Source: Ptychodera flava
Lineage: Eukaryota; Hemichordata; Enteropneusta; Ptychoderidae
Reading direction: 5' to 3'
DNA: 64,000 nt
NCBI RefSeq assembly: GCF_041260155.1
Contig: NW_027248279.1
Location: 2,537,764 to 2,601,763, forward strand
Shown here: positions 1 through 64,000 of the stretch, in pieces
Position numbering within the stretch: the first letter of the stretch is position 1
How the letters are laid out: each line of letters opens with the position of its first letter
Notes under the pieces: model-generated
What the model saw: the letters and a program-made list of their open reading frames with translations, nothing else
Told to the model about the DNA's origin: nothing
Databases searched by the model: none
Position numbers and translations under genes: made by a program

Positions 1-89
1 GAACCCCCTATTCCAACTTTCGAAACGGGCTGAACCCCCTGCGCGCAACAAAGGTAAAACAAAGGGTAAAATATAAATTGAATAATTCA

Positions 90-1350
<1,261 letters not shown>

Positions 1351-1549
1351 TTCATGTGATAAATATATAATCCCATGGAATTTTTCTCTGTTTGACGTCA
1401 TCGTATATATACGAGTGTTTTTCACGGAACCGCATAACTTCTCACCTTCGGCTCGCCTTCGGCTCGAAGTTGTACGGCTCCGCGAAAAACACCCATATAC
1501 GATGTCGTCAAACAGAGAAAAATACCATGGGATTATATATAAATATTCA
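1351..1549. repeat. long palindrome / foldback element
   Basis: Two arms of roughly 85 bp read as inverted copies. The left arm runs inward from ATAAATATATAATCCCATGG through TTTTTCTCTGTTTGACG. The right arm ends with the inverse, including CCATGGGATTATATATAAAT. The loop is short and GC-richer, with two CTTCGGCTCG units. No coding capacity. It could be a foldback MITE; I saw no convincing target-site duplication. Confidence 0.85.
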
Positions 1550-2342
1550 GCCATCCGATGATGAAATATACTGTTAGCAAAAGTATCACTTATATGTGAC
1601 AGATCAGATAAAGTTTAAATAAACTCGAAAAGGGAATGTTTACATGCAGTTGTGGTTATTTCGACATATTGCATGATGAAGGTGATAACTTTATCGATCA
1701 CAACAGTGTGTGCGTGAGATCTCACAGATACTAAATGTACATGACGCATGACAAACTGCACATGATGTTATGATCTTGGAAATTTTCCACGTGAACATTG
1801 ATTTAAAAGACTGACATGGCTCGTCTAGAATAATGTGTGCATGGATAGGAAACAATACTTGTCTTTCTATCAAAACATTCTTTGAAAATTGCACAACTTA
1901 TTATATTTGAAATCTTCTATTTACTGTAAACCATCAACAGTACGCATTTTCTAGATATTTTTTCCTGGTTGGACAACGGCCCAGTTTGTTTCTATGGCAG
2001 TTTTAATTGCGGTACACAAATGAGTATCCACCACTTGCTGTCTGCAAGGACATTGCACTATAGGTAACCTCATTGGCATTTATGGCATGGTACCCTAAAG
2101 CTGTGTCCTGTGATTTGTAACTATGCAATCTGTACACAAACAAAACAAAGAGAATTTGCAGTGCAGATTACTAAAGAGTACGCTAAGCCAAAAATCGATT
2201 TCCTGTCACTTAACCTACATGCAAACAGTGTGTCTTTGTTCTCCTCCGAGCTCCTACAACTTTTCACTTCATAAAGAGTAATTGAGTCAAATGAATGAAA
2301 GACTCGAATTACCTGTACTATCATAAAAACAACCTTTACACC
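1550..2342. other. no gene recognised
   Basis: Only short open frames on both strands, none with recognisable motifs. I saw no repeat boundary until the TTA flank of the next element. Confidence 0.45.
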
Positions 2343-2789
2343 TTAGGGGTCGTGGATAATTAGACACACGTTTTTATGTATCGCAAAATATCGCACTATG
2401 TTGTTTGGCGTGTACCAGGCCAGTACAGCAGCGGCGCTACACCAGCATTCTTTTGACATACATGTGAGTCACGTCAGTGCACGAGTGAAATAATGTAACA
2501 TTCAGTTTGGATACAGTGTTTTATTTCATGCTATTGATTGCGTCATTATTGATTTGGCCTGAACAGAAATTATTTTTAGAGGGAATATGCGGAGGGGGGG
2601 GGGGTCGGTAGCGTATGCGTGATATAGCGACGTAATTATCGATTGTTGGTTTGCAGATAAAGAATGAGGCTTGGTTGGATTTTCGCACTTCCAAACTTTC
2701 GTTTAGGGAATGGCGGAGGGGGGGGGGTGAGGCCAAACTCAATTAGTTTCGTTTCCCGTGCCTATGTTTTAATTATCCACGGCCCCTTA
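2343..2789. mobile_element. MITE with TTA flanks (PIF/Harbinger-like)
   Basis: Inverted ends are visible: GGGGTCGTGGATAATTA at 2346 and the inverse TAATTATCCACGGCCCC ending at 2786, with one mismatch. Each end is bordered by TTA (2343-2345 and 2787-2789), which fits a 3-bp TTA target duplication. PIF/Harbinger elements typically use TTA/TAA targets, so that superfamily is an inference. The interior holds two poly-G tracts and no transposase, so the element would be non-autonomous. Confidence 0.65.
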
Positions 2790-4140
2790 CACGAACCACA
2801 AAGTAGAAAAAAACAAACCTGCAATAGTGCAAACCTTAAAAACTGTCAATGTCATCAATATACAGTAAGTTGTCTTCCACTGATTCAATTCAACCACACT
2901 TATAGTAACACCTTACAGAGGGTAGAATGTGTGTCAATGACCCCTCTCAATTTAAAAGAACGGAGTCCCCGGCACATGTATTCACATCGTTGATAAGGAA
3001 TACAACCAGCCTAGGTTGCCTATTATAAAGTACGAAAAATGTTTGCAGTGCTACAAACTATATAAGCCTTCGAATTCAAGTATAATCTAGGTTACAGTAA
3101 CAGTGTCAACCTTTGTTGTGATTTTGCAACAGAGTACTTTCTCAGTTGCCAAGGTACTCGGGCTTCAGCTGCACTTTGTGATAACCAAACAAACAAGCAG
3201 TTGTCACTTTCTTAAGCCCAAGCAAACCCTTTTTCTTTACAATGATCATAAAGAACACGCAAACAAAATGCTTTCTAACAAATGCTTTTTGAATTGTAGA
3301 CTGTAAAGCTCTGGAGGCTTTTATTAAGGGTTCAGTTGAGTTCACCGATGTTGAACTCTCGTCTGAAAGCAGAAGACAATCTATAAAAAGTGACAGACAG
3401 CAGCAATGTCTGAGTTGATTCTGTCATTACTCTCCCAAGAAGTGTCTACACAGCAAAAAGTGAGCATTTGTACCAAATTAACAAGGACCATTGAAGACTT
3501 TAACATGTGATTAGTTTTGCAAAGATCATTTCCTTCCAGGGAAGTTTTATTTCCTTCTTATAACGAAATTTCCCCTATGATGTTTGGATTCTTTTAATAA
3601 ATCCTTAACAATATAATGCCCCTGACAAGCTGTTTATTCATTCAGGTTTTTCCCTATTGATAGTTAAGTCAGCTTTGCATAACATAACATTTATTTTTTG
3701 CACGGCTTTCTTCCTTGTAGGGAACACATGTGAAGGTCACACCTCGTTGCCATGACATCCGTACAGCAAGAAGTAAACAGATAAAAGCCAGACTTTCCCG
3801 CCTTCTTATCACAAGCAGTCGTATACCACCTTACAAAGAGCTCTTCAAACAAAACTTAATAGTCTCATTCACACGATTTATTACTCTGTCAGTGGTAGTC
3901 TGCAGACACGCACGTAAACACATGCAGAAATACACGTTTTCCCGAAATTGACTCAAGAGGGCGATGGTGTCAAATCTTTCATAGCATTGAAAACAGGGTC
4001 AATTTGGAAGTCCCTGTGACATGATGTTGATATATTTATAATTCGGTCACATGAGGTCAAGTTTACAATATTCTTCACCTTTTAAAGCAAGGCTAATATT
4101 ACATTCACATATCACAGGCATAAATTAATTAAAACTAAGG
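2790..4140. other. no gene recognised
   Basis: AT-rich sequence with short open frames only. Nothing in translation resembles a known domain. Confidence 0.45.
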
Positions 4141-4152
4141 CATTACCTCCCC

Positions 4153-4564
4153 AATCCACTTTTTTACTCCTTCACAACGCTCTTATTCTCCCACATATTC
4201 CATACTGTTTGGAAATATGGGGCAGTACTTTCCGCTTATCTCTTGATTCAATTTATAAGACACAAAAGAAACTTGTTCGTATCATTTCTTTTAATGATTA
4301 TTTTACTCAGAGAAGACCACTGTTTTGATATCTCGGTATACTAGACACAACAACATTTATTCACATGTCTTTCATAACAGATTACCCAGCCGTTTTGACG
4401 ACTATTTTTCTCTTCCACACCACCATTTCCAAACAAGATCAATTACGAAGAGCGATTTTCTAATCCCTAGAAGAAAACACGTTGAAGTCGTGTACGATAT
4501 CGTATTATTGAGGCGCGAATACACAATTGCCGACAAGTCGTTATGTGATGCATGCCGAATTTAA
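4153..4564 (+). pseudogene. LINE reverse transcriptase C-terminal remnant
   Basis: Conceptual translation from about 4165 gives the end of a non-LTR retrotransposon ORF2. It shows a Leu-rich stretch, 'YCLEIWGS', then 'IYKTQKKLVRIISF', the segment that follows the RT palm in CR1/Jockey-type elements. A TGA stop near 4326 interrupts the frame, and a second open frame (4325-4564) carries the expected tail with 'RFDDYF' and basic residues. Only the 3' end is present, so this is a dead-on-arrival insertion. The clade cannot be fixed from so little sequence. Confidence 0.7.
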
Positions 4565-7408
4565 TTACGAATTGCAGTGTCAACCCTCTTCAGACTCTGT
4601 GATTGACTGTTCACAAGATGGTTCTATGATGTAGTATCCGATCCCGTCAAAAAAGATGTAAGAGAATAAGTAAGGTTGTCAAACTTGCATGAAAAAGAAA
4701 CTCAATCCCTAGAACCCTATTTCACCAATTGCCTTGGCTGATCGAATGGATTTTTCTATTAGAAAATTGGAAACATACTACTGGAAGTATTTCTAACAGC
4801 ATCTTAAAAATTGTGATAATTATTTTTGGAGGATGAAAAGTACGACTTTGTAGACTTTGGGGTTTTTTTGTCAAATTTAAAAGAAAATCATCGAGTTGCT
4901 CTATTATTTTTGAAATGCAAATTGTAAAGCCAATGCATTGGTGCGATCACGAGAGTGCTTAGCTGGGATTTGCCATTGAATACACACTAATATGATGATA
5001 CCATTGCATACACTCTTGTCACACAGTATCATGTAATGCACCTTGGGGACAGATATACAAACTCTGAAATGTTTACAATTATTTCCTGATATTCATCTTG
5101 TTGGGCATAATTTGCAATATCTCGGAATTAGAAACCAATCTTTCATATGTTCTTATCACATGCGAGCATGTTATCGGTATCTCCACCTTCTTTCACTCTA
5201 CATCCATGCTTTAGTCTGTGCTGTGTAAAGCTATTCGTTGAAAGGGGACTGTAAGCGCTAGTCAAACAACACAATTACAGACAGTAGAGCTGAAGTAAAC
5301 CACTACCTACTCAGATTCACGCAAGCTACGCTTAGCGCAAACAAAGGAGTTTCACATACTATCAGCCTCAGGTTAACGTTAGTGAGTCAGTAATGCCATA
5401 TCTATCCAGAAATGGTCTTTGCGATATGCTATGTGCAGCGCCAACTTTGGCGTTTTTCGCCCTGATTCAACTTTGTTCTTTCTTTGAATCATCATAAAAT
5501 GCTTTGTGCCCAATGTATCATCATTATCAAGAAGAACAGAGGAGAACGCCACGCGAATGCTTCACCCTTTGAGTGCTGAAATTCTTTCCACTAACATTTT
5601 ATTAAGTTTTCCTTGTATTTTTTAACATTTTTGGACCAACCTGACGTCATGCAATTTTCAGAGTTAATTTCCTCGGATACACATTTTTACTTAGCTTCAG
5701 TTTGCATGGTACTCACTGAACAGAAATGCACGCGATTGCCCGGGCCATATTTGGGCACCGGGCCGGGGAGTGATACGTAAAAAAAATGCACGGATCTGAG
5801 GGCGCTTTCTCCCTAGCTTTGCACAGGCACGTGGATGTAGGTACATGACAATAACTTTTATACCAGTGGCAAATCTTGTTGAAGCCCTCAGGCCATAAAC
5901 TGTTTCCAAAAATATGCTTGCGTGATCGGAAACATAGCAATCGCTGAGCGCAATATATTTATGCATCTGTCAAGGCGTTTTCAATAACAAAAATGGCAGA
6001 CGAGCTTTTAAACAGAATATATTCACTCAAAAACAGACCTATAGAGTGACTCTGCAGGTAAATCTTTTTAACAATAATCATACCACACTCTCGAGTTCCT
6101 GTTTCCAATTAGTTATAAACATTACCGAATATATGCACCGCTATGACATATTTGGCTTAGAGTGAATTGTAATGATTGATGAATGTCAAAAATGGATCAA
6201 AACAGTTTCACGAGTAATTTTTAGCGCCTGCAAGTTTACATGTTTCAAAACAACAGGGCATTACATGTAATCGTAGATGGCGCTTATTACTAAGGTACCT
6301 GTTTTTAACACATTTGATTGACGTTACGGAATGACACTATTATGCAGATTTCGTAAAAAAGCAGCATGGAGGGCATAAGAATGGTGCAAAATGTCGCTAA
6401 ATCGAACATCAAAAGTGTCTCTCCACAGAATATATCGATAAAAAAACAATAAATAAGTTAAAAACAATAAGTAAGTCTCGAGGGATTGTCTGTCAGTTGT
6501 GATTGCAAAACATTGTGCGAAAGGATTTTCTAAAAGGATTAAATGCTATTTAGGGAATACCATAATGAATATTATTTCCACTGATATGAAAAATTTGTGC
6601 ATAGTGATATAAATGAACCGGGAGCAATATCTAATTGACTGAACGCATTGGAAATCTGGAAGAGTTAGACCGTCTCGCCTAAATCTAAATGCAATTGCTC
6701 TGAAACACTTTCGTTTTCGTAATCCTAATTTTTAAGAATTCGATTAACGGGAAAGTAGTGTACAATGATTTTATGATGAATCAACGCACACTCCACTGTA
6801 ATGATTGAATAATTCATTTGGATGCTACGAAATATTCATTAAAACTCTGGCACCGCACGAAAACCCGATAATACTTACTGTATTAGCGTGAATAATTTCC
6901 CGTGTTTCAGCTGAAGAGTGCATATACAGATGAATACAGTCAATAATCCATTGTTTGTATTCAGCAAGCCTTTATTCATGTGGATTTATGTGAATTCACG
7001 TGTATTTTTCTGTAATACAGACAACTCATTAATGTGAATTTGTCTGTGTTATTGTGTTTTGATGCATTGTGGATTTTTTGTTGTTTGACAACAAGCTGTG
7101 GAATGTCATCATACTGTGTTTATGCCGATCCAAAAAGTATTCCATACATTGTGTAATTGTTTAGTATCATTTGGTGATGTAAGACACGAGTTTTACTTCC
7201 CGATCTTGCACAAATTGAACAAATTTTGGGTGTCGTAATTAACTTTAACTTTACATTTGATAAATCGTCAACTATTTGTTGTGACATCGATTACACCTAA
7301 GACATGTCAGGCGGTGTTCATGAATTGAACATTTTTGCAATATTTTACAGACGGAAGTGAACATACGCAACAGTGACAACGTACAAGTTTATTTGACCAA
7401 TACGTACA

Positions 7409-7410
<2 letters not shown>
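4565..7410. other. no gene recognised
   Basis: About 2.8 kb of AT-rich DNA. Overlapping minus-strand frames at 5697-5966 come from a GC-richer patch and carry no recognisable domain. No RNA gene or element ends seen. Confidence 0.45.

Positions 7411-7474
<64 letters not shown>
7411..7474. repeat. (CT)n microsatellite
   Basis: About 32 consecutive CT units. They produce a meaningless Ser/Leu open frame. Confidence 0.97.
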
Positions 7475-7478
<4 letters not shown>

Positions 7479-7494
7479 AAAAAATACTGTAAAC

Positions 7495-7700
7495 TGTAGC
7501 CGTTCAGGCCATTTACCGCTGTGCCCGCGGTATTACCGGGATCGTTAGGAGTAGTAGAGGTGTTAATGTTTCACCTCCAGTCCGCGGTAATGAGTTTCTC
7601 ATGAATATTCACGGCTCTGAACGGCGGTAATCCTGGCGGTAAGCGAAGTAGAGGTGTACCGCGAGAGGTATCCGGCGGTACGGCCTGTTTGAAAATAACT
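7495..7700. repeat. GC-rich patch of repeated CGGTA/TACCG motifs
   Basis: The CGGTA and TACCG pentamers recur in both orientations (TTACCGC, GCGGTATTACC, CGGCGGTAA, GGCGGTAAG, GTACCGCG, GGCGGTACGG). The stretch could fold into several alternative hairpins. It is more GC-rich than its surroundings. No gene found; possibly an element remnant. Confidence 0.4.
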
Positions 7701-8224
7701 CCTTCCCTTATTGAGAATCGTTCAGTGAGGCTGTTTGTCGTAAAGTACATCATCTTAAAAATTACAGACACAATCAGATTTAGGATACTTTAAGATGTGA
7801 TTGGATGTTGATTTCCTCTAAATAGGACAACGTTTAAGTAAAAAAGTTAAATGAAACTATTTCATTTTTGCAGACTTATCATAATTTCAAAGGACGGAGA
7901 TATTTAGACATGAAATAGAGGTTGCTTGACAGTATTCGTAACCAAGCAAATAACATTCTAAAAATATTCTACCTGAATACACACAAAACCTGAAAGTACA
8001 TTTTTAACATCGTTTGCATAAGGAATACTTCTATGTAAGCGAGTCTTAGGCAACTTTAAAACATTCAACATGCAATTGCGTAGACTAATTTTGACCATAA
8101 TTACTAAAACCGCGATGGAAAAATGACTACGTTTTTGTTATATGTGAACAAGCTCGGGAATGAAACCTGTTGATAGCTTTTTATGTTTTCACAAACCTAC
8201 TAATCCAGTGTAGCTGCGTATGTT
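7701..8224. other. no gene recognised
   Basis: AT-rich spacer between the GC patch and the Ig-exon relic, without recognisable content. Confidence 0.4.
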
Positions 8225-8292
8225 AAATTTGGTTTTCCTCTTATGGCCTCGAACATCCACTGTCTTGCGTCCACGATTGCATCAACGTTATT
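8225..8292 (-). pseudogene. relic of an Ig V-type exon
   Basis: This stretch matches the end of the Ig exon at 56181-56500 on the same strand, for example CCACTG, GCGTC and GCATCAACGTTA in the same order and spacing. Translated, it reads 'DARQWMFEAI', against 'DAGQWMCEAI' in the fuller copy, so the second canonical Ig cysteine has become Phe. It lies at the edge of the segmental duplication and ends abruptly, so it is a non-functional paralogous fragment. Confidence 0.65.
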
Positions 8293-8297
8293 CGCCG

Positions 8298-11200
8298 AAT
8301 CAAGTCTATTATTTAAGAGTTGACGTCAAATCATGTATGTAATGCTGACATTAATCTAGCATATAACAATTTATGAAATATTTGGGTGTTCATAACAGGA
8401 GTTAATATATAAGTAATATTTGTCATAATAATTCGATCTTCTTAATTCCTAATAAGTACGAAAATTGGCTATCTCCTCCCGATAATTTATAAATGAGGTA
8501 AAAACAGAAATTTTAATAGCTTTTGATCGATAAAACAGGCTGGTGAATATGTGCCTTTTGCGAATTGAACATATTTGTCGTTCATTGTCGATAAATTAAG
8601 AGGTTGAGTAAAATGGATATGGTGACAACAATAATTTGACTGTCGCACCATTAGACACGGACAGTAAAAAGGAAGAAAGTGCGGGGAATCAAATTCAAAA
8701 GCATTATCTATACAATTTTCAATTTCTTCCCCAACAACAACAACACAAGGAAGAGTTGAATCATAAAATGGTCGAAAGCTATTGATATCAATACAACCAA
8801 AGTTTCCCTGTTTATACTTATAGAAAGTTCGCCTGTGGGGTGACAATTTTTTGCTGTAAGTGTCTAATGGTGCGACAGCAAAAATTTTGGACTTCAAGTT
8901 TGACAATGGAAATTTATCATGATCTTAAATTTGCATTCAATTTTTACAGGATTATTTTTCTGCCTTTTCGTATTTCTATTCAAGTTTGTAGCCAGCCTCA
9001 GAGTGTAATCGCAAGGGCAATACTAAAGGACAATGGTGGGGATTTGGCAGAGCGCTATTGACTGTCATATGTTCGCTAGGTGAATAGGTGCCATACGTTG
9101 TGAGTATCGAATCCAATCGAAAATTTACTGAATCTTGACATTTTCTAATTTTTAATTTTCGGTTGTAGCGTTCGAAATGTCACACATATTAAAGCGTGTA
9201 TTTGGGATTTACCTATGGTTTGTCCGAATGAACTTTTGGAATCCCCAAAATGCGATGTTCACTCAAAGATAAAATGAACGCTTACAATGTACTTTCCGTC
9301 GGGAAAACGAATAAAGTGAAAAGTTGTAAGGTGAAAATTGGCTTTGTGATACTTCATCTTCGCTTGTCATGGTGAAAGTGACTGGTGAAAGTAAACAAGT
9401 CACCAAGAGGAAGCAACAACGACTATTCTTCATTATTGTAAACAAAGTCACAAGGTCTAACGAAATCATTCGCGTTTCATGATACTGGATAGAAATTTTC
9501 ACTTCACTATTTTAAGCATGTTTGCATTTTATTAAGTTTCTTTGTTCTGTCAAGCCTCTTCCGTTGATATGATTCACTGCTTACCAGAATTATCAATCTC
9601 GAATATCCTTTGTGGCTATGTGATTTTTTTTTTTTGGGGGGGGGGGCATCATCTTCCTCTGTTATGGTTAAAGCGACTGGCATAAACAGATCAATGGCAA
9701 TTTAAAGCAGAATTGAGCTTTTATGCTGGGGTGGTTGACAAGGTTAAATATTTATGTATTTTGTAAAACTCTTGGTCATGCCACAAACAAGGAAGGGTAA
9801 ATTGCCTCTCGCAGGATACAAATTACAAAATCTCTTCTACATCAAGTCCGTAGTAGTTTATTAAACTCAGTTCATTATTTGTTGGTTGTTTTACTTTAGA
9901 AAAGAAATCTAAGAAGCCTACTGTCATCGTTACGTGCCATCGTTACGTGTTCTACCCAGTCCACGTGCATGATGATTTGTTCGCCCCTCTGCTTAAGGCA
10001 AGGTCAGCTCCTATGACATAATTAAATAAAAATTTATTGTCCCCATATCGTTTCCGTTGATATACTTAACAGCAGAGGATAGACGCCATTGATGTTAAAA
10101 TTGTCTTCTATACCTATTGAAATTTACAAAAATAAGCGTGTTCTCACTTCCCACAACATAGTAAAACAGAGGATTTATCGTCAAAAACAAGACTTGCATT
10201 GGGATACGTAACTCGATCTCTAAGCTATATAAATATATTCGACCTAGTCATGGGGCTCCCTATTATTGCACTACATTTTGACCGTTAGAGGCCTTGCGTT
10301 ACCAAAAATACACGGTTATCCCAAAGTTGTGAGATGAGTAACGCATGGAAGGGGAGGGGTTGGGAAGGGGGTAATAAGCTGACTCTGTAGCCCGAATGAA
10401 GACAAGATTATGAAAGTAATAACAGTCATGAAATCCAAGTGTAAAACTAATTAAGTGTAATTTGCATAAATCAAAAAAGCTTCTTCATTGCGAAAATATA
10501 TCATTACAAAGTAATCTCTAGGTATTTAAATTTTCTGTTGACATCAACAGCATAAACTCTAAAACGAACAGATGGATTGCAGTAACAGTCTGATATAAAC
10601 TTCGTTCTCAGATCGTGATACTCGGGACGTGCAAGTGAAAAGTAGAAACATCTTCCACTTAGTATACAAGTCACATATTCTGTTTAGACATTGGACTTTG
10701 TTTCATCGTCTTGTGCCTACTTAAAGGAAATGTGGTTATGTTCCTAATTTGCAGAGAGCTAATCTGAATACAAGTTTTTTCAATATATAACAAATATGAA
10801 TCGAGATGAAGTTCTTTTTTAAACGTCGAGTACAGATACAATCTGCTAGTTTCTGTCAAATCCTCTGACGATAGTTTCATGTACATGCCTATACAATGTA
10901 CATCTTTGCTTACACATGTTTTTGAAATCTTACTTTATCGCCAACACCTTGTTGTTCCCATACTTTCCAAAGTCATACCTTTGCAGTAATACGTTGACTT
11001 TATTATACACCTACGTCTGTAACATATGGAGTTTCGTAGTACAGTAAGTTTCGGTATCAGAGGACGCGGAGTCCAATAACTTTGACGCGAAGTACAATAA
11101 CTTCAGGTGTTATTTGAGTCTATTTGACCTTTGACCTTAGAACACCTTTACGTCAACACGAGGAAAAGGAGAGAATATTTTACATTTATTACAAAGATAT

Positions 11201-11640
11201 ATACTTCTGAAAATTAATTATTTAACAAAGTAAATCATGGTCAGTCCAAAACCGGTGAATTTGAGTGAATTATGCTGCTGACGTAAAATTTCTACCACGC
11301 GCACTGCGCAGCGTTGGTTGAAATTTCGTTCTGTGCACTATAGCGGACGCGCTGAACGCATTCCTAGTCTGCTCGCGATCGTTCAGTGCAGTGCGCGAGA
11401 AGCATAAAAAAAGCCTAAATTTCGACTCTTTTCAGGTAAAGTTGGATTAAAGAGGTGTACGCTACAGTATTGTCTTCGAGGCTACGCGTCTCGGACAATA
11501 CCTCCGCTGCACGATGTACTCGGACATAAATCCGGTATTTTGTGAATAACCTTATAATATTGCCAAACGTTAAAACGCTGTACATCAATTTTACTTATTT
11601 CGAAGACTAATCTATCTCCACCCATTCTTAGCAATCTTAT
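8298..11640. repeat. segmental duplication, copy A
   Basis: Collinear similarity with 57800-61210 in direct orientation, seen at many anchor points: GTTGACGTCAAATCATG (8319 and 57840), AAAAGAAATCTAAGAAGCC (near 9900 and 59115), TTTCCGTTGATATAC / TTTCCGTTGATTTAC, TTTATCGTCAAAAACAAGACT (10175 and 59350), TCTGTTGACAT(C/A)AACAG (10536 and 60658) and CGCTGTACATC (near 11575 and 61145). Indels separate the anchors, so the duplication is old. I recognise no gene inside; the longest open frame (8487-8906, minus) has no known motif. Confidence 0.75.
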
Positions 11641-12250
11641 GCCGTGTTTGGTGATTTAATTTTACCTGTATACATGCAAGGAAACTCTACCTAGTTCAAC
11701 CCTCATTTCGAATATGGATGTTTTAATATATGATTTCAAAACAGAACGCAACATTTTGTTTTAATTTTTTTGACATCTTGGGTTAAATGGAGTACCCATA
11801 TTTCCGAACAATATTACAAAATCTTAAGTATAAGTTGGTAAAAGTTTCTTAAGAGATTTTTTAACTCGAGTACCAACATACACGGAGAACTTGATAGACT
11901 AGGTAGCGCTGTACTAGACAGTTAACGAAACGCTTTTTTGTCATATAACTAAGACCTATTTGAAACAATTCTTGCTCAGAATGAATGAAGGTTATTGTCA
12001 CGAAGCAACACTGCTCGACATCGAACTTGAAAGTATAAAGATAACAATCACAGTTACCCAATTAGTCTGAATGTATGGTTCAAAATTTTTGCTGAAACAA
12101 TCTTATTTATAAAGACTAAAGTTACAAGGTTAAATGTGACATATATGACTGGTGCAACATTTTCACTAATGATATATAGATTGTACCTTTACAATTTCTT
12201 TGAAAGAGGCATCTATATGCATATGACAAAAATTAGGGATATAGTTTCTT
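11641..12250. other. no gene recognised
   Basis: AT-rich spacer up to the terminal repeat of the next element. Confidence 0.4.
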
Positions 12251-13550
12251 AAGGATGTACGATCGGAAATAATATTAGCGTACTGCGCAGATTTCCGCGC
12301 AAAAATGTATCCATAGTAACCACGCGGGCATAGTGACGTTCGACGTTCCGAATGTTTTTGCGTTGTACAAAATGTCGTCTGCGAGTAAAGGGAAGTTTCT
12401 ATCTCCCGGAGAAAAATCGCGACGAGAAAATGTTCAGCGTGCCCTCAAAACACGCTGGAAGGTACGAGAATTCAGCGAAGAGATAAAAAAATGCAACATG
12501 ACCATAGCCTGTACAGCGTAAGTCAGAAGTGTGACGTCCGATTCGCTAAAAAAGACAATCCCTATGAAAGTGTCGCTAGTAGACCTACCGGAGAATGGAA
12601 GACTGGCCGTCGCATTGTCGATTTGAGTGTACTAGCCGAAAATCTTGACGTACACTTGTGTCAGTTGTGAGTTTGTCTTACGATTGTCATCGTGTATTGG
12701 GGAAACGATTCATGGCCTCGGCTCCTGGCTCCACGTAGGCCTACTGTGTGACAACTTAGCCTACAGCGAAGTCAACCTAATCCCCACCGATAAGCGTCAT
12801 GGCAATAAACATTACGTGATTTTTTGTATGTTGTATTAATATATAGACTTCAAAAGTAGAACAACCTGAAAGTCTTTACTTTGTTTTGTCATTTCCCGCT
12901 CATTAAAGTTTACAGGTAGGCTTGAATCATGACCATGCCTGGACAAGGCCACTGCAGGTCAGTAGCATTTGAAGAACGCCCTCGCGCGACGAATCCTGGA
13001 CAGCATGGTTTATCGCTAGAACCTATAAATCCTCGTTTCATTTTGCAAAATTGTGAAATTCGAGCTCGGTTACCTACTTAATGAAATGTTGTTTTGAAAA
13101 AATTCACAAAAAGAGCTATTATTTAGCAAAGTTTGAGAAAATTGACATTAGTAGAAACTATCAATAATAAATAAATTACCCTCTCCCAGTCCTAATATTT
13201 GGGGCATATTTGTTGCAATTTTGGTTAAAAAAACAAATATAGTGACGTTTTAACTCAATTTTAAATGTAAGCAAAATCTTCAAAGTAGCTTAGATTTATA
13301 ATTTATTTGCTCTTTTACAGTGTAAACGTGAAAAATGCAATCATGATATACATATGAAAATGATGACCTGTTTTATTGATTTTTAGTGATTTTGTGAAAA
13401 ACCGTGAATTTTTAATGTTATTATATAAAAAACAAGCGCTGTGACCCCATCTTTTTTCCCAGTTTTGGACTTCTCTCGTATGTAAATATTCAAAAAAAAA
13501 CATTTGAAAAATTGACATTACTTTTACTTTTTTTCCGATCGTACATCCTT
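12251..13550. mobile_element. DNA transposon with 19-bp terminal inverted repeats
   Basis: AAGGATGTACGATCGGAAA at 12251-12269 is repeated as a perfect inverse at 13532-13550, bounding exactly 1.3 kb. Inside is a plus-strand coding relic related to Mutator-like transposases (12372-12810). The rest is AT-rich, so this is probably an internally deleted derivative of a larger autonomous element. I could not identify a clear target-site duplication by eye. Confidence 0.75.
12372..12810 (+). pseudogene. Mutator-like transposase N-terminal exon, frameshifted
   Basis: The reading begins at ATG 12372 ('MSSASKGKF') and needs two frame changes, near 12500 and 12650. The middle frame gives 'GEWKTGRRIVDLSVLAENL', and the last gives a Cys pair ('CVSCEF'), 'CIGETIHGLGSWLHV' and 'PTDKRHGN'. 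This order (hydrophobic VLAE segment, C-x2-C, Leu-rich link, GLGS, PT.KRH) is what I remember for the N-terminal domain of the Mutator-like transposase family common in invertebrates (Pfam PF20700). The DDE domain is absent. The family call is from pattern memory; the frameshifts are visible in the sequence. Confidence 0.6.
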
Positions 13551-13759
13551 CCAAGCATCTACAGCATATTTTAGTACGGGAACCATTTTCTGGATTGGTG
13601 GGTAATATTTTGTATATTTAAGAAAATGCACGTGATAAGCTAGTGATTCGCTGTGGTGACACTAAGTGGCTGTGAAGATATGAGAAGGACTTAAGCTGTT
13701 TAAATATTTACACGACCTAGTTGAGTTTATAGAGGGCACTACAAGGATCATATGCGATA

Positions 13760-13975
13760 TATAACAGGATTGGAACTAATTTGGATAATTGGATGGGGAA
13801 GTGATGTCAATTTAATCTTCAAATATACCTCATCTACCGTTCTTTTAAAGTTACACACTCGTTTTAATGAGTAATATATAATATTGCAACATTAAGCTAT
13901 AGGACACCTAACACTTTTGAGAAATTTGAAAAATAGGAAGATCCAATTATCCCAAATTAGTTCCAATAGTGTTAT
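13760..13975. mobile_element. short MITE with ~33-bp inverted ends
   Basis: The left end carries ATTGGAACTAATTTGGATAA (from 13769). The right end carries the inverse, TTATCCCAAATTAGTTCCAA (13948-13967), with the arms continuing outward to TATAAC / GTTATA. The element is about 216 bp and has no coding capacity. TA dinucleotides border both ends, which may be the target duplication. Confidence 0.7.
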
Positions 13976-15573
13976 AGGAAAAATAGAAACCATATATGAA
14001 GTGAGTATAAAATATTCAACTTTTCCTATTCTCGCAGTTTCAACAGCTATGTAACGATATCATTTAAACCGAATGTCAATGTGTGGTCTCTCGACCTGCT
14101 CTATAAGCTGCTAGTCAAAGTGAGATAATCTACGCCATCAATCTGCCATTACCAAAAGGCCAAGGAATAGGATTTTCTTTCACAGTGGCTAGTAAAAAAT
14201 TGTTTCAATATTCCTGATATGGATACAGTCTTATCAACGTGTACGCACTTGCATTATGGTCTGTTTTTTAATTCATGCTGCATTGATGAGGCCTTGACCC
14301 TAATAATCTACTATAATCCAATATCATTCTCACCCATAAATACATTTAATGGACATTTCAAGACAACACCGACACTTACATGTTGTTTTGTTAACTATAT
14401 CTTGGACTGTTAGATAACAAAGACATATCTTTAGCGAAATATTACGGTCAGAATGAACACGTCATAACTTTAAGTTTACGAATCAAAGAAGAAAATAGTA
14501 AAGATTATGAATTATGTAAACAGTCAGAAGCACAGTGTATAAATAAAGTCAAGACTGTCACAATACAGAAATTATACAGTACACGATATTCTTACTGCCA
14601 GAAAATCTGCAACTTTATCGTGACTACAGGTTCCTGTAGCGACCTCTACAAGACCGGATTTTAGTGTACCTTTGAAGAGGACGCTACATTTTTATATCCT
14701 TTAGCATTTTTGTTATAATATATCATTACGAAAAGTGTTATTGTTTATAAGGCATTCTCTTTTGTATATATCTACACCAATTTTCCTCTTTTCAAGAAGA
14801 CATTTTATGACTTTTGAAGACTTATTATGTTAATGCTAGAGGATTGCTATTCCCCGGTTATCTTTTGTTAGTTATCCTGATGCATAATCAGCACTGGATG
14901 GATCTGTTTAACATAAGTAGTAAAGTAAACGTGGGCAACTGGGATTAATAAGAATTTTACACCCCATTTTATTCATTTATCTACATGGAGCGAAGGAAAA
15001 ATTAACCATCCATGTAACTAAAGTATGACCCTGACCTATATATGAACTCACGCACGCGCAACAGCTGGCAGCTTGCGCAGCAGTGCATTGTCCTGAACTA
15101 AGCGGGGAAATTCCCTGCTGAGTCAGGTCCTGGACTTGCGCAATACAGTAGCTATGACTCACTATCAGTACATCTGTCGGATCATTTGTTAGATAGATTC
15201 CGACTGTGCTGCAGCTCTGTACAGCTCCTTAAGGGTTCCAGTGCTGATTTTTGTCTTCTGGATGTAAGTATATACTCGTTTTCTAGTTGTGTGAATTTAC
15301 TACGTTTTTTCCTACGCCTATCGGAGCGAGATTTTCACCTATTTTATTCCCTACCATACAGTAACCGTTCCGATCTTGAACACTGTTGCGCAATACCCCT
15401 ATCAGGACGCAGCAGGAACTTTCCGGTAGGGAATTTCGCAATACCGCTTTCGCAATACCGGACTTCAGTTGCTTAGTAACTTGTGATGTCATGTTCAATG
15501 TCTGTCATTCTACAGTTTTCAGAAACATTTTCTGAACGACTCTAGTTAACTTGTTCACCCGATAGATAAAATT
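13976..15573. other. no gene recognised; left flank of the Polinton
   Basis: Short open frames only. This stretch should hold the left terminal inverted repeat of the Polinton if it survives, but I could not match any part of it by eye to the inverse of 31.1-32.6 kb. Confidence 0.4.
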
Positions 15574-16615
15574 TTAGTAATTTCCTCTGAACTTAAAATG
15601 GTGACGGAAGACCATTACTTCAAATAAAATGAGACGTTTCAGATGAATGGTACTGATATCTAAAGTGTTCACTCTTTTATCTCTACGTACAAATGTAGTT
15701 CCTAAGTCGTTCTCTATTCTATTCCCACCAACAAAACATTCAATACTCATTTCATTGCGATCTTTATCAATACTTATGATAATGTCACAAGATGTTCTGT
15801 TATCTGTTTTCATAGCGTAATATCCAACGAAATCATCAAACTCGTCTCCTGTAGCTAACTTTTTACACATCTAATGAGAACTGTACCATGTTGAAGTATT
15901 TTCATATTATCAGTCATCTGTTGATTTACTGTCTGTAAAGTTAATTCAGCTGCCTCATCACCAACACTTTTAAGACCCAGTTTCTTAAAGTTGTGTCCCA
16001 AAATAATCTAACTGGAACTCCGCTAGCTGTATACGAGCAATAATTCTCCCCCTCGTTTATCCACCTTCTTAGTGTATTATCTGCCTTCATTATTGTATTA
16101 AGAGGACTAATTTTAAGGTGAATCGGTATACCAAGAAGTGCAATGTATGGATTCGTAGGAGTAAGCCAACTACGAAAATCTAGCAACTTGTATTTGTTTA
16201 CATTGCTATCAAAATAAATCACATTCGGAGTTCCTGGTGGTTCAGCAACACCTCCTGCAATTTCACTATCCAATATATCTAAGATGTTACGCGGCACATT
16301 ATAAGGCATGAATTTCTGACTAGCCGAATCCCATGTCAGAGCAAAAGGAGTAGAATCATTCGAAGCCTTTGTGGCGTCAATTACAGTTTCATCAATGTCT
16401 TTAAGTTCGGAAAATTCTACAGCATGCTCGTGGGGTGGCGCCGCGGCATTGGCTAAAACGAAATATTTTTCGCGGTCTTTATAACGAAGGACGTAATCCT
16501 TATTATGATTAGCAGCCATCTTAGTATTATTGTTAACTTTAACATCACTCAGATCTTCAAGCTCAAGATTTTGCATACGAATTGTACCTAGACCGAAGCC
16601 ACTTGGATCAGACAT
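15574..16615 (-). pseudogene. Polinton gene of unknown function, frameshifted
   Basis: The likely start is ATG at 16615 ('MSDPSGFGLG'), placed 14 bases after TATATAGG on the minus strand. The first frame runs to about 15941. Just before its end a second frame gives 'KKLGLKSVGDEAAELT' and continues to about 15870, and a third ('MCKKLATGDEFDDFVGYYA') runs to 15574, so at least two frameshifts split a protein of roughly 340 residues. I recognise no domain. Its start is divergent from the conserved small gene at 16675, with a shared 60-bp intergenic region. It could be a virion or DNA-binding protein, but nothing in the sequence decides this. Confidence 0.6.
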
Positions 16616-16628
16616 ACTCCGTAGGGAC

Positions 16629-16637
16629 CTATATACA
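16629..16637. promoter_or_regulatory. TATATA box between divergent Polinton genes
   Basis: CTATATACA lies 14 bases upstream of the minus-strand ATG at 16615 and about 38 bases upstream of the plus-strand ATG at 16675. The same motif recurs upstream of many Polinton starts in this window. Promoter function is inferred. Confidence 0.5.
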
Positions 16638-16674
16638 GTGAAAATTAAAATAATACCTTGTAATATACACAATC

Positions 16675-17087
16675 ATGGCTTCAGCTATAGGAATGACAGT
16701 TCTCGGTGCTGTATTAAATGCAACGGCATTCACAGGAGGAAATATTATCGGTCAAAAGCTTTCTGGGAATGGTGAGGCTCTTATTGAAGAGAAAGTCCGA
16801 CATGATAAAGCGTTAGAAAAATTTGAACATGATCGCAACGTCTGGTCAGAAAAAAGATTACTCCAGGCTGACTGGGAAAGAGAAAATCAGGCAAAGGACG
16901 CGCATGCTGCGGCAGAATTAAGAGATACAGATGCAGAAATCCTGGAAGAAGCAGAAGCGGTGCAAAGCCGTTCCGAAGGGGCAGTTCAATTCTCAGATAT
17001 TATCAACCCAGTCCTGAGCAAAAGAAATATGAGATGATCTATATTGCTGGAGGATTGGTCGTGGGATGGTTTATGTTACACCGGTAG
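16675..17087 (+). CDS. conserved small Polinton membrane protein, one frameshift
   Basis: It starts at 'MASAIGMTVLGAVLNATAF' followed by 'TGGN', a hydrophobic Ala/Gly-rich N-terminus, then a long charged helix rich in Glu, Arg and Lys ('KRLLQADWERENQAKD'). The open frame stops at 17037, but the next frame continues with 'YYQPSPEQKKYEMIYIAGG' and a single hydrophobic segment, ending at TAG 17085-17087. One indel near 16995 therefore separates the helix from a C-terminal membrane anchor. I remember proteins of this plan (AFTGGN start, helix, C-terminal anchor) in many invertebrate Polintons. The function is unknown; a virion-membrane role is plausible. Confidence 0.7.
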
Positions 17088-17102
17088 GGGCCCGCTTCAG
17101 GA

Positions 17103-17843
17103 CTACAATAATTCAATACAAAAGCTAATTGGCCAGTTATTGAAATCGATCATGTTTCCATCCTGATCCGTTATCCAGATACGCATTGAATTCATGTAAT
17201 CTCCCCCTTTTCTCAATGGCATAGAAATTGCTCCGTTTTTAAAATCGTAAGTAACCTTTTCACTTATTTCTCTCGTATCCCGGATGGGAAGTATTTGTAA
17301 ACAGTTCGATACTTTCCCCTGTATGTATCCTCCGGAGGCACCCGAACCAAATGAAACATAATTTCCAGTAACATCGACTACATCTGAATGAACTATATAT
17401 TTAGTGACTGTTAAGAAATCCACTTTCTTCGGACTCATAGTACTTTTATAACTGGGTTTTATACAGGGTTTATCTGAAAAGCCGACGACGAGGCGACGCG
17501 TGTGGCGAAGCTACCTGTGGCATTGAAATAGACTTTAATATCTTTAGCCAAAGTTAGATAAACATGGTTTGTCGGCAGATGTTTTCAAAATTAATTTTTG
17601 CTTCAACCCGATTGCTTTGTTTAACGTATCGATATTGTAGTTACCTGGACGTATTGATTTAGTCTTCTTCGGTTGGTCACCTTCTTGATATTTTATTACA
17701 TTATTCGTCGATGTTATGTTATGCCATGAATTATATAGTCCGCACTCTAGCAGTCTTATCTTCGTAAACTGTGTCGTGTCAATACAAGGGTAAAAATTAA
17801 CAGTAACAGGTTCACCTGTTTGACTTTCAATCCAAATGATCAT
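17103..17843 (-). CDS. penton-like minor capsid protein, two frameshifts
   Basis: It starts at ATG 17843 ('MIIWIESQTGEP'), after AATATATACAT. Frame 1 carries 'LLECGLYNSWHNI' and 'RPGNYNIDTLNKAI', the N-terminal signature of the single-jelly-roll penton-like protein of Polintons. Near 17575 the frame changes to 'YLTLAKDIKVYFN', and near 17478 it changes again to the C-terminal part (17103-17438), which ends with 'RIWITDQDGNMIDFNNWP', the family's typical finish. The full product would be about 245 residues, close to the family length. Role: fivefold-vertex capsomer, partner of the major capsid protein at 28212-29473. As written, the gene cannot give one product. Confidence 0.75.
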
Positions 17844-17916
17844 CGTTGTACGTTGTATGTATATATTACTAAGTATAAATGTTCGATGAATATTATTATT
17901 ATTCCGAAGGTGCCCA

Positions 17917-18147
17917 TTACACAGTATAAGGTTCAGCAGGAATAATATTTTTCTGTTCAAGAAGATCTTTGGTCGCAACCGCAGCAGCAGTCGCACCACC
18001 TAATTTTGCCAAGCGAGTCAAATTTGGTCGACTTGGATCGCCAACCTCTATTTTCAGAAATTTGCTGGAGATCATAAGATATCCCATCGCAAGTCCTGCG
18101 ATTACAATACCATCGTACATTGTGTTTACAACTGTTTTAATATCCAT
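17917..18147 (-). CDS. small conserved Polinton membrane protein
   Basis: An intact 76-residue frame starting 'MDIKTVVNTMYDGIVIAGL', with one hydrophobic segment at about residues 13-27. It is followed by 'VGDPSRPNLTRLAKLGG' and a second Ala-rich segment ending in an acidic/Lys tail. The pattern YDG(I/V)VIAGLAMGYL - GDP - AA.ATKD is familiar from Polintons of many animals. It is preceded on the minus strand by TTATATACTAG about 14 bases before the ATG. The function is unknown; probably a virion membrane component. It is one of the few unbroken genes of the element. Confidence 0.75.
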   Translation of the reverse strand: MDIKTVVNTMYDGIVIAGLAMGYLMISSKFLKIEVGDPSRPNLTRLAKLGGATAAAVATKDLLEQKNIIPAEPYTV

Positions 18148-18670
18148 GATTGCTGACTAGTATATAAAATAAAAAATAAAAATAAAAAATATGGGGAGTT
18201 AATCCATCTCATACAATGTAGAGGAGCTGGCCCCGGAGCCGCTACTGGCTCTGTTTTTTCCGCTTTCTTATTTTGGGGAGGATCTTTCCGATCTGGACTC
18301 GATCGATTAACGGGACAAATATGTCGAGCACGCCCCCAATATAGTCCTAATGCAGTCAATGAAACTCCCACAATTCCTAAAACAAGATAACATTTATTAT
18401 ACCAGCGTGAATTATTATCACACTGTTCTTTCATTGTAGGCGGTAGGTCTGCTTCAGTCGCTACCGCATCGCTATCATGAATCATTGCTTTTAGTTTCTT
18501 CTCCTTGTTTGCCTGTTCCATTCCGCTAATTTCTTGCCCGCAGCAACTCTCCCTGGATGCTTCGGCGGTAACGTCACTTTCTCTATGTTGCGCTGTGTCG
18601 GAATCGTTTCCGTTTCCGGTGTGGGCCCCGTCGTCGTTTCCGTTTGCTGAGTCGGCGAAGTTGAATCCAT
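18126..18670 (-). CDS. conserved Polinton membrane protein with basic RVAAGK motif, one frameshift
   Basis: The true start is probably ATG 18670, which opens a 58-residue frame (18494-18670): a Thr/Pro/Glu-rich N-terminus, then 'KHPGRVAAGKKLAEWNRQ'. An indel near 18515 shifts the rest into another frame, beginning 'ANKEKKLKAMI' and including one membrane helix ('CYLVLGIVGVSLTALGLYW') and a Lys/Pro-rich tail. The basic (K/R)xPxRVAAGKxLAEWNR patch before a membrane span is a pattern I recall from other Polintons. TAATATAG precedes the start. The function is unknown. The gene overlaps the start of the downstream 76-residue gene by about 20 bases. Confidence 0.65.
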
Positions 18671-18804
18671 TTATTTCAGGTACTATATTAAAACCGATTT
18701 TTTTAAATTTAAATGTTTACCCGTAATTAAACCGGTGGAAATTAGAGCAATCAGGGGCCCCCATGTGTACGCTATCCGTCCTGATAATCGTTTTATTTCA
18801 CTGT

Positions 18805-19173
18805 TTAGAATAAAATCCTTTTAAGATCAGTGGCATAGTTATCTCGATCATCGATTGGAACTACCTGACTAATTGCGCGGGCTCCTAGATCTATGAAACT
18901 TTGAGTGATGGTATCACTTATAAGAGAACTGTATTTCGCTTCATAGACTTTAAAGGCTCGTGTTATGAATTCATCTTTCCACGTTTCCACTTCTCTAACT
19001 GTAAACTCCTTACCAAAAAATAACTTACTTTGACCACTTGCGATGACACAGAGTATTTTTTCACGTTTTGTCTCTATTATGGATTGAGCGTCCGAAGGCG
19101 CCGAAGGTGCCGAAGCCCCTTCGGAATGCGCTGCCATATTTGCCGCTGCCGATGACTTTATTAAATTCTCCAT
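18805..19173 (-). CDS. small Polinton protein of unknown function
   Basis: An intact 122-residue frame. It has an Ala/Ser/Pro-rich N-terminus (to about residue 30), then 'SKLFFGKEFTVREVETWKD', 'VYEAKYSSLISDTITQSFI' and an acidic/basic end. Proteins with the FxGKExTxxEVE ... YEAKY layout occur beside the capsid genes of other Polintons, as far as I remember, but no function is known to me. It is divergent from the plus-strand gene starting at 19359, with which it may share a control region. Confidence 0.55.
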   Translation of the reverse strand: MENLIKSSAAANMAAHSEGASAPSAPSDAQSIIETKREKILCVIASGQSKLFFGKEFTVREVETWKDEFITRAFKVYEAKYSSLISDTITQSFIDLGARAISQVVPIDDRDNYATDLKRILF

Positions 19174-19358
19174 TGTTGCAGTATGTTATCTATTCTTAGT
19201 AAAAAATAAAAAATTCGTTTAAACCTGAATCCGAAATAAAGTATTAACATAGTCTGGAATGTTAGTACCCCTAACAGAACCGTACCGATAGGGATTCCGA
19301 CAGGGATTCCGGAAAATTCTCCTCCATTTAAATCTATATGTATATAGAAACACGAATA

Positions 19359-20763
19359 ATGAGTACAGACTTATTCCCAGTTGCTTTTCAATTGAATAAG
19401 ACGAGCATACCAACAGTACAGCATGCTGATATCCCCTTCCAAACCGGACGGGGAATAAAACCTATTCTCATGGACTTAGAAATATATGTAACGCCGACAG
19501 ATAAATTTACTTTCCATCCTCGGGATGTGTTCAAAGATAACGTAATCACTCATTGATCAGCGAAAGAAAGTAATGTCTGGCTGGGTAGCCCAAGATGAAA
19601 TACTGGGACCAGCAACTGAATTTCGCTGTATGGTGTAGCACTACTGGTTGTGGTATATCATTCGCCCATCTCTTTGATAAGAAATTTCCGCCCCAAATAC
19701 GATCATTCTGCCGTTTCCATGTATATTTTACAATACGTCGTATCCTTCACGAAATGGGCGTTGCACTTCCAGACGATACCCCCACCTTCAAAGCGGGCGA
19801 CAATCCGTACAATCTCGTCCAATATGAACTTCTATGTACAGAATTTGGAAATATAAGTCCAACGAAGTCCGACTTTGATATCGAAAAGGTCAAAATAAAG
19901 GTCTTGGTTATGGATATGAATATTACACTAATCGCGGGCCCGTTAGACAGCCAAAAGCGATATACAACGGTCGGGACTTTTTCCTCTCCTCCGACGGAGG
20001 CGTTTTCTATACACATACAATTTTTGGAAAGAAAAAACATGTACTGTCCGACAAAGAACGACCACACTACTATTTCTTCCGAAATGATGGATCGGAGGGA
20101 CAATATAATAGTTTCATTCCTCTGAAGGGAGACTCAGGATTGACAAAGGCTGGCCTAGCCCGCCTCAACGAAAGTCTTGAAGCCTACGTATATTGCATAC
20201 TCGGTGCACAAGCGAATATTCGCAGTACCATAATAGGTGATACTGGCAGTGCACAGCAAGTCCGAAAAGAATTCGGCGTTCTCCTCGAAGATGAAATTCG
20301 CAATACCGACAAAGTAATCAGTTATCGGCGATATCAAGACACAATAATGAATACTGGTGTCAAACTTGATATGGCAGTCTCGCCAAATTTACTTCTCTTA
20401 CCGTCTGAGATGGTCATTCTTTCGGGCCCGGCGATCTCAGGTTATAATAATGAATTGCAATACGCAACAGAATCTATGTCCTTCGGAGTGAACGGTGATA
20501 TAAACACAGAAGTTCGAGAAAGTGCTGTACACGAGATGGAAGGAGGAGGGGAGGGGGGAGATCCTGTGAAGTGGCAGGACGAGCCCGGAGAGTCACCTCA
20601 CAATGACACGACTCGGATTCGGTCCCCGAAGGCCCTCCACCCCCTTCGGAACGCTTCGGAACGGAAGGCAGCAGCCGTGACCGGCGCAGACCCTATTCAC
20701 GAATATGGTAAAATTGGTTTGTTATCTTTAGCAATATTCATTACATTTATTTACAGTATATAG
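19359..20763 (+). CDS. large conserved Polinton protein with C-terminal membrane anchor, frameshifted
   Basis: It starts at ATG 19359 ('MSTDLFPVAFQLNKTSIPT'), after TATATGTATATAG. The frame breaks near 19550, resumes as 'YWDQQLNFAVWCSTTGCGI' and 'FHVYFTIRRILHEMG' (19595-20125), and breaks again near 20130. It then continues as 'TKAGLARLNESLEAYVYCI', 'GDTGSAQQVRKEFGVLLED' and 'VKLDMAVSPNLLLLPSEM'. A low-complexity Gly/Glu/Pro/Asp linker follows, then a terminal hydrophobic helix ('LLSLAIFITFI'). This set of motifs is conserved in Polintons that I remember, but the role is not established. The anchor and the position just before the packaging ATPase suggest a virion membrane or vertex component. 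About 465 residues if intact. Confidence 0.65.
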
Positions 20764-20773
20764 ATCCGATCCG

Positions 20774-21378
20774 ATGGAAATGTTCGCAACCCCACCATTC
20801 AACATGATTATACTGGACCGATAGGTTCTGGCAAAACAGAATTTGTAATGGACCTCCTCACCGGTCCGTACTTAAGGAAATTCGAATATATAGTTTTCAT
20901 TTGTCCGACATTCATGAACAATGAAACGTACAATAAAAGATTCATTTTCACAGATGACAACGTATTCGTGCTTCCGGTCGAACACGATGCTGTGGAAGAT
21001 ACACTAGCCTTCGTACATAAGGAATGGGCCGGTACAAACACTTTAATAGTACTCGACGACTGCGCCGCGTGCAAAGATATGAAGAAGCGCAGTGACAATT
21101 TAGTCAAAATTGCTTTCAGCTCAAGACATGACAGATTATCTGTCTGGGTTCTGACTCAACAATATACTAGTATTAGTAAACCATTCAGGGAAAACATACA
21201 GATGTTAGTACTATTTTTCACACCGAGCGAGATAGACATCAACTCTATTATAAAACAATATGGAATGAGGATGTCAAAACAGAAGGCAGATTCACTAATC
21301 AATCAATTGCAAAATACACAATTCAGTAAACTAGTATTTCGTTTACGGCATCCGTACGGCATAAAATTTTTCGTATAA
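20774..21378 (+). CDS. ATP: FtsK/HerA-type DNA packaging ATPase, one frameshift
   Basis: The start is probably ATG 20774 ('MEMFATPPFNMII'), 13 bases after TATATAG. A frameshift near 20815 moves the frame to 'GPIGSGKT' (Walker A), then 'TLIVLDDCAA' (Walker B) and 'VWVLTQQYTSISKPFREN', whose Gln is the usual sensor. About 202 residues, as in Polinton ATPases of the A32-like group. The enzyme pumps DNA into capsids. It lies in a plus-strand run with the upstream membrane-anchored gene and the integrase 10 bases downstream. Confidence 0.85.
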
Positions 21379-21388
21379 TATAGCAATT

Positions 21389-22502
21389 ATGGAAGCTGAA
21401 GGTTCTACCGAAGGTACTCTTAGAGAATTATATTACAACCCGAAAACTGGTTTTGGAGGTGTACAAAAATTATATGACGCAGCACGGGCCAGCGGGTTAA
21501 AAATTACTAAGAAAGAGGTGCAGGAGTGGTTAAAAACTCAGCTAACTTATAATCTACATAAACCGGTACCTCGTACTCGCGGGGGTGGTTCGGGCGGCCG
21601 TCGCGTTTTTGTAACATCGATAGACTCTCAATGGCAAGCGGATCTCGTGGAATTCCCTCCCCCGTTCGCAAAAGAGAACCGTAACATTCGATACATGCTA
21701 ACAGTAATCGATGTACTCAGTAAATACGCATGGGCCAGGCCGATACAGTCAAAAACGGCTGATGATACGTTAGAGGCGCTACAAGATGTGATTAAGAAAT
21801 CCGGGAGAAGGCCCGACAAACTTCAGACAGATGAGGGGCGGGAATTTACTAATCGAAAAATGCAGGGGTGGTTGGAGGAGGTGGGAATTCACTGGTTTCA
21901 CACCTACAGTGATAAAAAAGCTAGCGTCGTTGAACGTTTTAATCGGACGCTTAAGACGATGATGTGGAAATACTTTACATATAAACAGACACGTGAATGG
22001 CTTTCTATTTCTACCACAACTTCTTGAGAATTACAACAACACCGTTCACGGAAGTATCAAAATGAAACCCAGGGACGTAACAGAGGAGAACGATTGGCAG
22101 GCATTTTATACACTATTCGGTCCTGAGTTGGCAGCCGGGGAGTTGACCTGAATTCAAGCCGGGAGAACGAGTCCGAATTACAAAATACAAGACCACTTTC
22201 AAGAAAGGATATTTACCAAATTGGACAGAGGAGATTTCGTAGTTTCAAAAGTGGTGTACGCAGCTGGCTTGGGAACGCCCAGTTTACAAAATAAAAGATC
22301 TGAATGGAGAGGAAATACTTGGCACTTTCTACTCTGATGAACTTCAGAGCGCACCTTCAGAACGCGACGAGCTGTACAGAGTAGAACGAATTTTGAAGAC
22401 GAAAAAAATTAGAGGAAAGAAATATTATCTGATAAAATGGAAAGGTTATCCAGAAAGTTTCAATAGTGGGAGCCGGAGGAAAATGTTATTAGAACTTCGT
22501 AA
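21389..22502 (+). CDS. INT: retroviral-type integrase with C-terminal chromodomain, frameshifted
   Basis: It starts at ATG 21389, after TATAATATAG. The N-terminal helical region reads 'GFGGVQKLYDAARASGLKI', with the 'VQEWLKTQ' turn. The catalytic core has Asp85 ('QADLVEF'), Asp148 ('QTDEGREF') and Glu182 ('ASVVERFNRTLK'), the DDE triad. The frame breaks near 22005, continuing as 'QLLENYNNTVHGSIKMKP', and further breaks follow between 22140 and 22350. The end encodes a chromodomain: 'YRVERILKTKKIRGKKYYL', 'IKWKGYP', and after one more shift 'WEPEEN', stopping at 22502. The enzyme inserts the element; the chromodomain probably guides it to histone marks. Confidence 0.88.
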
Positions 22503-22616
22503 GTTCCTGTCCATGGTACTTGTAAGTACTTCGTAAGTTCCTGTCCATGGTACTTGTCAAGTACTACGTAAGTACTAACGTAAGTATTTACGAAAGTTAT
22601 TCAATAAGTACCATGG
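22494..22616. repeat. 34-bp tandem duplication within an inverted-repeat cluster
   Basis: A 34-base unit beginning ACTTCGTAAGTTCCTGTCC occurs at 22494-22527 and again at 22528-22561, overlapping the integrase stop. CCATGGTACTT in each unit is the inverse of AAGTACCATGG at 22606-22616, and further AAGTACT / AGTACTT palindromes lie between. It sits between the convergent integrase and kinase-exonuclease genes, so it could act as a bidirectional 3'-end hairpin. Confidence 0.7.
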
Positions 22617-23771
22617 AAAAAGTCTTAATTTCTTGAAAGCCGAAAGTGTCAGTTTACCACCCCACTTCCACCCCCCACCTGGCCAAGTATTTATCATGTA
22701 CTGTCGTAAGTAATGTTCACTTACTGCATCTTTTTCGGCCGTATGTGGATGAGGTGGTAACTCGGTTCCTGAACATATTAAGTTTGCAAGATCTTCAAAA
22801 CGACTTCTCATGTTACCACAGTCCGTTCTTTCGAGTCCCCCTTTTCAGCTTTATATATAAGTTCTGGTTGAAGTATAATGTACACAACTGACATGAGCCA
22901 TAGACAAGTAACTTCAAAGTCCCTTTCAGAACCGTAGGGTTTCATAATGTCAAGTGCTCGTAGGTCAAACGAAGCATTATAAGCACACACAGATTCACAA
23001 GCGTTAAGAAGTTTGTGTAGGTTCTTTAGTGAGACTCGAGGTTGTTCTAGTTGTTCTTGACCAGGTGGGAAGTACGCTTTTTCAAGTTCCTCCTCCTTGA
23101 AACCGTCTATTAAAAATCCCTGGCTGCCGCCGCTCCATGCAATTCCAAAGTCAAAAGCTCGTGGATATTCTACTGGTCCGACTGTCTCGGTATCAATTGT
23201 TGGATTAAGTATATTCTTGAGAACGAGGGGGGTAAGAGCGTTCCGAATTACCAAACATGGAAGTCTGTAGTCGTGGCAAATTTCTAAGAAAGTCTGTTTG
23301 AACTTGTTGTGAATCTCTTCTAGTTCTTCTAAGGCGCCTATTTCGTACGACCTGGCTCGAGTCAACACATTCCGCCTGCAATAATCCCAAGGCATATCTT
23401 TGAATATGATAATGAAACTGGGTAAATGGTCAAATGCTCTAGAAACAATCTTTTTTTCTTCCGTTGCCACGCCCCGGATTCGAGAAAAAGTCAGATGTGA
23501 ATTATGGAAGAGTCACAAATAATGTATTGTTCTGAAGGGAGGCCCTCCCACTCCCCCTCCTCCTCCCAGCCTGACATTGTAAACTAAGAGTATGTTCTAT
23601 AAACTGATTCTGAAAATCGGCAATCGAAACGTGGGTGACACGCCCATTATAAAAGTCGGCAATGTTGCTGGAAAAACTAGTGTCAAATTCTGGTACGTGA
23701 TACGGATCCAAATTTATTGCATCGTAACTCTTACCACTTCCAGTTGGTCCATTTATGAATATGTATGACAT
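22575..23771 (-). CDS. P-loop kinase-like domain joined to DEDD 3'-5' exonuclease, frameshifted
   Basis: It starts at ATG 23771 ('MSYIFINGPTGSGKSYDAI'), where GPTGSGKS is a P-loop. The frame changes near 23540 ('CDSSIIH') and again near 23500, then continues with 'FIIIFKDMPWDYCRRNVL', 'RARSYE' and 'LEELEEIHNKF', a pattern like the arginine-rich lid of deoxynucleoside kinases. Next come exonuclease motif I ('TIDTETVGP', Asp/Glu near 23190) and motif II ('CAYNASFDLRAL', near 22975). After another shift near 22812 comes motif III ('HTAEKDA', near 22740). About 390 residues. The exonuclease call rests on three motifs in order; the kinase call is weaker. Possible roles are nucleotide supply and repair or proofreading. 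No such fusion is among the standard Polinton genes I know. Confidence 0.65.
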
Positions 23772-23839
23772 TTTAGGATACTATATCATAGAAAAAATTT
23801 TTTTAAATATTTTTTTATTAAGATATATACGATAAGACA
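23772..23839. promoter_or_regulatory. divergent promoter region with TATATA/TATAG motifs
   Basis: A 68-base AT-rich gap between the kinase-exonuclease gene (minus) and the next plus-strand gene. GATATATACG lies about 12 bases before the plus ATG at 23840. TATAGTATCC lies about 10 bases before the minus ATG at 23771. It fits the pattern seen at other starts in this element. Confidence 0.5.
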
Positions 23840-24589
23840 ATGACAATCCTTTCTATTTCAACTGCAATAAAAATACTTGAAACCGGAGAAGAGAATATTC
23901 AAATCAGTGACGGCAAACTCATATTTGGTGAATCATTGGTAGATCCTATTATATATGTAGACAGTGAGCTAGAAGTGGTTTTCAACATCGGACCTAAATA
24001 TGGATCCAAAGATCCTGCTACATGTGATGAAATGTGTGTCCGTTGGCAACCGAGTCTTCAAAAGTTTACTGATTTAATAATATTCCGTACCCTAGGTGAA
24101 AGTTTCGATGCAAGCACTGCTAAAAGTTATGCTGCAAGCCTGGCCGCTCACTCCAAGAATACTACCGGATTTTACAATCCATCTAAAGTGTATCAGAAGC
24201 GAGGGAGCGGGGCGCAGCCAGTGGCGTATTTAAATTTCAGTTTAAAAGAGGGAGAGGGAGAGGGCTCACGATTTCGCTACATGTATTGATATGGTTCAAG
24301 AAATTGACTGCGGTTTTAAAACAGTGAGTCCATTGCCAGTCCGAGAAAATCCTGCTATTGTACCTCGTAATATCCGGAAAGGTAGTAAGATAGAATTCTT
24401 AGCATTTAAACCGCGCTTAAATAAACGTGCTCTTTCTTTCACTGTTGAGAGATTATATTTTGTGCTGCGCCTAATAAACCAGAAATTCAAGATGCGGAAG
24501 AACTAGTCGACTTAGAAAGATTAGGTGAGATATATAAACAAATAAATGCTGACAAAAATATTATAGTGGATTTTGATGACCTATCATAG
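23840..24589 (+). CDS. Polinton protein of unknown function, one or two frameshifts
   Basis: It starts 'MTILSISTAIKILETGEEN' with a first frame to 24289. Translation resumes at 24291 ('MVQEIDCGFKTVSPLPVRE') to about 24470, then shifts to 'KPEIQDAEELVDLERLGEI' and ends near 24589 with an acidic tail. The full product would be about 245 residues. Predicted beta-rich N-terminal half; no motif that I recognise. It lies between the kinase-exonuclease gene and the polymerase, so a replication accessory role such as single-strand DNA binding is possible, but this is position-based inference only. Confidence 0.5.
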
Positions 24590-24623
24590 AATAATTATTT
24601 TTTCATTTTAAAAATTTTTAGGA

Positions 24624-27600
24624 TAGTATATATCATAAAGATTATTATGCCAGTCAATTACATACAGCATTTAAGGGAGCAGTTTTACAAAAACAATTTC
24701 CTGAAGTCAAGCGAGTCAAGGATATCGGGGAGCTGGTGGATATTGAAGGTATGGTCCATTCGGAACGAAAGATGTACTCTGTTTATACCGAAATGGAAGT
24801 CAAATTATCGGATCCGAAAACTGGTAATACACAACCGCGTTCATTGTATGTTAAATTAAATGATACATACACAAAAGATGTAAGAGGATCGGGATCGGAT
24901 GTGGGGCAACAATTAATAGATCGCTACGATCGTATGCTTGATACAATTGAAAATGTTGAGGGTTCTGGTCTCGTTCTCGAGGAGATACTTAATTTGAAGT
25001 AATTCTAGTAGAAGTTTTACTCGGGGCTGGAACGCGTTCCAAAGGGGGGGCTGGCGCAGTCCAACTTCCCAGATGGTTAAAAAATAAGCATTGTGTTAGC
25101 GATCTGGTGCTACCTTCGGGCAGCGAGAACTGTTTTCAATACGCCATCGTAGCAAGTTTAAAGTTGGCCGACCCCGAGTTTCGTGAAAAGAAATGTGGTC
25201 AGGTAAGGAGAAAATGGAATACGTACGCCCCATTTATGGCTGACTACTGTTGGGAAGGTATTCCCTTTCCTACGCCCGCCGATCTGACTGTATTCAGGCG
25301 CTTCGAGCAGCAAAATCCAGGCATCAAACTTCAAGTATTTCAGATCTACGAAAATGATCCCGCTCCCCCGTCCGACATAACTGTGTTATATAGTGCCCAT
25401 TCCGAAGGTGAAGCCGATAGGAATCAAATAGCAAATATCTTACTGATAGTTGGCGAAGACGGCGGCCGTTCTCACTTCGTACCAATTACTGCGGAAAATC
25501 GCCTTCGTAATTCTCGTACTAATCGAAAGAATGAGCGCAGACGGAAGTGTATTTGTATGGTTTGTAAAAGAGGTTTTAAGTCAACAGAAGAATTAGAAAA
25601 ACATCAGGTATACTGTGGAACAGACACTGCCCAGCCAGATTTTCCTAAGGAAGTGTGTCAATTTGAAGGACATCGGAAGAAGGTTCCTTCTCCCTACGTC
25701 GTCTATGCAGATACTGAGGCAATTATTGAGAAGGGGACCGGCCGACACATTTCAATTTGTCTTTCGTATGTTATGGTGGAACGGGGTGGGGAGGATCGCG
25801 GGGACCTTCGGAACGAGGCCCGGGCCGACCCACTGTTTATGGTAAAAGAACATTCACAGGTCTCTCCTGTGTACAGACTTTCTAAAGGATATGAAAGAAC
25901 GGGCCGAGTATTATTCTAAATCGTATTATTGGAAAATAATACCGATGAGGGATCCTTCTAATTACCGGCGCGACGGATGTGATCCAGTCTGTATTGCATG
26001 TGGAGAGCCGGCAGGATACCGAGTAGTGAAGGAGGAGGCGACCTTCTATTGCGAAGGATGCCGGCCGTCGAGAACCATTCCTATCTACTTTCACAACCTC
26101 AAGGGATACGATGGTTCTTTTATTTTGAAAGAATTACATGAAATCGTTACCGAAGGAGATGATGGGGGTTCCGGACCAGAGCCTAAAATTATAGCTAAGA
26201 CGAGCAATGGAGGAATTATGGGTCTCTCGAAAACATTTATTTTTCACGCCTCAATTGTTGTTGCCGGAGGGAAGAGGGAGATAAAGAGACGTTTCTTTTC
26301 TATAAAGTTTATGGACAGTGCTCAGCTGATGATGGGGTCATTGGCGAAGTTGGCAAAAACTGTGCCGGAGGATGGGTGGACGGCGGCCCCACTTTCGTAC
26401 CCGGACATTCAAAGGGCGAAAGGTTTCTTCCCCTACGAATATTTAGACTCGGTTGACAGACTGGGAGAGGGGGAGCTCCCGGAGAGGGGGGAGTTTTATA
26501 GCGAATTGACGGAAGAGGGGATTTCTGAGTCTGATTACGAACATGCATTGAAGGTGTGGGACGAAGTTGGATGTAAGACGATTCGTGATTATATGGAATT
26601 CTATTGTGAGACTGACGTTCTACTTCTTGCAAATATATTCGAAAATTTCCGTGACACATGTTTAGAAGCATATAAGTTAGATCCAGCCCACTATATGTCA
26701 GCGCCTGGCTTGACATGGGATGCTAGTTACTTTACACGGGTAATAAGTTTAAACTCATTCAAGATGCTGAGCAGATGACTTTCGTACAACGGGGAATTCG
26801 AGGCGGCATCAGCCAGTGTAATATTCATTATTTACAGACAAATCATCCTGCTTACGGGAATTACGATCCAGAGAAACCAGTGACCGAAATAAAATATCTC
26901 GATGCAAACAATCTCTACGGCTGGGCAATGAGTCAACCAATGCCTACGGGCGGACTTCATTGGATGACGATGAAGAGTGGGAGGAATGGGCCGCCGAGGG
27001 GGGAGCGGGGGGCGGAGCCGGAGCGTGGGGACTTGGTTCCACCTTTCCACCAAGTTTTCTAGAAGTAGACTTAGAATACCCAGCCGAATTACATGAAGAA
27101 CACAGCGATTTGCCATTAGCACCGCATCACTATGAATTTCCGAGGCAGGGCGGTCGACTGATTACAAGTGTGATGGATAGAGAGAGATACGTCTTACACT
27201 ACAAGTTGCTGGAATTCTATCTTCGGATGGGAATGAGATTGAAAAAGATTTATCGGGTGCTTGCTTTCGATGAAGCTCCATGTCTCGCGAAATATATTGA
27301 CTTTAACACTAAAATGAGGACAAAGGGGAGGACAGATTTTGAAAAGAATTTCTATAAGCTGATGAATAATGCAATGTTCGGCAAGACAATAGAAGATGTT
27401 CGAAAGTACAGAGACTTTAAATTTGTTTCGGACTGGAACGGTACGGATAGTGGTCGTAAAAAGATTCAGAAGTATAATCCAAAGATGAAACATATAACTT
27501 TCATAACTTCCGAAGAGGATGGTGATTCCTGCGACAGTGCCCTACTGGAACTGAAAACGGATGAGCATAGATATGTAAAACCAGTTTTCATCGGCGCCGC

Positions 27601-28223
27601 AGTACTGGAACTTTCTAAGCTGCTTATGTATGAGACGCATTACAATTACTTTCGGGCCCAGTTCCCTGGAATACGATTAGCCTACATGGATACTGACAGT
27701 TTTGTTTACAGTGTACCGATCCCGGACCCGGACGTAACTTTCAATGATATAGTCCGAGAAGATGTTGAAAAGAATGGTGAGAAGTCTATATATGATACTA
27801 GTGGGATGAGCGGCCCCGCCCCCAACTTTCCGAAGAGTAATAAAAAAGTGAGATGAGTTGAATGGTGAACCTATTCTTGATTTTGTTGGCATACGCTCGA
27901 AAGTGTATGCTTTTCGAACTCCAACTTCGGAGACGAAAAAAAATAAAGGGGTGAAAGATGTTTGTGTTAGAAAACATTTGAACTTTGAAGATTATAAAGA
28001 TCTGTTTGAAACTGGGAAGAAGCCGGAGCCGGCACAGTTTGTACAGTTTGTACGGAAAAAGGCTGGAGAAATCCGTAGTGAAAAGCGTAGTAAAATTATG
28101 ATGGCGCCAAATGATATCAAACGTGTGCAGCTATACAATCCAGACACAGGCGAATGGCTGAATGGCGATGGCTGCAGAAACATGGCCGATAGGACGGACG
28201 ACGGGTCATGGTTAATATTGTAA
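24624..28223 (+). CDS. POLB: protein-primed family B DNA polymerase, at least five frameshifts
   Basis: Segments on three frames form one polymerase of about 1,180 residues. The N-terminal part (to 25002) ends 'GSGLVLEEILNLK'. The next (25107-25885) has a C2HC finger (CMVC...H...C) and exonuclease motif I 'YADTEAI' (25710). The next (25891-26741) has zinc-ribbon Cys pairs, motif II 'NLKGYDGSF' and motif III 'YCETD' (26614). The frame from 26741 holds polymerase motif A 'YLDANNLYGW' (26901). The frame from 26957 holds motif B 'YKLMNNAMFGK' and motif C 'YMDTDSFVY' (27689). The last (27858-28223) carries the thumb-like end. Breaks lie near 25050, 25885, 26741, 26957 and 27850. There is no clear ATG in the first frame; an ATG at 24647 lies in another frame. 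It would replicate the element from a terminal protein. Confidence 0.9.
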
Positions 28224-29473
28224 AGACTTTAATCTACTATTTTCAATAGAGACCAGGGCATCACTGATAACATAAATGTGGGCAAATATATTATCATTGT
28301 GAGCGTCATCGCCAACCCACGCGGTATCTTTCTTCAGGAACTCAAGTTGAATTCCGTCCTTTGTGTTCATTACTTTTAAACCATTTCCATGAAACTCAAT
28401 ATCTTTAAAACTACGCAGATCGATAAACAGACAGAATTTATTCTTCAAATAATCGGCCTCATCTATATCAATTTCACACCAATCTTTATCTTCAGCAAAA
28501 TACCGTCGCACCTCTCGCCAAAATTGTCTTGGTATCATCTTCTGAGCGTACACTTTATTTGCAATGCCTTCGATTGATACAGACACAGATTCAATGGATG
28601 GGTTAAAGAAAAGTTCACTGTTCAGTTCTGACTGATTCTGATTTTAGTGAAGAGTATAGCGATACCTCTAATGCTATGTCGTGGTACATTTATATTTTCA
28701 TTGATAACCGTGTCCGATTCTTTGAATGGGATTGTTCTAAAATAATGTATATGCTCGTAAAGGTAACTTTTTCCACCGTTGTAATAACCAGCAGTTGACC
28801 TCGCGAGATCGAGGTCAGAAATTGTCTCGTATTCCATTTGAATGTTTTTTAATTTATAATTGGTTGTAACAACCTGATTACTGACAAGTAATTGGGGGGC
28901 GGGTGCAAGCGTAATTTCCCATTCAATATGACTCCCTAACGCTTTTGGATATGCAACTCCATGACCTGTTATTAGGGGGTGAGTGAGACGAATAGCATAT
29001 TTTGTTTTATATGTGTCGAAAAGTAACTTATCGCCCACGACGTTTTGATCTGCATCGGTCGAACCGCTTCTTAATTTTCTTAGATTTTCGTTCTGAATTC
29101 CGTACAGTGTCATGTTCGTTCTCTCCTTTTTATGTTTGAAGAGATCGCGATAACATTCAATAAGGTTATATTTATTCAAATCGAAAAGTGTCTGACCCTC
29201 AAATGTGAGTTTCATACGCTCCACCAAATTTTTTGCAACATTTTGAACTACTCGGTTATATTCATCTCCCATTACTTCGAGATCAAAAACCAGGTCGAAA
29301 GTATCTGGAACTAAGAGTACTCCGCTTTCTAACTTTGGACATCGTATGATAAGTGTCTGGCCTGGATCTGCCTCACTTGGATTATGAGCAATCACGTGAT
29401 GAGTTCTTTCTGACTTCGTTCCATTCGGTATTCGGTTGGTGAAAGTCGGTGATAATGTTCTATCGTACCCCAT
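28212..29473 (-). CDS. MCP: major capsid protein (double jelly roll), one frameshift
   Basis: It starts at ATG 29473 ('MGYDRTLSPTFTNRIP'), about 15 bases after CTATATAC. The first frame carries 'VVQNVAKNLVERMKLTFEG', 'LIECYRDLFKHKKERTNM', 'YEHIHYFRTIPF' and 'AILFTKI', and stops at 28622. A one-base change near 28630 moves the frame to 'SELFFNPSIESVSVSIEG' and the second half, ending 'SRLKSLQY' at 28212. Order and motifs match the hexon-type capsid protein of Polintons and adintoviruses; about 418 residues. The 3' end overlaps the polymerase 3' end by 12 bases, as convergent genes. It would form the icosahedral shell. Confidence 0.85.
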
Positions 29474-29524
29474 TTTTCGTGTAATGTATATAGTAGAAGA
29501 AAAAAAAGAAAATAAATCACATCT

Positions 29525-29892
29525 TTACGTAAATATTTCTGTCTGCCTGAAAGATAAATCGATTGCCTGGTCGCGAATCAATCGAAGGACCCAATATTCT
29601 TGGAGATGATGGACTTCCATTTCATCATTGTCAATCTCCTGAAAGACGTTTATGAATTCTAGTCGCTTAAAGAAGTTAGTCTTTTGACATTCCTTCACGA
29701 AAGCTAATATGTTATGATAAAGATTATCATCTTTGAGTCGGACACCTGGATTTGCTCGAAGGATATGTCGATTTACCCTCCGAAGTTTGCACCACACCAA
29801 TTCGACAGAGAAACCAAACAGGTCTTTATTTTTAAAAAAGAAACTTTGCAATATTCTTTTCACCAAACATGTCGATGCCGTAGGGGTGTCAT
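29525..29892 (-). CDS. small Polinton protein of unknown function
   Basis: A 113-residue open frame extends upstream without an ATG as 'IYDTPTASTCLVKRIL', so the start codon may have been lost to an indel near 29900. The protein is basic and helix-rich ('WCKLRRVNRHILR', 'FFKRLEFINVF'), with no catalytic motif I recognise. I considered the missing maturation protease but see no His-Asp-Cys pattern. It sits between the capsid gene and the coiled-coil membrane protein gene, all on the minus strand, which suggests a virion role. Confidence 0.5.
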
Positions 29893-29895
29893 ATA

Positions 29896-31128
29896 TTAAT
29901 ACATAATTTTATTTATAATGACTAATGTTAAACCAGTTAAAAATATCCATAGCTGTTCTCCGACAAATCCGACAACCGATCCTGCTGTTTTTAATAGAAA
30001 ACTGACAAGGGAGCCGATTAGACCGGGTATTGCAGCAGCACTTTTTGCGGCCAATGTTTTTAACCATTCACCAAATTGCTTTACAATTTCTTTCGCTTTT
30101 GTATATACTTTGGGCGGACCTGAACCAGACCCGCCAGTTCCTGCTCCCCCCTCCTCCTCCTCCCCCTCCTCCCCCTCCTCCTCTAGTCACAGCCAAGGCA
30201 ATTGTTGATATTGTCATTCCAAGGGCAGTCAGTATTGCAGCGATTGTTATACCATTTCGTTTAAATAATTCTGTCAGCTTCAGTCTCAGTGATAATTCTG
30301 GATCAGAAATTACATCACGAAGAGACCTAGTCGACGCCAGTCTTTCATGTGCATCACTAATCTTATCATGTTCATATTTAATTCGATTGCAATTTTAGCT
30401 TCGCTCGTTATGAGTTCAGTTAGTAGTTTTTCAGCTTTTTCTTTTTCATGGCTGTGTTCTTAAGGAATTTCCTTTAACTGTTTTTCAACTTCTCTTTTCT
30501 CTAGCCTTATTTTAACTTTTTCATTGTTAAGCTCGCTAATACGCATATTCGCAATCTTTAATTCATCATTAATAGCTCTATATTCGGGGTTTTCATTATT
30601 CCATTTTTCGATTTTATTTTCGATAGTACGTATTTCATCGGCATTATCGCTAAAATTTACTCGTAAATCTGTTATTCTATCTCTGAGTCGTCCAATGTCG
30701 TATGGTTTCAGTCTATCGGCCGGCCTTTTCAATAACATTTTTGCTTCATTATCAGTCAATTCTGATACAAAATCTGGATCTATTCCTAATATATCTTTTT
30801 TAAATTCTGCAGCTCCCTTACCTTTTATTGAGGAGGGCATTAAAGACTTCGTGCCTTTATTTGATGTCAGCCTAGCGTCTCGATAATACAGCTCTCCATC
30901 CCTAATACTAGCATTCGTATGCATTAATTCTCGTTTATGCGCATCAGTAATCCTATTACTATCTAAGTATTGGTTAGCCATTATCTCTGTAATTTCTCCT
31001 CTCTGTCTAATCAACGACTCACCTGCGGGTCTGTCGCTTGAGACGGCCTGGGAAGAATCGGCTTCTGCAAAGGTATCATCATCGAAAAAAGTTGTTTCAG
31101 CAGTAGCGTCATCATCATCATATAACAT
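29896..31128 (-). CDS. long coiled-coil membrane protein of the Polinton, frameshifted
   Basis: The likely start is ATG 31128 ('MLYDDDDATAE'). An acidic N-terminus is followed by 'ITDAHKRELMHTNASIRDG', then a coiled coil ('IRTIENKIEKWNNENPEY', 'ISELNNEKVKIRLEKREV') to about 30460. Later frames give 'YEHDKISDAHERLA', 'LFKRNGITIAAILTALGM' (membrane span), a run of about twelve Gly codons, 'GPPKVYTKAKEIVKQFGEW', 'KSAAAIPGLIGSLVSFLLK' and a last hydrophobic segment ending at 29896. Breaks lie near 30470, near 30390, and in the poly-G tract near 30150. I know the same layout from many invertebrate Polintons; the role is unproven, perhaps attachment or internal membrane. Confidence 0.7.
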
Positions 31129-32570
31129 ATTTTCAAATTTACAAACAACAACAATAACAACAACACAAGAAGCAACTTCGTGACACGTTTTATTTGAACC
31201 ATACGAATACATATACTCCGGGTGTAAGGGTGACGAATTCATAAATTAATTCTTTGTTATTATCTTCATCATCGGTTTATTGCTAACAGTTTACTTTCGA
31301 AAAAATGGAATATGACATTTAACACACACCAAAAAAAAAAATAGTTTGAACAATTTCTTAACGTTTGTAAGTAAAGACATAAAAAGCAAATAATCCAAAG
31401 GTTTCTGTCACTATGGGGTCAAAGGTTAATGGCATTACGTAACCATAGCTGCAACACGCAGTCCAACGTAAACAATAGACCCGCTTGCCGCAATCCGGAA
31501 GCAGCCGCCGGTGCACTCCGAGAAAATTGGTGAGTATTGGCATTTTTATCCATGATATTATCAACGAAAATAAATTCGACACACCAAACAGTTTTGTTTC
31601 TTTAGTTTTACAAACATCGGAAGTGAAATTCAGTGATAAAATCCAGGCAACCTGCATCGGTCGAAACAGCGGGAATTTCAAATTGGTGATAGCGATCCCG
31701 GTGTGTTGACTTGACGTTTATTTATCAAAATATGAGTCAATGTCAGTCAATGTCATATTTCAGCTTGGTGACTTGATGAATCCTAGCAATGTACTGCTAT
31801 CTTGAATTGCTGTGACATTATCAGCAATCACTTTACCTGGAAACATAGAGGCAGTAGGGGAAACCCTGGCTAGCAATGCCCTGAGTGTCGAATGATTAGA
31901 CCTACCGTCGCATCACATTATCAAATGCTGCGTATGAGAGCTTATAATAGCCGTTCATGATTCTAAATAGGCGAGTGTGTACAAGTGTCTGAGAGAGGTA
32001 CAAACAAATAATCATTAGGAACGTAATTTTGTTTTATTCTCAATTCACAATAATTTCCGATCTACCTGTTGTCATTTAATGGATATCTCTGTCACAGCTG
32101 TGGGTTGTGATGTCGGCATTGCTGCCGGAAAAGCAACTGAATGCCATGGATCGCTAACGGCCCTTGAATTGTGTACTCGAGACATCACTGCACATCTCAA
32201 ATTTCTCAATGCGCTTTCAGAACGACTTTCAATATAATTGTTTTGGTTGTGCTGTCATGTTTGCAGGTCATTATAGAATGAACCAATCATGAACGAATCA
32301 CTTTTACCAAAGTCGATATTTTTTTTCCTAATATCATCATTTTGTGTCTTTTTAAATGCTGAAAATTGGCACGTTTTAAACCGTTGACTGTTTTTGCCAT
32401 TTCCAGATTTAAACTTTTGTTGACACTTTCAGAATAAATTATAGGGGATATTTGAAAGAAAATAAGGCTAAAAAATTAGGGGGTCACAACGTGAATTTTT
32501 AAGGTAGAAGAAGTCAAAGATATACTATATGAATGTTTTTATATTTACTTATTTTTTATTTATTCACATT
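31129..32570. other. right flank of the Polinton, no gene recognised
   Basis: AT-rich at first, with a GC-richer patch at 31440-31540. Open frames on both strands at 31358-31709 lack motifs. The right terminal inverted repeat of the Polinton should lie here, but I could not match it to the left flank. Confidence 0.4.
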
Positions 32571-32794
32571 AAAGGATAACCCATTTACAGACACCTTTTT
32601 GTTGAAAGTTCCCAACAGGGCCGTAATCTTCCATGGGGTCCTGAAAACACTAAATACAATAAAAAATACAAATAAAAGTACAGCAAAATAAACACAGGAG
32701 TAGTTAAAGTAATTAAGAAACAAACAAAGTGACCGTATTCAGAAAAAAATTATGAGTCAATGTTATCTTTTATAAAAAGTTTCAATTGTATTTT

Positions 32795-35620
32795 AAAGAT
32801 ACTGAAACTTGGATGCACGCATTACAAAAGTTCTCTGACCTGATTCCGTTCGAGGAAGAAGGAGGTTACGCGAGATTGCTGCGCGTGTGGGATAATCATG
32901 AACATTCATTAAAGGCACAAAAACATGTCTGCAATGTACGTCGGAACAGAGTTCTCAAAATATTTAAAGAATACGATACAAATGAAATAGAAAATACGTT
33001 GCTTAACGGAAAGAACATCAGCGGCTTTGAAAAGATAATTACTCGGCGTATCAAAATCTGCGTTCAGTAGAATCCTCAATGCTCTTTTCTGCATTTTATA
33101 CACCCAGTCCATGTTGTTCTTACTGGTATTTCCCCAAACCATCCTACAATAGTCAAGAGTTGATTGAATTAAACCATAATACAGAATTTTTCTAAGGTGA
33201 AAAGGAATTAGTTTATGTAAGAGTCTTAGTAGACCTATTCTCTGACTCAGTGTGGTGCACATATTGTCAATATGCTTATTCCAAGAAATCACATCATCAA
33301 TAGTCACACCAAGGATCCTCTCAAAATTAACACAGGAAATACTTATATCATTTATGACAACATCAATTTTGTCGTAACGACGGTCAACATTGTGTAGCTT
33401 ATGCCGCGACTCAACTAACATAGCCTTGGTTTTGTTTGCATTAAATATTAACATACCGTTGCTAGTTATCCAATTGTTAACAGCAATAGCGTCATTTTGA
33501 AGTAGATTGTTGACTTGGGAAATCGTAAAGCCAGATGACAGAAGAGTCTGGTCATCGGCGTACATGTCTAAATGAGAGTTAGAAGTTACAGATAATGGCA
33601 AATCATTGATAAAGATGGTAAAAAAGCAAAGGGCCAAGTATCGACCCTTGCGGTACTCCAACTGATACTTTCTGTCTTTCAGAAGTCTTACCCATATGAC
33701 ACACAATCTGTGAACGTTCAGAAAGGTACGATTTAAACCAATTTAGGTTTTTATTATTCAGTCCATTCAGATAAAGTTTCTTTAAGAGTAACTCATGGTC
33801 AACAAGATCAAACGCCTTAGAAAGGTCGAGAAAAAAGAACTCCAGAAAGATGACCATTGTCAATATTTTGTAATAATTCGTCGCACATACGTAAAAGGGC
33901 CGTTTGACAGGAATGGTGCTTTCTGAAACCAGACTGTGTCGTATGCAGCAGACTCTTATCGGTCAGAAATTTATACAAATTACAATGAATGTGATTCTCT
34001 AAAATCTTAGATATTGCTGGGAAAATTGAAATTGGCCTACAATTTGACATTTCATTTACATTACCAGTGCCCTTATAAATCGGAACAATTCTTGCACACT
34101 TGAAAATTTCAGGAAAGGTTTCATTATCGATACTAAGATTTTACACTTTGGTGAGATAAAAAGAAATAACTGGAGCACCCACACGTAATAACTTAGCATT
34201 AACGTTATCGACACCTGTGGATTTCGCCTGTGATATATATAGTGCCCTTGTAACAAACTCTGAGTCAGAAGACAAGTGCGGAATATTAAAACTGCATCAT
34301 CAAGTTTTCCACGAAGATGATCTTCTAACAGTGAGATATCAGTGTCTTTGTTGACGGTAACATTTAAAGTATTTGAAATATTAGAAAAGAAAGAATTGAA
34401 AGCGTTCACAATAACAGAAGGGTCAGAAACAAAATACCATAAACTAAAATCGGAGTAGTATTTTTTTGAAGGTTTGACAATGCTGTTAAAAATATCCCAG
34501 AGAGATTTTGCATTCGAACCTTTCTGTCTAAACTCTTGTAAAAAATACTCCTGTTTTGACTTTTCAATCATATGGACAACTTTATTCCTTGATTGCCTAT
34601 AAAGAGATAGTTTGCTAGCATCAGATTTTGCTTGGTTAAGCAAAGCATCTCTCTCATGTATGGCATTCAAAATATCGTCGTTCATCCATGGCGGTTGTGT
34701 AAAACGTCGAAAACGTTTTTCAATAAATGGAGCGTAAATGTCACAAATTTGTTAAAAATGGTAACCCAAATCCTCATTACAATATTTACATCAGTCGCAG
34801 AATCAACTAAACACCACGACGCATGACGAAGGTCACGGAGAAAAAGACTATAGTTTATGTTGGTAAACGAACGAAATTTGACCGTGAGATGAGAAGTTAC
34901 ATGACTGCTGATAATGCGAGTTTCTTTTACGTACCATTACAACAGGATAATGATAAGAAATTCCAATTTCAGGCACAAAACGCTAGCAACATTTTCTCGA
35001 TTGGAAGTATAGATATGATCAATACATGTCTTAGAAATTGGTCTTGTAGGAAGCGAAATAAGTTGAACTAAGGACAAGTTACTCAGCGAATTGTAAATAT
35101 AGTTACTCTGGCCGCTCTCCGTGAATAAATCAATGTTGAAGTCACCCAATAAGTAAAGTTCTTTACGAGTATAGAAACCCTTTTCCAAATTCGATTCAAT
35201 ACAAATATCAATGCTATGAGAGGTACCAGGTGGTCTTAGTCTATAAACACCAGCAACTAAAAATTTATTACTTTTTGGAGGCTTGATCTCAAGCCACGAG
35301 ATTTCCAAGACATCAGATTCCAGGTCAGACCTTCTCGTGTAACAAACATTACAACGAATATAAGCCAAAAGACCACCGCCCTTTTTTCCTTTCTTATTTT
35401 TTCTTTCAATTTGAAAACCGGCAATTTTAAAATCATTGACAGAGTTCGTATTACTTAAAAAAGGTTTCAGCAAGAAACAATACTTCCAATGAAAACGTTT
35501 TGTCAACAGAAAGATAATGAGTAATCTGATCAATTTTGTTTGTTAAGTATGGAACATTCCAATATCCAATCTTTAGACCATTCGAAAAGCTTGTCCGAGA
35601 AGCGTGTGTGTTCACAGAGT
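32795..35620 (-). pseudogene. LINE ORF2: AP endonuclease and reverse transcriptase, frameshifted
   Basis: The endonuclease begins near 35590 ('GLKIGYWNVPYLTNKID') and continues with 'KKGGGLLAYIR', 'ELYLLGDFNIDL' (GDFN catalytic motif) and 'CIDHIYT' (DHI motif), to about 34950. A linker follows (34056-34685, 'RNKVVHMIEKSKQEYF'). Reverse transcriptase parts come next: 'NCRPISIFPAISKILENH', '[14 protein letters not shown]', '[16 protein letters not shown]', '[14 protein letters not shown]' and 'DMYADDQTLLSSG', the last being the YADD catalytic box (around 33570). The C-terminal part with 'YYGLIQSTLDYCRMVWG' ends in another frame near 32800. At least four frame breaks, so no active enzyme. Confidence 0.9.
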
Positions 35621-35659
35621 CCACGGCTTGAGCTTCCTCGCCGAGACTCTAACGTTGCC

Positions 35660-37190
35660 GAAAGTTCACACAGTGTTGTGCTTTGTGACCCGGAGACTAC
35701 AAGCCCAGCAGTTGATACGGATTCCATGTCTGCAGACTCTCTCAATATGACCAGATTCGCCACACAGATAGCAGTATACCGCCCTTCTAGATTTCGCTTG
35801 ATCTCTATATCGTTGAGAATTCGAGTGTCGACGGTTGTAGACATTGTTGTGCTTACTGCTACCAGATGTAAAGCGCCTTCCCGCAGACGGAGATTTCGTT
35901 GTGAAGCAGCAGCTGGAGAGATTTGCATTTGTGAGGAGCCTATCACCGTGACATGCAGAATACGTTAGGTGCACACCATCACGCAGTAACAGAGACGTGA
36001 CATGTCAACTGAACCATCCCGAAATCGAAAATTAGCATCATTATCAATAAATGCAGCGGCAAGGTCTCCATTTTCAGACCAGAAGGTCAGGATTTGACTG
36101 GTCAATCCTGGGACAGATGCTGAATAGTAGTTTTCTCAAGCACAATCTTCTTTGTTTCATTTAAAAGTAGATCATAGTCAGCAGTCAAGTTTTCAACAGT
36201 GAGGTCTTGTGAACTGCAGTCATTTCCACCTACTTCTAAAAATAACCTCCTTGAAAGGATCGTTGCCAGAGTATTTCGTGGCGATGAAGTGACGCATTCT
36301 ATTTATGGTAGCACCTGGCAGACACTTGACAATAGTGTCAGTTGAATTGCTTTAAAAATTGCGTAATAACGAATCACCGATGAACAGTATTTACATTTTT
36401 CTGGCGGCCAGCTGCAGACTGGTCCTCGTAGGCTGTTGAGGAATTTGTACGCGATCGAATTGATGGAGATTGGGCAGAGTGTCCGTTATCTGCGCTGTAA
36501 TTAGAAATGGAGTCATTGTTCACATCGGTATTCGTATTGCATGGCGTATTGAGTTCCTGTCGCATGGACTCGCAGTTAGATTCAAGTTCATGATATTTAT
36601 TTCGAAGTTGTTCATTTTCAGTCGTTTTCATAGAGAGCTGTCTAAAATCAGAGTTTACGGCCTGAAGTGAAGAAAGTTCAACTCTGAACTTGGCCTGTTC
36701 GTTCAACATTTCAGTTAGTTTCAATTCAGTGGACTCAACAATTTTGTGACAGTTCTACATTCAGGACACGGCCAGAAGTACTGCTGCGTTTCATCCAGCG
36801 AAGATGAAACCAATAAAGAACAGACTACATCTTACCATTTCACCCGTACTACTGCGGTCGAATCTACAGAATTCCGTACACAATGGTGGATCGGTATCTT
36901 TCTCCTGAACACGATTGCTGCGTTTTTTCCCTTTGTTATTTTTCCATTGGTTTCATCATTTTAGTTCACAGACGATGAAGATCGCAGCCGAAGTCTAGAC
37001 GTAGTTTCGTGTTCATGGTTATCCAGTCTTTCTTTAGCGATAATAGCGTCTAGCCTTTCCTTAGCATTATTGTTCAAAGCATTTCCGATATAGTGGCATT
37101 TGGATTTGATTTTGTCCATAGGAAGTTGGGGTAACAGAGATTGCATCTCACCTTCAAGTCTCTACACATAAGGCCATTTGCTGAACTTTT
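35660..37190 (-). pseudogene. LINE ORF1: coiled coil, SGNH esterase and CCHC knuckles, frameshifted
   Basis: Reading right to left on the minus strand: an N-terminal frame (36961-37190) with charged helices; a Cys-containing patch 'WPCPECRTVTK' near 36760; a coiled coil ('LRNKYHELESNCESMRQEL') in 36374-36724; an esterase-like domain in changing frames with 'IGDSLLRNF' (36370), 'LEVGGND' (36225) and 'RDGVHLTYSACH' (35970), the GDS, GGND and DxxH blocks of SGNH hydrolases; and two CCHC knuckles, 'CYLCGESGHIERVC' and, after a frameshift, a second with 'SPGHKAQHC'. Esterase-bearing ORF1 is known from CR1/L2-type LINEs. Several breaks make it inactive. Confidence 0.75.
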
Positions 37191-37570
37191 TAAGTTGATC
37201 TAAGTCAGCGTTTAATGATGCCCGCTAGTTCGGTTGCTATGGTAATAAATGATAATATGGTATGGGAATATCATGGGTGCACATAACAAACAATAATGTC
37301 TTATTATAAACCGCATCATAAACAACCGAGCGAAATTAAAGGCTACTATTCAAATGCCAACTTACTCTTAAAAGTTCCACTGTTAGTGCGTTATTTCACA
37401 GCATAGGGCATATTCTGCTTCTATGCACTCACTGTCTGTATGGTAAAACATAACTTCTTTATATGATTTAGTCTCCCATAATTGGACTGGTTGAATCATA
37501 TTTGCAAGTGATAGATGGTGGCGATAGAAATGTGTACACAAACATCGAAAGAAAGGGTTGTTTTGGCATA

Positions 37571-37605
37571 CCGGAAATGAGCTGTGACATACTGCGCATG
37601 CGCAG
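37571..37605. promoter_or_regulatory. ETS-like site next to a perfect NRF1 palindrome
   Basis: CCGGAAATGA at 37571 is an ETS-type core. CTGCGCATGCGCAG at 37592-37605 is a perfect palindrome containing the NRF1 consensus. Such pairs are usual in TATA-less animal promoters. No downstream gene recognised, so function is uncertain. Confidence 0.4.
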
Positions 37606-38192
37606 AACTATGCGCAAAATTCAAAAATAACAGAAGCGCAGTATACTTTAAGACTTAATACACATCGGATTCTTCCAAAACGTGTTATAATTTTGTATGT
37701 GTTCGATGACATAAGGTTGTATATTGTTGAACAATAAAATACTCCTATTCGCCAAATACTCGTTTCCCCGTAGATCCCCAATAAAATGAAGCATTTCTGT
37801 TGGTTTAACAGTGACCTTTGATCTTTGCCCTTAACCGAAATTTAGTGCCATATCGAATAAATAACACAACATTAATATTATTTTTGTGACGTGTGTAATT
37901 TTTATTAATATCAATAACTATGCATGCAGCAGAATAATTGGTATAATATAATTTAACTAATAATTATTGCAAGAATTTACGAAAACATTAATAATTTCAA
38001 TCATCTATACTACTCTGATCGATATCAATGGAAACAGAAATAAAGGCAGTACAAGGAAATTTAACGACTAAATTGTACGTATTTTAAGAATAATAACATA
38101 TGAGCACTATCCATTCCGACAGGGACACGCGGGATTGTGCTAGAATCAGTGAAAATCATTGAAAATGACGAGAAAACGCCATTTTTAGGAGT

Positions 38193-38206
38193 GTTGCCAT
38201 GGCAAC
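38193..38206. promoter_or_regulatory. perfect X-box (RFX) palindrome
   Basis: GTTGCCATGGCAAC fits the RFX consensus GTNRCC-N(0-3)-RGYAAC exactly and is fully palindromic. X-boxes control cilium genes in animals. No ciliary gene is visible nearby, so this may be chance or a distal element. Confidence 0.4.
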
Positions 38207-41200
38207 AAACTTTGCCAAATTAATATGATTTTTAATATTTTTGATAGAACTGAAAATGATGTTTCATAGTATACAAGATATCTTAATTCAATTTAGTTTT
38301 TCTCCACTGAACAGTTTTTTAAAAAACGGGAAGGCTTAGCAAATATTTCTAATTTTCCATAATTTTAAAGTAAAATTAAAGCAAAAAAACAATGAGTGCC
38401 CGCACGTTTTTAATTGGACTATTAGACATCGGTCATGGGTTAAAGTAAATATTATATCTGCTTATTACGGTCCCGCTTCCTTTTTGAGTTAAACACGTTT
38501 TGAATTTGAGAAGTTTTCTCTCCTTCCACAAATCCGAAAAACATGGCCACTTGAGGGCGCTATCACGAACTTAAGATGGGGTCAAAGGTCAAATAATAGC
38601 CATTGCCTTAATTGACTTGACCATTCGCGTAACTATTTTACTGTACTTGTACAATTGGAAAATTAGACAAGAAAAGTAATGATTGGTGAAATATTGGTAT
38701 ATTTGTTATTTAGAAATGTTGTTTTTGACCGTTTGATGTAAAATTTGCGCCATTGACGTCTATTTTTCAAACGCTGTTACTATGGTAACAGAACGTAGCA
38801 CAACAAAATTATTATACTGGTACTTTAGTTAGGTCACGCCCTATCTTTTGGTATATAATTTATATGTTTTTGAATTTACCCTTGGCCACTTCATATAGGC
38901 GCTCTGCAGGTTTTTACAGACAGTGCCTCTTAAATTTAAAACTTGTGATGTACAGTAGGTCACCAGTACTACATTTAGCCTTGTGGCCACCCAGAATGGA
39001 GCTCATGCTCACATGTAAGGACCACCAACTTACAAATGATAATATACAAATGATAACTTACAAATGATAAGCAATACTGCTAGCTATCGCTAAATTCTTG
39101 TAAATGTTGCAATAACAATGAGTTCTTAATTGTAAGATGGGAGGGTTGAAAATGAAAAGTAATGCTTCAGTGTAGAAGAGCATTTAATCTATAGTCTAGT
39201 AAAACTAAACGAGGCAAATCATAACTGTAATTTTGAAATATATTTTCTTTGAATATACTTTTACATGATGAAATATAAACTTTGTAATTTGTTTCCAATC
39301 GGAATCTCACTTTAAATGTAAATAATGTCATTAATGAATTTAAATGTGTGTGAATATTAATTAAATATAATTTATGCTTGTCACTTTCATTTTCTCACAA
39401 AACAATTTCATTATCATTTGTATCTGCAAACACATTCTATATTTGACTTATATTTTCACTCAGTCATGGTGATTCATATACCAAGTGTCTGACTGCTGTA
39501 ACTGAATATAGCCGCTAGCATTGGATCAGAACAGTCCAACTTGTAAACTGTTTCCAACAATCGTTGAAATCAGGAATTGAGTATAATCGATAGTGATGGA
39601 ACAGACTAGTTCAAAAGAAATTTTGTTTCAAACAAGGTAACTGATGTTAATCGCATATCAATTGTGTGGACTTTTACTTGAAAAAATGAATTTCATAATC
39701 AGTAATTTCGAAGATCACATTTTTCAGTAGAAATGCTACATGGGCACATTTGTTTCAAGATGAACTCCCTTTTTTTCAGAGAAAGATAAAAAAATAATAA
39801 AAATAAAATTAACTTCAAATAGGATTTGTCCACACTTTTGCTTAAAAGTTTGAATAGAAAAAATAAAATTCAATGATTTTTGAGAAAAATAGTCATGTCA
39901 CTTCCACTTTTCGTAAATTAGAAACAGTTTTCCATTCTGTTTCGCAGTAAATACTATGAATTCATTAGATTTTGGATTGTCCGTTTTATACTTGCTACTG
40001 CAAGAAGAAGAGCAATGTTTATTCAGCGATGTAAATTTCTCTAAACAATATATTGATGAAATTTTCTTTAGCCTTATCTGTGTTTTATAATGTAAATAAT
40101 TACCTAAATTTCCATAACGTTTTGTCAGAGTCTGATTTGAATTCTGCAAGAATCCGAAATAAATTCTACTGAACACTTTGTTTTGAAGCTGTGGTATTCA
40201 AATGAAAGTAAAGATTGTACAATAAACCGAATAATGAAATTATCGAGGTTTTTATTTCAAATGTCTTCTTCTTCACTCCAAACTAGCTTTGCTTTGTCGA
40301 CAGCATGGTTGGTTTCTGTCTCTTGACCGTGACTGCCAATGGAGTGTCTCTTAACTTTTCCATCGAGATCAAATGCGGCCGCGTCTTCTTCCTGTAACGG
40401 GGTCGGTAACTTTTAAATACTTCTATCGTATGACATACCATAACTAACAGAGGGAAACGAGCTGCATTCGATGAGCATATGTCATAGTCATTGTGCACAA
40501 AAATGTAGGATATATATTATTGCCTGCTATGTATGCTAGCACACAGAAGAAGGATAAAAAGTCAGTGTGTACAACTTTACAGTTATCGTTAGAAACTCAG
40601 TTTTAATCGAGGATGAAAGTCAGGATCAGTAATGTGATGTTAACATTTGAACTATTATATAAACATGACGTGTTCAACAGAAGTAGTACTTGAAATTGCT
40701 TTGAAAAGAAAACAAGAGAACGCGTTCCACATGCTTAAAGTTAGTTATTTCATCAAAATTATGAGTTTCGGAGGTTTAAAGTGACTAAACGATGCAACTA
40801 AGGTTCAACGGTCAACTTTAGCATTTTTTTTAATTTAAAATTTCGAACCACTAACCCGTGGTCTTTCTTTGCGGGAAAAGTGTTTGGTCACATCGTACCG
40901 GGAAATTCCTGATGTATTATTTTTTATTACTAAAATGGCCAACTATCAGCTACACCGAGTGCCATTACTTTCCTTTAGTCTGTACTGTCCGGATTTTCAA
41001 CTAAGATATCTTTGATAAACATGCAAAGAATAAGTATATTCTTTGCGATGTAGTGCGCATGCGCTTTCGTCAACGCAATGCTCAGCACCTGAACTCGGCC
41101 GATACACAATTACTGTGACTATGAACGTCTTTTTCACGTCCACGATGTGACTTCGGCCAGTACAGTGCCTTGGCAAACATTTCTGACATGCAGCAGGCCA

Positions 41201-43569
41201 TTATTTTATGTTCATGAGTAGACTAACGTCGGCTTGCAGCCGCTCTCAGTATGATCGAAACGCAATCGAGTGCTACAAAAGCCACCAGAAAAGATCGGAA
41301 CGTGCGCAATGCTAAATTTAATCATATGGACGTAACACGTCCATAATTTAAAACAATTAGACCTAGGCTTATACTGAAAAAACAATCAAGAGCCACTGTC
41401 AAATTTTGTTACTGAGTCTGCAGCGGAGTGCAAAAGCTGAAAAATACATTTTTACCACTCAAGCTTTTATGGTAACTCATGCTTAGGTAGAAAAATTAGT
41501 AACTGACGTCCTGTTTGCACTAAATATATACCTGACCATCATTTCTAACGAAAAAGATGCTTGAATTGCAAATCGCGAGACAGGAAGTTGACCACTTGAT
41601 TCAAGTTGAAAACAAGTGAATGTCCTATAGGATGACAGCACACAGGTATCGATAGGGTAGATAGACTATTTCACACACGTTCGACATTTTTATCTTAACC
41701 GTGAACTCTGGTAGCTAGATTGTCACCGTTGAGACAACATTATATAGTTAATATACTAGTTAAACGTTCAAAAAATGGATTAAACCGTGAATAACTCTGC
41801 GTTTGTAAATACCACCAAGCACCAAACGATAGCCGTTTCATTCTGTAATTCTTAATTTTCACACGATCTGTCATTCAAGACATGTTATGAATTCACAGAA
41901 CTGACGCTAAATATTTCATATAATACAGGAAATGGTGTTATAAAATTAGCAGAGGGTAGAGCGTGAGTTGAACTTTTTCGCTACGATTTTTGACGCATTA
42001 GTCGTTCACTCAAATCATTGATTTTCTCAGTTCCGTTTTTTGCAGTGTATACTTTATTCAAAAAAGAATAAGTCGGTGGCGCCTGGACAGATTTGCCTGA
42101 TTTTTCACCTGTGAACAGTGGATGAATATATTCGAAAGAGATTGTCTCAAATTTTCTGTAAAAGGCCTGGAAGTGAAGATATCTTGACAAACGTGGACAA
42201 AGAACGATAAAGTATGCAAAAATTTTCATGTTGCCTTGGCCCGCTGTGCGAAAACAAAAGCGAATTTCAAAATTCAAGAAATGGTTTTTACCTGGTATAC
42301 CCAGCTTTCGATTGCCGAAAACAGATCATCAGGTCGATTGCAGAATCTTACTTACAGTTATTGAGTAAAAATAAAAACACGCGTTTTTGAGTGAAACAAC
42401 CGTATGCGCACTGTTTTTTTTTTTTTTTTTTTTTTTTGAAAATTTAACAAATTTTCTAAATCTACGGTGACCGAGCTGATTAAAAAGTACCAATGTCGGA
42501 TGTGTGACCTCGTCTCCAAGTGAAAATGTGGATCAAAAATACGTGTCAATACACCTGGGTCGCTACCTTCAAAGCTATAAAACAAAAAAAAAAACAAAAA
42601 TATTCTGTAAAGACTTGAAAAGAGAACAACGATATATTTATCAAAAATTCACATCAGGGGTAATGTAAATGTTTGTTAAAATATTATGCCATCAATGTTT
42701 TGTAATATCACGGTAGAAGTTAGGAGGATATACAAGTGAATGAAATACAACGTCAGCGTTTGTTTTTTTTACATTTTTCTGATACGCAGGTTAGCGATAT
42801 CACCTACTTTACAGAAATGTTCTCACACTATCGATTTCACATTTTCGATATCACCATCAGGGCATATCTACTTACTGTTATGTCTTCACAGGAACCAATG
42901 TGGTCGTAGTGGTACGATTCATGAGTGTTTGACCAGTACGCCGGATCCTATGTGTGAAAGAAAATTCATAAACATAATCAGATTGCACATACACATCGCT
43001 GGTTACGAATCACTGAAGCACATGAAGTGTGCAGGTCAATGGACTTCCCGCTCCATTTCCAATACTGCAGATAAAATACTCAAACATTCATCATAGTGTT
43101 TTTTGTATATGCAAATATAGGGGGCGAATTTCTTCATTTGTTGTAACATGCACTGTGAGGAAATAGCATGCATATGTAATTACATGTACACTACCACCCT
43201 GTTGCACTGCCGTGTATGCAGTTAACAAGATTTTGCACTGGAAACTAATTTTGTGCGACTGAAAAGGGATGCAGTCAAATTGATGTAATGACTAGGCCAA
43301 AGTTGCTCAAAAAGTTATATGATGAACGTTATGTAATTGGTCGAGAATAAGGGAAAAATTTACCATTTCATCTAGTGCAGCAAGTTTTAGGTAATTGTTA
43401 AACAGTAAATGTTTCATTTTTAATATATGTTGACATTCAAATGAAAAAACGCAGGTCATTTTATTTTAATAGAAGAAGGGCAAAATTAAAATTAAACATA
43501 ATTTTTCATTCGTAAAAATGTCTTTTGTGAATTGATGTCATTTTATGGGGGCCCGTTCTAGTCAAAATT

Positions 43570-44085
43570 ATGTTTTATTAATTTCAGTATGTTACAATTA
43601 ATTTTATGTTGACTGGAATTAATTACTAGCACCTCGAATTAATTGTATGTTTCTTTTAATTAATTTTTATATGCTTTAATTAACTTTGTGTAGTCATGCC
43701 GAATTAATTTTATGTGCTCCAATTAATTATTCTGCTTATCTTTGCTGTAATTAATTTTATGTAGTCTAGAAGTAATTTTGCTAACATTTCAAATTATTTA
43801 TATGTTTTTTATGTGCCGGAATTAATTTTTTGTAGTCTAGATTTAATATATTAATTCCTTCAATTGATTTTGGGTTCCAAATGTTTTCACGTGCTGCAAT
43901 TAATTTAATGTGTGCTAGAATTAATTTCTACAATATCTTGAATTAATTTTGTGTTCGGTCGAAGTAATAATGTGTGTTCGCTCGAATTATTATGTGTTTA
44001 AGCGAATTAATTACATGTGTTCGCTCGAATTAATTATAGTGTTTGCTCGAATTAATTATATGAATTTGCTCGAATTATTTCCGGC
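43570..44085. repeat. degenerate AATTAATT array
   Basis: The AATTAATT or GAATTAATT core recurs roughly every 25-35 bases, about fifteen to twenty times. It is often followed by TTATGT or TTTGTGT, and in the last third it is preceded by GCTCG ('gctcgaattaatta'). The linkers vary in sequence, so this looks like an old minisatellite with a conserved core. Confidence 0.75.
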
Positions 44086-44296
44086 CGATCCCACAGTCCT
44101 TTGCGCACACTTTCTTAAATCAATATGGCGGCTCCCGACCGGAGTGGTATTATTCAGGCGCTCGAACCGTGATCTGTGAAAATGGAAATCAATAAACTGA
44201 TCACAAAAACTTTTGTAGTGTCTCCTGTCTGAGGGATCGTGTATGTGATTGCCCATAGAGCGAAGCCCGACCAATTTTGTGTTTACGTCAGACGCG

Positions 44297-44567
44297 AACG
44301 TTCACCCTTTCTATCGGGCTTTGCCAATCATCGTGTACTGTAGTGTAGTGCAGTGTACCGTAAGCGTACGCAGCATTCGAAAATGAAATCTGCCGAACAG
44401 ATATCTACGAATATGAAAACCAATAAAGAACTTAACAATGACCACCAGGAAATGTCTCCAAGCTTGATTACTGTCATTTTCGAATGCTGCATACGCTTAC
44501 GGTTTTACTGCACTACACTACAGTACACGGTGATTGGCAAAGCCCCATAGTAAAAGGTGAACCATCC
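44297..44567. mobile_element. foldback MITE with ~90-bp inverted arms
   Basis: The left arm (about 44297-44391) contains GGGCTTTGCCAATCATCGTG, GTACTGTAGTGTAGTGCAGT and GCAGCATTCGAAAATGA. The right arm (44473-44567) is its inverse, with a few mismatches, ending GATTGGCAAAGCCCC. The spacer is about 80 bp with no coding sense. Likely a non-autonomous element. Confidence 0.8.
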
Positions 44568-46503
44568 TTCGACCACTTACTGAATTCTACTTCGGTTGGT
44601 TTGCATCAACGATACAATCAAGGTTCAGAGAATCTCCTTGAGCAATATTGACGGTGTTCATTGTTCGTATTTCGGAGGATCTGTTCATATAAGAAGTGAA
44701 CGAACTGTCAATCATCATTTGTCTTACTGTAAAAATACGTGTGTACACGTTAAGCATTGCTATTATTTAAAATGACAATTCTATCAGCTCCTATACTATG
44801 TGTATCGAGTGAAGTGCATAACTGAAGTATCTTTTAGCAGTTTCCGACACTTTTAAATATAATAATAATTAATATAAGTATTATATAGAAATAATAACAC
44901 GAATAATAATAGGTTCAATTTCTGTGAAAATTTCATCATATGGGTATTTTGGGTCGAAAAGACCAAATATGATATCGAATTCACTGCCCGTGTTTCCATG
45001 GTAACCATTTTAGGGGTTGAAAATTTCAGTTTTCTAATATCCCATGAAACGTTACTTTGATTGATATGAAAATTATCTATTGGGGGAATTCGGGTCATAG
45101 AACACAAAAACCAGACTTATTTTAATTTTTCGAGTTGCCATGGTAACTATTTCCAGAACAATGTCATATTATGGCAAATTTCTGTGCCAGTTTGGTTTGA
45201 CTGCATTTATCTAGCTCGTCCCAAAGTGACGGACGCATCTTTCAACCTTTCAGCTTGGTGAAAAACGCATTTATTGATTCGCCAAAGGCCTGTGGATTCG
45301 CTTTAATTTTTGCACAAGTGCTACATGGACATAGGAAAACTTCGACTCACCCTAGCCCTCTCGATTGTTGAATACAACCACGGTCCATGATGAGAGTTCT
45401 CGAATCAAAAACTGTAGCCATGCTCGAATACAAATATCTTCTCATTTTCAAAGTCTGTCACCCTTTTTTTCAAAGTTTGAGAAGGGCGGTATTTCCATCT
45501 GAATGATTGAACGACGTGAAACGCAAAATTCCATCGCATATGTTCCGGCAATATGTGCACTGTACAGTAGAAATACTGTATACGCTGCAGCCTATGCAGG
45601 TACGTATATACTCCACAAAATGGCCACAGACGGCGTGAACTTTCTGAAAGGATTTCCTAAACGTCCTCCTTGGTACCTTAGAGACTTACATGTGATGTCC
45701 TGGAAAGTATTCTCTGCAGTAATTCCAGTTTCTGTTAACATGCACACATTTTATAGCTGAACGACATGATAGCGCGAGACAGTTCTACGGTACTATACAC
45801 TCTCTTTCTCGCGCTCCCAGGCTCAATTGCGCATGCTCATACTGGCAGACTACGTCACCTGTGTTGCTTCCGGCGCAGCCGACTTGGCAACTTAGGTTGA
45901 GCAAACAAATAACGAACACCCGAACGCACTCTCAGTGATGGCGGCCATCGTATTGTGTGCATACCGAGACGATCGCTCGCCGTGCGCGTGTTGTTCCTCG
46001 AATTCTGACCCATAATCATTTATAAAAATGCATTCAAATGTGATAGTGAAAGCTGTTCTCAATTAATAAGGTGGCATACTCAGCATAGCTGGATGTTTAT
46101 CGCTAGTTTACCTTTGACCTCGCGATATTTGCAGGAGAAGTTTCTTAGCACGAACAACTTGATAACATCATACCCTCCATGATAACATAAAGCATGGCCG
46201 TCTGTAAGTATTTTCATTAATGTGTTGTGTAATTTACGAGGTTCAGATTTTAAGTAAATCAATTTTAACAAGATTGAAACCGATTTAACCGTGTCCGCAG
46301 TGATTTAATCTGTACATTTCATGCCGTGATTTGTCATGGGTTATTTTTATGCGTGTGGGTTTTTTATTTACGTCCATATGTGCGTTGCAGTTGAGCATAG
46401 TTTTTCGGACCATCACGCATGTCTCCCTGGTAACGGGTTTGTTTACACACTGGCATATTTTCTTGCGCCTTTTTCAATCGTCTGTTGGCCTAGACTGTGA
46501 AAA
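44568..46503. other. no gene recognised; upstream flank of the RAG1-like gene
   Basis: Open frames here have no domain. GTTGCCATGGTAAC at 45134-45147 is a second X-box-like site. A GC-richer stretch at 45780-46000 (TTGCGCATGC, GATGGCGGCCATC) may be promoter-like for the gene that follows. Confidence 0.4.
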
Positions 46504-47576
46504 TGTCATTCGAATTTCATGCTCGTGTGCTAAAAAAACGGTGTCGTATTTGTGCACGGAAAATAAATGGCACAAGTTATCCATGCTCCAATTTTATCGT
46601 TGAGTTAAAGAAGTGTTTCAGAGTACAGTTTTAGTGAAGACATTCTAATGTTCACCCGTCCAATTTGTGTTGTCTCTGTAAGAGAGTCATTGCTTCATGA
46701 CAGCAGGCAGAGAGCAATAACAAAACCTATCGACCAGGGACACACGTAGTGAAATGGTCCAGACACTGTAGAGTACGGAGATGTGCGGTGTGTGATGCAT
46801 TGTGTAAGGCAGGAAAGAAAAAGAAAGACAGTAAAAACAGGGGCAGACCAAGTCAATACCAAGGCAGTGACATTTCTGGTATCACTGGCAAGGAGACAGG
46901 AAAGACGGGGAAACTACAGAGTGAAACTCATGGCAGTACAAATCTAACAGCAGCTGTAAAGGAGAGGGCAGGAAAAAAGATGAGAAAGATTCATTCCCTT
47001 GCAGAGACAGAGGTTCAATGATCTCATTGAAGAAATGGAGTGTCCCATTTGCAAAGAGATAATAGATGGACCAATACAACTTTTGTGTGATGGACCACAT
47101 GTGTTTTGTGCTGAACGTTTGTGTCAGTGGTTGCAAGTTTCTTCATCCTGTCCTGTGTGCCGTCTCTCTATTATGTGTGAATCTATTGAAAGTCTCCCAT
47201 TGCCTTTGCAAACATGCTATCAAATGCCACAGTCACATGTGATTATGGGAATGTCGGTTGTAAGTCAGTTGTGCCACTGCAAAGATCTGCAACACAACAC
47301 GGAACGGTGTGTTTACCTGTCCATTGCTGGAGACCACTGCTTCTCGTTAGTGAGCCCATTTCCATCAGAAGCCACCATACTCCAGTCCCCGTTCATGACA
47401 CAATCAATACCAAGACATCAAATGGTGAAACATCAAGGGATAGGCAAAACAATATATGTGCAGTGAAGGCCGCAGAAATTGTGTTGCAGAATGTATCAGC
47501 GGTATATATGCTGCCACAGTATGAAGAAATGGCAACAACACTTGTCAAGAAAAAAAATAGAAGCAAACAGAAGTGA
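46504..47576 (+). pseudogene. RAG1-like N-terminal zinc-binding region of the transposase gene
   Basis: It starts 'MSFEFHARVLKKRCRICAR'; after two in-frame stops near 46618 comes 'NVHPSNLCCLCKRV', like the RAG1 HP-x2-x-C-x2-C segment. Then come 'WSRHCRVRRCAVCDALCK' and 'KNRGRPSQYQ'. The RING, in the frame from 46999, is C3HC4: 'CPICKE', 'CDGPHVFC', 'LCQW' and 'CPVC' (C15, C18, C30, H34, C37, C42, C51, C54 of that frame). The second finger is 'CDYGNVGCKSVVPLQ' in the next frame (from 47214). In RAG1 this region has ubiquitin ligase activity and dimerises; that function is only an analogy here. Confidence 0.7.
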
Positions 47577-47897
47577 TGATAGTTTGATAAAGGTTAAAAC
47601 CAAGGGCCAGGTGAGTTTTTTACCAGCATTACTCTTGCTGATCTATACCCACATATCAATATACAGTTAGATTTTGGAGTAAATTCTTCTGATAAAGCTA
47701 TCATGGAATATGATAATTTGTAAATTTGTATTTGTAATAACATTTATTTGGTTTTGTAGTACATGTGTGACCTGGTAGTGGTTCAACAAATTAATTTCAT
47801 CAAGTAATGAGCTAGTCCAATTTCATGAATTTATCACCCACATATACTTTTGAAAGATAAATTTGGTTTTTCAATTTTTGGTGTGATTTTTTTTCAG

Positions 47898-48215
47898 CCA
47901 TTGTGTTTAACATATACACCAAAGCCACGAAAAACAACCTCAGAAGCTAGCACTAGGACAAGACGTCAGAGGGTGTTGCAGTTAAGTCAGAGGAGAGACA
48001 TTGTCAGTGGTGGTGATGCGATGCTGCAGCTGAGTGAGAGGAGGTGAGACACCAACAAAAGGACAAGAAGGAAAATCCTCCAGATCTTGGGACTCACTCC
48101 TGACATACCTTTAGGTGCTGGCCTTCACTTGAAAGTTGCTATGGGAACAACATGGGCTGCCAAGAGGAAATTACGGCGTTACTTCAAGGCATGGCATGTG
48201 AATATTGGAAGTGAG
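47898..48215 (+). pseudogene. transposase exon with basic linker and one in-frame stop
   Basis: Bounded by TTTTTTTTTCAG on the left and GAG|GTATG on the right. It encodes a Lys/Arg/Ser/Thr-rich segment ('TYTPKPRKTTSEASTRT', 'RRQRVLQLSQRRD'), a TGA at 48045, then 'TPDIPLGAGLHLKVAMG' and 'AAKRKLRRYFKAW'. It probably corresponds to a DNA-binding region before the catalytic domain. The single stop breaks an otherwise open exon. Confidence 0.65.
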
Positions 48216-48578
48216 GTATGTTATGCAGGTCATTTTCCCCCACACTCATCAAGGTCACTGTCCTTCTTGACCTCACAACCATGAATTTAATAAGTCATGT
48301 TTGGAACTTTCTTGAAATTTAATTAGTTGTGTAAGAGAGAGAATTTTAGAACAGTAATTAGCATGTCAATAAAAGTTCTAGATTGTTCTTATATGCTCTT
48401 ATATAAGCACATGAGTATTAATATTGGGACAGCAGGCTTGCAGTCAGACTTTTGGGATTGTGTGCACACTCTATTATGATCATGTAGAGAAAGACTGTGG
48501 ATAAGTAATCTTGTTATCACATATTACTGAATATAAGTGTTACTGTTGTTTTTGCATCTTGCTCATATTTGTCTTCAG

Positions 48579-50703
48579 GTCTGCAAACTTACCCGGCATG
48601 GTACAATACCTACCAGTGAAATTTGGATAAAGTTAGGTGGGGACAAGGGTCAGGGAACCCTGAGAATGGTTTACCAAGTTGCTAACATCAGCAATCCAAA
48701 TGTAGCAGATAATACAGTGATTTGGAGTACATTTGCAGCACCTGATTCCTATTACAATTTAGAATAGCTTTAGCTGTTAACAGAGGTCAGGTAGACAAAC
48801 TGGATGGCACAAAGTAGAAGTAAGTCTAAACATGCATACTGTGTTTTACTAAACAATGAACAGATTGTACCATATATCTTTTTGGTACAATATTTGGAAC
48901 TTAAGATACATACATATTGGTTATCCAAGTTTAATACATGCATTATACTGCTGATCCAAAATCTGAAAACAATGTGCAAATCTGACCAAACTTATGCAGC
49001 ATAAATATGATACTACATTAAATAGTACAAAAGGCAAAGTTGTTTTCTTGCATGTACAAAATGCATTGATGTGTAGAAACATGGGCATTAATTTAGAATG
49101 GTGTGGACAATTGTCTTACATTCCACTTTGATTTATTTCAGGGACAAGACACTATTAGCACGGATGATGGGAGATTATGAGTATCTGGCCAAGAGTTATG
49201 GATTGTCTGGACCAAATGGTATGAAATGTATACTTGCATGTTATGATTTATACGTAAGAAAAGTTGAGGCACTGACAGGACAGGCAGTTTATTGTGTACA
49301 CTTCAGTTTTACCTATGATTTATATGTGTACGTCCTTGACCTATCAGTTTGCAATATGTGCGACTGTTAATAATCAGCATGCATTGTGTATGATATGCTG
49401 TAGAACACAATTATGATAATTGGTTGTAGTTTTTCGTTGACTTAAGACATTCACAGCTAACATTGATTAGTCAGATAAATTTAAAGGAAGGGGTACACAG
49501 TGGGTCAGATCTTGATAAATATTTGCAAGCTATTGACAAATGAATAGTTGCCATGTTAAATAAACATGTAATGTTTGTTTAGCCTGTATCATGTGAGAAC
49601 ACCCACAGATAACCTGTCTAGCAACCTGAGATCTCAGAGGGTCTCCTTCATCTTTGAAAATGGCATATTGATACCAGAAGTAAGATCATTTTTGTGATGA
49701 TAAGCAATAACATTGTCAATCTCAAGTGCACAGTCATGTCTATGCTGCATTTTCAGAATTTTGGCTTGTGCACATTTGTAGTGCAGTCATTTCCAGACAA
49801 CACAGTGTTTATCTTTGTTTTCTTAGATATCTGAAGCTACAGACGTAAAAGCGAAACTGCCAAAACAATGTGGTTTTGTAGTTTGCGGTATTGACCAAGC
49901 TCTGCAGTCATTTAGTGTTGGACGTCATTCTTACCAGGGGCAGGCATTCATCGGAAATCATGTGAACAAGTGCTGTAAAGTATGTGTTTTACAACTGTAA
50001 ACTGTTTTGTTGCTAAAGTCATTAAAAGGTTCAGTATTCTGCTTGTCAGGATTTTCAAGCTTTCAGTGTCAGATTTATTGTGTGTTATATATATACTACA
50101 GAAGATGTATTTCGTCTACATTATTTTGACGTACTTTCAGTGAAACAACTCTGTTTGCTTCTTTGAAAGAAAGTTATCATATCCTTCTTTTTATTTTTGT
50201 GTTTCAGGAAGAAAACATTCAAACGTTGTGCAAGAGCGTCATCAGGACCACAGCAAGAATATGCCCATAGCTGAATGAACAGGCTGCACACATTTGTGGT
50301 CTGTATAAGCCAATATTTTCAAAATTTGCAGCCTGCCATAATCTTTAGAGTACAAGCAATAGAATGTCAGATGAATATATTAGCATTCTCAGTTCAAACA
50401 TATCACATTTAATGGCATATTACAGAGAACACTTTCCTAATGAAGTGTACCCCCAAAATGCATATGTTAGAAGATCATGTCATCCCTCAGATTGAAAACA
50501 CAGGGTTTGGCTTTGGTTTCTTCACAGAACGGTGTAGAGAGTATCCATCATGAGATTAGGAAGGGAATGGACCGGTATAGTAAAGTACCTGGCCATAATG
50601 GTTTAAAGAAATTAGAACTTATGGTAAGGGAGCATCATGTGATGACCAATTCAAGTCATGTGAAAGTGCCAAAAACACAAAGGGGTTCATACAGAACCAA
50701 ATA
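48579..50703 (+). pseudogene. catalytic-domain exons of the RAG1-like transposase
   Basis: Exon 48579 begins after GTCTTCAG and holds 'IWIKLGGDKGQGTLRMVY' (first catalytic Asp candidate) and 'NPNVADNTV'. Exon 49142 holds 'RMMGDYEYLAKSYGLSG' (second Asp) and 'CILAC'. Exon 49583 is short. Exon 49827 has 'QAFIGNHVNKCCK', ending at GTATGT. The last exon (from 50208) has 'FSKFAACHNL', then 'MLEDHVIPQIENTGFGFGF' and, after frame changes, 'GVESIHHEIRKGMDRYSKV' (Glu candidate) and 'LKKLELMVREHHV'. The D-D-[C..C]-E order matches RAG1/Transib- and hAT-like RNase H folds. Stops near 50243, 50345 and 48766 make it inactive. Confidence 0.65.
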
Positions 50704-50984
50704 AGCAACGTGAAATAATGATGGCCATAGTGATAACAGTAAAGATAAATCATGATAAAATAAACATGTAAAGAACAAATTAATTAAGTCAATAACAAAC
50801 CAATATGTAAATAAAAACATTGAAATCTGGTTCTTTCTATGAATCATATTTTTACTAAATTGATGCTTGTATTTTTAGTCCCCAAGATACCGTCCGTGGT
50901 CATGTCCGAGCGTGTGTCAGTGTGTGCGTTTGTCCGTCCATGTATCCTTCTGTTCACGCAGATATCTCAGAGATACATGGAGCG
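50704..50984. other. 3' flank of the transposase gene
   Basis: AT-rich sequence with no recognised gene. It may contain the 3' end of the RAG1-like element, whose terminal repeat I could not identify. Confidence 0.35.
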
Positions 50985-51595
50985 ATTTCATTCAAACTTG
51001 GTACGAGGATTACTTGATATGTCATACATATGCACGTCCAATATATATACATATGCATGATCCAATGTGGCCGCCATGCTGCCATTTTATTACAATTTTT
51101 TTTATGTACAGAGCCATAACTCCTACATGTTTCAACCGATTTTATTGAAAGTTAGTACAAGGACATTGACCTTCATCATACATATGCACATCAATTTGTT
51201 TCACAACATTATCCAATATGGCTGCCATGCGGCAATCTTATTACAATTTTGTCATGTACGGAGCCATAACTCAGGCATATCTCAACCGATTTTATTCAAA
51301 GTTGGTACAAGGACATTGACCTATGTCATACATATGCATGTCAATTTGTTTCATGATATGATCCAATATGGCCGCATGGCAGCCATTTTGTTACAATTTT
51401 GACATTGACTTATGTCATACATATGCATATAGATTTTTTAGACAGTAAGATTAAATATGGCTGCATGGCTGCCATTTTGTTACGATCTTTTCATGTACAG
51501 AGCCATAACTCAGACATCTTTCCACCAGTATCATTCAGAGTTGGTATAAGGACATTGACCCATGTCATACATATGCACATTGATTGTTGAACGGC
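50985..51595. repeat. tandem repeat, unit ~150 bp, about 3.5 copies
   Basis: The phrase GAGCCATAACTC occurs at 51111, 51261 and 51500. Around it recur CAACCGATTTTATT, TTGGTACAAGGACATTGACC, ATGTCATACATATGCA, ATCCAATATGGC and GCCATTTTGTTACAATTTT, in the same order in each unit. The first two full units are 150 bases apart; the third spacing is expanded by a partial copy. Confidence 0.85.
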
Positions 51596-52478
51596 GTGTA
51601 GCAGTATCATGTCAATTACCTAAGTTTCATAATTAGACTGATATGTCGAGAAATACTGCATCAGATTTCATGAAACTTGGTACACATGTTAAGCTTACAT
51701 TGCTTTAACAATGAAAAAGGCATTTATCAGTGTCATTTTAATTAATTTGTAATTGCTTATTTAATGAACTTTCCTAATTAGAGTTATATATCCACAAATA
51801 CTGCGTCAAAATTTGATGAAACTCGGTACAGATGTTGATCTCATAGTTTGTAAATACTGCATCAAACTTTATGAAATATGGTACCGGTGATAATCTATTA
51901 GTGTTAGGATAGTATGCAAAAATGTTCGGCAACATCCTGTTGATCATTACTGATTGACTCATTTAATGACATTTTGTAATTAGGATGGCGGCCTACATTG
52001 GTTTTATGTTTTCACCACCGTGGAACTCATTCTTGGCCATTTAGCGCCATCTATATCACAGTATTTTATCATAGACCTAATTAATGAAGAGGACTCTATC
52101 CTCTCTGAGGACTTTTAATTAAAGTACCAACGAACAAGTGGGGACTGTGCCATCAACGACTTGTTCAATTTAAAATTGATGCTTGAAAAGTCATCTTTAT
52201 GGTAAGTCCAGTATATGTAATGATGACTTACCATTTTAGGATGTTTTCACATGTTCAAATGAAACTTCCTTCAGTTTTATCTTACATGAAATATCATTGG
52301 AAAAGTTAATTTTTAGCATGAAAATAAGAATGAAATACTTCTAAATGCTTTCATTATGATTTAGTATATATACTAACAAGTACAGATGTAAATAACCTTG
52401 TTTTGCTTATCTATTTACAGAATACAACGACCCTGGAAGTTGCAGGTGTCCATTTGATTTCAAGTATTTCTCATTTTT

Positions 52479-53789
52479 AGCTACTATAGACTATAGTCTA
52501 TAGAAGCTATTGGGATGGGTATCCGTCCGGCGTCCGGCGTCAGTCTGTATGTATGTATGTATGTATGTATGTATGTATGTATGTATGTATGTATGTATGT
52601 ATGTATGTATGTATGTATGTCCGTTTGTGAGGCGTCCGTCCACTCAAATATCTTGAGAACCGCAGTACTTACTGATTTGATATTTGTTGTGTAGATGAAA
52701 AATATGATTTTGAGAAACTATTTTTTTTTAATTTTTTGATATTGTTGAAAATAGGCAAATTAATGCCAAAAAAGGTGTTTTTGGTAAAAAATCTTCTTCT
52801 TCATAACCGCTGGTCAGACAGCTTTGTTATCAGGTATACAGGTGCCTAGGGGTAACCCAACTTAGATTTGTTCAAATTGTGATGAAATATGCAGATGTGT
52901 ATTTTTAAGGAATTTTTTTGTCATTTTTGGTCAAAATTTGACTTACATTGTATGTAATTCTTGTACTGTATAAACTCTATCAATTCACCAGAAAAAAATA
53001 ATTAATATGATTTTAAATAATTGAATTAATTAGGAAATCATCAAAGCCAAAATAATTTTAGTGTAGAATTATCAGAAAGTTCAACTTTTTTTGACAGTTC
53101 ATAGTGAAATGCTTACCATCTTGGAGGATTAAACATGTAAAGGCAACTTTCCTGAATCCCAACTTTGACATATTCTGAACCGTCATTTATTGTGCCCTGT
53201 ATGTTATCTAAAGAAATTGCTCAAATAGTCAATAGAGATAAAGATAGAGATAGAGAAAGTTCTAATTTCCATTTATGGTTGACTTGGTAAGGATAAAATA
53301 AAATTACTTTTTGAGGAAAAAAATAGAGTGGTCAATTAAAAGAGTGGTCAAAGTGATAGGGTTTTTATGGTAAAGCTGGGCTGTAAGATTCCTCATGTGC
53401 TATTTATAGCAATTATGCAATCTGTGTAAACAGTGTAAGGAAAGTTACATGATTCCTTATAATGCTTTTGATGACCTTGAACTTCTTAAGTTTCAAACAT
53501 TTGTCTCTTCAGTGTGCTTTCTCTGAGTATGTACAGTCTCAACTTATTCAACAGAATTCACTTACAATGTTAATCAAAGATATCCACCTTCTTCATCAAT
53601 ACATGTGTCACAAAAGGTTATTCTCTACATAACACAGCAGAGCTCTGTCAACTGTTGAGTTGCTTGTTCTTTCAAAAACGCCGGTCAGACAGCTTTAATA
53701 TTTGGTTTACAAGTCCATAGGATGACCTAAGTGAGATAATTTCATACAGTCAGGAAATACTTAATTTTGTATCCATGTCTATAGTAGCT
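52479..53789. mobile_element. repeat element with 13-bp inverted ends and internal (GTAT)n
   Basis: AGCTACTATAGAC at 52479-52491 is the exact inverse of GTCTATAGTAGCT at 53777-53789. The interior has a (GTAT)n microsatellite (52541-52620). The phrase GGTCAGACAGCTTT occurs twice (near 52812 and 53683), each followed by a similar context, so the core is partly duplicated. No coding sequence. Possibly a non-autonomous element. Confidence 0.55.
52541..52620. repeat. (GTAT)n microsatellite
   Basis: About twenty uninterrupted tetranucleotide units. Confidence 0.97.
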
Positions 53790-54576
53790 TCAGGGACTTT
53801 GGCCCTATGTTTTAATTTTGTCTGTATTTTCATATTGTATTTAAAATAAAGGTATTTGATCATTTCAATTTGTATTTTTTTTCATTTTCTGTGTACCTTT
53901 CCTTTTCGTTTCTTATATTTTTTGTTTAGCTCTTTATTTGTCCCATTTTTAAAATGCAACTTTGTGGCATAAGTTACTTTTGATATTCAGAGAGTTTGTA
54001 AAAGATGTTTGCCCGAAACTTTGTTATCGGTACATGTAATTTATTTGAGTCTTGTCACTTCAAGAAATAAAAAAAATGTTTTATTCTATATGCACGTGCC
54101 TGTTTTGATCATTTATGTTATGGTTTGAAGTAATTTCTAATAACATTACAGTTAATTTGCCATTGTGCTGTTAAAACAATCACCGTACAATACAAATAAG
54201 GCAATAATACATTGATTTCTGCCTATATGATGAAAAAGGTGCCTCTCTAATTTTTGCCGTTTGTGGCACTGTTCTGTGGCTTCCAATTGAATGTGACCCA
54301 TAAAGTTCGCACACAAGTTAAAAGTCTGGGCCTGCTGGGTATCGCTTTAAACTGCTTAGTGTCACTTTTCCGACAAGCATTTAATTACTCCTTGGCCTAA
54401 TGATGTCCCTCTCTCCGTACAGTATTATGTATAATTCTGCGCTGCACGTACAACAATTAGAAGTCACCCCTTTTGACAAAATTAAAATAAACAACACCTC
54501 TTTTTCAGAATTCGCAGAGCTTCAATGAACTAGTGTTATTACATTTCTATATAATACTTATAGCCCCTAACTTGTA
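53790..54576. other. no gene recognised
   Basis: AT-rich spacer between the inverted-end element and the Ig gene exons. Confidence 0.4.
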
Positions 54577-54582
54577 ATAATA

Positions 54583-54618
<36 letters not shown>
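54577..54618. repeat. (AAT)n microsatellite
   Basis: About a dozen AAT units directly next to the end of the Ig exon, inside the following intron on the minus strand. Confidence 0.95.
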
Positions 54619-54890
54619 CACATTGAATGATAAGTTTTGTTGTTGATACTGCTCGTCCTTTCCTGCCGTCATACAGCTCATTAGTGGCTTCACATCGATA
54701 TTGCCAGCTTGCTGTCTCTTTGTTTGCTCTATACTCAAAATTGGTCCCGGTGAAACTGAATTCCCACGTGAATCAAACCATTCGTATGATGGTTCCGGGT
54801 TACTGTCAGTTCGACATGTTGCTTCAAACTTGTCGTTCTCCGTGATTATTCCGTCATTGGTTGACGAAATGGAAATCGGTTCTGGAGGAT
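54614..54890 (-). CDS. Ig-domain exon (C2-like), one frameshift
   Basis: The exon follows a minus-strand acceptor (GGTCGACAG) at 54891 and starts in phase 1. It encodes 'PPEPISISSTNDGIITEN', 'FEATCRTDSNPEPSYEW', the first Cys and Trp of an Ig fold, and 'SVSPGPILSI'. A frame change near 54707 leads to 'SWQYRCEATNELYDGR' (second Cys) and 'STTKLIIQ'. The end at about 54614 would use a GTGATT donor. It is the third exon of an Ig-superfamily gene read right to left. The shift may be decay or a sequence error. Confidence 0.65.
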
Positions 54891-55209
54891 CTGTCGACCA
54901 ATGTATGAATGTAATTTTAAAATTGCTATGAAAATTACACGAGATTTAAGATATTTGAGTGCGGGAAGAATAGGTTGTTAATATAAGTCATCAATTACCA
55001 GTGAGGAAAGTTATGTATTGAAAGCACACGTGTGCTGTCGCCTTACGACAACAATAAGTGATTAAACACAGGTTATTGAAAGCCTTATAAATAAGAAATG
55101 CCACTTTAAATTTATTCCATGTATACATGAAAATGATTTCTCTGATCTATCATGATGTCCCTTTTCAGTTTAATTATGCAGTATGATGTAATTATATTCC
55201 AAAACCTAC

Positions 55210-55494
55210 ATTGAACATTAAAAGACATGTTATATTTGCATGTCTGTGTATTTAGATCAGCGTCGTCATTGTATCTGCAGTCGAACACATCACCAATGGC
55301 TGACTTCGTTATCTGGGTGTTGAAAATTAGAGGAGCTTGGCCAGAAACGTTCGAATTTCGTCCATTGACAGTCCACTTTACATCACCCGGTAGGACCTCT
55401 GTATTTGAATAACATGTCAATGTAATGTTGTCGCCACTGACAACTGTATTCTCCGGACCAATGTTGTCAGCTGAGCATGTCATGGTCTCGTCTG
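55210..55494 (-). CDS. Ig-domain exon
   Basis: It starts after the acceptor TTTTGCAG and ends at the donor AAT|GTAGGT, so both splice sites are consistent. It encodes 'DETMTCSADNIGPENTVVS', 'NITLTCYSNTEVLPGDVKW' (first Cys and Trp) and 'SAIGDVFDCRYNDDADLN' (second Cys), ending 'KYNMSFNVQ'. A clean Ig fold of about 95 residues, phase 1-1. The only unbroken Ig exon of the three seen. The gene is probably a host cell-surface or secreted receptor; start, signal peptide and end are not in view. Confidence 0.75.
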
Positions 55495-56180
55495 CAAAAC
55501 AAATTCAAACGGATTAGTGTTGAGGTGTCTTATTGCAAGGCGGCTGTGACGTCAACATTTCAAGGGCCATGTAAGCCTTTACATTGCGGAAATACATTTT
55601 GATCATGTTACTGAAAGACAATGCAAGTACATATCATTTAGGCATACAGTATATCGTGAAGCTTCAAAGATGATATTTTTCATGTTTATAATCTTCCAAA
55701 AGAGCAACCTTGACAATGGTTTTCAACACAGTTTGAAACAAATAAGAATGCTATGATGATTTTTTTAAATCAATGACATTATTGTAAATATATTTAACTA
55801 TTAGCAAAACGATAAACAACTAAGACATGTAGTGTTATCATTTCCCATAGGCCCTGTAAACGTCATTATAATTACCAATAGAAACTGCTTAGACAATAAA
55901 AAGAATCGCTTTAGTTAGCTAACATATGGTCAACAAGAGTTGTATGGTCTTCAAGTTTTATTAATGTATTGTTGCTTTGGGTGTTTACCGTCAATTCCTT
56001 TTGTACGAGTTTACAAGTTTCGTTTAACTTATGAAAATTTCGACACTATTCACGCTGAGGAAAATGAATTTTCAATCAACCGTTAACTTTGTCACAAAAC
56101 ATGCGCTTTAACATCTATTATCTAAACTTCCTTTTACGGCCAGCATCGCATTGTTACCGAAACAGGATGTATGCACCCAC

Positions 56181-56500
56181 CTACAATTGTCAGTGTAGCT
56201 GAGTAGTTGACTTTGGTTCTCCTCCTATGGCTTCACACATCCACTGCCCGGCGTCAACATTTGCATCAACGTTACGTATGGTTAAATCGTATTCTCCGTT
56301 CAAGTGGTTACCGCTGATCTCACAATTGCTACAGCTTTCTCTGTCCAAGTAAATGCCAGCTGACACCAATCTCTCCTGTCCTTGATGGTTTATGTGTCTC
56401 CATCGCGGCCAGTTCTGTAGCTCTCTTTCCAGCCTGCATGCAAATCTCACCGTGGCACCGCTTGGTACAATCTTATCAGTAGGCGTCTTTCTCCACTTTA
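56181..56500 (-). CDS. Ig V-like domain exon, one frameshift near the end
   Basis: The acceptor GTGCTTCCAG ends at 56501, and the donor is GTAG|GTGGGT at 56181. It encodes 'KWRKTPTDKIVPSGATVRF', 'ACRLERELQNWPRWRHI' (first Cys and Trp), 'CSNCEISGNHLNGEYDLTI' with an extra Cys pair, and 'DAGQWMCEAIGG' (second Cys). In the last 40 bases the useful frame changes to 'TKVNYSATLTIV', so one indel lies near 56218. It is the most upstream Ig exon seen of this minus-strand gene. A relic of a paralogous exon lies at 8225-8292. Confidence 0.7.
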
Positions 56501-56947
56501 CTGGAAGCACAGGGATATTGCCTCAAAGTCAAGTTTAGGAGGTTAAAAAGTTTTAATTTATTTGGATTCCAAGATGTATCGGTAGAATCATCTATCATCT
56601 TGTTATAACATGCAATGATATTAAAACTACTTATGTTAAAATTGTCAACAGCTATCGTTTAAATAACATTTAAACATTTTAAAACCATGGCATCGCTAGT
56701 AGGCTTTACCACATGTTTGCTTTGTCTCCTGGACTGTCATATTGATTAAAACTTGAATTATCTAGGGAATTGTCTGCCCATTCTAGCGAAGTCCGCTTGC
56801 AGTACAAGTGGGACAAATGCATATGCATAATACAATTTATCTTATCAATCATTTACTCTCAGAAGGAATTGTTGGTCAAATCTATCAAAAGTGTTAGGTG
56901 CCCTGGTGCTGATAGTTGCATCACCAATTATCAATAAAACACTTGTA
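56501..56947. other. intron or 5' region of the Ig gene
   Basis: AT-rich, with no recognised exon. It runs up to the inserted MITE. Confidence 0.4.
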
Positions 56948-57727
56948 TGTACGGCGCCTATCTGACAAAATGTGCTTATCCGACAAAACTCTTTTTAGCA
57001 ATACCCTGGGGAGTCGCTTTAGCCACAGCGCACTTCATGTGCGCGGTACATGTCGCTTCGCGCTTCGTACGATGTTGTGTACACGAAGTCTTCTGTACGA
57101 AGGATTTTGTTTCTGTAAACTACTCTCAAATTGTTGACCTGTAATTAATTCTTTTTTATTGTGGTTCTTCTTCCATCGGCCGGGCTCGCGCTCGCTCACT
57201 GTACAGTATACTGTAGTCGAGACCATGGAGATAACTCCGTATTGCAACATGTAGGTGCTTTTCTTCTCATCCACTTGCATGTTTATTGAGTATAATTTAA
57301 TGTACTTAAATGGCAAAATTAGCGATCGAGGAAGGTGATGAAAAACAAAAACACAAGTACTCTGCTTGTCATTGTGGTGATTTTGATACTCCCGCCACCG
57401 TGAGAGCGGACGACCTCATGTGACCTCATGCCCTCTCCTCTACCCCTTAACATGCGTCCCAGCCTCTGTGTTGATCGATGTATACACAGTGATTAATTGA
57501 GGTGCTCGGCGATTTACGCAATGAATGAAATTTACTGTATTTTTAACTATTATATGGCCGTTTTGTGATGTTTTGGATTTTAGACTGCTCTAATTAAGAT
57601 TTCGTTTGTGTGTTTTAACAGACGAAGTATTGTGCGAGGGATTACTTTCCACAAACGAGTAAGGCTACAAGCAGTAATTAGTTATTTTTGTCAGATGAGC
57701 ACGTTTTGTCAGATAAGCGCCGTATAG
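56948..57727. mobile_element. MITE of ~780 bp with ~40-bp inverted ends and TA borders
   Basis: The left end reads TACGGCGCCTATCTGACAAA from 56950 and continues with a similar GTGCTTATCCGACAAAA. The right end is the inverse, TTTGTCAGATAAGCGCCGTA, ending at 57725. TA dinucleotides at both ends could be the target duplication, as in Tc1/mariner elements. The interior has short open frames but no transposase. Confidence 0.75.
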
Positions 57728-57799
57728 ACGTACTGCAAAAGAGACTCGATGAGCTTACATTTGCAAAATATACTGGAATTGAGTCAAATAATTCTAAAT

Positions 57800-60700
57800 T
57801 CGTTCCAATCGTACGAATCTTAATCAAGTCTATTTAACAGTTGACGTCAAATCATGTCAAGGATGCTGATGTTTTAGTCGACTATTTTACAATTAATGAA
57901 GTATTAGTACGCGCGTAAAATGACTTTGACAAAGACTATAGAGGAAAAATTTGCCAAAGAAAATTTAATCGATCATTAGTAATTTGACCATCTTCTTGAT
58001 TCTTAATCAGTATGGCAATTGTCCATCTCATGAGTCCTTGCGATAAAAAGATCTGAGTAAAATAGTAATTAAATAGATTTTCATTACGGCTGGTAAACTA
58101 TGTAGCATATACTAATTTGCACACATATTTGTTCATTGACGATAATAGAAAAGAGGTGAGATATAAATGAATGTTGTGACTCGATGCATTTCGATCAGGT
58201 ACAACGGCATATCTAGAGGAAATACTGAATGTAGGAATTAGCCCATTTGATTAAACACTTTAAATCAAAGTTTCTTGTCTATTAGTGCATACTAGAGTAT
58301 GATGACACTCATTACCTTTCATAAGTCGATAAATTATATTTTGATTGATAGAGAATATCCCTTTATGTGTCAACATTGATGTCGCTATAGATAATCAATT
58401 TTATTAAAATTGTGTGTGTAAGTCTGTCAGATATCATAATGTTTCCGCCTAGAATTTGATAATTTAACTGGATGCTATTGAATGGAACAGTAGAGCGACA
58501 TTACATTTTAGTTTGAAATGTTGATAACAATAATGATAAAATAAAATGGAAAGTTTACAACGTTCAAAAAGTATGTAAACAGGAAGATCTTTGATAGTAT
58601 TGATATAAATAGCTTTACACCTTTCAAATTCGTTAAGCTTTAATTTTCATCAAGTGTAGAAGGAGAATAATATAAAATAATTATGATAGGTTAAATCTTT
58701 CGAATTTGATTCCCCAGCATCCTACATTTCAATCTCTGAGTCTATAGTGTGACAGTAGAAATCTTGGACGTAAATGTGACTATTGAAATCAAAAGTGCAC
58801 TTGCATTTTTATTCCATAAGAAGGCATTATATTCTGCATCACGTATTTCTATTCAGGTTTGAAGCCGGCCAAACAGCCAAATCCGAACACGATAAGACAA
58901 GACAAAAAGACAGTGATGGAGATTAGCAGAAAGGGGGTGGTTGGCAAGGATAACCATTCCTGTATTCTGTGAAATACTTTGCCATTTTACGAACAGAGAC
59001 GAGTTATTTGCCTCTCGTATGGCTACAGATTATCAATTCTCTCCTTCAGATACATAAACAAGTCCACAGTCGTTTGTTAGAATTGGTTCAACATTTTGGG
59101 GTTCCTTTAGTAGAGAAAAGAAATCTAAGAAGCCCTACTGTCATCTTTACGTCTTCTACGCATTCCACGTGCATGTTTTTTGTCCCTAATGTCAGCTGAT
59201 ATAACATTATGAAATAAAAAATTAATGCCCCATGCGGTTTCCGTTGATTTACATTACAGTAGATGATAGTGTCGCGATTGATGTCTACATATATCGAAAA
59301 CTTACAGAAGTAACAATGCTCTTACTTCCCATTGGAATAGTTAAACACAGGATTTATCGTCAAAAACAAGACTTTCTTTAGGATACATAACTCTTTCTCA
59401 GTAAACACATTCGACCTGCTCATGAATGTCACGGTAATTGCGCAAACTTTTGACCTTGAAGGACATGCGATATTCTGGACACCTAGTACCACCACTATTT
59501 TGTGGTTCAAGATGACCCCATTGCCTTTGTCATTTTCAATATGTTCCTTGGACCTGGTAAATTTCTCAGTTACCTTGAATGATAACGATTATTGTACCTG
59601 ATTTGATGTCTATTACTTGAAATACACGGCTATTCCCAAAGATTGAAAGTTGGATTACGCATGGCTACTGAGGAGGGGGTAAATAAGCTGGTTCTGTAGC
59701 CAAAATGAAGACCAGGCTATACGTGTTTTAAAAAACTCCGCTTGCTCATGGTGTCCTGTGTCATTTTTGAATGTCCTTAATTTATAGGCACTGAAACAAT
59801 ACATTATCGAAAGTTTACTAAGAGATTCTCTACATCGATTTCAGTAGTAAAAATCTCTCTGTGAAAAAGACACACAGCTCTCCATAGCATATCGCAAATC
59901 GTCTCTCGTTGCGTTCGGAACCATGTTGTCACCACATGCAGCACCTAAGTTTGTGCATTGTGAAATGAACATCTCGCTGTTTTAGTCATAAGCTTCACGT
60001 AAACGGGCACTTTTTCAGCAACATCCTCTAGGGAAATACATTCTGAAAACTATTCTCAATTTCTCGTTACATGATTTGTTCTGGCGAAACACGACGAGGA
60101 ATGCGGCGTCTTATGAACTTCAAACTCACCACGCTGTCATCTTCGATGGGCGTGATGTGAATTCAGTACTACGGGTATCACATGATAATGCAGTACCTAT
60201 TTGCATTTATAAATACACAGGTGCGTACCTTTATTTATTTAAAATTTAAATTTGGTCCTGCAAGAAATGAATATCTGCTTGATTATAATCAATAGTTAAA
60301 GGATGTTAAAACAATGCCCCCTTCCATGTATGATAACGGCAGGCGCCATAGTTCATTAGGTATAAAATAAATTGTCCTCACTTTAAAACTTGATCTAAGT
60401 TCAAAGAAATATTGTCTTTTGTTAATATAATATTAAGTTCATTTCAGAACTTATGGCCACCGGTCATAACGTGAAAAAAGTATAAGCAATATTGTGCTTG
60501 GGTCACTCGGGGAAATGGTTTACAGTAAACAACAAATAATGAAAGCCAATTCTAAAACAAAGGACAACATTAAGTATAGTTTGCATTTCTCATAAATGCA
60601 TCTCTACGCTTAATTGCGAAAAACGATATAATTACTGTTGTCTCAGTGTATTTAAATCTTCTGTTGACATAAACAGGATAAAATTTAACATCAGATGCAG

Positions 60701-61210
60701 ATAGCAGTAATATTATTTTCAGATCACGATACCCAGGACATACAGCTAAAATCGGGAAATCGTATTCCATTTGGTTCATTGAACTCGTCACATATTCTGC
60801 CTAGACGTGGGGTTTTGTTCCATAGTCCTGTTTCTCTTGAAAGGGGATGTACTGATGTTCTGGGTTAGCAGGGAGCTAACTTGAACACAGGTGTCTTAAT
60901 GTATAACAAGTAAGGTTCTCGACAAAATTCTTTTTTAAAAATCGAGCATATATCCAATCTGCTAGTTTCTCTCAAATCGTCTCACTATTGCTATATATTC
61001 ATGCCCATACAGTGTACATCTCTGTTTACATATTTTTTAAAAAACCTAACTTCATCGCCCACACGTACCCTTTTGTTCCTATGCTTCTTCAAAGCCATAC
61101 GTTTGTAGTAATAAGTTAACATTGTTTGACCAAACGTTACAACGCTGTACATCCATTTTACTTACTTACGATAGGGACTGATAACAATTAAGGCCAGTCT
61201 ATCTCTAACC
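57800..61210. repeat. segmental duplication, copy B
   Basis: The direct-orientation counterpart of 8298-11640, about 49.5 kb away, with the same order of anchor sequences. It lies upstream of the Ig gene, while copy A lies beside the Ig-exon relic. So an Ig gene and its flank were probably duplicated together. No gene recognised within. Confidence 0.75.
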
Positions 61211-61700
61211 ATTCGTAGCAATCGTAGCCAGCAAAAGGACATGTATCTTGAGAAACAGGGTTAGAGTACGCTTTAAGGGTCGTATTGCCGGGCTCCCCTC
61301 GGCGAGTTTTATGTATCTCTTATTGTACATGATATATTCGCCGTGTTCGTCATGCCTCAAAGAAACGTCACCCCATTCCATCTGATGGTACTCATTATTG
61401 CCGTGAAGGCTGAATAGTTTTTGTGTTATTAAGCAGAGGTTGTTAGCTGAATATACAGTCCGGCTCGTAGTTATCGCAGAAGTATTCCTTTATCGTTATT
61501 TATGTACAATGTGGGAATAAATATTATAAATTACTTTTATGTAAAGAAAGACAGGATTACTTTCGTTTTGCCAATTTGCATATCAGCTTGCACAAATACA
61601 GGTTTTACTTTTTCACGTGCAACATGGTATACGGTAATACATATGTAATTATATGACAGAACCCATCACTTCAGAGGGCACTCATCAGTGACCTTCAGAA

Positions 61701-61802
61701 GGTATTTCCAGAGTGAAAAGGGTGCATTTTGCTGCCAGTACTTTTCCGAGCGAAGAGGGGGAAAAGTACAGGCAAAATACACCGTATCCCCAGGGAAATA
61801 GC
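61701..61802. repeat. imperfect hairpin
   Basis: GGTGCATTTTGC and CAGTACTTTTCC on the left pair with GGAAAAGTACAGGCAAAATA and CACC on the right, around a short GAGCGAAGAG loop. The outer arms, TATTTCCAG and CAGGGAAATA, also match. About 100 bp in total. Confidence 0.6.
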
Positions 61803-64000
61803 TTGGCACCACCACTGAGCGCCCTCCGGGATGATGAGCTTCTGTTATATATGTTCCCTAATTTTGTCGACCGCCATTGAATTCATATGCAAATATTTGA
61901 TTTAAAGTTCACACTGCCACTATATTTCAATATCGCCATCTCGACAAAAGATAATAGACACATGCAAACAAATACGTTACAGGACAGAAATCTGAAATAT
62001 TTTAATACATATGAACAAAATTGGCATTTTAATTAAAAAGATAAACTGTCAAAGTACAGTTGGTCTGCGGCGCTTGGAAGATGATGTTGCACGGACATCT
62101 GGCAAAGAAAGATGCGATAAAGAGTTTTTTCCTGCAACCACGATGTTAAATGTGAAGTTGAAGACTCCTCCGGTGATTGAGCGTTGGAGAATAGCCCGAA
62201 ACTTGCTTGCCTTGGCCGACGTGGGTAATTTAATTGTTGCAATTTTCAGTATCAAAAGATATCAAAGAGCAGCAAATCTATTGGAATAAGTATAGCGCCA
62301 TCTACGTTGAAAGGGCGATTGACTATTTTTTTTTACTTTCCTGAAATTATACAATAAATATAAAATACAGCTACAGTCAGCAGTATGCAAAATTTACCTT
62401 GACATTTACTGCATGGATGTAATTCAAATGTCAGATATAAAAAGCGGTAATCAATGAATCAATTCAACACTTTTTTCTCTCTCAATCTTACATATAAAAT
62501 TTCCTCTAATTGTTTCCCCGACTTTACAGACCTTGAATTATTGATTGTACCACCCATCATATTGCCAAATCTTTTACACATTACAAGCATCTTTGCATAA
62601 GTCTTGCTTTCAATATCGAATTTGTGTCGCTATCAACGGCAAAAAAGAACAGACTCAAATACGATTTTAAATAACCACAGACTTCAATTCGTTTACTTAC
62701 GGTGGTGACCAAAAGAACCTAATTACTATATGGGTCAGGCATTAAATTGTATCCTCGGCAGAACTCGCCCTTGATTAGCGATATTATATTGTGGTGTTTT
62801 CGCTGTAATTCCCATGATCCGACACTATGATTTGACGTGTTAGCTTAAGGACCATAAAGCTTCAGATGAATGAATGACCTGAAAGTAGATAGCTTGTATT
62901 TGATATTATTCTTTCAATGGTATTTGTGAGATATTTAGGGGTTACTACTGCAAACTCGGTCGATATCGGGTCGTGTTCTCATGGTGTAATCGCATTTTGA
63001 CAAGTTGCTGCGCAAATCGTCAAAATATGGTAATGACCCCTTTCATCATACATGCATACTTAAGTGGTTACTGTTTCCCAAGCGAAAGTAGAGACAAAAA
63101 AGACAGAACCTTCAGTTTATTTATCCTTTTGGTATGACTTACGCTAAAATACATAAAAGTGATTATGAATAAAATATATACCTACAAGTTGGAGAAAAGT
63201 ATATTATAATTTTAAGTAGAGAAATGTTATCCGCCCTGACACATAACCGATTTTTACAGAGACAGGGAACAGCTACAATAAACCATGTTTGAAGGATATG
63301 AACACTTGTTTCAAAGGCCATAAGAACGTCAGTTAGAAAGCGGATGATAACTCATTATCATTGTAAGACGATTCAAACAAGAAGAAAAAAATCCATAATA
63401 ATAACTCTGTATATATCGTATGCGTAGGGTAAATAAAGTTATAACATTTTGAAACCAGTAAATCTATATTGCATCAGCAAATAACTAGAATATATCTAAC
63501 AATGATAACTACTAAAGAAATAAGATATTATAAGTTACCGTTTAGTGACGAAGATACTTTAAAGTAAGGTAGTTTGAAACTTGAAATAAAACTTAACCTT
63601 TGCTCAAAAGTTCCTCAAACAAGCTTTCGACCATTTTTTTTCGAAATCAACAATAAAAAGGAGTCACCTTGAACTGAACTAGAGAAATGAAATTCTCCAT
63701 TTTACAGGCATTTACAATTCAAAATAGACATCATCCCGATTTTCACAAAACTCAGCAGATAAAGTTTTATTTACTTCATTACAATATTAATGTTAATATC
63801 AGCTCATTTTACAACCTTAAAATATCATGTACGCCACATAGACATGCAATCTTTCTGGTTTAACTATTTCCAGAATTAGATTATATCATAGTTATTGATT
63901 TATTTATTCCGCATAAACTATGAATATATGGAAAACAATGTGTGACCTTATCATTACTCTCTTAAATTTGTACATTTCTGTACATGTCACCACACCCGTA
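61803..64000. other. no gene recognised
   Basis: AT-rich DNA with overlapping short open frames on both strands at 62011-62289, without motifs. Nothing further seen up to the window end. Confidence 0.45.

Follow-up and report, generated by a model that had tools for sequence, protein, structure and literature searches.

Remains of a putative Chapaev-type transposase gene with a RAG1-like N-terminus in the hemichordate Ptychodera flava

The analyzed window, a stretch of 64,000 nucleotides on contig NW_027248279.1 of P. flava, carries at 46503-50704 of the forward (+) strand what, judged from its sequence, is a single dead transposase gene, apparently made up of several exons. When the frames of this strand are read, the gene starts with a Met codon at 46503 and closes with a stop codon at 50702-50704. 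A preliminary description had placed it at 46504-50703, which agrees with these limits to within one base. The motifs quoted there, namely KRCRICAR, HPSNLCCLCKRV, RRCAVCDALCK, a GRP basic patch, a C3HC4 RING finger, and a subsequent finger, were all recovered on the + strand.

Two profiles were constructed from proteins related to this relic (see below), both without the relic itself: a core profile from 12 proteins and an N-terminal profile from seven. The search space comprised 2800 raw stop-to-stop open reading frames (ORFs) of at least 15 amino acids, collected from six frames of the whole window and left unjoined. The features of the gene and their E values in this search are as follows:

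46503-46631, + strand: the transposase frame begins here, with the first zinc pair (CRIC), similar to C1 of RAG1; N-terminal profile, E 1.7e-4 (ORF 46494-46631)
46638-46697, + strand: second zinc pair HPSNLCCLC, similar to C2 of RAG1; N-terminal profile, E 0.028, under the HMMER inclusion threshold
46701-47018, + strand: third zinc pair W-H-C-C, similar to C3 of RAG1, then a basic/GRP stretch; N-terminal profile, E 0.0029
46984-47463, + strand: open frame with the C3HC4 RING finger (RING at about 47017-47199); N-terminal profile, E 1.8e-17
47190-47573, + strand: open frame with the post-RING finger and a linker, in a frame different from that of the RING; N-terminal profile, E 4.4e-6
about 47611-47897, + strand: putative intron, by GT/AG signals judged by eye
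47898-48044, + strand: first part of the exon after this intron, beginning at an AG acceptor and followed by a stop; core profile, E 5e-8 (ORF 47829-48044)
48048-48215, + strand: remainder of the same exon, up to a GT donor; core profile, E 1.4e-9 (ORF 48048-48281)
48579-48764, + strand: exon with the candidate first catalytic D (GGDKG); core profile, E 2.9e-26 (ORF 48537-48764)
49142-49244, + strand: exon carrying GDYEY, with the candidate second catalytic D, and a C(3)C Cys pair; core profile, E 6.1e-9 (ORF 49092-49367)
49827-49979, + strand: exon with the GQAFIGNHVNKCCK block; core profile, E 1.4e-11 (ORF 49827-49997)
50208-50492, + strand: C-terminal region ahead of H(4)H, with two stops; core profile in three ORFs, E 0.28 (50130-50267), 0.0015 (50271-50345) and 3.4e-5 (50349-50492)
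50440-50550, + strand: H(4)H motif KMHMLEDHV; core profile, E 1.2e-9 (ORF 50413-50550)
50528-50704, + strand: candidate E of an EQG.E-like motif (NGVES), C-terminus and stop; core profile, E 0.0024 (ORF 50471-50701)

The two profiles match 14 raw ORFs of the relic at E values from 2.9e-26 to 0.028, collinear and on a single strand. At E≤1, the core profile matches ten ORFs, of which nine have E values of 2.9e-26 to 0.0024 and the tenth 0.28; the N-terminal profile matches seven, five in the relic (1.8e-17 to 0.028) and two elsewhere among the 2800 ORFs of the window (0.14 and 0.47). Counting both profiles, 15 matches at E≤1 fall into the relic, all on the + strand within 46494-50701 and in the order of the profiles. 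The preliminary description was right in that the decayed relic, which apparently has introns, carries a RAG1-type N-terminus ahead of a DDE transposase. All scores refer to the raw, unjoined frames even though the relatives had been recruited via a joined read-through of the relic; because this read-through was their search query, the recruitment is not fully independent of the relic.

The read-through contains seven in-frame stops, of which one falls in a piece that neither profile supports, and there are more stops at the points where it switches frame; two stops (46632-46637) follow directly after the first zinc-pair piece. Within exons there are four frame changes between profile-matched frames and a fifth one judged by eye. 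Positions ~241-295 and ~414-589 of the core profile have no match among the 2800 ORFs of the window, and these stretches of the core are lost or too decayed. With stops and frame changes in its reading frame and parts of the core missing, this copy cannot give rise to a working enzyme. The putative introns were placed by eye from GT/AG signals and from the points where profile matches begin and end.

The exon with the first D matches the Pfam family DUF1280 at 48582-48764 (E 1.5e-8; 35 bits against a cut-off of 25). According to PMC3985635, DUF1280 represents the Chapaev transposases, which form one clade with RAG1. With this match above the curated cut-off, the transposase core of the relic is classified by sequence as Chapaev-type, a label that depends on how DUF1280 has been assigned and on the domain order in print rather than on comparison with a sequence labelled Chapaev. 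The candidate D, D, and E residues lie in GGDKG, GDYEY, and NGVES, aligned with the relatives, and the E motif spans a frame change. Chapaev transposases carry C(2)C and H(3-4)H between the second D and the E (PMC12730594); the relic has H(4)H, but its Cys pair is C(3)C, whereas C(2)C is found in 10 and H(4)H in 9 of the 12 relatives. By sequence, the relic shows RAG1-like zinc pairs, a RING, and a subsequent finger, then a DUF1280 core with D, D, and E positions and with Cys and His pairs. The suggestion that the N-terminus is joined to a transposase of a different or unknown kind was not supported, since the core appears Chapaev-type by DUF1280 and the presence of Chapa plus RING on Chapaev has been in print since 2015. 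Very probably, the locus is an inactivated Chapaev-type DNA transposon, which in its intact form had an apparently multi-exon gene for a cut-and-paste transposase. The core of such an enzyme would bind the element ends and cut and join DNA by a DDE mechanism, and the Cys/His pairs would hold a zinc ion within the core. As they do in RAG1, the N-terminal fingers and the RING may mediate dimerization, contacts with other proteins, or ubiquitin ligation.

Relatives were collected by searching the read-through against 5.8 billion proteins, which yielded eight proteins at E≤1e-3; additional searches with an alignment and with residues 490-620 of P0002 added only four (P0009-P0012), giving 12 in total. 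Those with a named source come from P. flava (three proteins) and Glandiceps talaboti, both hemichordates, from the crinoid Antedon mediterranea, a Branchiostoma hybrid, Patiria miniata, and Acanthaster planci, and from the entry Em0026g61a, which we take to be from the sponge Ephydatia muelleri. DUF1280 is present in all 12. The family RAG1_imp_bd is found in five at E≤0.01, four of these above the curated cut-off, and RING models exceed their cut-offs in three (P0001, P0010, and P0011), several relatives starting only after the N-terminal region. The best relative, an uncharacterised P. flava protein (P0001; E 6.5e-104, 27% identical to the read-through, 69% of which is covered), is the only one that combines RAG1_imp_bd, RING, and DUF1280, each above cut-off, and RAG1_imp_bd and RING exceed their cut-offs together in no other of the 12. 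It also carries the D, D, C(2)C, H(4)H, and E motifs. Across the relatives, the first D is present in 12/12, the second in 11/12, C(2)C and H(4)H in the numbers given above, and the E motif in 9/12; P0010 and P0006 are short, P0009 has no Cys pair, and P0008 no C-terminal motifs. The other two P. flava proteins are 82% and 71% identical to P0001, which is consistent with an element present in multiple copies.

Kapitonov and Koonin (2015; PMC4411706) described the Chapa domain, named after Chapaev, as a truncated N-terminal part of RAG1, and reported that in two Chapaev subgroups a RING follows it. The same combination is found in our family, as deduced from the RAG1 N-terminal similarity of the relatives and from the match of their profile to the relic, rather than with a model of Chapa itself. 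The element fits this description; the combination was already known, and our copy is another, dead member. Like the Chapa plus RING elements, it has a Chapaev core preceded by a RING and, ahead of that, by N-terminal fingers of the RAG1 type; it differs, in a comparison by description, in being dead and in having neither the two core stretches nor recognisable ends. P0001 has RAG1_imp_bd, RING, and DUF1280 in the same order as the relic, but is annotated as one intact protein.

Chapaev elements are bounded by terminal inverted repeats starting with CAC and by a short target duplication (4 bp). Neither inverted-repeat searches nor a scan for CAC..GTG pairs revealed convincing terminal repeats or a target duplication around the relic. 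The scan found 55 pairs with at most 6/16 mismatches, none with a duplication of 3-5 bp; 20 shuffled controls gave 23-78 pairs, so the observed number is no excess, and the ends may be lost. The inverted-repeat searches, both without a control, were read for the 25 longest of 43 and the 25 longest of 966 pairs. Among these were weak flank-to-flank pairs of 27 nt (70%; 45754 and 51596), of 16 nt, A+T-rich (94%; 44762 and 51731), and of 24 nt (75%), the right arm of the last (51091) lying inside a tandem repeat; they were rejected as transposon ends, as none looked like one. A blastn search with 45400-51000 returned only itself within the window. Among viral contigs, 27 stretches fit a pattern, none of which was confirmed.

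A profile of six relatives searched against the PDB finds RAG1 as the best match, at E 3.8e-27 and in one stretch covering residues 101-382 of a 1040-aa chain, presumably that of mouse. The RAG1 zinc-finger chain by itself scores 1.2e-12, RAG1 chains starting near the RING score 2.5e-12 to 3.4e-10, and the best RING outside RAG1, that of UHRF1, scores 6.7e-10. Hence it is the C1-C3 fingers, not the RING, that set RAG1 apart. A single P. flava protein gives the same ranking (RAG1 2.8e-11, then TRIM31 5.7e-8). By the six-relative profile, the N-terminal C1-C3 fingers and RING of RAG1 and RAG1L are present in this family. The relic taken alone behaves differently: its zinc-finger part matches only RAG1, at a non-significant E of 0.095; its RING frame matches generic RINGs (BRCA1, TRIM, RNF126), with RAG1 absent from the best 60 of 70 matches; and its joined N-terminus ranks BRCA1 first (3.5e-7 against 0.077 for RAG1). 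Pfam RING models match the relic at 8.7e-6 and 1.5e-5, just under their cut-offs, and a Pfam search of nine relic pieces reported no RAG1 family. The expectation that RAG1 would outscore generic RING proteins was therefore confirmed for the six-relative profile (about 4e-27 against 6.7e-10), but not for the relic by itself. The preference of the relic's own RING for generic RINGs is what a host RING or zinc-finger gene, such as a TRIM/TRAF-like pseudogene lying beside an unrelated transposase relic or invaded by it, would produce. We consider this very improbable: the matches within the relic are collinear, and proteins from a hemichordate, a crinoid, a further contig, and the presumed sponge join RAG1_imp_bd and DUF1280 in one chain, above cut-offs. 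The existence of such one-chain relatives contradicts a host gene unless their annotations are chimeras.

A RAG1-type N-terminus would equally be expected if the locus were what remains of a RAG1-like gene such as those of ProtoRAG or TransibSU, and hence a direct relative of RAG, and parts of the core point the same way. RAG1L of amphioxus (6b40; PMC7204232) is the best and, at E≤0.1, the only PDB match of the 12-relative profile, which in effect represents the core (E 0.014), and the pattern of C(2)C, H(4)H, and E is common to RAG1L and the relatives. This match is built from two stretches, in which the Cys pair and the H(4)H...E region are aligned; taken singly, neither is significant (i-E 6.1 and 15). 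A core-only profile of four relatives matches no transposase, RAG1 and Transib included, in the PDB at E≤10, and hhalign with three alignments against the RAG1 core gives P values of 0.042, 0.017, and 0.0025 (probabilities of 1, 3, and 12%). Homology of the DUF1280 core and the RAG1 core is thereby suggested, not proven. For comparison, a sequence of the human RAG1 core matches amphioxus RAG1L with 270 bits. While DUF1280 occurs in the relic and in all relatives, no RAG1 core family was listed at E≤0.01 in any of the 12, a null that holds only if the Pfam library includes such a model. The relic family thus shares with RAG1 and amphioxus RAG1L (ProtoRAG) a collinear N-terminal region and paired Cys/His residues with E in the core, but core similarity is very weak, and no Kelch match indicative of a RAG2-like gene was obtained in the nine flanking ORFs searched. 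A core of the RAG1/RAG1L type (ProtoRAG, TransibSU) appears to be absent, and we regard direct kinship with RAG as very improbable. A hAT or other non-CMC transposase with a RAG1-like N-terminus enters the discussion only as a profile to try, named in the preliminary description; no hAT domain was among the Pfam matches listed, neither for the relatives (E≤0.01, 12/12, with DUF1280 matching instead) nor for the nine relic pieces (E≤1, with filters that drop most weak matches), and we give this reading practically no credence. On the grounds given for each, the host RING gene, RAG1L proper, and hAT were rejected.

A RAG1-N-terminus-like sequence within a mobile element is also known from N-RAG-TP of Aplysia. 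Going by its description in PMC8355894, N-RAG-TP is made up entirely of such sequence, which sets the relic apart from it. When the same six-protein profile is compared with a RAG1 chain, the N-terminus scores E 7.7e-20 and the core 0.0025. Chapaev and RAG1 accordingly seem far more alike in the N-terminus than in the core, and a swap of modules would fit. RAG1L proteins are described as varying more in their N-terminal region than in the core (PMC7204232), so that joint descent would lead us to expect a core at least as similar as the N-terminus. The contrast would be better explained by a fusion, in which the zinc-finger/RING module moved between transposon lineages and RAG1 gained its N-terminus from a Chapaev-like element, than by joint inheritance with the core from a Chapaev/Transib ancestor; a common ancestor with later losses is favored by Kapitonov and Koonin (PMC4411706). 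We advance the fusion as a tentative and rather doubtful reading: Cys-rich fingers yield high scores over short stretches, the contrast is drawn from one RAG1 sequence per part, and the RAG1 N-terminus is substantially conserved in many protostome RAG1L proteins (PMC7204232). The preliminary description saw the locus as bearing on how RAG1 acquired its N-terminus, which is a fair question, although the dead copy does not decide it; the relatives would allow a test of fusion against descent. With members in hemichordates, a crinoid, and a presumed sponge, the family adds another case of a RAG1-type N-terminus on a non-RAG transposase.

The Chapaev-type N-terminus of P0005, a protein relative of the relic (the dead Chapaev-type transposase gene), matches the Pfam domain zf-AD weakly over residues 14-71 (E 0.0079, below the curated cut-off of that model). 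This match hints that RAG1-type fingers are related more widely, to the zf-AD domain.

Upstream of the relic, the inverted-repeat search revealed nested inverted repeats at 44308-44553, with arms of 47 nt (94% complementary) and 30 nt (97% complementary), which possibly represent a small foldback or MITE-like element. A degenerate tandem repeat, whose units measure roughly 150 and 89 bp, lies a short way downstream of the relic, at 50983-51483.

Elsewhere in the window, ORFs of a Polinton/Maverick-like element occupy 15900-29900, and a LINE-type retroelement is located at 32900-36750 on the minus strand. Their Pfam-matched features are:

20764-21378, A32-like ATPase, Polinton/Maverick-like element
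21365-22027, integrase core, Polinton/Maverick-like element
33603-33962, minus strand, reverse transcriptase, LINE-type retroelement, score above cut-off
34937-35542, minus strand, endonuclease/exonuclease-like ORF, LINE-type retroelement, score below cut-off

A DNA polymerase B candidate of the Polinton/Maverick-like element was recognised by eye only; the scanned ORF (26822-27856) yielded no Pfam match at E<=0.001. ORFs with immunoglobulin-like domains lie on the minus strand at 54500-56500, where two of the three scanned against Pfam matched Ig_3 weakly, below cut-off.
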